A stretch of 46,369 nucleotides of DNA from Bradyrhizobium sp. (GTDB taxonomy: Bacteria > Pseudomonadota > Alphaproteobacteria > Rhizobiales > Xanthobacteraceae). Of this stretch, positions 1 through 46,369 are shown piece after piece. Positions within the stretch are counted from its first letter, which is position 1; each line of letters starts with the position of its first letter. The notes beneath the pieces are model-generated. The model was not told the DNA's origin and made no database searches. It saw only the letters and a program-made list of their open reading frames with translations. Location of the stretch: positions 1 to 46,369 of the forward strand of contig JAUXWH010000185.1 of the NCBI GenBank assembly GCA_030681365.1. Reading direction: 5' to 3'. The position numbers and the translations under genes are program-made.

Positions 1-128
1 TTACCCTCGAACGAAACGGCTTCATCCGACGTCAACCCGGCGTCCCCAGAAGCATCGTAATCCTTGTTCCGCCCGAAAGCTTGCCGATCCTCGAATGGCT
101 CGGTATCAAAACGTCAAAATCACTGTGA
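1..128 (+). CDS. LexA-type winged-helix protein, C-terminal end (partial)
   Basis: An open frame enters from the left edge (first full codon at base 3) and stops with TGA at 126-128. It reads about 41 residues. The stretch LERNGFIRRQPGVPRSI matches the end of the LexA DNA-binding domain (typical form: [20 protein letters not shown]), which is the recognition wing and following strand. Only a short tail follows, ending LGIKTSKSL, so the LexA S24 autoprotease domain is absent. This would be a short LexA-DNA-binding-only protein, a type common in rhizobia, probably a transcription regulator. It converges on the collar-protein gene and ends eight bases before that gene's canonical stop. The start is outside the window. 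Family assignment is by motif only. Confidence 0.55.
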   Translation, partial: TLERNGFIRRQPGVPRSIVILVPPESLPILEWLGIKTSKSL

Positions 129-641
129 TGAACCACTAGGTGGGGCTCGGGAATATGCCGAACAGCGAAATGATGAACTCGACGCAGAGAAACGGCTGAA
201 GGTTGGTGTGGGGCTGGTTGCCCCCAACGCCGGTGCGGCCTGAGCGTTGAGATCGGTGTCCGTCGGGTCCTGAATGTATGGCAACGCCCCACCGCCGATC
301 TGCGCCACGATCTTGCCTGACGGATTGACATCCTGGCCTATATCGGTCGACCCGATCATGGGGTGAGTATGCGCCGCCATCTGCGCCACGGTCAGCGTAA
401 CTTCTTCGGTGCCGCCGTTCGAGGCGAGAACAAAGCCATTACCCTGGTGGATTGGCAGTCGGCCGCGTAGATCGGGAAGGCCGAATGTGCTCTGGCCATC
501 GCCGCCATAGCTGGTGCCGATTAGCTGGAACAAGACTTCATTTTCAGAGATCGGCAAAAGCTCTCCGTCGCAAAACTTCCAGCCGACCGGAGCGAAATTG
601 CCGGCAAACATGCGAATCTCGCCCACATAAGGCTGTGCCAT
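120..641 (-). CDS. Phage tail collar-domain (microcystin-dependent, MdpB-like) protein, frameshifted near its C-terminus
   Basis: The N-terminus MAQPYVGEIRMFAGNFAP and the segments YGGDGQSTFGLPDLRGR and AHTHPM are hallmarks of the tail-collar / microcystin-dependent protein family, structural proteins related to phage short-tail-fibre collars. The start has a GGAG eight bases upstream and lies 12 bases after the stop of the sister gene, so the two form an operon. The as-read frame ends in a low-complexity tail and stops at 120. In the -1 frame, the family's usual ending (NQPHTNLQPFLCVEF, then GIFPSPT) is intact and stops at 136-138. One extra G in the five-G tract at 221-225 would restore it. 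This is therefore a sequencing error, a slippery tract or a recent mutation. The family call is firm; the state of the gene is not. Confidence 0.8.
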   Translation of the reverse strand: MAQPYVGEIRMFAGNFAPVGWKFCDGELLPISENEVLFQLIGTSYGGDGQSTFGLPDLRGRLPIHQGNGFVLASNGGTEEVTLTVAQMAAHTHPMIGSTDIGQDVNPSGKIVAQIGGGALPYIQDPTDTDLNAQAAPALGATSPTPTFSRFSASSSSFRCSAYSRAPPSGSSQ

Positions 642-653
642 CGAGATGCTCCG

Positions 654-1157
654 TTAGTTCCGCGATGGGAAGATACCCTGCAAGGCGATGCAGAAGCTGA
701 GGGTCAGAAACGGTTGCATGTTGTTATGCGCCTGAGATCCGCCGACGGTCGTTATGGTCGTGGGACTTAGCGCCGTCACCTGCGCCACGTTCGCGTAAAG
801 GCGGCCGGGAACGACACCTAGCACGCTGTTCGCGCCGGTCGCCGAATTGCCGGTATTCCCGCTTCCCTTCGCTGGATGCGTATGCGTGGGCAATTCCGCC
901 GCGGTCAGCGTATGCGATTGCTCGCCGCCTCTTTCGCCGAGAAAATGACCCTGACCGCCCGTGTGGTTAGGTACCCGCCCGCGCAGATCGGGTAGCGCGA
1001 AAGTCGCCCGTCCATCTCCGCCATAGCGGGTGCCGAGCAGCGAGAACAGCGCCTGATTCTGGTTGATGGGCATGATCTGCCCACCGCAAAGTGCCCATCC
1101 CTTCGGCGCGAAGCCGAACGACATCATCCTGATTTCTGAGAGAAACGGTTCAGCCAT
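654..1157 (-). CDS. Phage tail collar-domain (microcystin-dependent, MdpB-like) protein
   Basis: A full-length 167-residue member of the tail-collar / microcystin-dependent family. It opens MAEPFLSEIRMMSFGFAP, has GWALCGGQIMPINQNQALF, the conserved YGGDGRATFALPDLRGRVP, a central THTHP, and the standard end AHNNMQPFLTLSFCIAL then GIFPS. It is paralogous to the next gene downstream. These proteins resemble phage T4 short-tail-fibre collar domains and usually occur as two or three tandem genes; their cellular role is not settled. The start is preceded by the G-rich stretch GGGGGTG three bases before ATG. It lies downstream of the giant repeat-protein gene on the same strand with a 164-base gap, so co-transcription is possible. 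Confidence 0.9.
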   Translation of the reverse strand: MAEPFLSEIRMMSFGFAPKGWALCGGQIMPINQNQALFSLLGTRYGGDGRATFALPDLRGRVPNHTGGQGHFLGERGGEQSHTLTAAELPTHTHPAKGSGNTGNSATGANSVLGVVPGRLYANVAQVTALSPTTITTVGGSQAHNNMQPFLTLSFCIALQGIFPSRN

Positions 1158-1321
1158 GACACCCCCGCTCTACCTGTGGTTGGCATTATGCCGAAATACA
1201 TCGGGAAGTCGATATGATTCTGCCGAAAACGACGTCGGTTGCACGAATATAATGACACCCCCGATAGGTGTGCCGGTCTCCGGATCGAAAACCATGCCAC
1301 TTCAAAGCAAACGTGCCGCTG

Positions 1322-4300
1322 CTACGTCAGCAAGCCGACATGAAGATGCGCCAGATGAACGCCGTGATTGTCGATCAGGACGTCGACGGCATCGCCCGCG
1401 TTCAAGCCGTCGAGCCGCGCGACATCGACCCAGTTCGGAGCTTTTTCCAGAGCGCCGGTGTTGACCTGGAGGATCGCAAAAGTCCCCCCGGCGTCTTCCA
1501 CTGCGCGAACCACCATCGAATCGTGCTTTACGTGGAACGCCGGCGTCAGCGCGGAAAAATCGAACCTGTCGCCCTCGGCGAAGCTGTAGTCGGCGACATG
1601 CGTGAGCGGAGCAGAGGCGCTGGCCGGGACATTTGCGAACACGAAATTGTCGGCGCCGGCCAGGCCGACGAGAATATTGCCGCCCTGACCGGCGTTCAGG
1701 GTGTCGTTGCCGGCGCTGCCATGGATCACGGGCAGCAGAGGTGCCTGCGCCTGGACGACGTTGATCGGCGCCTGCGACTGCACGACGTTAGTCAGCGGCA
1801 GATCGGCCGCGTCGGGCAACCGGCGCTCGCCATCGACGAGGCCAATATACATCAAGTGGTGCGCATCGTCCGCTGCGGTCAGGTCGGGCAGTCCGAGTTC
1901 ATGGCCCATTTCATGCATTACGGCGGTCAACAGGTCGAGGTGACCCGCCGCTGAGTTGGCAGGGTTGGTGAAGAGGTGGGTTCCGCCGGCGTTCGCTGCG
2001 AAGTTGAACTCGAAATTGTCGTTCGGCGTGGCATCGACAAACCACCCGTGGCCCGCTGCATCGATATCGATGACGATCTGGCCGGCTCTCTCCACTCCTA
2101 TGACCCTACCTGCGAGATCCGCGACGGTGAAGGTGATGGCCGAGAGCGCCGCAAGTTGCGCAGCGGTTGCGCCGGCATCCGCCCATTTCGCGATCGCCGC
2201 CGCAACGACGGAGTTGAGTTGGCTCTGGGTCAGCTGGGTTACGCCGGGCGTCGGCGTCGAGGCCTGGATGCCGCCGTCAGCGGCGAGGAGAGGTGCATCG
2301 TCGACAATCATGGCTCGGGCAAAGCTGCCGTTCGCAGTAGCGCTGTTGCCGACATCCAGCACGACCGATTCGTCGAATTCGGTTGCATCATTGTCGACGG
2401 TGGGATCAACGGTGATAATCGCCGTTGCACTGCCGGCTGCGAACGTCACGGTCCCCAGTCCGGTGCCGGCCGTGAAAGTGGTGGCGCCGGTAACGGTGAA
2501 ATCGGATACCGCGCTCGCGGCACCGGTGATAGCAAAGTTCGCGACCAGCGACGAGGCCGTGCTGCCGCTACGCGTAAGGGTGAAAACAAGGTTTGTTGCG
2601 CCGTCTTCGAGTACCGAAGGCGTCGAAACGGACACGGTAATGAAGGTTGGGGACGCATTGCCGCTGAATGTACCGGTAGCGACGGAGGCGCTCGCGGGGT
2701 CGACTTCATTATTTCGGGCATTCAGATAGGCGACGACGGCCGCGGTGTCGGTTGCACCTCCCACATAGCCGTCAAGATTGATATTGTCGCTAAAGCGCTG
2801 CCTGACGCGAATATCCCCGCCCGCACCCAGCGAACCGCCCAGCGAATGGGTAATAGTGTTGGCCAGCGCGCCGGCGCCGCCGATGTTCAGGTCGAGGAAC
2901 GAGCCCGCGCCGGATGGATCGGCAACGCCCGATGACGCCTCGATTGCTCTGGTAGCATTGCTGACGCCATCGATCGGGATATCGATGTTGTTTCCGGTGA
3001 TCGTCGCCCGCGTCGTGGCGGGGCCGTCCTGACCCTGCTGGATGATGATCGCGCGCTGCGACCCGCCATAGCTGATCGTATTGTTGGTGATCGCCGTGTT
3101 GATAACGCCGCCGCCGGCGTTGAAGACGAGGACTCCGTCGGCGGTCAGATTGTTGCCGACGGTGATGGTGTTGCCGTGGATGCGGGCGTCGAAAACGTAG
3201 CCGGTGTCGAACGCCGACCCGAGCAAGCCGATAACCACGAAGTCGCCTGCCGCCACGCTGCTCAGCGTGTTGCCGGTCGCCTCGAGGTCGACGCGGCTGT
3301 TATCGCCCGCACTCACCGAAAGCTGGTCGTTGTTGCCGCTCGACGTGCTGCCGTTGACGCGCAGGTTCATCGTTGCCGCGTCGAACGCGTCGGCCACGAT
3401 GCCGCCGCTGAAATTGTTAGTGGACGAGGTCCCGTCGATGTTGATGTTCGCCACCGTCGTGCCGCGAATGCCGAACAGGTAACCACTACCCTGGTCGCTG
3501 TTCGTCGCGCTGCCGCCGGAGATGGTCAGATCGAGATTTCCGGACGTCGTCTGCAGATTGAGATTGTCGTCGAAGCTGCTGTTGATCGTCGTATTGATGA
3601 TCGAACTCGTTCCCGACATGTTGTAGAAATGAATGCCGTCCTCATCGGCGGCGTTCCCGACGTTCTCAATGCTGGAGTTGAGCAGGTTGAAATTGGCAAC
3701 AGTGTTGCCGTTGATACCCTGCTCCGCGCCGCCGTTGATGTTGACGTTGTCGATGGTGACGGTAGTCACGTTCTGCAGGTGGATTGCCGCATTGGTGTCA
3801 AGGTTATCGCCGGTCGACAGACCGCCGTTGGTGGCGTCGAGGTCCGTCGTTCCCGCGTTGGTGAAGTTCATGTTGTTGAGCGAGACGTTGCTGGTGTTGA
3901 TCAGGCTCGCGCCGCGGCCGGTGGTGTTCTGAATGGTGCCGCCGGAGCCGTCCGTAGTGCCCGTGCCGGTGACGGTCAATCCGCCGCTTGAGCCGGTGTT
4001 GTTGAGGATGATGCCGCTGACCGGGTCCGCGGCGGCGGTGTTGTTGCCGGACGAGATGCTCTGAAAGGTCAGGTTGCTGGCGCCGATCGTGGTGTTGACG
4101 ACGTTGAGCGCGGTGGCGCTGCTCGAGTTGATGGAGTTGCCGGTGCCCTGGACGTTGACCGTGCCGCCGCCGGTGGCGTTGAAGCCGGTGCCGGTGGACG
4201 TGGTGATATCGAGGCCGTTGCCGCCGGCGTTGAAGTTGATGGTGGCGCCGGTATTGCCGGTGAGGTCGACGCCGTTGCCGGCGCCGGTGTCGAGCGTGGT

Positions 4301-7300
4301 CTGGCCGGTGAAGTTGATGGTGCCGCCGGTGTTGGCGTCGATGTCGATGCCGCCGGCGCCGCCGCTGGCGCTGATGGCGCCGGAGAAGGTGACGGTGCCG
4401 CCGGTGCGGCCGGTGATCTCGACGACGTCGCCGCCGGCGCTATTCTTCGTCACCGAAGCGGCGACCGAGATGTTGCCGTCGCCGCCGGCGATGTCGACGG
4501 CGTTGCCGGCGGGATCGTTGGTCGACCCGATTGAGCCGGCGGAGACGGTGATGGCGTTGGTATTGCCGGCGATATTGAGTCCGGAGGCGGCGACGCCGTC
4601 GATATCGACGCTGGAGAAGGTCACGGTGCCGTTGGCGCCGCTGAGCTCGATGCCGTCATTGCCGGCGTTGTCAATGACCGTGGTGCCGAAGCTGAAATTG
4701 GTGCTGGAGCCGCCTTCGATCCGTATGCCGTCGGATGCTCCGCCGCTGGTGCCGGCGATGGTGACGTTGCCGCCGGAGAAACTGTTGCCGTCGACATTGT
4801 TGAGGCTGATGGCGGTATTGGCCACCGTGCCGGTGGCGCCGAGAGAACCGAACGTCACGCCGCTGGCGCCGACCGAAACGCCGCTCCAGCCGAGAACCTG
4901 GCCGGTGGTTGAGGTGACGCTGTTGCCGGCGCCGGTGATATTGATGGTGCCGCCGGTGGCGCTGAAGCCGGTGGCGGTGGTGGTGTCGATATCGAGGCCG
5001 CCACCCGTAAAGCTGACGGTGCCGGCATTGTTGAGACTGACGGCGGTGTGGGTGCCGGTGCTGACGACCTTGGAGGCGCCCGAGAAGGTATAGCTGCCGG
5101 TGTTGCCGTTGATGTCGATACCGGTCGTCGCCGAATTGGTGATGTTGAGGTTGCCGCTGACGTTGAAATTGCCGGTGAGGCCGCCGGCCAGCTGGATGCC
5201 CTGCGCGCCGCCGCTCGAGCTGACGGACTCCAGGGTCACGGTCAGCGCGCCGCCCTGGTCGATGTCGACCGCCTGGCCGGCGCCGGAGATCGCCACGCGT
5301 TCGACGGTCAGCGCGCCGACGGAATTGTTGCCGTCGTCGAGGCCAGTGGTGTTGGCGGCCGTGGTGATGTTGACGCCCTTGATGGTGTTGTTGGCGGCGA
5401 TATCGATGCCCTGGTCGCCATTGGTGGTGACGTTGATGGTCGGCCGCGCGCCGGCGTTCGGGATGGTGATCGTCTCGAGGGTAACGGGATTCTGGAACTG
5501 CAGCGTCTCGCCCGCGCCGTAGAGCTGCTGGCCGTCCTGGAGGTTGAGGCCATCGCCGGAATAGGTGCCGGTGCCGGTGCGCAGCACGATATAGTCGTTG
5601 ACGCCGGGGCCGGCCGAGGCATTGAACGCCGCGATCGAGTGGAACGGGTCGGCTGATGTGCCGGCGCCGTTGCCGGGGCCGGAATTGGTGTTGTCGATGA
5701 ACCAGACCTGCGGCACCACGCCGATATGAACGGTGTCGCTGTCGCTTAGCGGGCCAGGGTTGCCGGTGAGACCCAGGTCGTTGGTCACGACGACGAGGTC
5801 GTCCTGCCCGAGATAGCCGTCGGTGCTGCGGTAGGTCACGTTGTTGGCGAGCGTGGCGTTGATGGCGTCGACGCTGCCGGACAGCGTCAGGCTGGCGCTG
5901 CCGTTGGCGCCGGCGCTGATGCTGGCGCCGCCGGCCAGCGTCACGGTCAACGTGCCGTGCGCGACCGTGAGCTGGGTGGTGATGATGCCGGATCCGGAAT
6001 CGACGTCGGTGACGGAAATTCCCGAAATCGGCGTGTTGGTGTTGGAAAAGGCGGTCGGCACCGCGTTGTCTGCCGGGACGGTGTTGACCGGCGCGTCATT
6101 GTTGGCCACCACGGTGAGGCTGGCCGTCGCCGAGCCGATGTTGCTCGCCGCCTCGCCGTCATTGGCCTCGATGGTGAAGGAGCGCTGTGTGGCGGAGGGA
6201 TTTTCTGCCGCATTGCTGAACTGCACGAGGCGGAGCGCGGCCTGGTAGTCGGCGACCGAGTCGACGGCGCTGAAGTTGACGGTGTGGGCGACGTTGTCGA
6301 CCTCGAAGTGGACGCCGCTGGCGAGGTTGCCGCTGGCGCCCTGGCCCTCCACGCTGAGCACGTCGCCGGCCTGCGCATTGGTCAGGGTGACGACCGCGCC
6401 GGACATCGTGGTGTTGTCGATATCGGTCAGCGTCAGGCTGCCGGCGATGCTGACCGCGGCGCCGTTCTCGGTGAAGGTGGCGCCGGCCCCCGCCGTGACC
6501 ACCGGCGCATCGTTGGCGCCGCTGACGGTGACCTGGAACGTGGCGCTGGAGGCGTCGACACCGTCGCCGTGCAGGGTATAGGGCACGTCGATGGTAGCGG
6601 TCTGACCTTGCTGCAGGCGCTGGAAGTCGGCGCCGAGCGCGATCTGGATTTGCGATCCGCCGATCACGGTCACGGTGACGTCGCCGCCGTCGATCCCGGT
6701 GCCGGCCGGGCCGCTCGCGGTCGCCGTTCCCGGGGTGACGGTGATCGTGTTGAGCGCGCCATGGTCCTTGTCGAGGGTGTCGTTGCCGAGCACCGACGGG
6801 AAGGTGGTCGCGGCGTCGTTCTCCGACATGGTGGCGGTGTCGTTGACCGCGACCGGCAGATCGTTGACGCCGTTGACGGTGATGACGAGGTTCGCCGTCG
6901 AGGTCTCGGCGCCATTGCCGGTCAGAGTGTAGGGAATCGTGATGGTCGCGGTTTCGCTGCCGGTCAGTTGCTGGAAATCGGGTCCCAGCGTCACCTTGAT
7001 CTCGGTGTTGCCGTTGACCAGTTCGACGGTGACGTCAGCGGCATCGATGCTGGTGCCGCCCGGGCCGGTCGCGGTGACGATGCCGGTGCTGATGGTGTTG
7101 AGCGCGCCGGTGTCGGGATCTGAGGCGTCGTTGGCGAGCACGCTGAAGGTCGACGGCGCGGCGTCCTCGGTGACGGTTCTGACATCGGCGACCGCCTGCG
7201 GCAGGTCGTCGGCGCCGGTGATGGTGATGGTGAGCGTCGCGGTGTCCGATGCTCCGCCGCTGTCATTGATGGTGTAGTTGAAGACGTCGAGGATCGCCGG

Positions 7301-10300
7301 GCTCACCGACGTCAGCCCCTGCACGGTGGCGTTGTTGTTGTCGAGCGCGTAGCTGTAGGAGCCGTTGGCGTTCAAGGTCAGCTTGCCGTAGGTGCCCTGC
7401 AGCGCGGTGCCGACCACGCCGGTGGTGACGGGGGTGCTCTCGGGGCCGGTCTTCACCGCGACTACCGTCAACCCCGCGGGGCCGTCCTGCGCGTCGGTAT
7501 CGGCGCCGCCCACGTCGGTGATGACGTTGCCGCTCGGGTTGCTGCCCGCCACGGCATTATTGATACCGCCGGCCTCGGTCGCCGCAGCCGCGTCGTCATT
7601 CGCCACCGGCGCGCTGTTGGCCGTGACGGTAATGGTCGTGGTGGCGATGGCGCTGTTGGCGGTGCCGTCGCTGACCGTCACCGTGACGACGCGCGGCGTG
7701 AGATCCGGGGTGGTGCCGCTGTTGGCGAATACGACCTGCTTGAGCGCCGCCTCGAAGTCCGTCGCGCTGGCCGGGCCGGTCAGCGTCACCGTGATCTGGT
7801 CGGGCACCGTAGTCGTGACGATGTTCGCGGTGATGCCGCCCGGCAGCGCGCCCGATATCGCCAGCACGTCGTCGGTCTGGGCGTTGGTCAGGACCACCGT
7901 GGCTGAAGCCAGCGTGGCGTTGTCGGCATCGGTGACGGTGGCCGTGCCGGCGGCGATCGCAATGAAGGATCCGCTCGAGACGTAGTTCGTCGCAAAGTCC
8001 ACCGGGCCGCCGCCGCCGTCGAGATCGACGACGGGCGCGTCGTTGTTGGCGATGACCTGGATGGAGGCGATGGCGACGTTGCTGTCGTTGGCGCCGTCAT
8101 TGACGACCACCGCAATGCTGCGATTGCCGGCCACGGGATTGTCGGTTCCGTTTGAAAACTCGATCTGACGCAGCGCAGCCGCGTATTCGGCGAGCGTTCC
8201 GGCGCCGCTCAGGGTCAGCACCCCGGTCGCCGGGTTGTAGATCGATGCGATGATGCTGCCGGGCAGCGCGCCGTTGGCCGCCAACAGGTCGCCGGGCTGG
8301 TGATTGGTGATGGCAATCGTGACCAATGCGATGGTGTCCGGCGCGACCGCATCAATGATGCTGGCATCGGTATCGGCGATCGGAACCGCCGCGCCGCCCT
8401 CGGTGAAACTGGCGCTGTAGCCGGTGCCGCCAGCGCTATCGTCGAGATCCAGCGCGGGCGCTCCGGCGACCGGCGCCGCGGTCACCAGGATCGAGACCGC
8501 ATCGACGTCCTCCTCGCTGGTCGCGTTGCCGGTATCGGGCTGGCCGACGGTGCTGGGATCGTCGCCGGTATGGCCGCCGTCATTGGTGGTGATCGTGAGG
8601 GTGTCGGAACCGGGCGCGCCGGGGTGGTAGACAATGTTGCCAACGGCGGCGAGCGTGGTGTTGATCTGCGCAACGGAGCCGGTGAGCGTGACGGTGTCGG
8701 TGTTGCTGCCGCTCACGGCGGCGCCGCCGGCGGAGAGCACCGTAAGCGTCCCGTTGGTGACGTGGAGGACGGTGGTCACCGTATTGCCGCCGGAATCGAC
8801 ATCGCTGACCGACAGCCCGGTGATGATGAGGTCGTTGGCTGTATCGGTCAACTGCAGCGCGGCCGGCGCGGTGTTGACCGGCGCGTCGTTGACCGCGGTG
8901 ACGTTGACGGTCTGGGTGACGCTGTTGGATAGCTCGCCGCCACTACCGGTGTTGCCGCCGTCATGGAAGGCGAAGGTCACGCTGCGCGGGCCGGAGGCCG
9001 GAGTCTCGGCCGTGTTCTGCAATCCGAACGCCCTTGCCAGCAGGTTGACCACCGCCGGCGTGGCGATCGCGGTCAGGTTGGTGACCGAGACCGAGCCGGT
9101 GCCGAGGCCGCTGATGGTGCCGACGAGATCGCCATTATGGAGCAGCGACGTGCCGCTGACGGCGAAGGCCGACGATGTCAGCAGCACGATCTGGTCGCCG
9201 GTCGGGACGGGGGGCGTGATTTCAACGGTAAAACTGCCGAGAGCGAAATTGAGCGGCGCATCGGGATCGACCACCGTGCCGCTCGCCAGCATCGCGGTGG
9301 CGGTAGCTGCGTTCTCGATGTAGCCCACGGCCGGCGGGGCATCCGGCTGCAGGTCGGGCTGGCTGTTGACCGCCGCGACCTGGATCGTCGCGGTGGCCGG
9401 GCTGCTGCTGCTGTTGCCGTCGCTGGTGGTGATGGTGACGGTGCGATCGAGCGTCGACGGATTGGTGCTGCTGTTGGCATAGGTTACCGATTGCAGCACG
9501 GTCTGATATTGCGCGACGGTGGCGTTGCCGCTCAGGGAGAGCGTGCCGGTTGTCGGATTGAACGAGCCGGTGATGCCGAACTGCGAGGTGAAGGCCAGTG
9601 TGTCCTGGCCGTCGGCATAGTTTCCGGTGATCTGCACGGTCGCGGAGATCAGATTGGTGCTGTCGGCATCGGACACCGTGACGAGCCCGTCGATCGCCGT
9701 TGCCGCATCGCCTTCGGTGTAGCTCAGCGTGTGGCCGGCGACCACCACCGGCGCATCGTCGACCGCCGACACGATGATGGTGTCGGTGACGGGCGTGCTG
9801 GTCGCCACGCCGTCGGTCGCCGTGATCGTCAGCGTGCGCGAAAGCGTGGACGGATCATTGCTGGTGTTGAAGTATGTAATCGCGCGCAGCGCGGCCTCGT
9901 AACTGGCGCGGGTGTCGGTTCCGGACAGCGTCATCGTGCCGCTCGGAGCGTCGAACACACCGGTGATGTTGGGTGTGTCGACGAAGGCGAGGATGTCCTG
10001 CCCGTTGACGTAATTGCCGGTGATCTGGACCACCGCGCCGGTAATGTCAGCGTTGTCGAGGTCGATCAGCGTCAGCGCCGGGTCGATCGCGGTCGCGGCC
10101 TGGTTCTCGGTGTAAACGAGAACGTGGTTGGCTCCGATCGACGGCGCGTCATTCACCGGCGTCACATTGATGGTGTCGATCGCGCCGCCTTCGACGGTGC
10201 CGTCATTGGCCTTGAAGGTCACATCCCGTTGCGCCGCCGAAGGATTGTCGCTGGTGTTGGTATAGGTGACGGTGCGCAACGCGGCCTGGTAGTTGGCGAC

Positions 10301-12970
10301 GGTGTCGATGCCGACCAGCGTCAGCATGCCGTTGGCGGGGTTGAACGTCGCGGTGATGTTCGGTGTATTCGCGAAGGCGAGAATGTCCTCGCCCTGGACG
10401 TAGTTGGCGGTGATCTGCACCGTCGCGCCGGTCAGCGTGGCGCTGTTGGCATCGGTGACGGTCAGCGCCGCGTCGATCACGGCAGCGCCCTGGTTTTCGG
10501 TATAGCTCAGGTTGTTGCCGCCGGTGACTTCGGGCGGCAATTCCGCGAGAATGACGATGGTGTAGTCGCGATCCGTGCTTAACCCCCCGGCGTCCGTAGC
10601 CAGTACCGTGACGGTGACGGTGTTATTGGCGGGCGTCACGGTGTCGAACACGATCGGTGCCGTGCCGACGGTCACGACGCCGGTTGCCGGATTGATCTGG
10701 AAGCGATCACCGAGCGTATCCAGCAGCGAGTAGGTAATGGTTCCGCCCGCCGGGTCGTTCGCCGCGGCGTCGATGCCGGTCGAAGATCCCGTCGGCGCGC
10801 CGTTGTAGGTCTGGTTGGTCGACGCATTGCTGTCGGGCGGAACGGCGAACACCGGGGCAAGGTTATTGAGGTTGATGGTGAGGGTCTGGGTGTCGACCAG
10901 CGCGCCGCCGTCAGTCGCCGTCACATCCAGCGTATAGTTCGGCGTCGCCTCGAAGTTCAGTACGGCCCCGACCTTGACCGTAACAGCGCCGGTCGCCGGG
11001 GTGACGTCGAACAGTCCAAAACCGGTGCCGCCGGTGGCGGCATAGCTGATGGCATTGTTTGGCGCGGTGGCGTCGCCGTCGGTCGCCGTCACCGTCCCGA
11101 CCGGCGTGCCGCCCGCCGAGCCTTCGTCGACCGACATCGTCGCCGCACTGGTGATCGTGGGCGTGAATTCGTTGATGTCGTTGAGGTTGATCTGGATGGT
11201 CTCGATCGCGGACAGGCCCGGCGTGCCGTTGTCGGCGATCTCTACGTTCAGCGTGTAGCTCGCCGCCGTTTCGCGGTCGAGCACCGCGCCGGCGTGGACC
11301 GTGATCGCGCCGGTGACCGGATCGATGTCGAACAGAGCGGTGCCGGTGCCGCCGACCGCCGTATAGCTCAGGATGTTGTTCGCTGCCGTCGCGTCGCCAT
11401 CCGCCGCCGTCACGGTGCCGACCAGGGTTCCGCCGACCGCGTTCTCGTCGACCGCCATCGCCACGGGGCTGGTGATCGCCGGCGTGTTGTCGTTGAGGTC
11501 GTTGAGGTTGATGGTCAGCGTCTGGGTGGTGAAGAGGGAGGGCGTGCCGCCATCCGCCACGTTGATATTGAGCGTGTAGCTCGGGGCTGTTTCGCGATCG
11601 AGCACCGCGCCGTTGCGGAGCGTCACTTCGCCGGTGGTCGGATCGAGGTCGAACAGCGTCTGCCCGCTGCCTCCGGTCACGGTGTAGGTCAGCGCATTGT
11701 TCGGCGCGGATCCGTCGTCGTCGTCTGCGATAACCGATGCGACATGGGCGCCCTCGGCCAGGTTTTCGTCGACCGCGATGGTCGCGAGGCTGGTGATGAC
11801 CGGGGTGCTCTCGTTGAGGTCGGCGACATTGACCGTGATGGTCTGGATGTCGTTCAGCGCGGGACTGCCGTTGTCGGTGACCCGCACCTGCACCACGTAG
11901 GTGTTGTTGCCGGCGGCGGAGCCGAATGCCTCGAAGTCGGGCGCGGCGATGAATGTCAGGTTGCCCGAGCCGTCGATGCTGAACTTGGCGCCGTCGGGCG
12001 AGCTGGCGCCGTTCAGCACCGAGAAGGATAGCGCCTGCGCCGGCACATCGGGATCCGTCGCCGTGACCGTGGTCACCGCGGTGGCGCCCTCGTCGACATT
12101 GATACTGGTCGTATCGCCGCCGCCGTTCGAGCCGATGACGGGGGCTTCGTTCACGTTCATGACGGTGATGGACACGTTGCGGCTGACGTTGTGCGCCGGC
12201 AGGCCGTCGGAGGCCGTCACCGTGATGTCGTAGACGTTGTCCAGGTCGGCGTCCTGCGGGTTATCGGCATCCGGCGACACCTTGAACGTCACCGCGCCGG
12301 TCACGGCGTTGATGTTGAACAGGTCGTTGTCGCCGCCGGCAGCCAGCGAATAGGTCACGGTGCTGTTGGCCGCGGTGCCGTCGGCATCGGTGGCCTGGGC
12401 GGTATAAACCGGCGTGGTGGTCGCCACGTTCTCCGGCGTATCCGCAGCGTTCGCCCCGCTGCCGGAACCGAACACCGGCGCGTTGTCGTTGATGTCGGCG
12501 ACGCCGATCGTGAAAGTCTGCGAGGTGGTGAGGCTGCCGCTGGTCGCCTGCACGGTGACGGTATGGCCGGTGCTGCTTTCGAAGTTCAGCAGTGCGCCGT
12601 TGGCGACGGTGACCACGCCGGTCGTGGCGTCGATCTTGAAAGCGCCGCCCGAGCTATCGGCGGTCAGCGCATAGGTCACCGGCGTTCCGCTGAGATTGGT
12701 GGCCTGCACGGTCAGACCGACCGGCGTATTGACCGCAGCGCCTTCGGCGACGCTGTTGACGGCGCCATTCACATCCGATGGCGTCGTCAGCGTGGGCATA
12801 ACCGGCGGCACCGGCGTATTCGCAGGCAAGCCCCAGTACAGCGCCTTGAGCCCGTAGGCCGCCATAAACGCGGCCGCCGCCGGTTCGAGAATGATATTCC
12901 CCGCATTGTCGAAGTTCAGCGCCGGCCGGGTGATGCCGTTGAAGGTAAATGCGGGGACCGAATTGGCCAT
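1322..12970 (-). CDS. Giant secreted multidomain repeat protein (cadherin-like, VCBS, beta-helix, Calx-beta, metzincin-like, RTX)
   Basis: About 3,882 residues. I start at MANSVPAF because GGAG lies seven bases upstream; the frame is open to a TTG at 13081. By eye, residues 85-720 carry cadherin-like repeats joined by DxNDNxP linkers. Residues 820-2420 hold tandem beta-sandwich units of TENxA type with one VCBS-like unit near 1790-1925. Residues 2425-3420 form a G/N/T-rich parallel beta-helix. A Calx-beta-like unit (SVLEDGATNLVFTLTRSG) lies near 3440-3540. A metalloprotease-like segment contains HEMGHELGLPD (bases 1883-1915, H3686) and a following LMY Met-turn candidate. A short RTX-type segment (GSAGNDTLNAGQGGNILVG) precedes the C-terminus. 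There is no N-terminal signal peptide, which fits export by a type I system through a C-terminal signal. Likely a surface adhesin or matrix protein; function is inferred. Confidence 0.85.
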   Translation of the reverse strand: MANSVPAFTFNGITRPALNFDNAGNIILEPAAAAFMAAYGLKALYWGLPANTPVPPVMPTLTTPSDVNGAVNSVAEGAAVNTPVGLTVQATNLSGTPVTYALTADSSGGAFKIDATTGVVTVANGALLNFESSTGHTVTVQATSGSLTTSQTFTIGVADINDNAPVFGSGSGANAADTPENVATTTPVYTAQATDADGTAANSTVTYSLAAGGDNDLFNINAVTGAVTFKVSPDADNPQDADLDNVYDITVTASDGLPAHNVSRNVSITVMNVNEAPVIGSNGGGDTTSINVDEGATAVTTVTATDPDVPAQALSFSVLNGASSPDGAKFSIDGSGNLTFIAAPDFEAFGSAAGNNTYVVQVRVTDNGSPALNDIQTITVNVADLNESTPVITSLATIAVDENLAEGAHVASVIADDDDGSAPNNALTYTVTGGSGQTLFDLDPTTGEVTLRNGAVLDRETAPSYTLNINVADGGTPSLFTTQTLTINLNDLNDNTPAITSPVAMAVDENAVGGTLVGTVTAADGDATAANNILSYTAVGGTGTALFDIDPVTGAITVHAGAVLDRETAASYTLNVEIADNGTPGLSAIETIQINLNDINEFTPTITSAATMSVDEGSAGGTPVGTVTATDGDATAPNNAISYAATGGTGFGLFDVTPATGAVTVKVGAVLNFEATPNYTLDVTATDGGALVDTQTLTINLNNLAPVFAVPPDSNASTNQTYNGAPTGSSTGIDAAANDPAGGTITYSLLDTLGDRFQINPATGVVTVGTAPIVFDTVTPANNTVTVTVLATDAGGLSTDRDYTIVILAELPPEVTGGNNLSYTENQGAAVIDAALTVTDANSATLTGATVQITANYVQGEDILAFANTPNITATFNPANGMLTLVGIDTVANYQAALRTVTYTNTSDNPSAAQRDVTFKANDGTVEGGAIDTINVTPVNDAPSIGANHVLVYTENQAATAIDPALTLIDLDNADITGAVVQITGNYVNGQDILAFVDTPNITGVFDAPSGTMTLSGTDTRASYEAALRAITYFNTSNDPSTLSRTLTITATDGVATSTPVTDTIIVSAVDDAPVVVAGHTLSYTEGDAATAIDGLVTVSDADSTNLISATVQITGNYADGQDTLAFTSQFGITGSFNPTTGTLSLSGNATVAQYQTVLQSVTYANSSTNPSTLDRTVTITTSDGNSSSSPATATIQVAAVNSQPDLQPDAPPAVGYIENAATATAMLASGTVVDPDAPLNFALGSFTVEITPPVPTGDQIVLLTSSAFAVSGTSLLHNGDLVGTISGLGTGSVSVTNLTAIATPAVVNLLARAFGLQNTAETPASGPRSVTFAFHDGGNTGSGGELSNSVTQTVNVTAVNDAPVNTAPAALQLTDTANDLIITGLSVSDVDSGGNTVTTVLHVTNGTLTVLSAGGAAVSGSNTDTVTLTGSVAQINTTLAAVGNIVYHPGAPGSDTLTITTNDGGHTGDDPSTVGQPDTGNATSEEDVDAVSILVTAAPVAGAPALDLDDSAGGTGYSASFTEGGAAVPIADTDASIIDAVAPDTIALVTIAITNHQPGDLLAANGALPGSIIASIYNPATGVLTLSGAGTLAEYAAALRQIEFSNGTDNPVAGNRSIAVVVNDGANDSNVAIASIQVIANNDAPVVDLDGGGGPVDFATNYVSSGSFIAIAAGTATVTDADNATLASATVVLTNAQTDDVLAISGALPGGITANIVTTTVPDQITVTLTGPASATDFEAALKQVVFANSGTTPDLTPRVVTVTVSDGTANSAIATTTITVTANSAPVANDDAAAATEAGGINNAVAGSNPSGNVITDVGGADTDAQDGPAGLTVVAVKTGPESTPVTTGVVGTALQGTYGKLTLNANGSYSYALDNNNATVQGLTSVSPAILDVFNYTINDSGGASDTATLTITITGADDLPQAVADVRTVTEDAAPSTFSVLANDASDPDTGALNTISTGIVTATGPGGTSIDAADVTVELVNGNTEIKVTLGPDFQQLTGSETATITIPYTLTGNGAETSTANLVITVNGVNDLPVAVNDTATMSENDAATTFPSVLGNDTLDKDHGALNTITVTPGTATASGPAGTGIDGGDVTVTVIGGSQIQIALGADFQRLQQGQTATIDVPYTLHGDGVDASSATFQVTVSGANDAPVVTAGAGATFTENGAAVSIAGSLTLTDIDNTTMSGAVVTLTNAQAGDVLSVEGQGASGNLASGVHFEVDNVAHTVNFSAVDSVADYQAALRLVQFSNAAENPSATQRSFTIEANDGEAASNIGSATASLTVVANNDAPVNTVPADNAVPTAFSNTNTPISGISVTDVDSGSGIITTQLTVAHGTLTVTLAGGASISAGANGSASLTLSGSVDAINATLANNVTYRSTDGYLGQDDLVVVTNDLGLTGNPGPLSDSDTVHIGVVPQVWFIDNTNSGPGNGAGTSADPFHSIAAFNASAGPGVNDYIVLRTGTGTYSGDGLNLQDGQQLYGAGETLQFQNPVTLETITIPNAGARPTINVTTNGDQGIDIAANNTIKGVNITTAANTTGLDDGNNSVGALTVERVAISGAGQAVDIDQGGALTVTLESVSSSGGAQGIQLAGGLTGNFNVSGNLNITNSATTGIDINGNTGSYTFSGASKVVSTGTHTAVSLNNAGTVSFTGGGLDIDTTTATGFSATGGTINITGAGNSVTSTTGQVLGWSGVSVGASGVTFGSLGATGTVANTAISLNNVDGNSFSGGNVTIAGTSGGASDGIRIEGGSSTNFSFGTTVIDNAGNDGIELSGANGTVTFSSVDIDGVAASGLNIAGNTNAITVSAGSIGSTNDPAGNAVDIAGGDGNISVAASVTKNSAGGDVVEITGRTGGTVTFSGAISASGGAGGIDIDANTGGTINFTGQTTLDTGAGNGVDLTGNTGATINFNAGGNGLDITTSTGTGFNATGGGTVNVQGTGNSINSSSATALNVVNTTIGASNLTFQSISSGNNTAAADPVSGIILNNTGSSGGLTVTGTGTTDGSGGTIQNTTGRGASLINTSNVSLNNMNFTNAGTTDLDATNGGLSTGDNLDTNAAIHLQNVTTVTIDNVNINGGAEQGINGNTVANFNLLNSSIENVGNAADEDGIHFYNMSGTSSIINTTINSSFDDNLNLQTTSGNLDLTISGGSATNSDQGSGYLFGIRGTTVANINIDGTSSTNNFSGGIVADAFDAATMNLRVNGSTSSGNNDQLSVSAGDNSRVDLEATGNTLSSVAAGDFVVIGLLGSAFDTGYVFDARIHGNTITVGNNLTADGVLVFNAGGGVINTAITNNTISYGGSQRAIIIQQGQDGPATTRATITGNNIDIPIDGVSNATRAIEASSGVADPSGAGSFLDLNIGGAGALANTITHSLGGSLGAGGDIRVRQRFSDNINLDGYVGGATDTAAVVAYLNARNNEVDPASASVATGTFSGNASPTFITVSVSTPSVLEDGATNLVFTLTRSGSTASSLVANFAITGAASAVSDFTVTGATTFTAGTGLGTVTFAAGSATAIITVDPTVDNDATEFDESVVLDVGNSATANGSFARAMIVDDAPLLAADGGIQASTPTPGVTQLTQSQLNSVVAAAIAKWADAGATAAQLAALSAITFTVADLAGRVIGVERAGQIVIDIDAAGHGWFVDATPNDNFEFNFAANAGGTHLFTNPANSAAGHLDLLTAVMHEMGHELGLPDLTAADDAHHLMYIGLVDGERRLPDAADLPLTNVVQSQAPINVVQAQAPLLPVIHGSAGNDTLNAGQGGNILVGLAGADNFVFANVPASASAPLTHVADYSFAEGDRFDFSALTPAFHVKHDSMVVRAVEDAGGTFAILQVNTGALEKAPNWVDVARLDGLNAGDAVDVLIDNHGVHLAHLHVGLLT

Positions 12971-13221
12971 GTCTAGGCTCCGCGCCTGCGCGAATTCGCG
13001 GCGCTTGAATTCGTCGGAAGCGACGATCGACTCGATGCGGAACAAAAATGAAGGAGGCGCGATCCGGATCCGGCGAAGCAACCGAGGCCTTCGAGTGAAA
13101 TCTCGCGGGACAAATCAGCGGCCATGGACTCGCTCGCCATCGCGCATTGCTCCGAACTCGACTGCTACAAATCTCGGGCAGGCCAACTAACGTTCACGAA
13201 AAAGAAACTTCAAATATTAAC

Positions 13222-13238
13222 GGCTTGGCAACCAAGCC
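13222..13238. repeat. Perfect inverted repeat upstream of the giant gene
   Basis: GGCTTGG-CAA-CCAAGCC is a seven-base perfect stem with a three-base loop in an AT-richer stretch about 250 bases upstream of the giant gene's start. No T tract follows on either strand, so a terminator is unlikely. An operator or processing site is possible but unsupported. Confidence 0.35.
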
Positions 13239-13326
13239 ATTGTTTCGACTCATATTTAGGAGGCACGCTGGAGTCAATGTTCCCGTGGCTCGGTAACCAT
13301 AGATAGAGCGCGCGATGGCGGTAACC

Positions 13327-13479
13327 TTAATGCGCGCGCGTGAGCGGCGCCTCCATGGAAATGGACAATGCGGTTGTCATATTCTTGCAACGGAAGCTGC
13401 GGATGATGCGGGAGCAGCGTAGATCAACTGGCGTGCCGTCGATCGGCGTCGATGCGCACGCTTGGCCGGAAGATGACAT
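13327..13479 (-). CDS. Possible 50-residue small protein
   Basis: The ATG at 13477-13479 has GGAGG six bases upstream, and a plausible promoter (TTCACA, 18 bases, GACTAT) precedes it. The product begins MSSSGQACASTPIDGTPVDL and has three cysteines. Third-position GC is only moderate and no family is recognised. It may be chance; it is listed because of its good ribosome-binding site. Confidence 0.22.
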   Translation of the reverse strand: MSSSGQACASTPIDGTPVDLRCSRIIRSFRCKNMTTALSISMEAPLTRAH

Positions 13480-13699
13480 CGCTGCCTCCCGAAAAGGGGA
13501 TGCAGAGGGATAGTCCGAACCGTGACCGGCAAATGTGAACTGCTTCACAGCTCCCGGATTAGTGAACGGACTAGTTCGCTTGCGCGGCGGGGGACTTCGA
13601 CAAGCAGCTCGCGGTGGTGCCGGGCGACAAGGCGTTGCCGTCGGCGAAAGAGACGGGCTTCCCGCTGGTGAAGCAGCGCGCAGTTTGGCGTCTCTCATG

Positions 13700-13787
13700 C
13701 GTCATTGCGAGCGAAGCGAAGCAATCCAACTTCAAAGCCGCAAAAGAATGATGGATTGCTTCGTCGCAAGTGCTCCTCGCAATGACG
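13700..13787. repeat. Dispersed palindromic repeat, family A, copy 1
   Basis: The ends CGTCATTGCGAGCG and CGCAATGACG are inverted, with GAAGCAATCC and GGATTGCTTC as inner arms. A closely matching copy lies at 44391-44480. This is a REP-like intergenic element typical of Bradyrhizobium-type genomes. Confidence 0.85.
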
Positions 13788-13816
13788 GTTAGCCGCCGGT
13801 CATCGGGCGGCGCGCA

Positions 13817-14212
13817 TCATATCGCGTCGATCAGCCGCCACAGGATAGCGCCCAGCGCGCCGGCCCACAGGATGATCGCGGCCAGCGCCTGAACCGCAAA
13901 GCCCCGGCCGCGTTTGGCGGCGGCTTGCGAATAGCCGGTCAAGTAGAGAATGCGGCCGGCGATCCAGATCAGGCCCAGCAAGGCCGCGTAGGGATCGCTG
14001 ATGTAGATCGCGAACAGCCAGAGCGAGGGCAGGAAGATCGGCATCCATTCCAGCGTGTTCATCTGCACGCGAAACACCCGCTCGAAATCGGGGTGGCCCG
14101 AGGTCGCCGGCACCTTGATGCCGAACTCCACGCGCGCCTTCGACACCTGAATGCCGGCGAAGAAGTAGAACAGGATGGCGAGACAGGTGACGAGCGCGGT
14201 TAGGTGGTACAT
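13817..14212 (-). CDS. MAPEG family integral membrane protein
   Basis: A 131-residue protein with four hydrophobic segments (about residues 3-22, 55-72, 75-92 and 108-128). The motif ERVFRVQMNTLEWMPIF near residues 44-60 is the signature of the MAPEG superfamily (FLAP, microsomal glutathione transferase), whose members bind glutathione or lipid ligands within the membrane. Bacterial MAPEG proteins are mostly uncharacterised, so a substrate cannot be given. AAGGGA lies nine bases before the ATG. The gene stands alone between a repeat-rich gap and the end of the ABC operon, separated from the latter by a palindromic repeat. Confidence 0.85.
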   Translation of the reverse strand: MYHLTALVTCLAILFYFFAGIQVSKARVEFGIKVPATSGHPDFERVFRVQMNTLEWMPIFLPSLWLFAIYISDPYAALLGLIWIAGRILYLTGYSQAAAKRGRGFAVQALAAIILWAGALGAILWRLIDAI

Positions 14213-14231
14213 CGCATGTTTCCCTTTTGGA

Positions 14232-14315
14232 CGTCATTCCGGGGCGCGAACGAAGTGAGCGAACCCGGAATCTCGAGATTCCGGATTCGATGCTTCGCAT
14301 CGCCCCGGAATGACG
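14232..14315. repeat. Dispersed palindromic repeat, family B, copy 1
   Basis: The outer arms CGTCATTCCGGGGCG and CGCCCCGGAATGACG are inverted; the inner part contains AACCCGGAATCTCGAGAT and GATGCTTCGCATCG. A second copy lies at 40628-40728. It separates the ABC operon from the MAPEG gene. Confidence 0.85.
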
Positions 14316-14327
14316 TCGCCTTCAGTC

Positions 14328-15416
14328 TCAGTATCCCGTCATTTCCAGATATCCTAATCCGGCGTGGCTGCCGGCGAAGCTGATCGGGCCCTCCCAGTAG
14401 GGAAAGCTGGTTCCCATCCAGCTCTGCGCATTCAGCGGCGTGGTTTCAATCGCAAGGTCGTGGGCGGGAATGACGACGCGCCATCCGGTCGGCACCTTGC
14501 GGCCGGCGACGTCGGTCACCACGGTCGGCGTGATGCTGTTGGCAGCCGAGGCAATTTCGACGGAGCGGCCGTTGGGCGCGATCCAGTTGCCCATGAGATC
14601 GTTGCGGCCGTCCTGCTGGCGCAGCCGGTACAGCATCAGTTTTTCGCCCGAGTTCAGATGCAGCGAGAACCAGTCCCAGCCGGTCTGGTCCGCGGCCAGC
14701 GGCTGGCTGCTCCATTCCCGGTCCATCCAGGCAAGGCCGCTGACCTCGACCGGCTTGTCGCCGATGCTGATGCGGCCGCTCGCCTTGAAGTAAGGCTGGC
14801 TGTAATAATACGAGGCCTGGCCGCGTTCCGATTTCCGGCTGTAGCCGGCGTCGCCCTGCAGCACCAGCGGCCGGTCGGCATCGAGCTGCAGCGCGTAACT
14901 GAAATCGGCGCCCGACGCCGTGAGGTCGAGCGGCGCCAACGTGGCGTCGCGCATGCCTTCGCGCCCGCGCATTTCCCAGGCATCGATCCAGGCGTGAAAT
15001 GGCTTTGCCTCGACACCGGCCTGTCCGACGCCGCCGCGCGCGAACGCCTCGGTGTAGCGATGCGTATCCGCCGAGGTCACGGCGGCGTGGCCCATCCAGA
15101 TCTGCTGGTTGGCCCAGCCCGGTTGCTGCGCGCCCGGCCGCGTGGCCTGTCGGAACAGCGTCCACTGCGCGCCATAGGCGGCACCTGTGGCATCCCTCAG
15201 GTTGGCCGTCACGTACCACCACTCGATGCGAAATTCCGGATGCGGGCCGTGATCGGCGGGAAACGCGAATGTCCGGCCGGGAACGACGGAAGCGAAGCCT
15301 TCGGCGTTCTCGCCGAGCCCGGCAAAGCCCTGCGCGCGCGCCGCTGCGCCGCCGAGCCCGAGCAGGGCAAGTCCACCAGCGAAGGCGCGGCGCGATATCC
15401 TGATGCTAGCGTTCAT
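14328..15416 (-). CDS. AttH/CrtC-like lipocalin-fold secreted protein
   Basis: A 362-residue protein. The N-terminus has a twin-arginine signal (ISRRAFAGGLALLG, cut probably after AAARAQG), so export by Tat is likely. The mature part has FPADHGPHPEFRIEWWYVT and later WMDREWSSQPL with WDWFSLHL, which mark the hydroxyneurosporene synthase / AttH family (CrtC-like lipocalin fold). Family members pair with LolCDE-like ABC systems, as in the att genes of Agrobacterium. Here the gene overlaps the permease stop by 11 bases and is the last gene of that operon. I infer an envelope role in handling a lipophilic substrate. A carotenoid hydratase role is less likely because no carotenoid genes are nearby. 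Confidence 0.82.
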   Translation of the reverse strand: MNASIRISRRAFAGGLALLGLGGAAARAQGFAGLGENAEGFASVVPGRTFAFPADHGPHPEFRIEWWYVTANLRDATGAAYGAQWTLFRQATRPGAQQPGWANQQIWMGHAAVTSADTHRYTEAFARGGVGQAGVEAKPFHAWIDAWEMRGREGMRDATLAPLDLTASGADFSYALQLDADRPLVLQGDAGYSRKSERGQASYYYSQPYFKASGRISIGDKPVEVSGLAWMDREWSSQPLAADQTGWDWFSLHLNSGEKLMLYRLRQQDGRNDLMGNWIAPNGRSVEIASAANSITPTVVTDVAGRKVPTGWRVVIPAHDLAIETTPLNAQSWMGTSFPYWEGPISFAGSHAGLGYLEMTGY

Positions 15417-17864
15417 CGGCGAAAATCTTGATCAGGCTGTTGGGCTGCATGCGTGCCAGTTTTATCACGGGAAGCAGGGCCGCCAGCAGCGAGGCCGCCA
15501 TCGCCACGCCAAGCAGCTCGAGCAGTTGCAGCGGGAACACATGAAACGGCAGCCGCCAGCCGAACGCCTTCACGTTCACCACCGCGATCAGGCACCACGC
15601 CACCAAGAGGCCGAGCGGCAGCGCCAGCAGCGCCGTGATCAGCGCCACCGACATTGTCTTGATCAATTCGATCGCCGCCAGCCGCCGCCGCGTGATGCCG
15701 ATCGCCCATAACGGCGCCAGCTGCGGCAGCCGGGAATTGCTCAGCGTCAGCAGGCTGGTCAACAGTGCGATGCCGGCCACCCCGAGAGTAAAAGTGTTGA
15801 GCGCCGCGGTCACCGCGAAGGTCCGGTTGAAAATCCGTTTCGACTCGGCCTTCATGGTGGCCTGATCCGCCAGGCTGCGGTCATTCAGCTCGAATTTTTC
15901 GCGCAGCGCCGCCAGCAGCGCCGGAATCTCCGGTGGCGCGACCCGCAGGCCAAACCTTGTAGCGGGGATGGCGGGGAAACGCCGGGTCAGCGCGGCATAA
16001 TTGACGGCGATCTGGCCCTTCGGGTTGCCGTAATCGGCATAGATGCCGACGATTTCGAGCGGCCAGTTGCCGCCGGGCGCCGGGACCTCAATGCGGTCGC
16101 CCACCGCGAGTTTCGTACGCCGCGCCAGTTGTTCGCTGACAAGCGCCGCATCGCCCGGGCGAAGGCGAACCCAGGCATTGCCTGTGGATTCCAGCAAGGG
16201 CCAGTTCTCGCTATAGGTGGCATGATCGGGAAGGCCCAGAATCTCGATCGGCGCGCCGCGGAACTGCGCGTCGGCGCGGCCGCCGGGAAGGACCGCCGTG
16301 ACTTCGGGACGGCCGCGCAGCCAGGCCTTGATCGCGGTCGCCTGCGCGTCGTCCCTGGCACTGACATAGACATCCGCCGCCAGCCGTCCGTCGAGCCAGC
16401 CGACAAAGGTCCGGCTGAAACTTTCCACCATGGTGCCGACGCCGACATTGACCGCGAGCGCCAGCAGCAGCGCCATCAGCGCCAGCGAGAGTCCCGAAAG
16501 CTGCTGGCGGCTGTCGGCCCAGAACCAGACCGACAGCGGGCGACGGGCGCCGCGCTGGCCGAGCGCGAGCACGCGCTCCAGGATCGCCGGCAGCAGCAGG
16601 GCGGCAGCCAGCAGCAAGGCGGCGAGCACGGCGAACCCCGAGACCAGCGAGTCGCCGTACCACAGCAGGAAGCAGGCCGCGGCGAACACGGCGAGCGCGA
16701 CCGCGCTCTGGACCATCAGCCAGCGCTGCTGCGCCTGCTGCCAGGCCTGGGGTTGCGCCGCCACCAGCACCGGAAGGCGGGCGGCTTTTGTCAGGCTTGC
16801 GGCTGCCGCCGCCAGCGCGCCGATCACAGAGATGGCGAGGCCGGCGATCCACCATTCGCTCCGCAGCGTCAATTGTCCGGGAATCTGCGCGCCATAGAGC
16901 CCGCGCAGCGATGCCGCGACATCGGGCAGCAGCGAAGCCGCGATGGCGTAGCCGCAGACCAGGCCGGCTGCGCCCGCGATCAGCGCCAGCGCGACCAGTT
17001 CGATCACCAGCACCGCATTGAGCAGACGCGCGGAGACGCCGCAGGCGCGCAGCGTCCGCAGCATCGGCCGCCGCTGCTCGAAGGCGAGGCCGATCGCCGA
17101 ATTGACGATGAACAGGCCGACCACGAAGGACAGCAGGCCGAACGCCGTCAGGTTGAGATGAAAACTGTCGGTGAGCCGCTCGAGATCGCTTTCCGCGTCC
17201 GGCTCCACCAGACGCAGCCTGTCGCCGGCGACGGTTTCCAGCGCCGAGCGCGGGCCTTTTGCCTTGCCGATCAGGAGGCGCGAGATCTGGTCAGGCATGT
17301 TCAGGAGTTGCTGGGCGATGCCGATGTCGACCACCAGCACGCCCGGCGCCAGTTGCGGCTGCGCGCGCAGCGGCGGCAGCAGGATGCCGCTGCTGGTCGA
17401 AGGCCGTGCGCCCTCCGGCAAATTGAGATCGGCCAGCACCTCGCGCGCCACCAGCATTTCGCCGGGCGGGGTGACGAAGGATTGCAGGCCGGCGCGGCCA
17501 ACCGTCGGCGCGTCGCCGACCTCGCCCGGCAGGGTGACCGGCTCGATGCCCAGCAGCCGGAACGAGCGTCCGCCGATCTGGATGCGGCCTTCGAGCACCG
17601 GCGACACCGGCCAGCCGGCGCGGCGCAACTCGACGAACAGGATTTGCGGAAAGGCCGAGTCGTCGCGCCCGACCAGCATGGCGGTGCGCGCGCCGCCGAA
17701 AGTCGCGGCGGCGCGGTCGTAACTGGTGCGCGCCTGCGCGTTCAACGCCTGCACGCCGCTCCACAGCGCGGTCGCGGAAATCAGCCCGATCAGCAAGGTC
17801 GCCAGCTGCATCGGATGCCGCCGCCAGTGGCTGAGCAGGACCGCGAGAATCCAAAGCGCGCGGC

Positions 17865-17868
<4 letters not shown>
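15406..17868 (-). CDS. ABC transporter permease, FtsX/LolE family, fused double-permease form
   Basis: An 820-residue membrane protein. It has an N-terminal anchor (LATLLIGLISATALWSGVQ), a large periplasmic region, and a first group of membrane segments near residues 260-440. A second anchor, a second periplasmic domain and a final three-helix group follow (about 690-800). This doubled FtsX (ABC3) arrangement suggests that two LolC/LolE-type permeases are fused into one chain, replacing AttF and AttG. Such systems usually move lipids, lipoproteins or hydrophobic compounds between membrane and periplasm. The gene overlaps the ATPase stop by ATGA and overlaps the AttH-like gene, so the three are translationally coupled. 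The substrate is unknown. Confidence 0.87.
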
Positions 17869-18539
<671 letters not shown>

Positions 18540-18748
18540 GCCAAGCGGTCGCGATGCCTCTTTGAAAGCCCTTTCGGGGTTGCTCAATATACCAAGGCCA
18601 CCGGGGAAGATCACGGTCTCAATCGTGGCGGCGACGTGATCGTGGAGGGACAATCCGTCCAAAAATGCCCAGTTGCGTTGCCGCTTGCCCCGCGGGTAGC
18701 ATCCGGCGAGGCCGACCAACAGGCCATTAAAGCGAGAACGGAGAGCCC

Positions 18749-20020
18749 ATGACCACGCAACCGACGCCCAAAGGCGCCTGGACAATCACGTTTCTCCTGT
18801 TCCTGTTCATGCTGGTCAATTTCGCCGACAAGATCGTGGTCAACCTCGCCGGCGTGCCGATCAAGGCGGAGCTGCAGCTCGACCCCGAGCAATTCGGATT
18901 CCTGGGATCTTCGTTCTTCTTCCTGTTTTCAATCTCGGCCCTTGCGGTCGGCTTCATCGTCAACCGCATCGATACCCGCTGGGTACTGCTGGCGATGGCA
19001 GTGGTTTGGGCGCTGGCCCAGTTCCCGATGGTCGGCACCGTCAGCTTCACCACGCTGGTGATCTGCCGCATCATCCTTGGCGCCGGCGAGGGGCCGGCAT
19101 TCGCGGTGGCGGTGCACGCGCTTTACAAATGGTTTCCCGACGAGAAGCGCACGCTGCCCACCGCGATCCTGGCGCAAGGCTCGGCGTTCGGCGTCATCCT
19201 CGCGGTGCCCGCGCTGAACTGGATCATCGTCAATCACAGCTGGCATTACGCGTTCGGCGCGCTCGGCGTGGTCGGCCTGATGTGGGTGGTGGCGTGGCTG
19301 GTGATGGGCAGGGAAGGACCGCTGGTGCAGACCGTCGCGATGGCGGCGGCCGATCCCCGCGTGCCCTATTTCCAGCTGCTGACGTCGCGCACCTTCATCG
19401 GCTGCTGTGCCGCGGCCTTCGGCGCCTATTGGGCGCTGTCGCTCGGCCTGACCTGGTTCACCTCCTTCATCATCGAGGGACTGGGCTTCACGCAGAAGGA
19501 TGCGGGCTGGATTACAGTGCTGCCCTGGGTGTTCGGAGCCGCCATCGTGCTGCTGGCCGGGTGGATATCGCAGGTGATGCTGACGCGCGGCTACACCACC
19601 CGCGGCGCCCGCGGCGTGCTCGGTTCGGTACCGCTGATCGTCGGCGGCCTGATTCTGCTGGCGATGCCGCAGGTCAACGGCGCCGGCCTGCAGGTCGTGC
19701 TGCTGGTGCTCGGACCCGGGCTGTGCGGCGCGATCTTTGTGGTCTGTCCGCCGATGCTGGGAGAATTCGCGCCGGTGCAGCAGCGCGGCGCGGTGATCGG
19801 AATCTACAGCGCGATCTATACGTTCGCCGGAATCCTGGCGCCGTGGGTGATGGGCGCCGTGATCAAGCATGCGGCGAGCCCGCTCGAAGGCTACATGACC
19901 GGTTTCACCATCAACGCGGTCATCATGATCGTAGCCGGGTTGTTCGGCCTGCTGCTGCTGCGGCCCAACACCGAGCGCGCGCGGCTGCTGGCCCAGGCGG
20001 CCCAGCCGAAATTCGCGTGA
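18749..20020 (+). CDS. MFS transporter, anion:cation symporter-like
   Basis: A 423-residue carrier with about 12 membrane segments. NFADKIVVNLAGVPIKAEL and FFFLFSISALAVGFIVNRIDTRW (first cytoplasmic loop) followed by GAGEGPAF and FPDEKRTLPTAIL fit the ACS family of MFS carriers, which take up organic acids such as tartrate, glucarate and phthalate. GGAGAG lies a few bases before the ATG. A DapA-like aldolase gene follows on the same strand after 64 bases that hold a perfect hairpin, so they probably form one transcript. I infer uptake of a hydroxy- or keto-acid that the aldolase then handles. The substrate is not determined. Confidence 0.87.
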   Translation: MTTQPTPKGAWTITFLLFLFMLVNFADKIVVNLAGVPIKAELQLDPEQFGFLGSSFFFLFSISALAVGFIVNRIDTRWVLLAMAVVWALAQFPMVGTVSFTTLVICRIILGAGEGPAFAVAVHALYKWFPDEKRTLPTAILAQGSAFGVILAVPALNWIIVNHSWHYAFGALGVVGLMWVVAWLVMGREGPLVQTVAMAAADPRVPYFQLLTSRTFIGCCAAAFGAYWALSLGLTWFTSFIIEGLGFTQKDAGWITVLPWVFGAAIVLLAGWISQVMLTRGYTTRGARGVLGSVPLIVGGLILLAMPQVNGAGLQVVLLVLGPGLCGAIFVVCPPMLGEFAPVQQRGAVIGIYSAIYTFAGILAPWVMGAVIKHAASPLEGYMTGFTINAVIMIVAGLFGLLLLRPNTERARLLAQAAQPKFA

Positions 20021-20038
20021 GCGGTGTTGTCTTTCTTA

Positions 20039-20060
20039 CCTCTCCCGCAAGCGGGAGAGG
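20039..20060. repeat. Perfect hairpin between MFS and aldolase genes
   Basis: CCTCTCCCGC-AA-GCGGGAGAGG is a perfect ten-base stem. No T tract follows, so it is more likely an mRNA-stability or attenuation element or a REP-like repeat than a terminator. Degenerate relatives occur at about 21073-21107 and 28361-28386. Confidence 0.6.
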
Positions 20061-20084
20061 GAGCAGATCCGAAGGAGACCAGAC

Positions 20085-21047
20085 ATGAGCCGCCATCCCG
20101 ATTTCGTGCCGCAGGGTGTGATTCCGGCGGTGCTGCTGCCGTTCCACGAGGATATGTCGATCGACGAGCCGAGTTTTCGGGCTCACTTGCGCGACGTCGG
20201 CGCCGTGCAGGGACTGTCGGCGATCACGATCAACGCCCACTCGACCGAGGTCGCCTCCTGCACCGGGGGCGAGCAGCGCCGCGTGATGGAAATCGTCGGC
20301 GAGGAAGTCGGCGGCAAGCTGCCGGTCATTCACGGCGTCTGGGCCGACGGCAGCCTGCAGGCGGCGCGGATCGCCCGCCAGGCGCAGGCCGGCGGGGCTT
20401 CGGCGCTATTGGTGTTTCCGCCGGCGCCCTTCACGCTCGGCCAGTCCCCGGAAATGGCGCTGGCGCATTTCAAGGCCATCGCGGACGCCAGCGATCTGCC
20501 GATCATCGTCTTTCAATATCCGCTCGCTACAGGCCAGGGCTATCCCGCCGCCACGCTGGAGCGGCTGTTCGACGAAGTGCCGACCATCCGCGCCATCAAG
20601 GACTGGACGCCGCTGGTGCCGCAGCACGAGAGCCAGATTCGCAAGCTGCAGGGGCGCGCGCGTCCCATCAATGTATTGTCGACCAACAGCGCGTGGCTGC
20701 TCAGTTCGCTGGTGCTCGGCTGCAACGGCCTGCTGTCCGGCTCAGGCAGCGTCATCGCCGACCTGCAGGCGAGACTCTTTCGCGCCGTCCAGGCCAACGA
20801 TCTCGCGGAAGCCCGCCGGCTCAACGACCGGATCTATCCGACGGCGCGGGTGTTCTACGCCGATCCCTTCATCGACATGCACAACCGCATGAAGGAAGCG
20901 CTGGTGCTGCTCGGCAAACTGCCGCGCGCCGTGGTGCGCCCGCCGCTGGTGAAGATATCGGACGCGGAGATCGCGCGGATAAAGGAAGCGCTGGTGGAGG
21001 CGGGGCTGCTCGGCGCGCAAACGGCGCAGGGAAGAAACGCGGCGTAA
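20085..21047 (+). CDS. Dihydrodipicolinate synthase (DapA) family aldolase
   Basis: A 320-residue (beta/alpha)8 barrel protein of the DHDPS/NAL superfamily, which uses a Schiff-base lysine to cleave or condense 2-keto acids. The likely catalytic lysine is K172 in IRAIKDWT and the tyrosine is Y145 in FQYPLATGQG. The usual GTTGE motif that binds the keto-acid carboxylate is replaced by NAHSTEVASC, so this is not a lysine-biosynthesis DapA. AAGGAG lies upstream of the ATG. Pairing with an MFS carrier points to catabolism of an imported acid. The reaction is not predictable from the sequence alone. Confidence 0.87.
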   Translation: MSRHPDFVPQGVIPAVLLPFHEDMSIDEPSFRAHLRDVGAVQGLSAITINAHSTEVASCTGGEQRRVMEIVGEEVGGKLPVIHGVWADGSLQAARIARQAQAGGASALLVFPPAPFTLGQSPEMALAHFKAIADASDLPIIVFQYPLATGQGYPAATLERLFDEVPTIRAIKDWTPLVPQHESQIRKLQGRARPINVLSTNSAWLLSSLVLGCNGLLSGSGSVIADLQARLFRAVQANDLAEARRLNDRIYPTARVFYADPFIDMHNRMKEALVLLGKLPRAVVRPPLVKISDAEIARIKEALVEAGLLGAQTAQGRNAA

Positions 21048-21127
21048 GCGAGTCATGATCTTCGCCCCCCCCACCACTCGCTACGCTCGCGGGAGAAGGG
21101 GAGAGGAAGAGCGGCCGTCCGTCGGCG

Positions 21128-22870
21128 CTAACCCGCGGCGGCGCCGAACTTCCGCTCGCCGCCCTGCGCGCCGCGCACCAGCCGTCCCGGCCGCGCGCCG
21201 GTTGCCGTGCCGCCGCGCTGCGTCACCACGCCCGAGACGATGGTGGCGTCGTAGCCGTCGACCTGTTGCAGCAGGCGGCGGCCGCCGACCGGCAGGTCGT
21301 AATGCACCTTGGGCGGATGCAGGTGCAGTCTGTCGTAGTCGATGACGTTGATGTCGGCCTTGTAGCCCGGCGCGATCACGCCGCGGTCGGTGAGGCCGAC
21401 CGACAGCGCGGTCTTGCGCGACTGCGCCGCCACCACGAACGGAATCGAGAGTTTCTCGCCGCGGCTGCGGTCGCGGGTCCAGTGCGTCAGCAGATAAGTC
21501 GGGAAGCTGGCGTCGCAGATGATGCCGCAATGCGCGCCGCCGTCGGAAAGTCCGGGCACCGAATTCGGATCGCACAACATTTCGCGCACGGCGTCGAGGT
21601 TGCCGTCGGCGTAGTTCAGGAACGGCACGTAGAGCATGCCGCGGCCTTCGTCCGACAGCATCGCTTCATAAGCCAGTTCTTCCGGTTGCCGGCCCTGGCG
21701 GCGGGCCTGCGCGCCCAGCGCGTTTTCCGGCGGCTGTTCATAGTCAGGGGGATCGCCGAGCAGGTACATCTTGTCGTAATTCGGCCGGAAAAACAGCGGA
21801 TCGTCGGTCGACGTCGGCGTCTCGCTCAGGATCGCTGCGCGCACCTCGGGCTGATGCAGCCGCTGCAAGCGCTCCGCCAGCGGCAAATGGGCGATCGCGC
21901 GATAGCTCGGATGAGTCTGGAACGGGTTGCGCGACAGTTCCAGCCCGAGCAGCAGCCCGACCGGGCGCGCGGCGATCTGTGCCGTGATCGACAGCCCGCG
22001 CGCGGAAGCCTCGTTGATGGTGTCGAGAGTCTGGCGCCAGCGCCGCGGCGCCTTGTCGGCCTGTGCCACGGAAAACGAAATCGGGCAGTTGGTATTCTCG
22101 GCCACCCGCAGCATCATCGGCAGATCTTCGTGCACCGTGCTCTGGTCGAGCACGAACTGGAATACGCTGCGGCCGACCTTGTGCATGGCCCCGGCGATCG
22201 CCGTCAGTTCGTCCTCGCCGGCCTTCAGCGTCGGCGTGTAGTCGCCGGTCGAGGTGCGGTGGTTGAGGGTGCGCGAGGTGGAGAAGCCGAGCGCGCCGGC
22301 GCGCACGGCATCGCCGGCGAGTACGGCCATCGCGGCGTTGTCCTCAGGCGTCGAGGGATCGCGGTTGGCGCCGCGTTCGCCCATGACATAGACCCGCAAC
22401 GCGGCGTGCGGCAGTTGCGCGCCGATATCCATGTCGAAGCGGCGCTGCGACAGCCAGTCCATGTAATCCGGAAAGCTCTCCCAGGCCCACGGGATCCCGG
22501 CGCTCAGCACCGGCTCGGGTATGTCCTCGACGCCTTCCATCAGCTGGATCAGCCGGACATGATCGGCCGGCCGGCACGGCGCGAAACCGACGCCGCAATT
22601 GCCCATGATCGCGGTGGTGACGCCGTTCTGCGAGGAGGGCGTGATGTCCTGGCTCCAGGTGACCTGGCCGTCATAATGGGTGTGGACGTCGACGAAGCCC
22701 GGCGTGACCAGTTTGCCGCGGGCATCGATCTCCTCGGTTCCCCTGGCTGCGATCTTGCCGATTTCGGTAATGCGGCCGCCCGTGACCGCCACATCCGCCT
22801 CGAACAGTTCGCCGCCGAGGCCGTCGGCAATGCTGCCGCCACGGATCACGAGATCTGGATTGGAGGCCAT
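21128..22870 (-). CDS. N-acyl-D-amino-acid deacylase family amidohydrolase
   Basis: A 580-residue metal-dependent hydrolase. GFVDVHTHYDGQ gives the HxH metal ligands (H63, H65), and IMGNCGVGFAPC carries the cysteine typical of D-aminoacylases. The C-terminal region (TDRGVIAPGYKADINVIDYD) is the small beta-domain typical of amidohydrolases. Family members hydrolyse N-acyl-D-amino acids, dihydropyrimidines or related N-acyl compounds; at 580 residues this is longer than classical D-aminoacylase (about 480) and fits the long subgroup common in proteobacteria. It lies 102 bases downstream of an MFS gene on the same strand and converges on the aldolase gene. Confidence 0.88.
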   Translation of the reverse strand: MASNPDLVIRGGSIADGLGGELFEADVAVTGGRITEIGKIAARGTEEIDARGKLVTPGFVDVHTHYDGQVTWSQDITPSSQNGVTTAIMGNCGVGFAPCRPADHVRLIQLMEGVEDIPEPVLSAGIPWAWESFPDYMDWLSQRRFDMDIGAQLPHAALRVYVMGERGANRDPSTPEDNAAMAVLAGDAVRAGALGFSTSRTLNHRTSTGDYTPTLKAGEDELTAIAGAMHKVGRSVFQFVLDQSTVHEDLPMMLRVAENTNCPISFSVAQADKAPRRWRQTLDTINEASARGLSITAQIAARPVGLLLGLELSRNPFQTHPSYRAIAHLPLAERLQRLHQPEVRAAILSETPTSTDDPLFFRPNYDKMYLLGDPPDYEQPPENALGAQARRQGRQPEELAYEAMLSDEGRGMLYVPFLNYADGNLDAVREMLCDPNSVPGLSDGGAHCGIICDASFPTYLLTHWTRDRSRGEKLSIPFVVAAQSRKTALSVGLTDRGVIAPGYKADINVIDYDRLHLHPPKVHYDLPVGGRRLLQQVDGYDATIVSGVVTQRGGTATGARPGRLVRGAQGGERKFGAAAG

Positions 22871-22972
22871 GGCGTTACATCCCTGAGTGATCTTGCCCGA
22901 TTGGTCTTGTTGCCTGCATCATGGGTTGCGGCGCCGGCCTGTCAACCGTGCGGGATGCGGCTCAGGAATGCA

Positions 22973-24196
22973 TCAGGCGGTACGGACCTGCGGCCTGCGG
23001 TCGGTGACCAGCGCCAGCAGCACGGTCAGGGTCATGAACACGACGGAGGCGCCGAACACCCAGTGCGGCAGGCTCTGGTCCATGATCCAGCCGTACAGCA
23101 ATGGCGCGAAGATGCCGGAGAGGTTGAAGCCGGTGGAGACGATGCCGAAGGCGCGGCCGGCAGCACCGGGAGGGGCGGCGTTGCGCACCAGCATGTCGCG
23201 CGACGGCGCGATCACGCCGCCGAGAAATCCGGCGATCGCCATCATTCCGGTCAGCAGCAGCGACGGCAGCGTGGTGGTCGCTATCGCCAGCACGATGGCC
23301 GCGTTGACGGCAAAACAGACGGCGGCGACCTGTCCATGGCGGCTGGTGCGGTCGGCGAGATAGCCGCCGGCCAGCACGCCAATGGCGCTGGCGGCGAGAA
23401 AGGCGGTCAGCGCGACGTTGGCCGCCTGGAACGATGCGTCGTAGCCCGTCATCAGCGCGACCACGCCGAAATTGCTGATGCCGGCGTTGGACAGTCCAAG
23501 CAGCATGAAGAAGATCGTCAGCACGATGATGGCGGGCGTGATGATGTTCTGCTTCGGCGCCGGCACGCCGTCGACATGCCGGTCGGCAGCACTGGCATCG
23601 GGAATGCCGACGGCGACCAGCACCAGCGCTACCACCAGCCCGACGGAACCTGCCGCGATCAGCGCGCCTGTTCCGCCGACCGTCGCCACCAGCGTGGCCA
23701 TGATGAAGGGCGCCACCGCGCCGCCGAGGAAGCCCGAGAAGGTGTGGATCGAAAACGCGCGGCCCATCCGCGCTTCATCCATATGCGCCGACAGGATGGC
23801 GTAATCGGCCGGATGATAGACGCTGTTGGCGAGCCCCAGCAGGGCCGCGCAGGCCAGCAGCCAAGGATAGCTAAGATTGAGGCCGAGCATGACCAGCGCG
23901 AGGCCGCCGAGCGTCAGCCCCATCAGCAGCACCTTTCGGGCGCCGATGCGGTCGGCGAGGTAGCCGATTGGCGCTTGCGTCAGGCCGGAGACGATCCCGA
24001 GCACGGTGATCGCAAGCCCAAGCTCGATATAGCCGACGCCGAGTTGCTCTTTCAGGAACGGGAACAGCATCGGCAGCACGAACAGATGGAAATGGCTGAC
24101 CCAATGCGCGAGCGAAATCGCCGCCAGCGTCCGCAACGAACTGTCCGTCTTTCCTTCGATCTTGGCTTGTTGCGGTGCGGCGAGAACGTCGACCAT
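22973..24196 (-). CDS. MFS transporter, fosmidomycin-resistance (Fsr)-like
   Basis: A 407-residue carrier with about 12 membrane segments. SLAHWVSHFHLFVLPMLFPF at the N-terminus and GYLADRIGARKVLLMG in the first cytoplasmic loop match the Fsr-like group of MFS proteins. NSVYHPADYAILSAHM is typical of the same group. Family members are drug or metabolite exporters or carriers of unknown substrate. The start lies in a 205-base divergent region with the ATP-grasp gene, and the deacylase gene follows 102 bases downstream. Co-transcription with the deacylase suggests transport of its substrate or product, which is inference. Confidence 0.86.
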   Translation of the reverse strand: MVDVLAAPQQAKIEGKTDSSLRTLAAISLAHWVSHFHLFVLPMLFPFLKEQLGVGYIELGLAITVLGIVSGLTQAPIGYLADRIGARKVLLMGLTLGGLALVMLGLNLSYPWLLACAALLGLANSVYHPADYAILSAHMDEARMGRAFSIHTFSGFLGGAVAPFIMATLVATVGGTGALIAAGSVGLVVALVLVAVGIPDASAADRHVDGVPAPKQNIITPAIIVLTIFFMLLGLSNAGISNFGVVALMTGYDASFQAANVALTAFLAASAIGVLAGGYLADRTSRHGQVAAVCFAVNAAIVLAIATTTLPSLLLTGMMAIAGFLGGVIAPSRDMLVRNAAPPGAAGRAFGIVSTGFNLSGIFAPLLYGWIMDQSLPHWVFGASVVFMTLTVLLALVTDRRPQVRTA

Positions 24197-24401
24197 ATCT
24201 CAGCTGAAAACCCCGTTGACCACGGCCCGGCAAGGCGCGCCAAAATACCGGCTGGCGGTTATTTGTCCATGAATGCCGCTGCATGGCAGCCCCCGCCAAC
24301 CGCGAACGCGTGCTCTGATCTCCCCCTCCAGGGGAGGGTAAGAATTAGAACGCGCTCAACAAACCTAGAGACAAATCTATTGCGCGCAGGGATGATCCAG
24401 C

Positions 24402-25658
24402 ATGGCCGATCCCGCCCATGTTCAAAGACCGCTCCGGGTGCTGGTTTCCGAGGGAAACAGCACGTCCGTGCGCGAGGCGATCACGATCCTCGGTCTGTCG
24501 GGCCACCACGTCGAGGTCTGCGATCCCGCGCCGTTCTGCCTGGCGAGGTTCTCGCGCTTTGTCCGCAAGTTCCATCGCTGCCCGGGACTGCAGGACGATC
24601 CGGCCGGCTTCCTGGCTTTTGTCGAGCGACTGCTGGCTACGGGGAACTACGACGTGTTGCTGCCGACGCATGAGCAGGGGTTTCTGTTCGCGCGGGTACA
24701 GCAGCGACTGCTGGATCGCGTCGGGCTGGCGCTGCCGGGTTTCGAAAGTTACCGCGCGGTGCACAGCAAGGCCGGCTTCAGCCGGTTGCTCGATCAATTG
24801 GAGTTGCCGCAGCCGGCGACCCGAATAGTCCATTCCGAAAGTGAACTGCGCGGCGCCAAACGATTTCCGTCCATCATCAAAACCTCGGTCGGCACCGCCA
24901 GCCGCGGCATCTGGCTGGTGCGCGACGCGCGCGACTTCGAATTCGCGCTGCAGGATCTGAACGCCGGCGGCGCCTTCGCCGATGAGGTGCTGGTGCAGGA
25001 ATTCGTCACCGGCGCCATCGAGAAGGCGCAGGCGGTGTTCTGCCGCGGCGAATTGCTCGGCTTTCATGCCTACCGGCAGATCGCCGCCGGCGCCGGGGGC
25101 GGCGAGGCGATCAAGCAAAGCGTCGTCAGGCCACGGCTGCGCAGCCACGTCGCCCGCATCGGGCAGGCACTGGGCTGGCACGGCGCGTTGTCGGTCGATT
25201 GTATCATGCGCGAGGATGGCGCCGCGCCGCTGTTGATCGACTGCAATCCGCGGCTGGTCGAGCCGATGAGCGCGTATCTCGCCGGCCTCGATCTGGTCGG
25301 GCTGTTGCTGCGGATTTCGGCTGGTGAAGTGCCGGCGAAAGCGGGCGAGAGCCGCGCGGATGTGCGGACGCATCTGGCGATGCAGGCGCTGTTGGGATGC
25401 GCCGCGGGCGGCGGCACGCGGCGCGATCTGGTCCGGGAGTGCTGGAATCTCGCGGCCGGCGGCGGGCCCTATGCCGGCAGCGCCGAGGAACTGACGCCGC
25501 TGCGGCTGGACTGGATCAGCGCGGTGCCGCTGGCGATGATCGCGATGGTGCTGCTCGCCGCCCCCGGCCGCGGTGTCGCGCTCGCCCGCGGCGGCTGGGG
25601 CGCGCATCTGCTCGATATCGCGAGTATCCGCAAGATCGAGAGCGAAGCGTTTGGCTGA
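24402..25658 (+). CDS. ATP-grasp domain protein of unknown substrate
   Basis: A 418-residue protein with an ATP-grasp fold. The pre-grasp domain is about 1-120 (VLVSEGNSTSVREAITILGL; DVLLPTHEQGF). The ATP-binding lysine region is FPSIIKTSVGTASRGIWLV, then VLVQEFVTGAIEKAQAVFC, and the metal-binding end is PLLIDCNPRLVEPM. ATP-grasp enzymes join a carboxylate, activated as acyl phosphate, to an amine or other nucleophile. The form here resembles the carbamoyl-phosphate-synthase-like ligases without other CPS domains. A C-terminal part of about 90 residues ends with a hydrophobic segment. No neighbour reveals the substrate. The start has AGGGA about ten bases upstream. Confidence 0.8.
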   Translation: MADPAHVQRPLRVLVSEGNSTSVREAITILGLSGHHVEVCDPAPFCLARFSRFVRKFHRCPGLQDDPAGFLAFVERLLATGNYDVLLPTHEQGFLFARVQQRLLDRVGLALPGFESYRAVHSKAGFSRLLDQLELPQPATRIVHSESELRGAKRFPSIIKTSVGTASRGIWLVRDARDFEFALQDLNAGGAFADEVLVQEFVTGAIEKAQAVFCRGELLGFHAYRQIAAGAGGGEAIKQSVVRPRLRSHVARIGQALGWHGALSVDCIMREDGAAPLLIDCNPRLVEPMSAYLAGLDLVGLLLRISAGEVPAKAGESRADVRTHLAMQALLGCAAGGGTRRDLVRECWNLAAGGGPYAGSAEELTPLRLDWISAVPLAMIAMVLLAAPGRGVALARGGWGAHLLDIASIRKIESEAFG

Positions 25659-25690
25659 AGCGTTTCGCTGGTCCAAACCCCTCACTTGTC

Positions 25691-25792
25691 GTCGTCCGGC
25701 TTGACCGGGCGACCCCGTACGCCGCGCCCTCTCGTTTTTATCTCGAACGCCTCTGGAATACTGGGTCACCCGGTCAAGTGCCGGGTGATGAC
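25691..25792. repeat. Dispersed palindromic repeat, family C, copy 1
   Basis: It opens with GTCGTCCGGCTTGACCGGGC and ends CCCGGTCAAGTGCCGGGTGA. The centre CGCCTCTGGAATACTGGG matches copy 2 (26483-26583) in the opposite orientation. Confidence 0.8.
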
Positions 25793-25820
25793 ACCTTTAT
25801 GTTTTGCGACTTATGATTCT

Positions 25821-25973
25821 CTACAGCGGCTCGTCGTCGTCGCCGTGGCGGTCGCGTTTCGGCGTGGCGATGTCGCCATCCTCGTAATCGTCGTCCTCGA
25901 CCGGCGCCGGCTTCCTCTTCGGTTTACCGTCGTTTTTGGAGGCAGGCTCGCTCTTTTTGCCGGTTCCGCCCAT
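25821..25973 (-). CDS. Small charged protein, 50 residues, unknown
   Basis: The frame starts MGGTGKKSEPASKNDGKPKR and ends HGDDDEPL. It is made of a basic N-terminal half and an acidic second half (EDDDYEDGD), with no hydrophobic core, so it is probably disordered. GAGGG lies six bases before the ATG, which supports the start. I believe similar short proteins occur in Bradyrhizobium relatives, but this is from memory. It is flanked by an inverted pair of family C repeats that also encloses the next small gene. Confidence 0.65.
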   Translation of the reverse strand: MGGTGKKSEPASKNDGKPKRKPAPVEDDDYEDGDIATPKRDRHGDDDEPL

Positions 25974-26083
25974 TTGATCCCTCTAATCGGCTTATCCAGC
26001 CGAGTTGGATGAGTATATTAGCCGCAGTTGGACAATCTTTCCTGCCTTTTTCCGGCGTTCGGTGTAAAGGGAGGATCAACCCC

Positions 26084-26177
26084 GAGCATGATCCGGACCC
26101 GGAGCGCCGCAAAGGCGCAAGGCGGGATCCGGTTTTCCCTCGGGTCAAACGCGAAGCGTTTGCCCGATATCATGCTC
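26084..26177. repeat. Dispersed palindromic repeat, family F
   Basis: The outer arms GAGCATGATCCGG and ATATCATGCTC are nearly inverted; inside lie paired stretches GCGCCGCAAAGGCGC and AAACGCGAAGCGTTTG. This looks like another REP-like intergenic element. Only one clear copy lies in this window. Confidence 0.65.
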
Positions 26178-26194
26178 AAACCCACGACATGAAA

Positions 26195-26216
26195 TCATGA
26201 TCCGATCGGATCATGA
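26195..26216. repeat. Perfect 22-base palindrome upstream of a small gene
   Basis: TCATGATCCGA followed by its exact reverse complement, with no spacer. It ends 13 bases before the ATG of the 80-residue gene and overlaps where a ribosome would load. It could be an operator or a fused repeat end (the ATGATCCG half also occurs in the adjacent repeat). Confidence 0.6.
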
Positions 26217-26229
26217 ATCCGGAGTCCCG

Positions 26230-26472
26230 ATGAAAAAGCCGAAGATCGAAGCCGAAGAACAGCAGCCGCGCAAAATCATTCGCGCCGACAAAGCACCGAC
26301 CGAGGGTTACTCGCTGGTGGTGGACGGCCACTTCAAGTCGCACCACGCCACCGTCGAAGCCGCCGAAGAGGCCGGCATGGCGTTGAAGAATCAATACCAG
26401 ATGCTTCAGGTGCAGGTTTACGACGCCGCCACCAAGACCCGCTCGATGATCGAGTGGCCCGCGCCGGTGTGA
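26230..26472 (+). CDS. Conserved hypothetical small protein, 80 residues
   Basis: The start MKKPKIEAEEQQPRKIIRAD is chosen because GGAG lies six bases upstream; an upstream ATG at 26197 falls inside the palindrome. The rest (EGYSLVVDGHFKSHHATVEA, then NQYQMLQVQVYDAATKTRSM and ending MIEWPAPV) looks like a small alpha/beta protein in which a helix spans about residues 40-55. Neither a catalytic motif nor a membrane segment is present. Proteins of this kind are, as I recall, conserved in rhizobia without a known function. The gene lies between family C repeats together with the minus-strand 50-residue gene. Confidence 0.75.
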   Translation: MKKPKIEAEEQQPRKIIRADKAPTEGYSLVVDGHFKSHHATVEAAEEAGMALKNQYQMLQVQVYDAATKTRSMIEWPAPV

Positions 26473-26482
26473 TGCCAACGTT

Positions 26483-26583
26483 GTCGTCCTCCGCGAAAGC
26501 GGGGGGCCCAGTATTCCAGAGGCGCTTGAGATAAATCGAGAGGCCGCGGCGTACTGGGTCGCCCGGTCAAGCCGGGCGATGAC
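26483..26583. repeat. Dispersed palindromic repeat, family C, copy 2 (inverted)
   Basis: It contains CCCAGTATTCCAGAGGCGCT and TACTGGGTCGCCCGGTCAAG. The centre is the reverse complement of copy 1, so the two copies form an inverted pair around a two-gene segment. Confidence 0.8.
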
Positions 26584-26621
26584 CACCTGTTGTAATGAGA
26601 CGCAGTTGGTCCCAATGACAC

Positions 26622-26912
26622 TTACGTCCGGTGGCCGCCGCTCTGCCGGCCGGCCAGCCAATCGGCCAGCACCTGGGCCTTTTCCACCGTCTTCTTTTTT
26701 GACGATGTCGACGATTTCGCGCGCGGCTTCTTGGCTGCCGCGGGCGGGGCGGTGGCTTCGCGCGCCAGTCGCAGGGCCTTCAGTCGGGCCATGTTGTCGA
26801 GCACGGCCTTGGTCGTCACGTCGCGGTCGGATTTAACGACCCTGGCTTCGCTCGCCGCGCGCGCGGCCTTGTTGAAACGCGCATCGGCGCGGTCGCGATC
26901 TTCTTTTGACAT
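26622..26912 (-). CDS. Small lysine-rich protein, 96 residues, unknown
   Basis: It starts MSKEDRDRADARFNKAARAA, continues through a helical, charged region (NMARLKALRLAREATAP) and a basic stretch (KKPRAKSSTSSKKKTVEK), and ends ADWLAGRQSGGHRT. The ATG comes one base after the stop of the upstream gene (TGA-C-ATG), so the two are probably translated by coupling; the longer frame to 27086 merely reads through that gene. The basic tail suggests binding to nucleic acid or simple disorder. I recall similar short proteins in Bradyrhizobium relatives but know of no function. Confidence 0.7.
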   Translation of the reverse strand: MSKEDRDRADARFNKAARAASEARVVKSDRDVTTKAVLDNMARLKALRLAREATAPPAAAKKPRAKSSTSSKKKTVEKAQVLADWLAGRQSGGHRT

Positions 26913-26913
26913 G

Positions 26914-27153
26914 TCAGGTCGTCTTCTTTTTCTTGGGTTTGGCCTTGGCCTTAGCCTTGGGCTCCGGCGGCTTTTCGCGCTCGGCGGCTTCCCGCGCCAA
27001 TCGTTCCTCGCGCAGGGTCGCCGTCCGCTTTCGTATCGCGATATCGGCTGCCGCGATGTCGGCCATCGCCTTGATGCCTTCGGCATCCTGGGCGGCCCTT
27101 CGGTTCAGCCGGATCTCCTTCAATTCGGCCGGGGTTTTCGGTTCGTCATCCAT
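26914..27153 (-). CDS. Small lysine-rich protein, 79 residues, unknown
   Basis: It starts MDDEPKTPAELKEIRLNRRA, has a long charged helix (residues 8-58 without proline) and ends in a basic Lys/Ala tail (EPKAKAKAKPKKKKTT). GAGG lies about eight bases before the ATG. It is the first gene of a two-gene unit with the 96-residue protein, to which it shows a general likeness (helical part followed by Lys-rich tail), perhaps an old duplication. The function is unknown. Confidence 0.72.
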   Translation of the reverse strand: MDDEPKTPAELKEIRLNRRAAQDAEGIKAMADIAAADIAIRKRTATLREERLAREAAEREKPPEPKAKAKAKPKKKKTT

Positions 27154-27286
27154 CTTGTGCCTCGAATTTTACGGCGCGCATCATGGTGCGGCGTCCTGCT
27201 GGCCCCTCTTACCATGCATCATCCCGCCAGCGGGCAATTTTAGGCCGGATCTCGCGGAAAAAGGGGCCGTTTCTCAGGCCAAATCC

Positions 27287-28288
27287 TCAATCGTGGTGAA
27301 GGTCGGCCTCGTCGGCGTCGGATTCGAGGCCTGCCGGATCGAAGTTCTGCAGCCATGACTGCAATACCGGCGATGCATGGCCGGCGGCCTTCAACTGCCG
27401 CAACGCGATGCGGATGCCGGCGCGGCCGTGGCGGTCCCCCGATATCGCCGATGGCGGCTGTTCCGCGGCGACCGCGTCCCGGACGCGCCGCTTGAGGCTG
27501 AGAATTTCGGGGCTTCCGAACCGCGCGATGTCAGATTGAAAGGCGTCATGGCGGGCCGGGTCGAACGGCCGGGCCTCGCCCGATCCGTCGCGCGCGGGAT
27601 GCGGCGGATAAAGATGCGCGCAGGGAACCCAGCCCTCGGGGATCGGTTCGGTCGCCGGATGGGTCCGGCCGCTCTTCAACAATTTTGGCAACACATGGGT
27701 GTGCGGCCCCTCGGGACTCTTGCCCGAGGCCGGCGGGATCGGCTGATAGACCTCGATGCGGCCGAGCCGGCTGCTGAAGACGCGATGCGGATTGGCCGCG
27801 AGGATCAGTCCCATCGCGGGATTGCCTGTTTCGAACACCGCCCGGCCGGCGTGCCGGCGCAGCTGCGCTACCGTGTCATCATCGTCGATGCGCACGCAGA
27901 AATCCACATGCGGCGCGCCGAGGCCGAGGTCGAACAGGATTGAATGGCGATCGCTCGCGCGCAGCGCCGCGCTGTCGGCGCCGAGTTCGGTCAGCATGGT
28001 TCGGCGGCCCATCGCGCCATCGGCTTCGGACAGGCACAGCGCGATGCGCTGGTTCCAGCCTGACCTGGTGATGCTTTCGGAGGCCAGCGCGCGGTTGCGC
28101 GGATGGTGGTTGATGGCGATGCCGCCGCGCGCGGTGACCGCCGAGACGGCGTCGTCGGCTTGCCGCAATGTCACCGGCTCGTCGGCATCGCGCGAGAACT
28201 CGGCGATGGCGCCGAACGTGCCGAGGCTCCATTGCGTGTCGGGATCGGCGATCGCCCGGTGCAGCAGATCGATCGTCGCAGCATTCAT
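27287..28288 (-). CDS. Conserved uncharacterised protein downstream of btuB
   Basis: A 333-residue soluble protein, MNAATIDLLHRAIADPDTQW onward, with no signal peptide or membrane segment. Notable parts are GGIAINHHPRNRALASESIT, HVDFCVRIDDDDTVAQLRRH, EGPHTHVLPKLLKSGRTHPA and EGWVPCAHLYPPHPARD, several with His and Cys residues that could bind metal. I do not recognise a named enzyme family. It lies 105 bases after btuB on the same strand and so probably on the transcript controlled by the cobalamin riboswitch, which suggests a role with corrinoid or cobalt. That link is inference. A strong hairpin covers its ribosome-binding region. Confidence 0.75.
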   Translation of the reverse strand: MNAATIDLLHRAIADPDTQWSLGTFGAIAEFSRDADEPVTLRQADDAVSAVTARGGIAINHHPRNRALASESITRSGWNQRIALCLSEADGAMGRRTMLTELGADSAALRASDRHSILFDLGLGAPHVDFCVRIDDDDTVAQLRRHAGRAVFETGNPAMGLILAANPHRVFSSRLGRIEVYQPIPPASGKSPEGPHTHVLPKLLKSGRTHPATEPIPEGWVPCAHLYPPHPARDGSGEARPFDPARHDAFQSDIARFGSPEILSLKRRVRDAVAAEQPPSAISGDRHGRAGIRIALRQLKAAGHASPVLQSWLQNFDPAGLESDADEADLHHD

Positions 28289-28292
28289 CGCC

Positions 28293-28328
28293 CGATATTC
28301 CCCCGGCCTTCAGGCCAGGAGAATATCG
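28293..28328 (-). promoter_or_regulatory. mRNA hairpin over the ribosome-binding site of the post-btuB gene
   Basis: On the minus strand CGATATTC pairs with GAATATCG, and the inside continues TCCTGGCC-TGAA-GGCCGGGG, giving about 16 pairs (two of them G-U) and a four-base loop. The G-rich ribosome-binding stretch lies in the 3' arm, four bases before the ATG. The hairpin could block translation or stabilise the downstream message. Confidence 0.55.
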
Positions 28329-28393
28329 AACGGTTCCGTCAGGGCAAGCTGGGGCTTAGCTCTCCCGGCTTGCGGGGAGAAGGAGAAGAAAGA

Positions 28394-30631
28394 TCAGAAC
28401 GTCGCGCCGGCCTTCACCATGAAGGTCCGGCCCGCCAGCGGATAGGCGCTGAAGCGGCCGGCGGTGAACGAGCTGGCGATCGCGTAGTCGTAATACAGCG
28501 CGTTGAGCAGGTTGTTCGCCGAGATCGACCAGAAGAAGTGGCCGTATTCGCCGCTCAGCTTGACGTCGACCGTGGCGTTGGCCGGAATCCGGCGCTGGGT
28601 GTTGGCCTGGTCGTTGTCCATGAAACGCTCGCTCCAGGCCCGCACCGTCGCGTCCGCCACGAGATATTTCTGCCAGATGTTCCAGGTCACGCCGCCGGAG
28701 GCGGTGTAGCGCGACACCAGCGGGACGTCCTTGCCGGCAAACTCGCCTTCGCGAAACACCGCGCGGGTATAGGCCGCGCCGCCGCGCAGCGTCACGCTGT
28801 CGCTGAGCCGCAGCGAGGCGCTGGTCTCCGAGCCGTAGCGCCGGGTCGGATCGAGGTTGACGTTGTAGAACAGCGCCGGGATGAAATGGATCTCGTTCTC
28901 GATGTCCATATTGTAGATGCTGGATTGCAGCTGGAAGCCGCCCGACTTGATGCGGAAACCGCCCTCGATGTCGTGCGAGGTCTGGGTCTTCAGATCGAAG
29001 TTGCCGGGGATGGGGTTGAAGAAGGCGTCGAAGGAGGGGCCGCTCGATAGTCGCTCATCGACATTGGGCGTGCGGAACGCGCGGGCGGCACGGCCGAATA
29101 CTGAAAACATATCGTTGAAACGGTGTTCGAGACCGATATGCAGGGCATATTGGCCTTCCCGGCTGTCCAGCGGGAGGTTTTGCACGGCGCAGTTGAACAA
29201 CAAAGCGCAATTCGGATCGTTGTTGAGAACGTCCCGGGCCTTCAGCGTGGTCTGTTGCAGCCGGCCGCCATAGGAGAAATCGGTCGTGGGCAACAGCCCG
29301 ATGGTTTGCTGAAAGTAGCCGGCCAGCGTCTGCTGGTGCAGATCATAGGTATGGATCGGCGTCCTGCCTTTGTCCGTCGGACGTTCCTGGTGGAAGGTCG
29401 CGTCGTAATAGTCGATGCCGGTCAGGATGGCCGAGGGCATCCCGAACATCACGTTCTTGATGCTGAGGCGCGGCGTGATCGACCAGGTCTGCAGGTGGGC
29501 GTCGACGTAGCTGTTGCCAAAGGCATTGAAGAAGGCGCTCTGTTGCTTCTTGTCGCGCACGCCGCCGTCGACGATCAGGTCGACGCCGTTGATCAAGGTC
29601 TTGGTGAAGCCCGCGGTGGCGCTGGCGCCCTGCTGGTTGCCGTAGTCAAGCGGGGTGGCGGCGCCGCGGCGGTTGGTGGCGAGTTCGTCCAGGCCGATCG
29701 AGGGATCGACCAGGCGGCCGCCGGGCAATCCCAGCTTCTGGTCGTCGCCCGAAAGGGTCACGAACGCGGAGAGGCCGGGCGTGGTGTAATTGAGGTTGCC
29801 GACGCCGTTGCGCTGGTCGAGCGCGTTGTTGACGCGGTAGCCGTCGGACTTGACGGCGTTGCCGTAGAACGAGGTCGACCACGGGCCGTGATTGGTCGCG
29901 GCCGAAATCGAGGCGAGGCGCGAGTTGAAGGAGCCGACGCCGGCTTCGGCGCGCATCCTGACTGGCGGGCCGCCGACGCCGTTCTTCAGCACGATGTTGA
30001 TGACGCCGCCGACGGCGTTGTCGCCGTACAGCACCGCGCCGCTGTTGCCGCGGCTGATCTCGATGCGCTCGATCGAATCGCGCGGAATGGTCGAGAAATC
30101 GACCCCGGCCATGTCGACGTCGTTGAGCCTGCGGCCGTTGATCAGCACCAGGGTGTTGGAGGTCGCAAAGGCGCCGAAGCCCCTGATATCGACGCTGGTC
30201 TTCACGCCGTTGACGCCGCCATACAGGCTGGTCAGCTGCACGCCGGGCGTCTGCGCGATGATCTCCTGCACGGACTGCGCCGGGGAACGGGCGATATCCT
30301 CCGCCGTGATCACCGAGGTCGAGGCGCCGACGATGCCGCTGAACTGCCGGACTGCGGTCGCGCCGGTTGCCGCGCGGCCCGATGGTGCCGCGTTCGGCCG
30401 GCTGGTGCGGCCTGCGCTGGGCACGGCGCGGCGCGAACCCTGTTCCTGATCGATCGCGGGCTTGGCCCGGGTGCGGTTTTCGTCTGGCGAGGTGATTTCG
30501 ATCGGCGGCAGCGCCTGGGCGAGCTGTTGCGCTCTCGCGGCTGAAACGCTGAAGAGGGCAGGAACAAGGAACGTGGTGGCAAGCAGACAGGCGCGACGCC
30601 GCTTTGCGGCGGTGGCGAAGATGGCAGACAT
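28394..30631 (-). CDS. btuB: TonB-dependent outer-membrane receptor, BtuB-like (cobalamin)
   Basis: A 745-residue receptor. The signal peptide is MSAIFATAAKRRRACLLATT followed by a cut near AARAQ, and a TonB-box-like PPIEITSP follows. The plug domain (about 110-230) has STSVITAEDIARSPAQSVQE, VDIRGFG and IERIEISRGNSGAVLYGDNA with GGVINIVLK. The rest is a 22-strand beta-barrel ending in phenylalanine (MVKAGATF), typical of outer-membrane insertion. A canonical cobalamin riboswitch in the leader and the divergent btuCDF genes identify the substrate class as vitamin B12 or related corrinoids. GAGG lies seven bases before the ATG. Its substrate could be another corrinoid, but not iron, given the riboswitch. 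Confidence 0.9.
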   Translation of the reverse strand: MSAIFATAAKRRRACLLATTFLVPALFSVSAARAQQLAQALPPIEITSPDENRTRAKPAIDQEQGSRRAVPSAGRTSRPNAAPSGRAATGATAVRQFSGIVGASTSVITAEDIARSPAQSVQEIIAQTPGVQLTSLYGGVNGVKTSVDIRGFGAFATSNTLVLINGRRLNDVDMAGVDFSTIPRDSIERIEISRGNSGAVLYGDNAVGGVINIVLKNGVGGPPVRMRAEAGVGSFNSRLASISAATNHGPWSTSFYGNAVKSDGYRVNNALDQRNGVGNLNYTTPGLSAFVTLSGDDQKLGLPGGRLVDPSIGLDELATNRRGAATPLDYGNQQGASATAGFTKTLINGVDLIVDGGVRDKKQQSAFFNAFGNSYVDAHLQTWSITPRLSIKNVMFGMPSAILTGIDYYDATFHQERPTDKGRTPIHTYDLHQQTLAGYFQQTIGLLPTTDFSYGGRLQQTTLKARDVLNNDPNCALLFNCAVQNLPLDSREGQYALHIGLEHRFNDMFSVFGRAARAFRTPNVDERLSSGPSFDAFFNPIPGNFDLKTQTSHDIEGGFRIKSGGFQLQSSIYNMDIENEIHFIPALFYNVNLDPTRRYGSETSASLRLSDSVTLRGGAAYTRAVFREGEFAGKDVPLVSRYTASGGVTWNIWQKYLVADATVRAWSERFMDNDQANTQRRIPANATVDVKLSGEYGHFFWSISANNLLNALYYDYAIASSFTAGRFSAYPLAGRTFMVKAGATF

Positions 30632-30751
30632 GGTTCAACCTCGGTATGACGTCAGTGGCACGTCACAGCGAACCAAGTCTCACCAGCGTGCTCGCGCATC
30701 CCTGATGAAGCTAATGTCTGTACTCCCCGACCGACATCTTCGCGTGTGACC

Positions 30752-30938
30752 ACGGCTGACGGCAGGTCTCCTGGCTCGCGGGTCGTTACCCTTCGTCGCC
30801 TTCCCAGGACCGAGATTCCCAGTGGCGTATGACGAAAGATTCGTCGCTTACAGTTGCGGGGGCAGCCGCGGCATTGGGGAAGTTTCCCCGCACCGCATTC
30901 CCTTTTGATCCCCAAACAAGGGAACCGTCGAGGATTAT
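30752..30938 (-). promoter_or_regulatory. Cobalamin (vitamin B12) riboswitch
   Basis: Read on the minus strand, the leader has GGTTCCC near the 5' end, the highly conserved GCTGCCCCCGCAACTGTAAG (30847-30866), the B12 box GCCACTGG (30819-30826) and the closing segment GCCAGGAGACCTGCCG before CAGCC. These are the defining parts of the cobalamin riboswitch, in the right order. It sits about 120 bases upstream of btuB, so adenosylcobalamin or another corrinoid should repress receptor synthesis. The exact ends are approximate. Confidence 0.95.
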
Positions 30939-30966
30939 GGTAGAAGTTTGTCAAACTCGAAGTCAA
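30934..30966 (-). promoter_or_regulatory. Putative promoter of the riboswitch-btuB transcript
   Basis: On the minus strand TTGACT (30961-30966) is followed after 18 bases by TACCAT (30937-30942), overlapping CATAAT (30934-30939). A start near GACGGTTCCC would place the riboswitch at the 5' end of the message. The match to the -35 box is good; the -10 box is ambiguous. Confidence 0.4.
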
Positions 30967-31020
30967 TCCCTTGAGCGGCCGCCCGTCTCCTGCGCGGGAC
31001 GAGTGCGCTATTTTTGCCGC

Positions 31021-31101
31021 ATGAGCCCTGTTGCCCGACCTGAAATCATGTATCAGCACGGCGCGGGTGGTTGGGGCAAGCAGCCTTGGAATGATCGATG
31101 A
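31021..31101 (+). CDS. Possible 26-residue leader peptide overlapping btuC
   Basis: The frame MSPVARPEIMYQHGAGGWGK then QPWNDR stops with a TGA that overlaps the btuC ATG as ATGA. A shorter version starts at MYQHG. There is no clear ribosome-binding site for the first ATG, so it might be leaderless (TATTTTT lies just upstream). It could couple translation into btuC. No homology is known to me. Confidence 0.3.
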   Translation: MSPVARPEIMYQHGAGGWGKQPWNDR

Positions 31102-32141
31102 GCGCAGGCGACGTCGTGGTGACAGCTGATATCGGAGCCGGGCGGCGCGTCGGCGTGACCACGGCGCTGGTCGCGCTCGTCGTGCTGCTGGTGCTGATCT
31201 CGCTCGGGACAGGCCCGGTGCGGCTGTCGCCGCCGGCCGTGATCGAAGCCCTGTTCGGCGGCGGCAGCGATGTGGCGCAGGTGATCGTGCGCGAGATCCG
31301 GCTGCCGCGCACCATCCTGGGCTTTGCGATTGGCGCCATTCTCGGGCTGTCGGGGGCGGCGCTGCAGGGGCTGCTGCGCAACCCGCTGGCGTCGCCGTCG
31401 CTGTTCGGCGCGCCGCAATCGGCCGCGTTCGGCGCGGTGCTGGTGATCGCGCTCGGGCTCGCCGATGTGCGCTCCTGGGCGCTGCCGGTCGCGGCGATCG
31501 CGATGGCCTTCGCTTCGGTGTTCGTGCTGCTGGCGATCGCCGGCCGCAATGCGGGGCTGCTGATTCTGATCCTCGCGGGCCTGGCCATCTCCAGCCTCGC
31601 GGGCGCCGCGACCGCGCTGGTGATGAATCTCTCCAGCAATCCCTTCGTGGTGCTGGAGATCGCGTTCTGGCTGCTCGGCTCGCTGGAGGATCGCAGTTTT
31701 CGCCACGTCATGCTGGCGCTGCCGTTCATCGCCGCCGGCGCGGTCATCCTGTGGAGCCGGCGCAACGCGTTTCGCGCGCTCAGCCTCGGCGAGGAGACCG
31801 CGCAGAGCCTCGGCGTCGATGTCGGCCGTCTCAGGCTGGCGGTGATCGCGGGCACGGCGCTCGGCGTCGGCGGCGCGGTCGCGGTCACCGGCACCATCGG
31901 CTTCATCGGCCTGGTGGCGCCGCACCTGATGCGGCCCCTGATCGGCCACGATCCGGCGCGGCTGCTGCTGCCGAGCGCGCTCACCGGTGCCGCATTGCTG
32001 TTGGCCGCCGATATCGCGGTGCGCCTCATTCCCTCGACCAGCGACATCAAGGTCGGCGTGCTGACCTCGATCATCGGCGTGCCGTTCTTCCTCTATCTGA
32101 TCCGGCGCGAGCGCCGCGCGCTCGGCGGAGGCGTGGCATGA
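31098..32141 (+). CDS. btuC: Vitamin B12 ABC transporter permease, FecCD family
   Basis: A 347-residue protein with about ten membrane segments. The motifs REIRLPRTILGFAIGAILGL, SGAALQGLLRNPLASPSLFG and, near the end, TGTIGFIGLVAPHLMRPLIG are typical of the FecCD/BtuC permease family (B12, haem, siderophore uptake). The genes btuD and btuF follow in order with a four-base ATGA overlap to btuD. Because the divergent receptor gene carries a cobalamin riboswitch, B12 is the likely cargo. There is no separate riboswitch in front of this operon. It carries corrinoid from periplasm to cytoplasm with the ATPase. Confidence 0.9.
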   Translation: MSAGDVVVTADIGAGRRVGVTTALVALVVLLVLISLGTGPVRLSPPAVIEALFGGGSDVAQVIVREIRLPRTILGFAIGAILGLSGAALQGLLRNPLASPSLFGAPQSAAFGAVLVIALGLADVRSWALPVAAIAMAFASVFVLLAIAGRNAGLLILILAGLAISSLAGAATALVMNLSSNPFVVLEIAFWLLGSLEDRSFRHVMLALPFIAAGAVILWSRRNAFRALSLGEETAQSLGVDVGRLRLAVIAGTALGVGGAVAVTGTIGFIGLVAPHLMRPLIGHDPARLLLPSALTGAALLLAADIAVRLIPSTSDIKVGVLTSIIGVPFFLYLIRRERRALGGGVA

Positions 32142-32914
32142 GCGCGTTCCTCACCGCGCAGGGGCTCAACGTCGAACTGGCCGGCCGCCTGGTGCTGAAC
32201 GATATCTCGCTGTCGCTCTCATCAGGGCATCTGGTCGCGCTGGTGGGGCCGAACGGCGCCGGCAAGACCACGCTGCTGCGCGCGCTCGCCGGGCTGTTGC
32301 CTTCGGACGGCGCCGTCCATGTCGGCGGCGAGCCGCTGTCGTCGCTGGCATTGCGCGACCGCGCGCGGCGTTTTGCCTATCTGCCGCAGGGCCACATCGT
32401 GCACTGGCCGCTGCCGGCGCGCGATATCGTGGCACTCGGGCGTTATCCGCATGGCGCCACCGATCCGGCGCGAATGTCGCCCAGGGACGCCGAGGCGGTG
32501 CTGCGGGCGATGCGGGCCACAGACGTGGTGGAATTTGCCGATCGCCGCGTCACCGAACTGTCCGGCGGCGAGCGCAGCCGCGTCGCGCTGGCGCGCGTGC
32601 TCGCGGTGGAGGCACCGGTCATCCTGGCCGACGAGCCGACCGCCTCGCTCGATCCGCGCTACCAGCTCGACGTCATGAAGAGTTTGCGCGCGGCGGCCGA
32701 TCAGGGCGCGCTGGTGATCGTGGTGACCCACGACCTCGGCCTCGCCGCCCGCTTCGCCGACACCGTGCTGGTTCTTTCCGAAGGTCGCCTCGTCGCGCAA
32801 GGCGCACCCGCCGCCGCGCTGTCCGAGCAGGTGATGGCGGACGTATTCCGCATCACCGCCTATCGCGCCGAATTCGAGCGCGCGGCGGTGATCGTGCCGT
32901 GGGCGGAAATCTGA
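32138..32914 (+). CDS. btuD: Vitamin B12 ABC transporter ATP-binding protein
   Basis: A 258-residue ATPase, MSAFLTAQGLNVELAGRLVL onward. Walker A is GPNGAGKTT (37-45), the Q-loop is in YLPQGH, the signature is LSGGERSRVALARVL, Walker B is PVILADEPTASLD and the switch His lies in VVTHDLG. It belongs to the FepC/BtuD group that works with FecCD permeases. Its ATG overlaps the btuC stop (ATGA) and its own stop overlaps an ATG (TGATG at 32912-32916), from which btuF may once have started. The longer in-frame extension to 31751 is a shadow inside btuC. Confidence 0.92.
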   Translation: MSAFLTAQGLNVELAGRLVLNDISLSLSSGHLVALVGPNGAGKTTLLRALAGLLPSDGAVHVGGEPLSSLALRDRARRFAYLPQGHIVHWPLPARDIVALGRYPHGATDPARMSPRDAEAVLRAMRATDVVEFADRRVTELSGGERSRVALARVLAVEAPVILADEPTASLDPRYQLDVMKSLRAAADQGALVIVVTHDLGLAARFADTVLVLSEGRLVAQGAPAAALSEQVMADVFRITAYRAEFERAAVIVPWAEI

Positions 32915-32932
32915 TGATTACTCATCTCTCGA

Positions 32933-33052
32933 CCGTCATCCTGAGGTGGTCGCCCTGCGGTGCGTTCGCACCGCAGGGCGAGCCTCGAAGGATGGACGGC
33001 CCGGGACAGCATCCTTCGAGACGGCCGCTGCGCGGCCTCCTCAGGATGACGG
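32933..33052. repeat. Dispersed palindromic repeat, family E, inside the btuF leader
   Basis: The ends CCGTCATCCTGAGG and CCTCAGGATGACGG are exact inverted repeats; inside are CCCTGCGGTGCG/CGCACCGCAGGG and CGAAGGATGG/ATCCTTCGAG. It lies between the btuD stop and the btuF signal peptide, and its last bases carry the ATG at 33046. Confidence 0.85.
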
Positions 33053-33876
33053 GCATACTTTTGTGCATGGCCGCACTCGCGATCAGCGGCGCATCGCTCG
33101 CACCCGCCTCCGCGGCACCTCTGCCGCGCATCGTCTCGATGAACGTCTGCACCGACCAGGTGCTGCTGACGCTGGCCGACCCCGAACAGATCCTCGGCCT
33201 CAGCCGGTTTTCCCGCGACGCCTGGGTGACCGGCGATGTCGGGCGCTACCCGACGCTGTCGGGCGGCGCCGAGGACGTGCTGGTGCTGAAGCCCGATATC
33301 GTGGTCGCCAGCGTGTTCGACAAGCGCGCGACCCGCGATCTGCTGAAGGCCAACGGGTTGCGCCTCGCCGAGCTCGCGGTGCCCCGGAACCTGACGGAGG
33401 TGAAGGACCAGATTCGCGAACTCGGCGCCATCGCCGGGCATCCCGATCGCGCGGCGCGCGAAATTGAAAAACTCGACGCGGCGCTGGCGCGGGCGCGCCG
33501 GGCCGTCGCTGAAAGGCGCTACCGCGTGCTGCCGCTGTCGCGGCGCGGCTGGGTCGCGGGTAGCGACAGTTTTGTCGGCTCGCTCTTGGCCGAAACCGGG
33601 TTGTTCAACGCCGCCGGCGATCTCGGCTTTGCCTTCGGCGGGTTCGCCTCGCTGGAGGCGATCGTGGCGCAAAAACCCGATCTGCTGCTGGTGTCGCAGG
33701 CCGGCGATTTCGCCGGCGATGACGGCCAGGCCTTTTTGCTGCATCCCGCGCTGGAGCGGTTCTATCCGGCGGAAAAACGCATCGTGATTCCCGAGCGGCT
33801 GACCGAATGCGGCGGCGTGATGCTGGCGGAAGCGCTTGATGTGCTGGTGGCCGAGCTGCGGCGGGTCGGGCGTTGA
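33046..33876 (+). CDS. btuF: Vitamin B12 ABC transporter substrate-binding protein
   Basis: A 276-residue periplasmic protein from MTGILLCMAALAISGASLAP, which is a signal peptide cut near ASAAP. The mature part LPRIVSMNVCTDQVLLTLAD, LKPDIVVASVFD and FGGFASLEAIVAQKPDLLLV matches the BtuF/FepB-type (helical-backbone) binding proteins. The frame is open further up to ATGs at 32914 and 32899, but those residues are encoded by the palindromic repeat and would put about 44 extra residues before the signal. I choose 33046, although this ATG lies within the end of the repeat and has only a weak AGG as ribosome-binding site. Third gene of the btuCDF operon. Confidence 0.87.
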   Translation: MTGILLCMAALAISGASLAPASAAPLPRIVSMNVCTDQVLLTLADPEQILGLSRFSRDAWVTGDVGRYPTLSGGAEDVLVLKPDIVVASVFDKRATRDLLKANGLRLAELAVPRNLTEVKDQIRELGAIAGHPDRAAREIEKLDAALARARRAVAERRYRVLPLSRRGWVAGSDSFVGSLLAETGLFNAAGDLGFAFGGFASLEAIVAQKPDLLLVSQAGDFAGDDGQAFLLHPALERFYPAEKRIVIPERLTECGGVMLAEALDVLVAELRRVGR

Positions 33877-33916
33877 CGTCGCCGCCCGGCCGGCGCGCCG
33901 CCGGCCCCGCCGCGCA

Positions 33917-35236
33917 TCACGCCTCGTCGCCATCCCCGGCTACCTCGGCCGGTCCGGCCGGGGGCGGGGTCTCGAGCGGCACCGCCGTGTACCGCGCCGG
34001 GATGTTGACCGGCTTGTATGTCGGGTCCTGCGCGATCTTGTCGAGCGCGGATTGGTGGATCAGGGCGCCCTCGGGAATCAGCCGCGGCTCGCAGCACGGG
34101 ATATAATAGCCCAGCATCGATTTTCGCTCCGGCCATTCCTTGTACTTGTCCTTTTTCGGGAGGACCTCGAGCGCGCGCCAGCCGGCGTTCATCGAATCGT
34201 GCGGCTGCCAGTCGCGGGACGTGGGATTGTCGGGATAGGGCAGGAAGTCCGGCGCCACATAGTCGAACGGGCTGCCCTTGCGCTTGCGGCCCCAGCCGAG
34301 CTGGTTGACGGTGCTGCGGTCGACCTTGAGGCCGTGCTTGACGGCTTCCTCGATCATCCACAGCAGCGGATATTTCGACAGCGCCGATTGCTTTTCCGGA
34401 TAGCCGCCGCCGACATCGGAATGCACGCCGGCGAACCAGACCTGCACGCTGTCCTGGTCGGTCCATTTCGATTCCGGGGCGTAGCGGTGCGGCCGGAATT
34501 TGCCCGCCTGCCACGGCTGCGGCCGGAACATGCGGCGCCGCTCGTCGATCGAGATCGCCTGCCGGAAAATCTCGATCGAGGGATTTTCCCGGATGAAGGC
34601 CAGTTCCTCCAGGCTCCACGGGCTGAACTGCAGCTTGAACGGATTGATCCGGTCCCAGCGCGGCACGATCACGCTGGCCACGGTGTCCCAGACCCCGACG
34701 AATTTGATGGTCGGCCATTTCACGGACAGGATGCGCGCATACTGCGCCGCCTGGTCGTCTTTCTGGTCGGGGGCGACGTGATCGGTGGAAAACTGCTTGT
34801 AGGCGGTCAGGCCGGAGCCTGCGAGATTGTTCTGCGGCAGCGAGATCAGCCCGATCTTGTGGATCAGCGCCGCCAGCACCCGCACCGTATAGGCGCCGCG
34901 GGAAAACCCGAACAGATAGATGTCGTCGCCCTCGCGGTGGTTCTCGACGATGAACTGGTAGGAGGCGAGCACGTTGTCGTCGAGGCCGTATCCGAACGCC
35001 AGCCCGATCACCAGATTGAAGTTCTGCTTGAACCGATGGAACGGATCCGGCCGCTCCAGCGTGCCGACGCCGGGATCGTAGAACACCAGCTGGCGCGGAC
35101 GCGTCCGCTCGGTCTTGCGCAGCGTCCGGTACAGCTTCAGCACATTGGAAAGATCGTCGGAAATCTCGTTGCCGGTGCCGTCGCAGCAGATGACGATGTG
35201 GCGCTTTTCGGGTTTCGGTTCGGGCGCGTCGTTCAT
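33917..35236 (-). CDS. DUF2235 alpha/beta-hydrolase (Tle1-like)
   Basis: A 439-residue protein beginning MNDAPEPKPEKRHIVICCDG with TGNEISDDLSN, the opening signature of DUF2235. The nucleophile elbow is GFSRGA (S112); likely partners are D184 in VGVWDTV and H272 in GVHSDVGGGY, a full catalytic triad. The family includes type VI secretion phospholipase effectors (Tle1) and many uncharacterised bacterial hydrolases. No VgrG, PAAR or immunity gene is adjacent, so an effector role is not supported here. GGGGAG lies nine bases before the ATG. It converges on btuF with a gap of only 40 bases. Confidence 0.88.
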   Translation of the reverse strand: MNDAPEPKPEKRHIVICCDGTGNEISDDLSNVLKLYRTLRKTERTRPRQLVFYDPGVGTLERPDPFHRFKQNFNLVIGLAFGYGLDDNVLASYQFIVENHREGDDIYLFGFSRGAYTVRVLAALIHKIGLISLPQNNLAGSGLTAYKQFSTDHVAPDQKDDQAAQYARILSVKWPTIKFVGVWDTVASVIVPRWDRINPFKLQFSPWSLEELAFIRENPSIEIFRQAISIDERRRMFRPQPWQAGKFRPHRYAPESKWTDQDSVQVWFAGVHSDVGGGYPEKQSALSKYPLLWMIEEAVKHGLKVDRSTVNQLGWGRKRKGSPFDYVAPDFLPYPDNPTSRDWQPHDSMNAGWRALEVLPKKDKYKEWPERKSMLGYYIPCCEPRLIPEGALIHQSALDKIAQDPTYKPVNIPARYTAVPLETPPPAGPAEVAGDGDEA

Positions 35237-35365
35237 GGATGCAGTCTCCCCAGCCTGCAGCTGGAAGTTTAGCGGGGGAAGGGGTGGATGGCGAGCGGGA
35301 TCTGGGAGTTTGATGGTGCGGGCAGGTTCGCGGCACGCAGCTTGTCGCGACGCTCGTGCTGCGCC

Positions 35366-36805
35366 TCACCCACATCCCATATGTCCCTCAAACCACCGGC
35401 TCAGCGCTCCCTCCAGCGGCCCCCAGGCCCGCGCCAACCCGCCGAACTGCTTCACCCCCTCCCGATACATCCCCCGCAACTCCCGCTCGATCGCGGGCAG
35501 ATCGACACCGACCACCTTTCCCTCGCGCACGATGGTCTGCCCGCCGACCACGACATCGCGCACCAGCGCGGCGTTGCCGCGGGCGAACAATAGCTGCAGC
35601 GGGTCGACCTCCATGATCCGATCGCGGTCGAGGCGGTCGAGGTCGAGCACCACGAAATCGGCGGCGGCGCCCGGCGCGAGTTCGCCGGGACCGGGGGCGC
35701 CGGTGGCGGCGCGGCCGTTGCGGATGACGAGGCTGAAAAATTCGGGGCGAGTCCAGGTGCGCGCGAAGCCGAGGCCGCCATGGGCGAGCTGCACCAGCCG
35801 CATCTCGCGGATTACGTCGTCGTCTTCGTCGAGCGCAAGACCATCGACGCCGACCGCGATGGCGCAGCCGCATCGGTGCGCGGCGGCGATCGGGGCAAGG
35901 CCGGAATGCAGATGCAGGTTGGAGGAGAAATTGGTGACGAGGCGCGCGCCCGACGCGGCGATCATTTCCAGCTCGTCCGGCCGGGCGTGGATGCCATGGG
36001 CCAGCGTCAGCCGGGGTGACAGCAGGCCGATGTCGCGGAGATGGCGCACGACGCCATCGGGGAAATGCCGGTCGGCCCAGGCGCGCTGATAGACGGTCTC
36101 CAGCAGATGCATGTGGACGCGGCGGCCGGTACGCGCGGAATTCTCGGCGATGGCTTCCAAAAGCGGGCGCGAGCACCATTGCACGCCGGCGGGGCCGAAC
36201 TGCACGTCGATCTTCGGCCCTGATATTTCGGCCGCGATAGCCTCCGTCAGCTCGATGTAGTCGAGCGACATCGCGGGGCGGACGAACAGCTGCTCGATGC
36301 TGCTGCGGTCCGCGGCGGAGAGGGCGGACAACACCGGTTCGCTGTCGCCGTAGACCACCGGGTTCTGGTCGCGCACCGCGAGCGCGAAGGCGATGCGGAT
36401 GCCGACGTCGTTGGCGGCGCGCGCGATCTCCTTCGCTTCCTCGATCAGCGGCAGTTTGCCGCTCGGCCTTGTGTAGTGAATCATCATCGCGGCGCAGCCG
36501 GCGCGGGCCGAGCGCGCCATCGCGGCGGCGGCGGCGAGGTACGGGTCGGGCGGGGTGCCCATGGCGGAGCGCAGGATCCAGCTTTCCAAGGGCATATCGA
36601 CGGCGCCGAACGAGGACGCGGTCGGGCGGGCGTGATCGTGGGCGTTGACGAAAGCGGGGAGAATGAAAGTGCGCGGCGCCGGTGTGGGCGCGGAGCCTGG
36701 CGTAATCTCGGTGATGAGGCCGGCGTCGTGCCGCAGCACGACGTTATGGATTGTGCCGCGGTCGGGGCCGGCGAACAGACTGGTTGCTGTTACTTCGGTG
36801 ACCAT
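35366..36805 (-). CDS. Amidohydrolase, ATZ/TRZ-SsnA-like (deaminase-type)
   Basis: About 479 residues from MVTEVTATSLFAGPDRGTIH; AAGGTG lies shortly before this ATG. The frame is open to 36853, but the added residues come from a palindromic repeat. Metal ligands are H56 and H58 in NAHDHARP, later VHMHLLET, LAHGIHA and an Asp in GVDGLALDEDDD. The pattern fits the amidohydrolase group of chlorohydrolases and deaminases acting on N-rings, such as guanine deaminase, SsnA and the s-triazine enzymes. It lies downstream of the NitT/TauT ABC genes on the same strand, which suggests it acts on the imported compound. The substrate is unknown. Confidence 0.85.
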   Translation of the reverse strand: MVTEVTATSLFAGPDRGTIHNVVLRHDAGLITEITPGSAPTPAPRTFILPAFVNAHDHARPTASSFGAVDMPLESWILRSAMGTPPDPYLAAAAAMARSARAGCAAMMIHYTRPSGKLPLIEEAKEIARAANDVGIRIAFALAVRDQNPVVYGDSEPVLSALSAADRSSIEQLFVRPAMSLDYIELTEAIAAEISGPKIDVQFGPAGVQWCSRPLLEAIAENSARTGRRVHMHLLETVYQRAWADRHFPDGVVRHLRDIGLLSPRLTLAHGIHARPDELEMIAASGARLVTNFSSNLHLHSGLAPIAAAHRCGCAIAVGVDGLALDEDDDVIREMRLVQLAHGGLGFARTWTRPEFFSLVIRNGRAATGAPGPGELAPGAAADFVVLDLDRLDRDRIMEVDPLQLLFARGNAALVRDVVVGGQTIVREGKVVGVDLPAIERELRGMYREGVKQFGGLARAWGPLEGALSRWFEGHMGCG

Positions 36806-36820
36806 GATGCACCTTGCCAA

Positions 36821-36917
36821 CTCGTCATGCCCGGGCTTGACCCGGGCATCCATCTCACTTCACAAAAAGCATTCTTCGAAGAAGATGGATGGCCGGGTCA
36901 AGCCCGGCCATGACGAG
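36821..36917. repeat. Dispersed palindromic repeat, family D
   Basis: The ends CTCGTCATGCCCGGGCTTGA and TCAAGCCCGGCCATGACGAG are inverted. It lies between the binding-protein gene and the amidohydrolase gene, and its coding shadow MDARVKPGHDE appears as a false N-terminal extension of the amidohydrolase. Confidence 0.85.
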
Positions 36918-36947
36918 AACGGGAGTCCTCCCGCGTCGGTTCTTCCT

Positions 36948-37973
36948 TCAATTCGCCGTATACACCAGCTCCCGCTCGGCGCGCGGCGGCAGGAATTCGC
37001 GTGAAAACACTTCCGCCGGTGCCGGCGCGCGGGCGAGCTGATAGCCTTCGACCACGATGCCGATGGCGCGGGCCATGCGGTCGTCCTTGACGTCGCCGAC
37101 GCCGATCTCCTTCATCTCGGGCGAGACGATCAGTTTTTCGTAGGAGAATTGCAGGCGGCGTTTTTCGACCTCGGCATTGATCATGTTGTCGAAGGCGACC
37201 GTCGCCTTCATGCCGGCGTTCTGGTCCTTGGCCACCGCGATCACCGCCTTGTTGACGGCGCGGACCAGGCCCGCCACCGCCTTCGGGTTCGACGCCAGCA
37301 GCTTCTTCGACACCATCATGCCGTTGGAATAGAGATCGAGGCCGTAATCGCCGAACGAGAACCAGTTGAAATCCTTGTCGGGGTCCTGCCGGTTCAGCAC
37401 CAGGTTGAAATAGCTGGTGATGTTGAACACCAGCGCGCCGTCGATGTCGCCCTTGATCAGCATCGGCTCCTGCAGGTTCGGCGCCATGTTGGAGATCTTG
37501 ATCTTGGCGTTGTCCAGCCCGTTCTTGCGGGCGAACACCGGCAACAGCCGCGTGGTCGGCGTGCCCTGCGCGCCGCCCAGCGTGTGCGTTTCGAAATCCT
37601 TGATGGTCTTGATGCCGCCGCTCTTCTTGGAAACGATCGCGAATGGCGGCTGGTTCCAGATCATGTAGACCATCACAGGCGCTTCCGCCGGCCGGGTCGA
37701 GGCGTTCTGGATGATGGCGTTCATGTCGCCGAACCCGGCATCATAGGCGCCGGACATCACCCGCGTTACCGTCGCGCCCGAGCCTTCGCCCTGGTCGATC
37801 ACGACGTTGAGGCCTTCCGCCTTGAAGAATCCGTTGTCCCTGGCATAGAAGAACGCGGCGTCGCTGCCCTGCGTCTTCCAGCCCAGCGTGAATTTTATGG
37901 TGGTTTCCTGTGCCGCGGCGGTGCCTGCGAACAGGAGCATTCCAAGCAGTGCGGCGCTTGATCTCTTCAGCAT
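36948..37973 (-). CDS. ABC transporter substrate-binding protein, NitT/TauT (SsuA/THI5-like)
   Basis: A 341-residue periplasmic binding protein. The signal peptide MLKRSSAALLGMLLFAGTAA is cut before QETTIKF. Then FTLGWKTQGSDAAFFYARDN and GFFKAEGLNVVIDQGEGSGA fit the THI5/SsuA family, whose members bind pyrimidines, sulfonates, nitrate and other small anions or heterocycles. GAGGAG lies upstream of the ATG. It is the third gene of an ATPase-permease-binding-protein operon. Amidohydrolases at both ends of the cluster suggest a nitrogen heterocycle as ligand, which is inference. Confidence 0.88.
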   Translation of the reverse strand: MLKRSSAALLGMLLFAGTAAAQETTIKFTLGWKTQGSDAAFFYARDNGFFKAEGLNVVIDQGEGSGATVTRVMSGAYDAGFGDMNAIIQNASTRPAEAPVMVYMIWNQPPFAIVSKKSGGIKTIKDFETHTLGGAQGTPTTRLLPVFARKNGLDNAKIKISNMAPNLQEPMLIKGDIDGALVFNITSYFNLVLNRQDPDKDFNWFSFGDYGLDLYSNGMMVSKKLLASNPKAVAGLVRAVNKAVIAVAKDQNAGMKATVAFDNMINAEVEKRRLQFSYEKLIVSPEMKEIGVGDVKDDRMARAIGIVVEGYQLARAPAPAEVFSREFLPPRAERELVYTAN

Positions 37974-37995
37974 GTCGATCTCCTCAAATGAGCGA

Positions 37996-38772
37996 TTACG
38001 TGGTGATCAGGTCGTTCTTGCGGGTGGCCCAGCCGGTGACACGGCCCTCGATGACGGCGAAGATGGCGTAGAGCGCGACGCCCAATGCTGCGAGCACGAA
38101 CAGGCCGGCGAACACCAGGGGGACGTTGAAATTCGACGACGCGGTCATCATGACGTTGCCGATGCCGCGGTTGGAGGCGACGGTCTCCGACAGCACCGCG
38201 CCGACGAAGGCGTAGGAGATCGCGACCTTCAACGAGGCGAAGAAGAACGGCATGGTGCGGGGCAGGCCGACATTCCACAGGATGTCGAACTTGGTGGCGC
38301 CGAGCGCCTTCAGCACATCTTCCAGTTCGGGTTCGGTGGTGGCCAGGCCCGTCGCGATGTTGACCACGATCGGGAAGAAGCAGATCGACAGCGCGGTCAG
38401 CACCGCCGGCACCGAGCCGGAGCCGAACCACAGCACGAAGATCGGCACCAGCGCCACTTTGGGAATCGAGGAGAAGCCGACCAGCAGCGGGTAGGCCGTG
38501 TCATACGCGGTCTTCGACACCCCGATGATGGCGCCGAGCACCACGCCGAGCACCACGCCCAGCACGAAACCGATCATGGTGGTGGCCAGCGTCTGCAATA
38601 TATGCGGCCACAGCAGCGGGAATTTTTCGATCAGGGTGACGATGATCTGCGAAGGGCGCGGCAGCACCAGGTCGGACATGCCGGTGATCAAACAAAACAG
38701 TTCCCAGCCGACGAAGAACAGCACGATCAATCCGATCGACCAGGCCTTTTGGCGGTAATCGAGCTCAGGCAT
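37996..38772 (-). CDS. ABC transporter permease, NitT/TauT type
   Basis: A 258-residue membrane protein with about six membrane segments. The ATPase contact loop (EAA motif) is ALGATKFDILWNVGLPRTMP, and SSIPKVALVPIFVLWFGSGS is typical of the SsuC/TauC permeases. It overlaps the end of the ATPase gene by eight bases (ATGCCTGA) and the binding-protein gene follows after 22 bases, so all three are co-translated. It forms the membrane channel of the importer. Confidence 0.92.
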   Translation of the reverse strand: MPELDYRQKAWSIGLIVLFFVGWELFCLITGMSDLVLPRPSQIIVTLIEKFPLLWPHILQTLATTMIGFVLGVVLGVVLGAIIGVSKTAYDTAYPLLVGFSSIPKVALVPIFVLWFGSGSVPAVLTALSICFFPIVVNIATGLATTEPELEDVLKALGATKFDILWNVGLPRTMPFFFASLKVAISYAFVGAVLSETVASNRGIGNVMMTASSNFNVPLVFAGLFVLAALGVALYAIFAVIEGRVTGWATRKNDLITT

Positions 38773-39655
38773 CGCTCGCCACTCCTTCCGGTTTGGCCGC
38801 GCCGTGCTCGCCGACGATAAATTCGCGCAGGCGCTGGTTCAGCGCGACGAACTCCGGCTCGAAGGTCATCGCCACGGTGCGCGGACGCGCGAAGGCGACG
38901 TGACGATCATCGAGGATGCGGCCCGGCCGCGCGCTCATCACGCAGATGCGGCTGGCGAGGAAACCCGCCTCGCGCAGATCGTGGGTCACCAGCAGCACGG
39001 TCGGCCGGTGCAGGATCCAGAGCTCCTGCAGGATCGACCACAGTTCTTCCCGCGTGAACTGGTCGAGCGCGCCGAACGGCTCGTCGAGCAGCAGCATGCG
39101 CGGCTCGTGGATCAGCGCGCGGCACAGATTGGCCCGCTGCAGCATGCCGCCGGAGAGCTGCCACGGAAAGCGGCGGCCGAAACCCTTCAGGCCGACCTGT
39201 TCGAGCAGCGCATTGGCCTTGTCGCGGAATGTGGTGCGCTTGAGTTTGGCGAATTGCGAACGATAGGGCTCGACGATCTTCAGTGGCAGCATGATGTTCT
39301 GCTCGATCGTCAGCCACGGCAGCATGGTCGGATTCTGGAACGCCATGCCGATCCGCAGTGCTTTCGCCGCGACCTCGCGGCCGCCGAGGATGACGACGCC
39401 GGTCGAGGGCTGCACCAGCCCCGCCACCAGCCGCAGGATGGTCGACTTGCCGCAGCCTGACGGTCCGACCAGGGCGACGAACTCGCCGTCGCCGATCTTC
39501 AGGCTGGTGGTGGAAAGCGCGGGCACGGCGCGGTCGCCGCGGCCGAAGGTGACCGAGACGTCCGACAGTTCGATCGCGACCGGCGCTTTTTGGTCGCCGG
39601 AATCGGATGAAACGGGGCTGCCGGCGAAGGCAGGGCTTGGCTGCATGCGCATCAT
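38765..39655 (-). CDS. ABC transporter ATP-binding protein, NitT/TauT type
   Basis: About 296 residues from MMRMQPSPAFAGSPVSSD; the exact start is uncertain (39655, 39652 or 39646), and the frame's TTG at 39673 overlaps a proposed operator. Walker A is GPSGCGKST, the Q-loop is in GMAFQNPTMLPW, the signature is LSGGMLQRANLCRAL, Walker B is MLLLDEPFGALD and the switch His is in VTHDLREA. This is the SsuB/TauB group. It is the first gene of the importer operon and shares a 200-base divergent control region with the GntR-type regulator. Confidence 0.9.
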   Translation of the reverse strand: MMRMQPSPAFAGSPVSSDSGDQKAPVAIELSDVSVTFGRGDRAVPALSTTSLKIGDGEFVALVGPSGCGKSTILRLVAGLVQPSTGVVILGGREVAAKALRIGMAFQNPTMLPWLTIEQNIMLPLKIVEPYRSQFAKLKRTTFRDKANALLEQVGLKGFGRRFPWQLSGGMLQRANLCRALIHEPRMLLLDEPFGALDQFTREELWSILQELWILHRPTVLLVTHDLREAGFLASRICVMSARPGRILDDRHVAFARPRTVAMTFEPEFVALNQRLREFIVGEHGAAKPEGVASDA

Positions 39656-39663
39656 GAAACGAA

Positions 39664-39673
39664 GTGCATGCAA
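39664..39673. promoter_or_regulatory. Proposed GntR operator, site 1
   Basis: GTGCATGCAA, a near-palindrome just upstream of the importer ATPase start. The same ten bases occur at 39767-39776 and, inverted, at 41206-41215. Binding by the adjacent GntR-family protein is inferred. Confidence 0.5.
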
Positions 39674-39766
39674 GCGGGATGCCAGCGGTTTTCGGCTGTT
39701 TCCCCGGGTGATCGCCGGGAAGCGGGGCCGTGCGGCGGATTCAAATTAGGCAATCGGTGCAACAAA

Positions 39767-39776
39767 GTGCATGCAA
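39767..39776. promoter_or_regulatory. Proposed GntR operator, site 2
   Basis: GTGCATGCAA in the centre of the divergent region between the importer operon and the regulator gene. With flanks it reads AAGTGCATGCAATTG, and the AATTGCATGCAC core is identical, inverted, to site 3. Its position suits control of both directions. Confidence 0.55.
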
Positions 39777-39854
39777 TTGAGGCGCTCAGATCGTCAGCGA
39801 ATATGATAAGGAACTGCGCATAGTATAAAGACGCACCGTCTTCAGGATCAGCCC

Positions 39855-40619
39855 ATGGCGCCGCGCGCTGCCGCCAAGACCGCCGAATCGTCCGACAAGG
39901 TCGGCGTCATCTGCCGCGCGCTGCGCCGCGCCATCATCGAGCAGGCGCTGGAGCCCGGCGCCAAATTGCCGGAGGATTCGCTCGGCGAAAGGTTCGGCGT
40001 CAGCCGCACCATCGCGCGGCACGCGCTGGGCCAACTCGCCGCCGAAGGCCTGGTCGAACTGCGCCGCAACCGCATCGCCGTGGTGGCGACGCCGAGCTGG
40101 CAGGAAGCCCGCGACGCGTTCGACATCCGGATCGAACTCGAGCGCCTCGTCGTGCGTCAGCTCGCCGGCAAACTGACCAAGGCGCAGGTCGCGGCCCTCA
40201 ACGCCCATGTCGACGCCGAGGATTCTTCGCGCGGCGGCAGCGATGCGGTGTCGATCAGGCTCGCCACCGAATTTCATATCCTGCTCGCCAGCATGACCAA
40301 CAGCCCGATCCTGGTGCGCTACGTCAGCGAGGTGGCCTATCGCTGCTGCCTGACGCTGTCGCTCTACAGCCGCCCGCATTCGTCGGAATGCGGCGTCACC
40401 GAACATCGCGCGATCATCGCCGCGCTGGTGAAAGGCGACGGGCCTAAGGTGATGGAGCTGATGCACAGCCATCTCGATTCGGTCGCCACCCGCGCCCTGG
40501 TAGCGCCAACGCCGCAGCGCGGCCGCGATTTGCTGGATATTCTGGCGCCCTATGCCGAGGAAGATGGGGCCGACCGCGTGGTGAAGCTGGCGAAGGTTGT
40601 GCGGGGGCGGACGCGGTAG
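39855..40619 (+). CDS. GntR-family transcription regulator with FCD domain
   Basis: A 254-residue regulator. The N-terminal winged helix (about 15-80) has ICRALRRAIIEQALEPGAKL and FGVSRTIARHALGQLAAEGL. The C-terminal FCD ligand domain has AFDIRIELERLVVRQLAG, EFHILLAS, GVTEHRAIIAAL and MHSHLDSVATRAL, with the Asp/His set that binds a metal near the effector. FCD regulators usually repress catabolic or uptake genes until a small acid or related effector binds. It lies between the importer operon (divergent) and the SnoaL and CodA-like genes. Three GTGCATGCAA-type sites near these promoters are its likely operators. Confidence 0.9.
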   Translation: MAPRAAAKTAESSDKVGVICRALRRAIIEQALEPGAKLPEDSLGERFGVSRTIARHALGQLAAEGLVELRRNRIAVVATPSWQEARDAFDIRIELERLVVRQLAGKLTKAQVAALNAHVDAEDSSRGGSDAVSIRLATEFHILLASMTNSPILVRYVSEVAYRCCLTLSLYSRPHSSECGVTEHRAIIAALVKGDGPKVMELMHSHLDSVATRALVAPTPQRGRDLLDILAPYAEEDGADRVVKLAKVVRGRTR

Positions 40620-40627
40620 TTGAAGCC

Positions 40628-40728
40628 GTCATTCCGGGGCGCGCGTTAGCGCGAACCCGGAATCTCGAGATCGTACACTCATCGCTCAAGATTCCGGGTT
40701 CGATGCTTCGCATCGCCCCGGAATGACG
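40628..40728. repeat. Dispersed palindromic repeat, family B, copy 2
   Basis: The ends CGTCATTCCGGGGCG and CGCCCCGGAATGACG and the inner AACCCGGAATCTCGAGAT match copy 1 (14232-14315). It separates the convergent regulator and SnoaL-like genes and may help end transcription. Confidence 0.85.
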
Positions 40729-40740
40729 ATGAACCTTTCG

Positions 40741-41160
40741 CTACGCCTCGATCCCGCGCTTCACCAGGATCCGCTCCGCGCTGTCGTTCCACACGTCCAT
40801 CTTGACGATGAACCCGTCCCGCACCACGAAGCGGTCGACATAGCGGTTGCCCTCGAACGCCGTGCCGTCGATCCATTCGCCGTACAGCGTGCCCACCGAA
40901 TAGACCACGGTCTCGTCAGCGCCGGGACACACGTCGAAACGGTCCATCTTCTTCTTCACCCAGCGATAGCGCGCGGCGTTGAAACCGGTCGGCCCGCGCG
41001 GGTGGTCGAATTCGCGCCCGCCCGTAAACGTGATGATGGTGCCGGGCTTCATAAAGGCCGCCGCGGCGTCGGGATCGGGGATCATCGACGCCGTCAGATA
41101 CGCCTCGACGATTTCGGCGTCGCTCGGCCTTTTCGGTTCGGTCTTGGCGGCAATGGACAT
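40741..41160 (-). CDS. SnoaL-like / nuclear transport factor 2-fold protein
   Basis: A 139-residue protein from MSIAAKTEPKRPSDAEIVEA; AGGAGAG lies eight bases before this ATG. AYLTASMIPDPDAAAAFMKP, then TGFNAARYRWVKKKMDRFDV and RYVDRFVVRDGFIVKMDVWN, fit the cone-shaped NTF2-like fold (SnoaL group), which includes isomerases, hydratases, dehydratases and ligand-binding proteins. It is divergent from the CodA-like gene, with a proposed GntR operator in the shared 135-base control region. I infer that it handles an intermediate of the same pathway. No catalytic residues can be named. Confidence 0.78.
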   Translation of the reverse strand: MSIAAKTEPKRPSDAEIVEAYLTASMIPDPDAAAAFMKPGTIITFTGGREFDHPRGPTGFNAARYRWVKKKMDRFDVCPGADETVVYSVGTLYGEWIDGTAFEGNRYVDRFVVRDGFIVKMDVWNDSAERILVKRGIEA

Positions 41161-41205
41161 TGTTGGTCTCTCCTGATTGCAAAATACTACAATCCGGCAC
41201 TCAAA

Positions 41206-41215
41206 TTGCATGCAC
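41206..41215. promoter_or_regulatory. Proposed GntR operator, site 3
   Basis: TTGCATGCAC, the inverse of sites 1 and 2, between the divergent SnoaL-like and CodA-like genes. The 12-base core AATTGCATGCAC is exact with site 2. It would let one regulator control both gene pairs. Confidence 0.55.
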
Positions 41216-41295
41216 ATAATTTGAACAATCCGTGCTCAGCCTGCACACAATCTGGAGCTGCTCTTGCCCCGCGCCTTCGCTAGTTTGTCCGCCCG

Positions 41296-42534
41296 ATGAC
41301 CGCCAAAACCGCCTTCGACCTGATCTTCCGCCGCGCGGTGACGCCGGCTTTCGCCACGCCTGTCGACATCGGCGTCTCCGCCGGCCGGATCGCCGCGGTC
41401 GCGCCGCGGCTGGAAGCGGAAGCCCGCGAAATCCATCTCGACGGCAAACTCGTGCTTTCAGGCTTCGTCGACACCCACATCCACCTCGACAAGGCCTGCC
41501 TGCTCGGCCGCTGCGGCCATCACCACGGCAGCGTCACCGAGGCCATCCAGGCGGTCGCCGCCATGAAGCGCGATTTTACGGCCGAGGACGTCTATGCGCG
41601 CGGCGCCAAAGTGCTGGAGCGCGCGATTCTGGCCGGCACCACGCGGATGCGTACCCATGTCGAGATCGATCCGCGCATCGGCTTGCGCGGTTTCGAGGCG
41701 ATCAAGGCGCTGAAGCGCGATTACGCCTGGGCGATCGATCTCCAGGTCTGCGTGTTTCCGCAGGAAGGCCTGACCAACGATCCCGGCGCCGAGGAGCTGT
41801 TGGTCGCTTCCTTGCGCGATGGCGGTGAGGCGATCGGCGGCTGCCCCTATATGGACACCGACCCGATGGCGCATCTGGAAAAACTGTTCGACCTCGCCCA
41901 GGCGTTCGACGTCGACGTCGACCTGCATCTCGATTTCGACCTCGATCCTTCATGGTGGCATCTCGACGAGGTCTGCCGGCAGGCCGAGCGCCGCAACTTG
42001 CAGGGCCGCGTCGCCATCGGGCACGCCACCAAACTGTCGGCGCTGCCGCCGGCCGAATTCGACGCCGCCGCGGCCAGGCTGGCGCGCGCCGGCGTCGCCG
42101 TCACCGTGCTGCCCGCCACCGACCTCTATCTGATGGGCCGCGAGGCCACCCACCTCGTGCCGCGCGGCCTCACTTTGGCGCACAAGCTGGTCGAACACGG
42201 CGTCGTCTGCTCGGTAGCCACCAACAACGTGCAAAATCCCTTCACCCCGTTCGGCGACGCCTCCCTGCTGCGGATGGCGAACTTCTATGCCAACGTCGCG
42301 CAGGCCAGCGTGGGCGAATTCGACGCCTGCCTCGACCTGGTGACGAAGCTGCCCGCGCGCCTGATGAATCTGCGTGACTACGGCATCGCGCCCGGCAACT
42401 CCGCCGACCTCATCGTGCTCGACACCGCGAGCGGGGCCGGCGCCATCGCCGAACTGCCCGACGTGCTGATGGGCTTCAAGCACGGCCGGCAGGTGTTCGA
42501 GCGGCAGAGGGCGGTGCTGATGCGGCCGGGGTGA
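41296..42534 (+). CDS. CodA-like amidohydrolase with altered catalytic residues
   Basis: A 412-residue protein that aligns by eye over its length with E. coli cytosine deaminase CodA. Matching features are FVDTHIHLDKACL (H61, H63), VFPQEGL (Q156), H211 in LHLDFDLDP, H243 in GHATKLSAL, and the end LMNLRDYGIAPGNSADLIVL. Two residues essential in CodA differ: Glu217 is replaced by F214 and Asp313 by N310 (VATNNVQNPF). It is thus probably not a cytosine deaminase. The neighbours (NitT/TauT importer, GntR regulator, SnoaL-like protein, another amidohydrolase) suggest nitrogen-compound catabolism. No clear ribosome-binding site precedes the ATG. Confidence 0.85.
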   Translation: MTAKTAFDLIFRRAVTPAFATPVDIGVSAGRIAAVAPRLEAEAREIHLDGKLVLSGFVDTHIHLDKACLLGRCGHHHGSVTEAIQAVAAMKRDFTAEDVYARGAKVLERAILAGTTRMRTHVEIDPRIGLRGFEAIKALKRDYAWAIDLQVCVFPQEGLTNDPGAEELLVASLRDGGEAIGGCPYMDTDPMAHLEKLFDLAQAFDVDVDLHLDFDLDPSWWHLDEVCRQAERRNLQGRVAIGHATKLSALPPAEFDAAAARLARAGVAVTVLPATDLYLMGREATHLVPRGLTLAHKLVEHGVVCSVATNNVQNPFTPFGDASLLRMANFYANVAQASVGEFDACLDLVTKLPARLMNLRDYGIAPGNSADLIVLDTASGAGAIAELPDVLMGFKHGRQVFERQRAVLMRPG

Positions 42535-42871
42535 GGCGCAAATCTCTCAACGTCGTTCCTGCGAAAGCAGGAACCCATGATCCCGGACGCCAGTTGTTGC
42601 CCCATCTACGAGGCCACGACGATGGAGAATTTTCTTCTCCTGCCTCCGGCGTCGTGCAGTAAAAGTGCTGCATTCCCAAGTACTTCCTTACTGTACATGG
42701 GGTTGTTTTCGACTTTTTTTGTTTTGGCCCCCGCCACGCGCCCCCCTGTGGCTCGCTTTGACGGGTGCGGGCCCTTCATCCCCGCGCACGCCCCAAACGA
42801 AAACGGCCGGGTCTTTCGACCCGGCCGTTCCAAATTCCAGTTCGCTCGATCAGGCTTTCGCTAGCGACCGC
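42535..42871. other. Gap of 337 bases between CodA-like gene and rpmB
   Basis: It contains a perfect hairpin GTTCCTGC-GAAA-GCAGGAAC (42555-42574) after the CodA-like gene, a structured AT-richer stretch (about 42606-42720), and the rpmB terminator. No confident gene is seen; a minus-strand frame ending SKEVLGNAALLLHDAGG is probably part of a dispersed element. Confidence 0.5.
42792..42829 (-). terminator. Rho-independent terminator of rpmB
   Basis: On the minus strand AACGGCCGGGTC-GAAA-GACCCGGCCGTT forms a perfect 12-base stem with a four-base loop, followed by TTCGTTT. It starts about 40 bases after the rpmB stop, the expected position. Confidence 0.88.
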
Positions 42872-43183
42872 TCAGCTCGCCGCGGCTTCCGGTGCGGCTG
42901 TGGTTGCGATCTTCTTTTCGATCGCCTTCTTCAGGAGCAGCGCCTTCGGCGACAGTTCGGGGCCCTTGGCCTTCAGCATGAAGGCGTCGAAGCCGCCGCG
43001 GTGGTCGACCGACTTGATGGCGTTGGTCGAGACGCGCAGGCGCACGTTGCGGCCGAGCGCGTCCGAGATGAAGGTGACGTTGCACAGGTTCGGCAGGAAC
43101 CGGCGCTTGGTCTTGATGTTGGAGTGGCTCACCTTGTTGCCCACCATGGGGCCCTTGGCCGTCAGTTCGCAGCGCCGGGACAT
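42872..43183 (-). CDS. rpmB: 50S ribosomal protein L28
   Basis: A 103-residue protein starting [20 protein letters not shown] with [16 protein letters not shown], the standard L28 N-terminus. Then [20 protein letters not shown], typical of alphaproteobacterial L28, and an Ala/Lys-rich tail. It is part of the large ribosomal subunit. The longer frame to 43393 is rejected because L28 proteins begin at this methionine; AGAGG lies about 12 bases upstream. A strong terminator follows. It is divergent from the DUF3108 gene. Confidence 0.96.
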
Positions 43184-43467
43184 CTTGCAAAATCCTCTTC
43201 CATCCCCGACCCATCCGTCAGCCCTTGGAGGCGCGGCGCGGGGGTTCGAATTCACGTCCATTTCAGGAACCGCGGACGTATAGGGGCAGAGCGGCGGGGC
43301 GTCAAGGTTTTGCAGGGTTTTGCCCGCGCGAAAGACCGGCAAAACCGGCCGGAAGGGCTTGTTCGCACAGGCGTTAGGGCGTTTCGCCATCATATAAACG
43401 GCGTATTCGCCGCCGACATCAGGGGCTCCGGGCGCGGATGCATTGTTTGCCGGATATTTTGGCCTAA

Positions 43468-44370
43468 ATGATACATGCCATGCGCCGCCTTGAGGATCGC
43501 CCTTCAGTGACCACCCTCCATATGATTTCGACCCGGCCGGCCGGATTTCCGCTGTGGGCGCTTTGCGGGCTGTGCGCCCTGATATTGTCCGCCGCGCCGT
43601 CCCCCGGCTTCGCGCAGGGACGGCTGGATGCGCGCTATGAGGCGACGCTGGCGGGGATTCCCGTCGGCAAGGGCGCTTGGAACATCGAAATTTCGGACGA
43701 TTCCTTCTCCGCCGCCGCCTCCGGCGGCACCTCGGGGCTGTTGAAGGCCTTTTCCGGCGGCTCCGGCACCGGCGCCGCCCAGGGCCGGGTGGTCGGCGGC
43801 GCGCTGGTGGCGACCAATTATTCGGCTTCGACCACGACCGCGAAAAAGAAAGAATCCATCCGCATGGTCCTGACCAGCGGCTACATCAAGGAATTCGCGA
43901 TCGATCCGGAACCGCCCGTCGATGCCGACCGGCTGCCGGTCACCGACGCGCATCGCCGCGGGGTCTACGACCCGATGACGGGATCGATGCTGCGCGTGCC
44001 GGGCAACGGCGACCCGCTGACGCCGGAGGCCTGCCGCGTCGGCGCCGGCATCTTCGACGGCCGCATGCGCTACGACCTGAAACTCGATTTCAAGCGGATG
44101 GAAACCGTCAAGGCCGAGAAGGGCTATCACGGCCCGGTTCTGGTCTGTGCGGTGTATTTCACGCCGGTCGCCGGCTACATCCCGGACCGCCCGGTCATCA
44201 AATACCTCGCCGCCCAGCGCAATATCGAGATCGCGTTCGCGCCGGTCGCGGGAACCCGGATCCTGGTGCCGTTCTGGATGAAGATCCCGACCCCGCTCGG
44301 CCCCGCCATGCTGGAGGCCACCCAGTTCATCACCGCAGCGACGCCGCCGCGGGTCGCGAAGACGCAGTGA
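43468..44370 (+). CDS. DUF3108 domain exported protein
   Basis: Up to 300 residues. A hydrophobic signal segment ([20 protein letters not shown], cut near GFAQG) follows a variable N-terminus; the start could be 43468, 43480 or 43522 (MISTRPAG), with no strong ribosome-binding site at any. The mature part [20 protein letters not shown] and, near the end, [14 protein letters not shown] match DUF3108, a beta-rich periplasmic family of unknown function. The region between them includes [16 protein letters not shown]. It lies between rpmB and the helicase gene, an order I associate with Bradyrhizobium and Rhodopseudomonas. Confidence 0.85.
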
Positions 44371-44779
44371 GGTTTCTCTGCCGTCAATACCGTCATTGCG
44401 AGCGCAGCGAAGCAATCCATCTTTCTTCAAGCTGCAGCAAAGCATGGATTGCTTCGTCGCAAGAGCTCCTCGCAATGACGGCTGAGGGTATCGCGAATCC
44501 CCATTGACTCTTGCCCGCTTCTGATTCGACTCCGCGTTCTCTGTTCGCTTTAAGGATTCGACCGTCATTCGCTCGCTTGTCGCCCCGTTCCAAACTTGAT
44601 CTAGTGCCGCGACGAGGTGTTGTGCCGAGATGTTGCGGTGAACGTAACAGCATTCGAAGCGAGTCAGCGATTCGGGCGCGATTCGTTCCGGACTCGTTCC
44701 AGAACTTAAAGAGCGACTGCAAGGCGTCGCATTATGAAACAATCCCCAAATCACCGGCGACGCAGAAACTCAATAAAAC
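44371..44779. other. Gap of 409 bases upstream of the helicase gene
   Basis: The first part holds palindromic repeat family A copy 2. The remainder (44483-44779) has lower GC than its neighbours and no gene I can support; long minus-strand frames through it lack family resemblance. It probably includes the helicase promoter, but no clear box pair was found. Confidence 0.5.
44391..44480. repeat. Dispersed palindromic repeat, family A, copy 2
   Basis: CGTCATTGCGAGCGCAGCGA at one end and CGCAATGACG at the other, with GAAGCAATCCAT and ATGGATTGCTTC as inner arms. It matches copy 1 at 13700-13787. Confidence 0.88.
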
Positions 44780-46369
44780 ATGGCCTTTTCGACATTCTCG
44801 TCCACATCGGCGCACGACCGCGCTCCCGGCGCCGGTGTCACCGCGGTGCTCGGGCCGACCAACACCGGCAAGACCCACCTCGCGATCGAGCGGATGGTGG
44901 CGCATTCCTCCGGGATCATCGGCCTGCCGCTGCGCCTCCTGGCGCGCGAGGTCTATAACAAGATCGTCGACCGGGTCGGCGTCGATCTGGTCGCGCTGAT
45001 CACCGGCGAGGAAAAGATCAAGCCGCCGAAGGCGCGCTACTGGGTCTCCACCGTGGAGGCGATGCCCAGGGATATCGACGTCTCGTTTCTCGCGGTCGAT
45101 GAAATCCAGATCGCGGCCGATCTGGAACGCGGCCATGTCTTCACCGACCGCATCCTGCACCGGCGCGGCCGCGACGAGACGCTGCTCCTGGGCGCCGCCA
45201 CCATGCGCCCGATCATCGAGCGGCTGTTGCCCGGCGCCTCCATCGTCACCAGGCCGCGGCTGTCGCAGCTGGAATTCTCCGGCGACCGCAAATTGACGCG
45301 GCAGCCGCGCCGCACCGCGATCGTCGCCTTCTCGGCCGATGAAGTTTATGCGATTGCCGAACTTATAAAGCGCCAGCATGGCGGGGCCGCCGTGGTGCTG
45401 GGCTCGCTGTCGCCCCGCACCCGCAATGCCCAGGTGGCGATGTTCCAGTCCGGCGACGTCGATTATCTGGTCGCGACCGACGCCGTCGGCATGGGGCTCA
45501 ATCTCGACGTCGACCACGTCGCCTTCGCCTCCGACCGCAAGTATGACGGCTACCAGTTCCGCCGGCTGAACCCGTCGGAATTCGCCCAGATCGCCGGCCG
45601 CGCCGGGCGCGCCACGCGTGATGGGACGTTTGGCACCACCGGCCGCTGCGCGCCGTTCGAGCCGGAACTGGTCAATGCGCTGCAGAATCACACCTTCGAC
45701 AGTGTAAAAGTGCTGCAATGGCGCAATTCGAAGCTGGATTTTTCTTCGCTCGGCAGCCTGCAGGTGTCGCTGGCGCTGTCGCCGACCCACGACGCGCTGA
45801 CCCGGGCGCCGATCGCCGAAGATTTGCGCGTGCTCGATCACGCTGCGCGCGACGCCGATGTGCGCGACATGGCACAGGGCGCCGCCGCCATCGAGCGGCT
45901 GTGGGATGCCTGCCAGATTCCGGATTACCGCAAGATCGCGCCGGCCGCGCACGCGGAACTGGTGACCACCTTGTTTGGTTTCCTGATGAAGAAGGGCCGG
46001 ATCCCGGACGCCTGGTTCGCCGCCCAGGTCGACCAGGCCGACCGCATAACCGGCGATATCGACACATTGTCGGGCCGGATCGCGCAAATCCGGACCTGGA
46101 CCTTTGTGGCAAATCGTCCCGATTGGCTGGCCGACCCCGAACATTGGCAGGGAATCGCCCGCGAAGTCGAAAATAAACTGTCAGATGCGCTGCATGAACG
46201 GCTTACGGAGCGTTTCGTTGATCGCCGGACCAGTGTATTGATGCGCCGCCTGCGGGAGAACAGCGTTTTGAATACTGAAATCGGCAAGACCGGCGAAGTG
46301 ATCGTGGAAGGCCATGTGATCGGCCGGCTCGACGGATTTACCTTCGCGCCCGACGCCGCGGAAGCAGGC
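44780..46369 (+). CDS. SUV3-like DExH-box helicase (partial, runs off the right edge)
   Basis: The frame is open for 530 codons to the window end. Walker A is GPTNTGKTH (25-33), motif II is DEIQ (107-110), motif V-like DYLVATDAVGMGLNLDVD lies near 228-245 and motif VI is QIAGRAGRA (270-278). This is the SUV3/mitochondrial-type RNA helicase family that occurs in alphaproteobacteria and is usually more than 1,000 residues long, so about half is missing. It likely unwinds structured RNA during decay. No strong ribosome-binding site precedes the ATG. In relatives, as I recall, genes for an S4-domain protein, a ferredoxin and CarD follow. Confidence 0.9.
   Translation, partial: MAFSTFSSTSAHDRAPGAGVTAVLGPTNTGKTHLAIERMVAHSSGIIGLPLRLLAREVYNKIVDRVGVDLVALITGEEKIKPPKARYWVSTVEAMPRDIDVSFLAVDEIQIAADLERGHVFTDRILHRRGRDETLLLGAATMRPIIERLLPGASIVTRPRLSQLEFSGDRKLTRQPRRTAIVAFSADEVYAIAELIKRQHGGAAVVLGSLSPRTRNAQVAMFQSGDVDYLVATDAVGMGLNLDVDHVAFASDRKYDGYQFRRLNPSEFAQIAGRAGRATRDGTFGTTGRCAPFEPELVNALQNHTFDSVKVLQWRNSKLDFSSLGSLQVSLALSPTHDALTRAPIAEDLRVLDHAARDADVRDMAQGAAAIERLWDACQIPDYRKIAPAAHAELVTTLFGFLMKKGRIPDAWFAAQVDQADRITGDIDTLSGRIAQIRTWTFVANRPDWLADPEHWQGIAREVENKLSDALHERLTERFVDRRTSVLMRRLRENSVLNTEIGKTGEVIVEGHVIGRLDGFTFAPDAAEAG

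Follow-up and report, generated by a model that had tools for sequence, protein, structure and literature searches.

A likely single regulon for the predicted uptake and hydrolysis of a nitrogen compound in Bradyrhizobium, with a SnoaL-like protein and two amidohydrolases

Positions 35366–42534 of the analyzed Bradyrhizobium sp. contig (the window, the whole stretch of 46,369 nt) hold seven neighbouring genes, which encode a NitT-type ABC importer, an FCD-GntR regulator, an NTF2/SnoaL-like protein and two amidohydrolases, AH1 and AH2 (Table 1). An earlier note, made from the DNA letters alone, had listed these same components, and all were found, by Pfam models and, for the SnoaL-like protein, by a PDB match. 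The same gene set is also grouped in other genera; the note had named a lack of joint conservation beforehand as refuting, and since the genes do occur together elsewhere, this refuter fails. The binding protein, permease and ATPase all score above their Pfam cut-offs, which defines a NitT/TauT-type importer, and both domains of an FCD-type GntR regulator were likewise found. Inspection of the gene starts suggests two corrections: AH1 probably begins at 36805, because the initial 16 codons overlap a 25-nt inverted repeat, and the ATPase probably begins at 39655, which would place site 1 outside the ATPase gene; the SnoaL start is predicted at 41160. In the loci of relatives, genes were called with a codon-usage script and labelled by BLAST clusters, while the RidA, SDR, LeuCD and HyuAB labels, and the AtzD-type labels except those in loci L064, L192 and L194, were read by eye.

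Table 1. Genes and predicted operator sites of the locus, in window coordinates; Pfam scores are in bits with cut-offs in brackets.
Feature	Position	Strand	Evidence
AH1, amidohydrolase, predicted deaminase of an amino-substituted ring	35366..36853	-	PF01979 93.8 (25)
NMT1/THI5-like periplasmic binding protein, NitT importer	36948..37973	-	PF09084 NMT1 103.5 (20.5)
NitT importer permease	37996..38772	-	PF00528 95.6 (26.4)
NitT importer ATPase	38765..39673	-	PF00005 105.9 (25)
Site 1, GTGCATGCAA, predicted operator	39664..39673	+	exact word, kept in relatives
Site 2, GTGCATGCAA, predicted operator, 103 bp from site 1	39767..39776	+	exact word, kept in relatives
FCD-GntR regulator	39855..40619	+	PF07729 FCD 72.1 (24.3), PF00392 GntR 54 (27)
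NTF2/SnoaL-like protein, predicted tautomerase or isomerase	40741..41160	-	
Site 3, GTGCATGCAA, predicted operator between SnoaL and AH2	41206..41215	-	exact word, kept in relatives
AH2, cytosine-deaminase/AtzC-fold protein, predicted ring-opening partner	41296..42534	+	PF07969 87.9 (29.7)

AH1 has its best PDB matches in 4dyk (E 8.6e-23) and 7ww2 (E 5.4e-21; title: isocytosine-specific deaminase), and H72/H74, H249/E252, H286 and D337 are invariant in all 29 aligned rows. No NCBIfam equivalog, 8-oxoguanine deaminase and formiminoglutamate deiminase included, was accepted as its name, all scores lying under the curated cut-offs. The 6-chloronicotinate hydrolase Cch2 was dropped as a named relative, since PMC3511419 gives a figure below 30% for the best counterpart of cch2 in genomes of such Bradyrhizobiaceae.

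AH2 is a fold and sequence relative of AtzC; the structure comparisons in general leave room for other folds. Cytosine deaminase (CodA) uses E217 and D313; AH2 has F214 and N310 at these two places, and in its family an Asn at the D313 place and no Glu at the E217 place were found in 28/28 members aligned. With both residues missing and scores of 171.5, 218 and 207.6 against cut-offs of 483, 438 and 403, identity with CodA was rejected, and a reading of AH2 as an ordinary hydrolase is not supported. AH2 would offer a test of whether an amidohydrolase-fold enzyme works without the Asp that cytosine deaminase needs.

The SnoaL-like protein matched no Pfam or NCBIfam model at 0.001. Its best PDB sequence match is 9mua, ‘4OT-SnoaL from P. 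atlanticus’ (E 1.4e-23), and this protein (PDB 9mua and 9mup; depositors' name Tautomerase) is the nearest solved sequence relative. The window protein differs from the 4OT-SnoaL fusion, as the match begins at chain residue 60, where the window protein starts, and its 139 aa are too few to include the N-terminal 4OT part. The family counts 4,207 proteins in the database at E 0.001 and at least 576 confirmed genome stretches, and the 120 members listed go by hypothetical, nuclear-transport-factor-2 or ketosteroid-isomerase-like names. A function for SnoaL, if found, would therefore serve to annotate many soil-nitrogen genes in one step.

Next, the neighbours of SnoaL were compared across 115 loci, a set that includes the fusion-type L079 and leaves out 13 of 128 SnoaL genes with <48% identity. 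AH2 or a PuuE-like gene lies within 8.5 kb of 103 of these SnoaL genes: AH2 in 26 loci, the PuuE-like gene in 76 and both in one. The other 12 have neither. The PuuE excess arises because the 80 named loci had been selected for their similarity to a PuuE-type locus. Of the partnerless loci, L055 gave an AH2 match in another search; in L049, the locus with both, the PuuE-like gene sits in a second NitT cluster; and in L076, L110, L111, L140 and L143 no SnoaL was labelled. The split between the two partners largely follows alpha- versus betaproteobacteria. On a SnoaL tree (115 rows, with the window protein in and L079 out; 146 columns; bootstrap unsettled), the starred branches force at least three changes for AH2 and at least five for the PuuE-like partner. 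The latter, scanned in L156 only, scored 107.5 against the TIGR03212 cut-off of 424.6, below an allantoinase PuuE, and is nearer PuuE (E 5e-20) than HP0310 (E 2e-9). The distant, often longer SnoaL relatives have LeuCD-, PEP-mutase- and HyuAB-like genes in their loci instead (labels by eye).

Operator-like sites common to the set had been proposed as well, and these proved to be three exact copies of GTGCATGCAA that are conserved in relatives. In the whole window the word occurs exactly three times, confined to the two divergent promoter regions of the set, and is absent elsewhere even with one mismatch allowed. The copy number is uninformative alone, because 3.4 matches are expected by chance in the one-mismatch search of the window, and the 8-mer TGCATGCA reached three copies in 7 of 100 shuffles; what supports the site is its exactness, position and conservation. 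In 16 NitT+FCD+AH1 loci, picked by gene content and sharing DNA by descent as relatives do, TGYATRCA was found 37 times in 8,652 promoter-proximal bases versus 4 times in 284,730 other bases, and at the same places in all 16. The motif is paired in 14 of them, with a spacing of 100–104 bp in 12 and of 112 bp and 114 bp in the remaining two. In all eight NitT loci where SnoaL and AH2 are divergent, a third site lies between them, and it is present in 0/3 NitT loci where both stand behind AH1 in a single gene row. In keeping with a regulon, four same-genus loci without FCD and importer have no exact site before SnoaL (a one-mismatch word in two of them). On the other side, the motif is missing near core promoters in 15 of the 35 SnoaL loci L031–L065, none of the named loci L081–L160 was among those with TGCATGCA near core promoters, and the separate SnoaL-AH2 loci L044 and L045, in two genomes with NitT+FCD+AH1-alone loci or related, have no site. 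Judged from these sequence patterns, the seven genes and three identical GTGCATGCAA sites likely form a single regulon.

The wider gene context may point to ureide and triazine chemistry. An AtzD-type gene adjoins the AH1 relative in at least 7 of 12 distant AH1 loci (L189–L200, by eye), and two of these genes, when scanned, scored 550.5 and 554.5 against a cyanuric acid hydrolase cut-off of 360. Beside set members in other loci were found HpxZ (201.1, cut-off 135), AtzE (715.5, cut-off 461), a GGT-type, HpxW-like neighbour matching 5hft (E 5.7e-95) and a racemase that matches hydantoin and allantoin racemases. The host genome itself encodes AtzF, AtzH and AtzE on a contig away from the locus (C130), with scores of 803.6 for allophanate hydrolase (cut-off 511), 199.6 for HpxZ/AtzH (135) and 752.4 for AtzE (461), and has no PRK08310 amidase above cut-off. 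A search for AtzD found none in this one genome (assembly 68% complete), but the 14 control genomes gave no match either. The earlier suggestion of a pyrimidine or triazine-like ring therefore falls in the right area, given the cyanuric acid hydrolase beside distant AH1 relatives and the neighbours of the allantoin, hydantoin and carboxybiuret kinds, although no substrate is established. For the creatinine-like compound that the note had also named, no pointer came up among the gene families and neighbours read here. Further substrates considered, with nothing here in their support, were 2,3,6-trihydroxypyridine, maleimides derived from haem and products of guanine oxidation.

Relative to s-triazine and cyanuric acid catabolism (AtzC, AtzD, AtzE-G-H, AtzF), the locus has no AtzD and its AH2 departs from the CodA Asp and Glu, while the atzDGEHF operon, as described in an excerpt of PMC6219798, comes without SnoaL, FCD and NitT importer. 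Allantoin/oxalurate (hpx) catabolism shares with it the HpxZ, AtzE, HpxW-like GGT and allantoin/hydantoin-type racemase genes that adjoin set members elsewhere, but none of them is in the window locus and the PuuE-like partner stays under the allantoinase cut-off. In the Aspergillus nicotinate pathway, according to an excerpt of PMC9304392, a PuuE-related ring opener and then an amide hydrolase (the imidase and half-amidase HxnM and HxnN) act in an order that resembles the betaproteobacterial SnoaL-PuuE-amidase row; the oxygenase and reductase genes of that pathway were not labelled in the loci, however, and the hosts here are bacterial. Searches of open-licence PMC papers turned up no described pathway that has this gene content, in agreement with the earlier note.

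Taken together, we propose, with a probability of about 0.5, that the locus is one regulon that imports an amino-substituted cyclic ureide or imide and hydrolyses it as a nitrogen source; the ring would be of the pyrimidine, s-triazine or hydantoin type. The NMT1-type binding protein with the NitT permease and ATPase would take up the compound, and AH1, its catalytic motifs intact, would remove the exocyclic amine and release ammonia. The SnoaL-like protein may then shift a ring hydroxy/keto tautomer or a double bond, and AH2 would open the ring, with the PuuE-like protein in the same slot in betaproteobacteria. The open ureide could be taken to ammonia and CO2 by amidases of the AtzE, PRK08310 or GGT kinds, whose genes adjoin the set in other species, and in the host's own genome by the AtzE, AtzH and AtzF encoded elsewhere. 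What had been called a complete unit of uptake, hydrolysis and control is one conserved, apparently co-regulated unit, but its completeness is not supported, the AtzE/AtzH/AtzF-type enzymes lying on another contig. The FCD regulator would bind the paired sites before the importer, perhaps with some ten helical turns of DNA looped between them, as well as the lone site that separates SnoaL from AH2, and would be released on binding the substrate or an intermediate; regulator and conserved site together make a ready reporter for substrate finding. More tentatively, SnoaL and its exchangeable ring hydrolase may represent a new, widespread two-step opening of nitrogen rings, in which a free-standing NTF2-fold tautomerase converts an aromatic-like hydroxy ring to a keto imide. 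This would then be cleaved either by AH2, an amidohydrolase lacking the customary catalytic Asp and Glu, or by the unrelated PuuE-like enzyme.

These roles could be divided otherwise. It is conceivable, if rather unlikely, that one regulator serves two functions, NitT and AH1 importing and deaminating one compound and SnoaL and AH2 treating another, perhaps internal, ureide. Five loci (L184–L188) indeed have NitT+FCD+AH1 without adjoining SnoaL and AH2, SnoaL and AH2 stand without importer and regulator in L033–L036, whose genomes have no AH1, and in most loci SnoaL lies beside other importers. AH2 also occurs apart from SnoaL, being found in 130 of 296 family genomes versus 66 for SnoaL, at differing thresholds. 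A joint function is favoured by the sites shared between both promoters in all eight divergent NitT loci, by the single gene row of L181–L183, where AH1-SnoaL-AH2 come immediately behind the importer, and by a nested distribution across 26 genomes of the genus, of which 13 have AH1, 17 have SnoaL (all of these 13 among them) and 24 have AH2 (all of these 17 among them). A somewhat less probable view makes SnoaL the hydrolytic or decarboxylating enzyme and AH2 a non-hydrolytic member of its family (isomerase, lyase or binding protein). It draws on the missing CodA Asp and Glu, which weigh against ring opening by AH2, and on two papers: NTF2-fold AtzH is a proposed decarboxylating amidohydrolase (PMC6219798), and 2,3,6-trihydroxypyridine is reportedly opened by a ‘polyketide cyclase’ of the NTF2 type in both Rhodococcus and Arthrobacter (PMC9304392). 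AH2 nevertheless keeps the four metal-site His and the Gln of FPQEG in 29/29 rows and alternates with a PuuE-like hydrolase.

Salvage or clearance of a damaged nucleobase or a cofactor pyrimidine such as a thiamine precursor, in place of a nutrient pathway, appears very unlikely. The binding protein belongs to the NMT1/THI5 family, with 4nmy (E 2.5e-12), 3uif and the THI5 structure 4h6d as weak PDB relatives, and AH1 relatives include nucleobase deaminases; thiamine salvage was nonetheless rejected, as the families matched by the seven genes included no thiamine model (TenA or formylaminopyrimidine deformylase). Moreover, the importer type beside SnoaL varies across species among Liv, NitT and Pot, and such exchange would be expected for a nutrient more than for a single cofactor. 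Least probable is an importer for sulfonate, nitrate or another NitT substrate with the hydrolases as bystanders: the importer's top NCBIfam matches are of the SsuA, taurine, nitrate and SaoP/SaoA kinds, but all lie under curated cut-offs, and AH1 accompanies this importer type in 16/16 close-homologue loci.

Profile searches of the window genes bore out all seven genes that the earlier note had listed for the set. Four lie on the minus strand, encoding the first amidohydrolase-fold protein (AH1) and the NMT1-type binding protein, permease and ATPase of a NitT importer, with an FCD-GntR regulator (FCD) divergent from them, and a SnoaL-like gene (minus strand) and the second amidohydrolase-fold gene (AH2, plus strand) are divergent from each other. 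The genes flanking the set, encoding a Tle1-like protein before and ribosomal protein L28 after, look unrelated to it. The same note had proposed an uptake, hydrolysis and control unit with shared operator-like sites, and this unit is real and conserved. The 16 loci of our site survey were selected for carrying a NitT permease, FCD and AH1, and the degenerate site TGYATRCA was found in every one. The set belongs to a known general kind of unit, and its gene content was not found described in open-licence papers. That it handles a nitrogen ring compound is a reasoned prediction of substrate class, and AH2 is its least explained part.

Features of the window and of the gene set
Feature	Position	Strand	Details
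3,919-residue open frame, cadherin-type domains	1322-13081	-	PF00028, 254 bits; PF17803
Third amidohydrolase	21128-22870	-	PF07969, 259.5 bits; distant from the set, without the shared site
TonB-dependent receptor close to Peripla_BP_2 binding protein	28394-33876		PF00593, PF07715; PF01497; resembles an uptake cluster for a metal or for cobalamin
Tle1-like phospholipase family catalytic domain	33917-35236	-	PF09994, 274.2 bits; adjoins the set, without the shared site
Seven-gene set	35366-42534		
REP-like inverted repeat between genes of the set	36831-36907		25-nt arms at 96%; overlaps the listed AH1 start
Site copy	39664		GTGCATGCAA
Site copy	39767		GTGCATGCAA; 103 bp from the preceding copy
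REP-like inverted repeats between genes of the set	40627-40728		18-nt arms at 94%, 15-nt arms at 100%
Site copy	41206	-	GTGCATGCAA

All three site copies in the window fall within the two divergent promoter regions. Across the 16 surveyed loci, TGYATRCA occurred 37 times in 8,652 promoter-proximal bases versus 4 times in 284,730 others, and a site pair adjoined FCD in 14 of them, spaced by 100–104 bp in 12 and by 112 and 114 bp in two; a DNA loop between the paired sites is our guess from this spacing. A site also lay between divergent SnoaL and AH2 in all eight NitT loci having that arrangement, and none was found there in the three NitT loci where both genes come after AH1. The exact site was absent 5′ of SnoaL in all four same-genus SnoaL and AH2 loci having no FCD gene in the stretch, two of which carried a one-mismatch word. 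Judged from these sequences, the set is probably under common regulation. Among 35 SnoaL loci (L031–L065), the motif was near the SnoaL, FCD or LivK start in 20 and missing there in 15; it was present in 11 of the 18 loci with a Liv-type importer, so that within this set the shared site predates the NitT importer. In 84 SnoaL and FCD upstream stretches from loci outside the named organisms, TGCATGCA was the most enriched 8-mer (28 observed versus 0.77 expected). None of the mostly betaproteobacterial named loci (L081–L160) was on the list carrying TGCATGCA upstream of SnoaL or FCD, and other words were enriched in their upstream stretches.

A survey of the 8.5 kb around each of 115 SnoaL genes (identity ≥48%) found AH2 in 26, a PuuE-like protein in 76, both in one and neither in 12. 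Other neighbours were FCD (62/115), a PRK08310 amidase cluster (37), a GGT-type hydrolase (18), HpxZ (12), AH1 (11) and a racemase (9), and the importer alternated between Liv (48), NitT (11) and Pot (9) types, some loci having more than one. NitT loci occupy at least two places in the SnoaL tree, the window's branch and L181–L183. The named SnoaL loci are mostly from Comamonadaceae and other Burkholderiales (Variovorax, Hydrogenophaga, Acidovorax, Curvibacter and others). A bare SnoaL and PuuE-like two-gene row, with no importer or amidase nearby, was seen in L113–L160 (Variovorax and others) and is the smallest form of the module.

The closest named proteins come from Bradyrhizobium, which is therefore the probable genus of the window. 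SnoaL matches were found in 66/296 family, 31/386 class and 17/299 phylum genomes, sets that overlap and whose family and class counts take in weak relatives. Family genomes had AH2 matches in 130/296 (1e-60) and AH1 matches in 84/296 (1e-40); the binding protein matched in 49/98 same-genus genomes (1e-60), with an identity of ≥84% in 47. The family survey covered 26 same-genus genomes besides the window's own, and in these presence was nested: AH1 in 13, SnoaL in 17 including those 13, and AH2 in 24 including those 17.

A NitT importer and an FCD gene accompanied AH1 in all 16 loci read where AH1 is at 62–74% identity. AH1 retained its metal and catalytic motifs in 29/29 aligned rows, and among solved structures it is closest to deaminases of the adenosine type and of isocytosine. 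Beside more distant AH1s (L189–L200), an AtzD-type gene was judged by eye to be present in at least 7 of the 12 loci. The two such proteins scanned (L192, L194) scored 550.5 and 554.5, and a third from SnoaL locus L064 scored 446.3, versus a cyanuric acid hydrolase cut-off of 360. The L192 protein aligned over 356/356 residues (E 6.1e-227) with the cyanuric acid amidohydrolase PDB 4nq3, presumably the Azorhizobium caulinodans enzyme. The cyanuric acid hydrolase characterised from that species is described in PMC4051656. A parallel cluster (L189, L191–L195, L199) combines a related NitT importer, an AH1 relative, the AtzD-type hydrolase, an AllB-like protein and an SDR, and could by itself form a complete pathway for taking up cyanurate or barbiturate.

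Links to ureide chemistry were seen in other species, where HpxZ (NF033625, 201.1; cut-off 135) and AtzE (715.5; cut-off 461) stand beside members of the set and the racemase neighbour resembles hydantoin and allantoin racemases. The solved protein best matched by the GGT-type neighbour is 5hft (E 5.7e-95), which we take to be HpxW oxamate amidohydrolase. HpxW oxamate amidohydrolase activity is cited in PMC5270733. According to PMC6219798, the enzyme AtzH has the NTF2 fold, and many Proteobacteria carry atzG-E-H clusters of unknown purpose. What may count against an s-triazine route for the window genome is that an AtzD search of its assembly (4.36 Mb, 332 contigs, 68% complete) gave no match, although the same search gave none in the 14 control genomes either, and that none of 18 PRK08310 amidase matches exceeded the cut-off. 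Another contig of this genome (C130) carries allophanate hydrolase, HpxZ/AtzH, AtzE and a biuret-hydrolase-like protein (259.9 bits, below its cut-off of 370).

Distant SnoaL relatives (L066–L080), some fused to a 4OT-like N-terminus and having LeuCD-, PEP-mutase- and HyuAB-like neighbours as labelled by eye, represent a different undescribed pathway.
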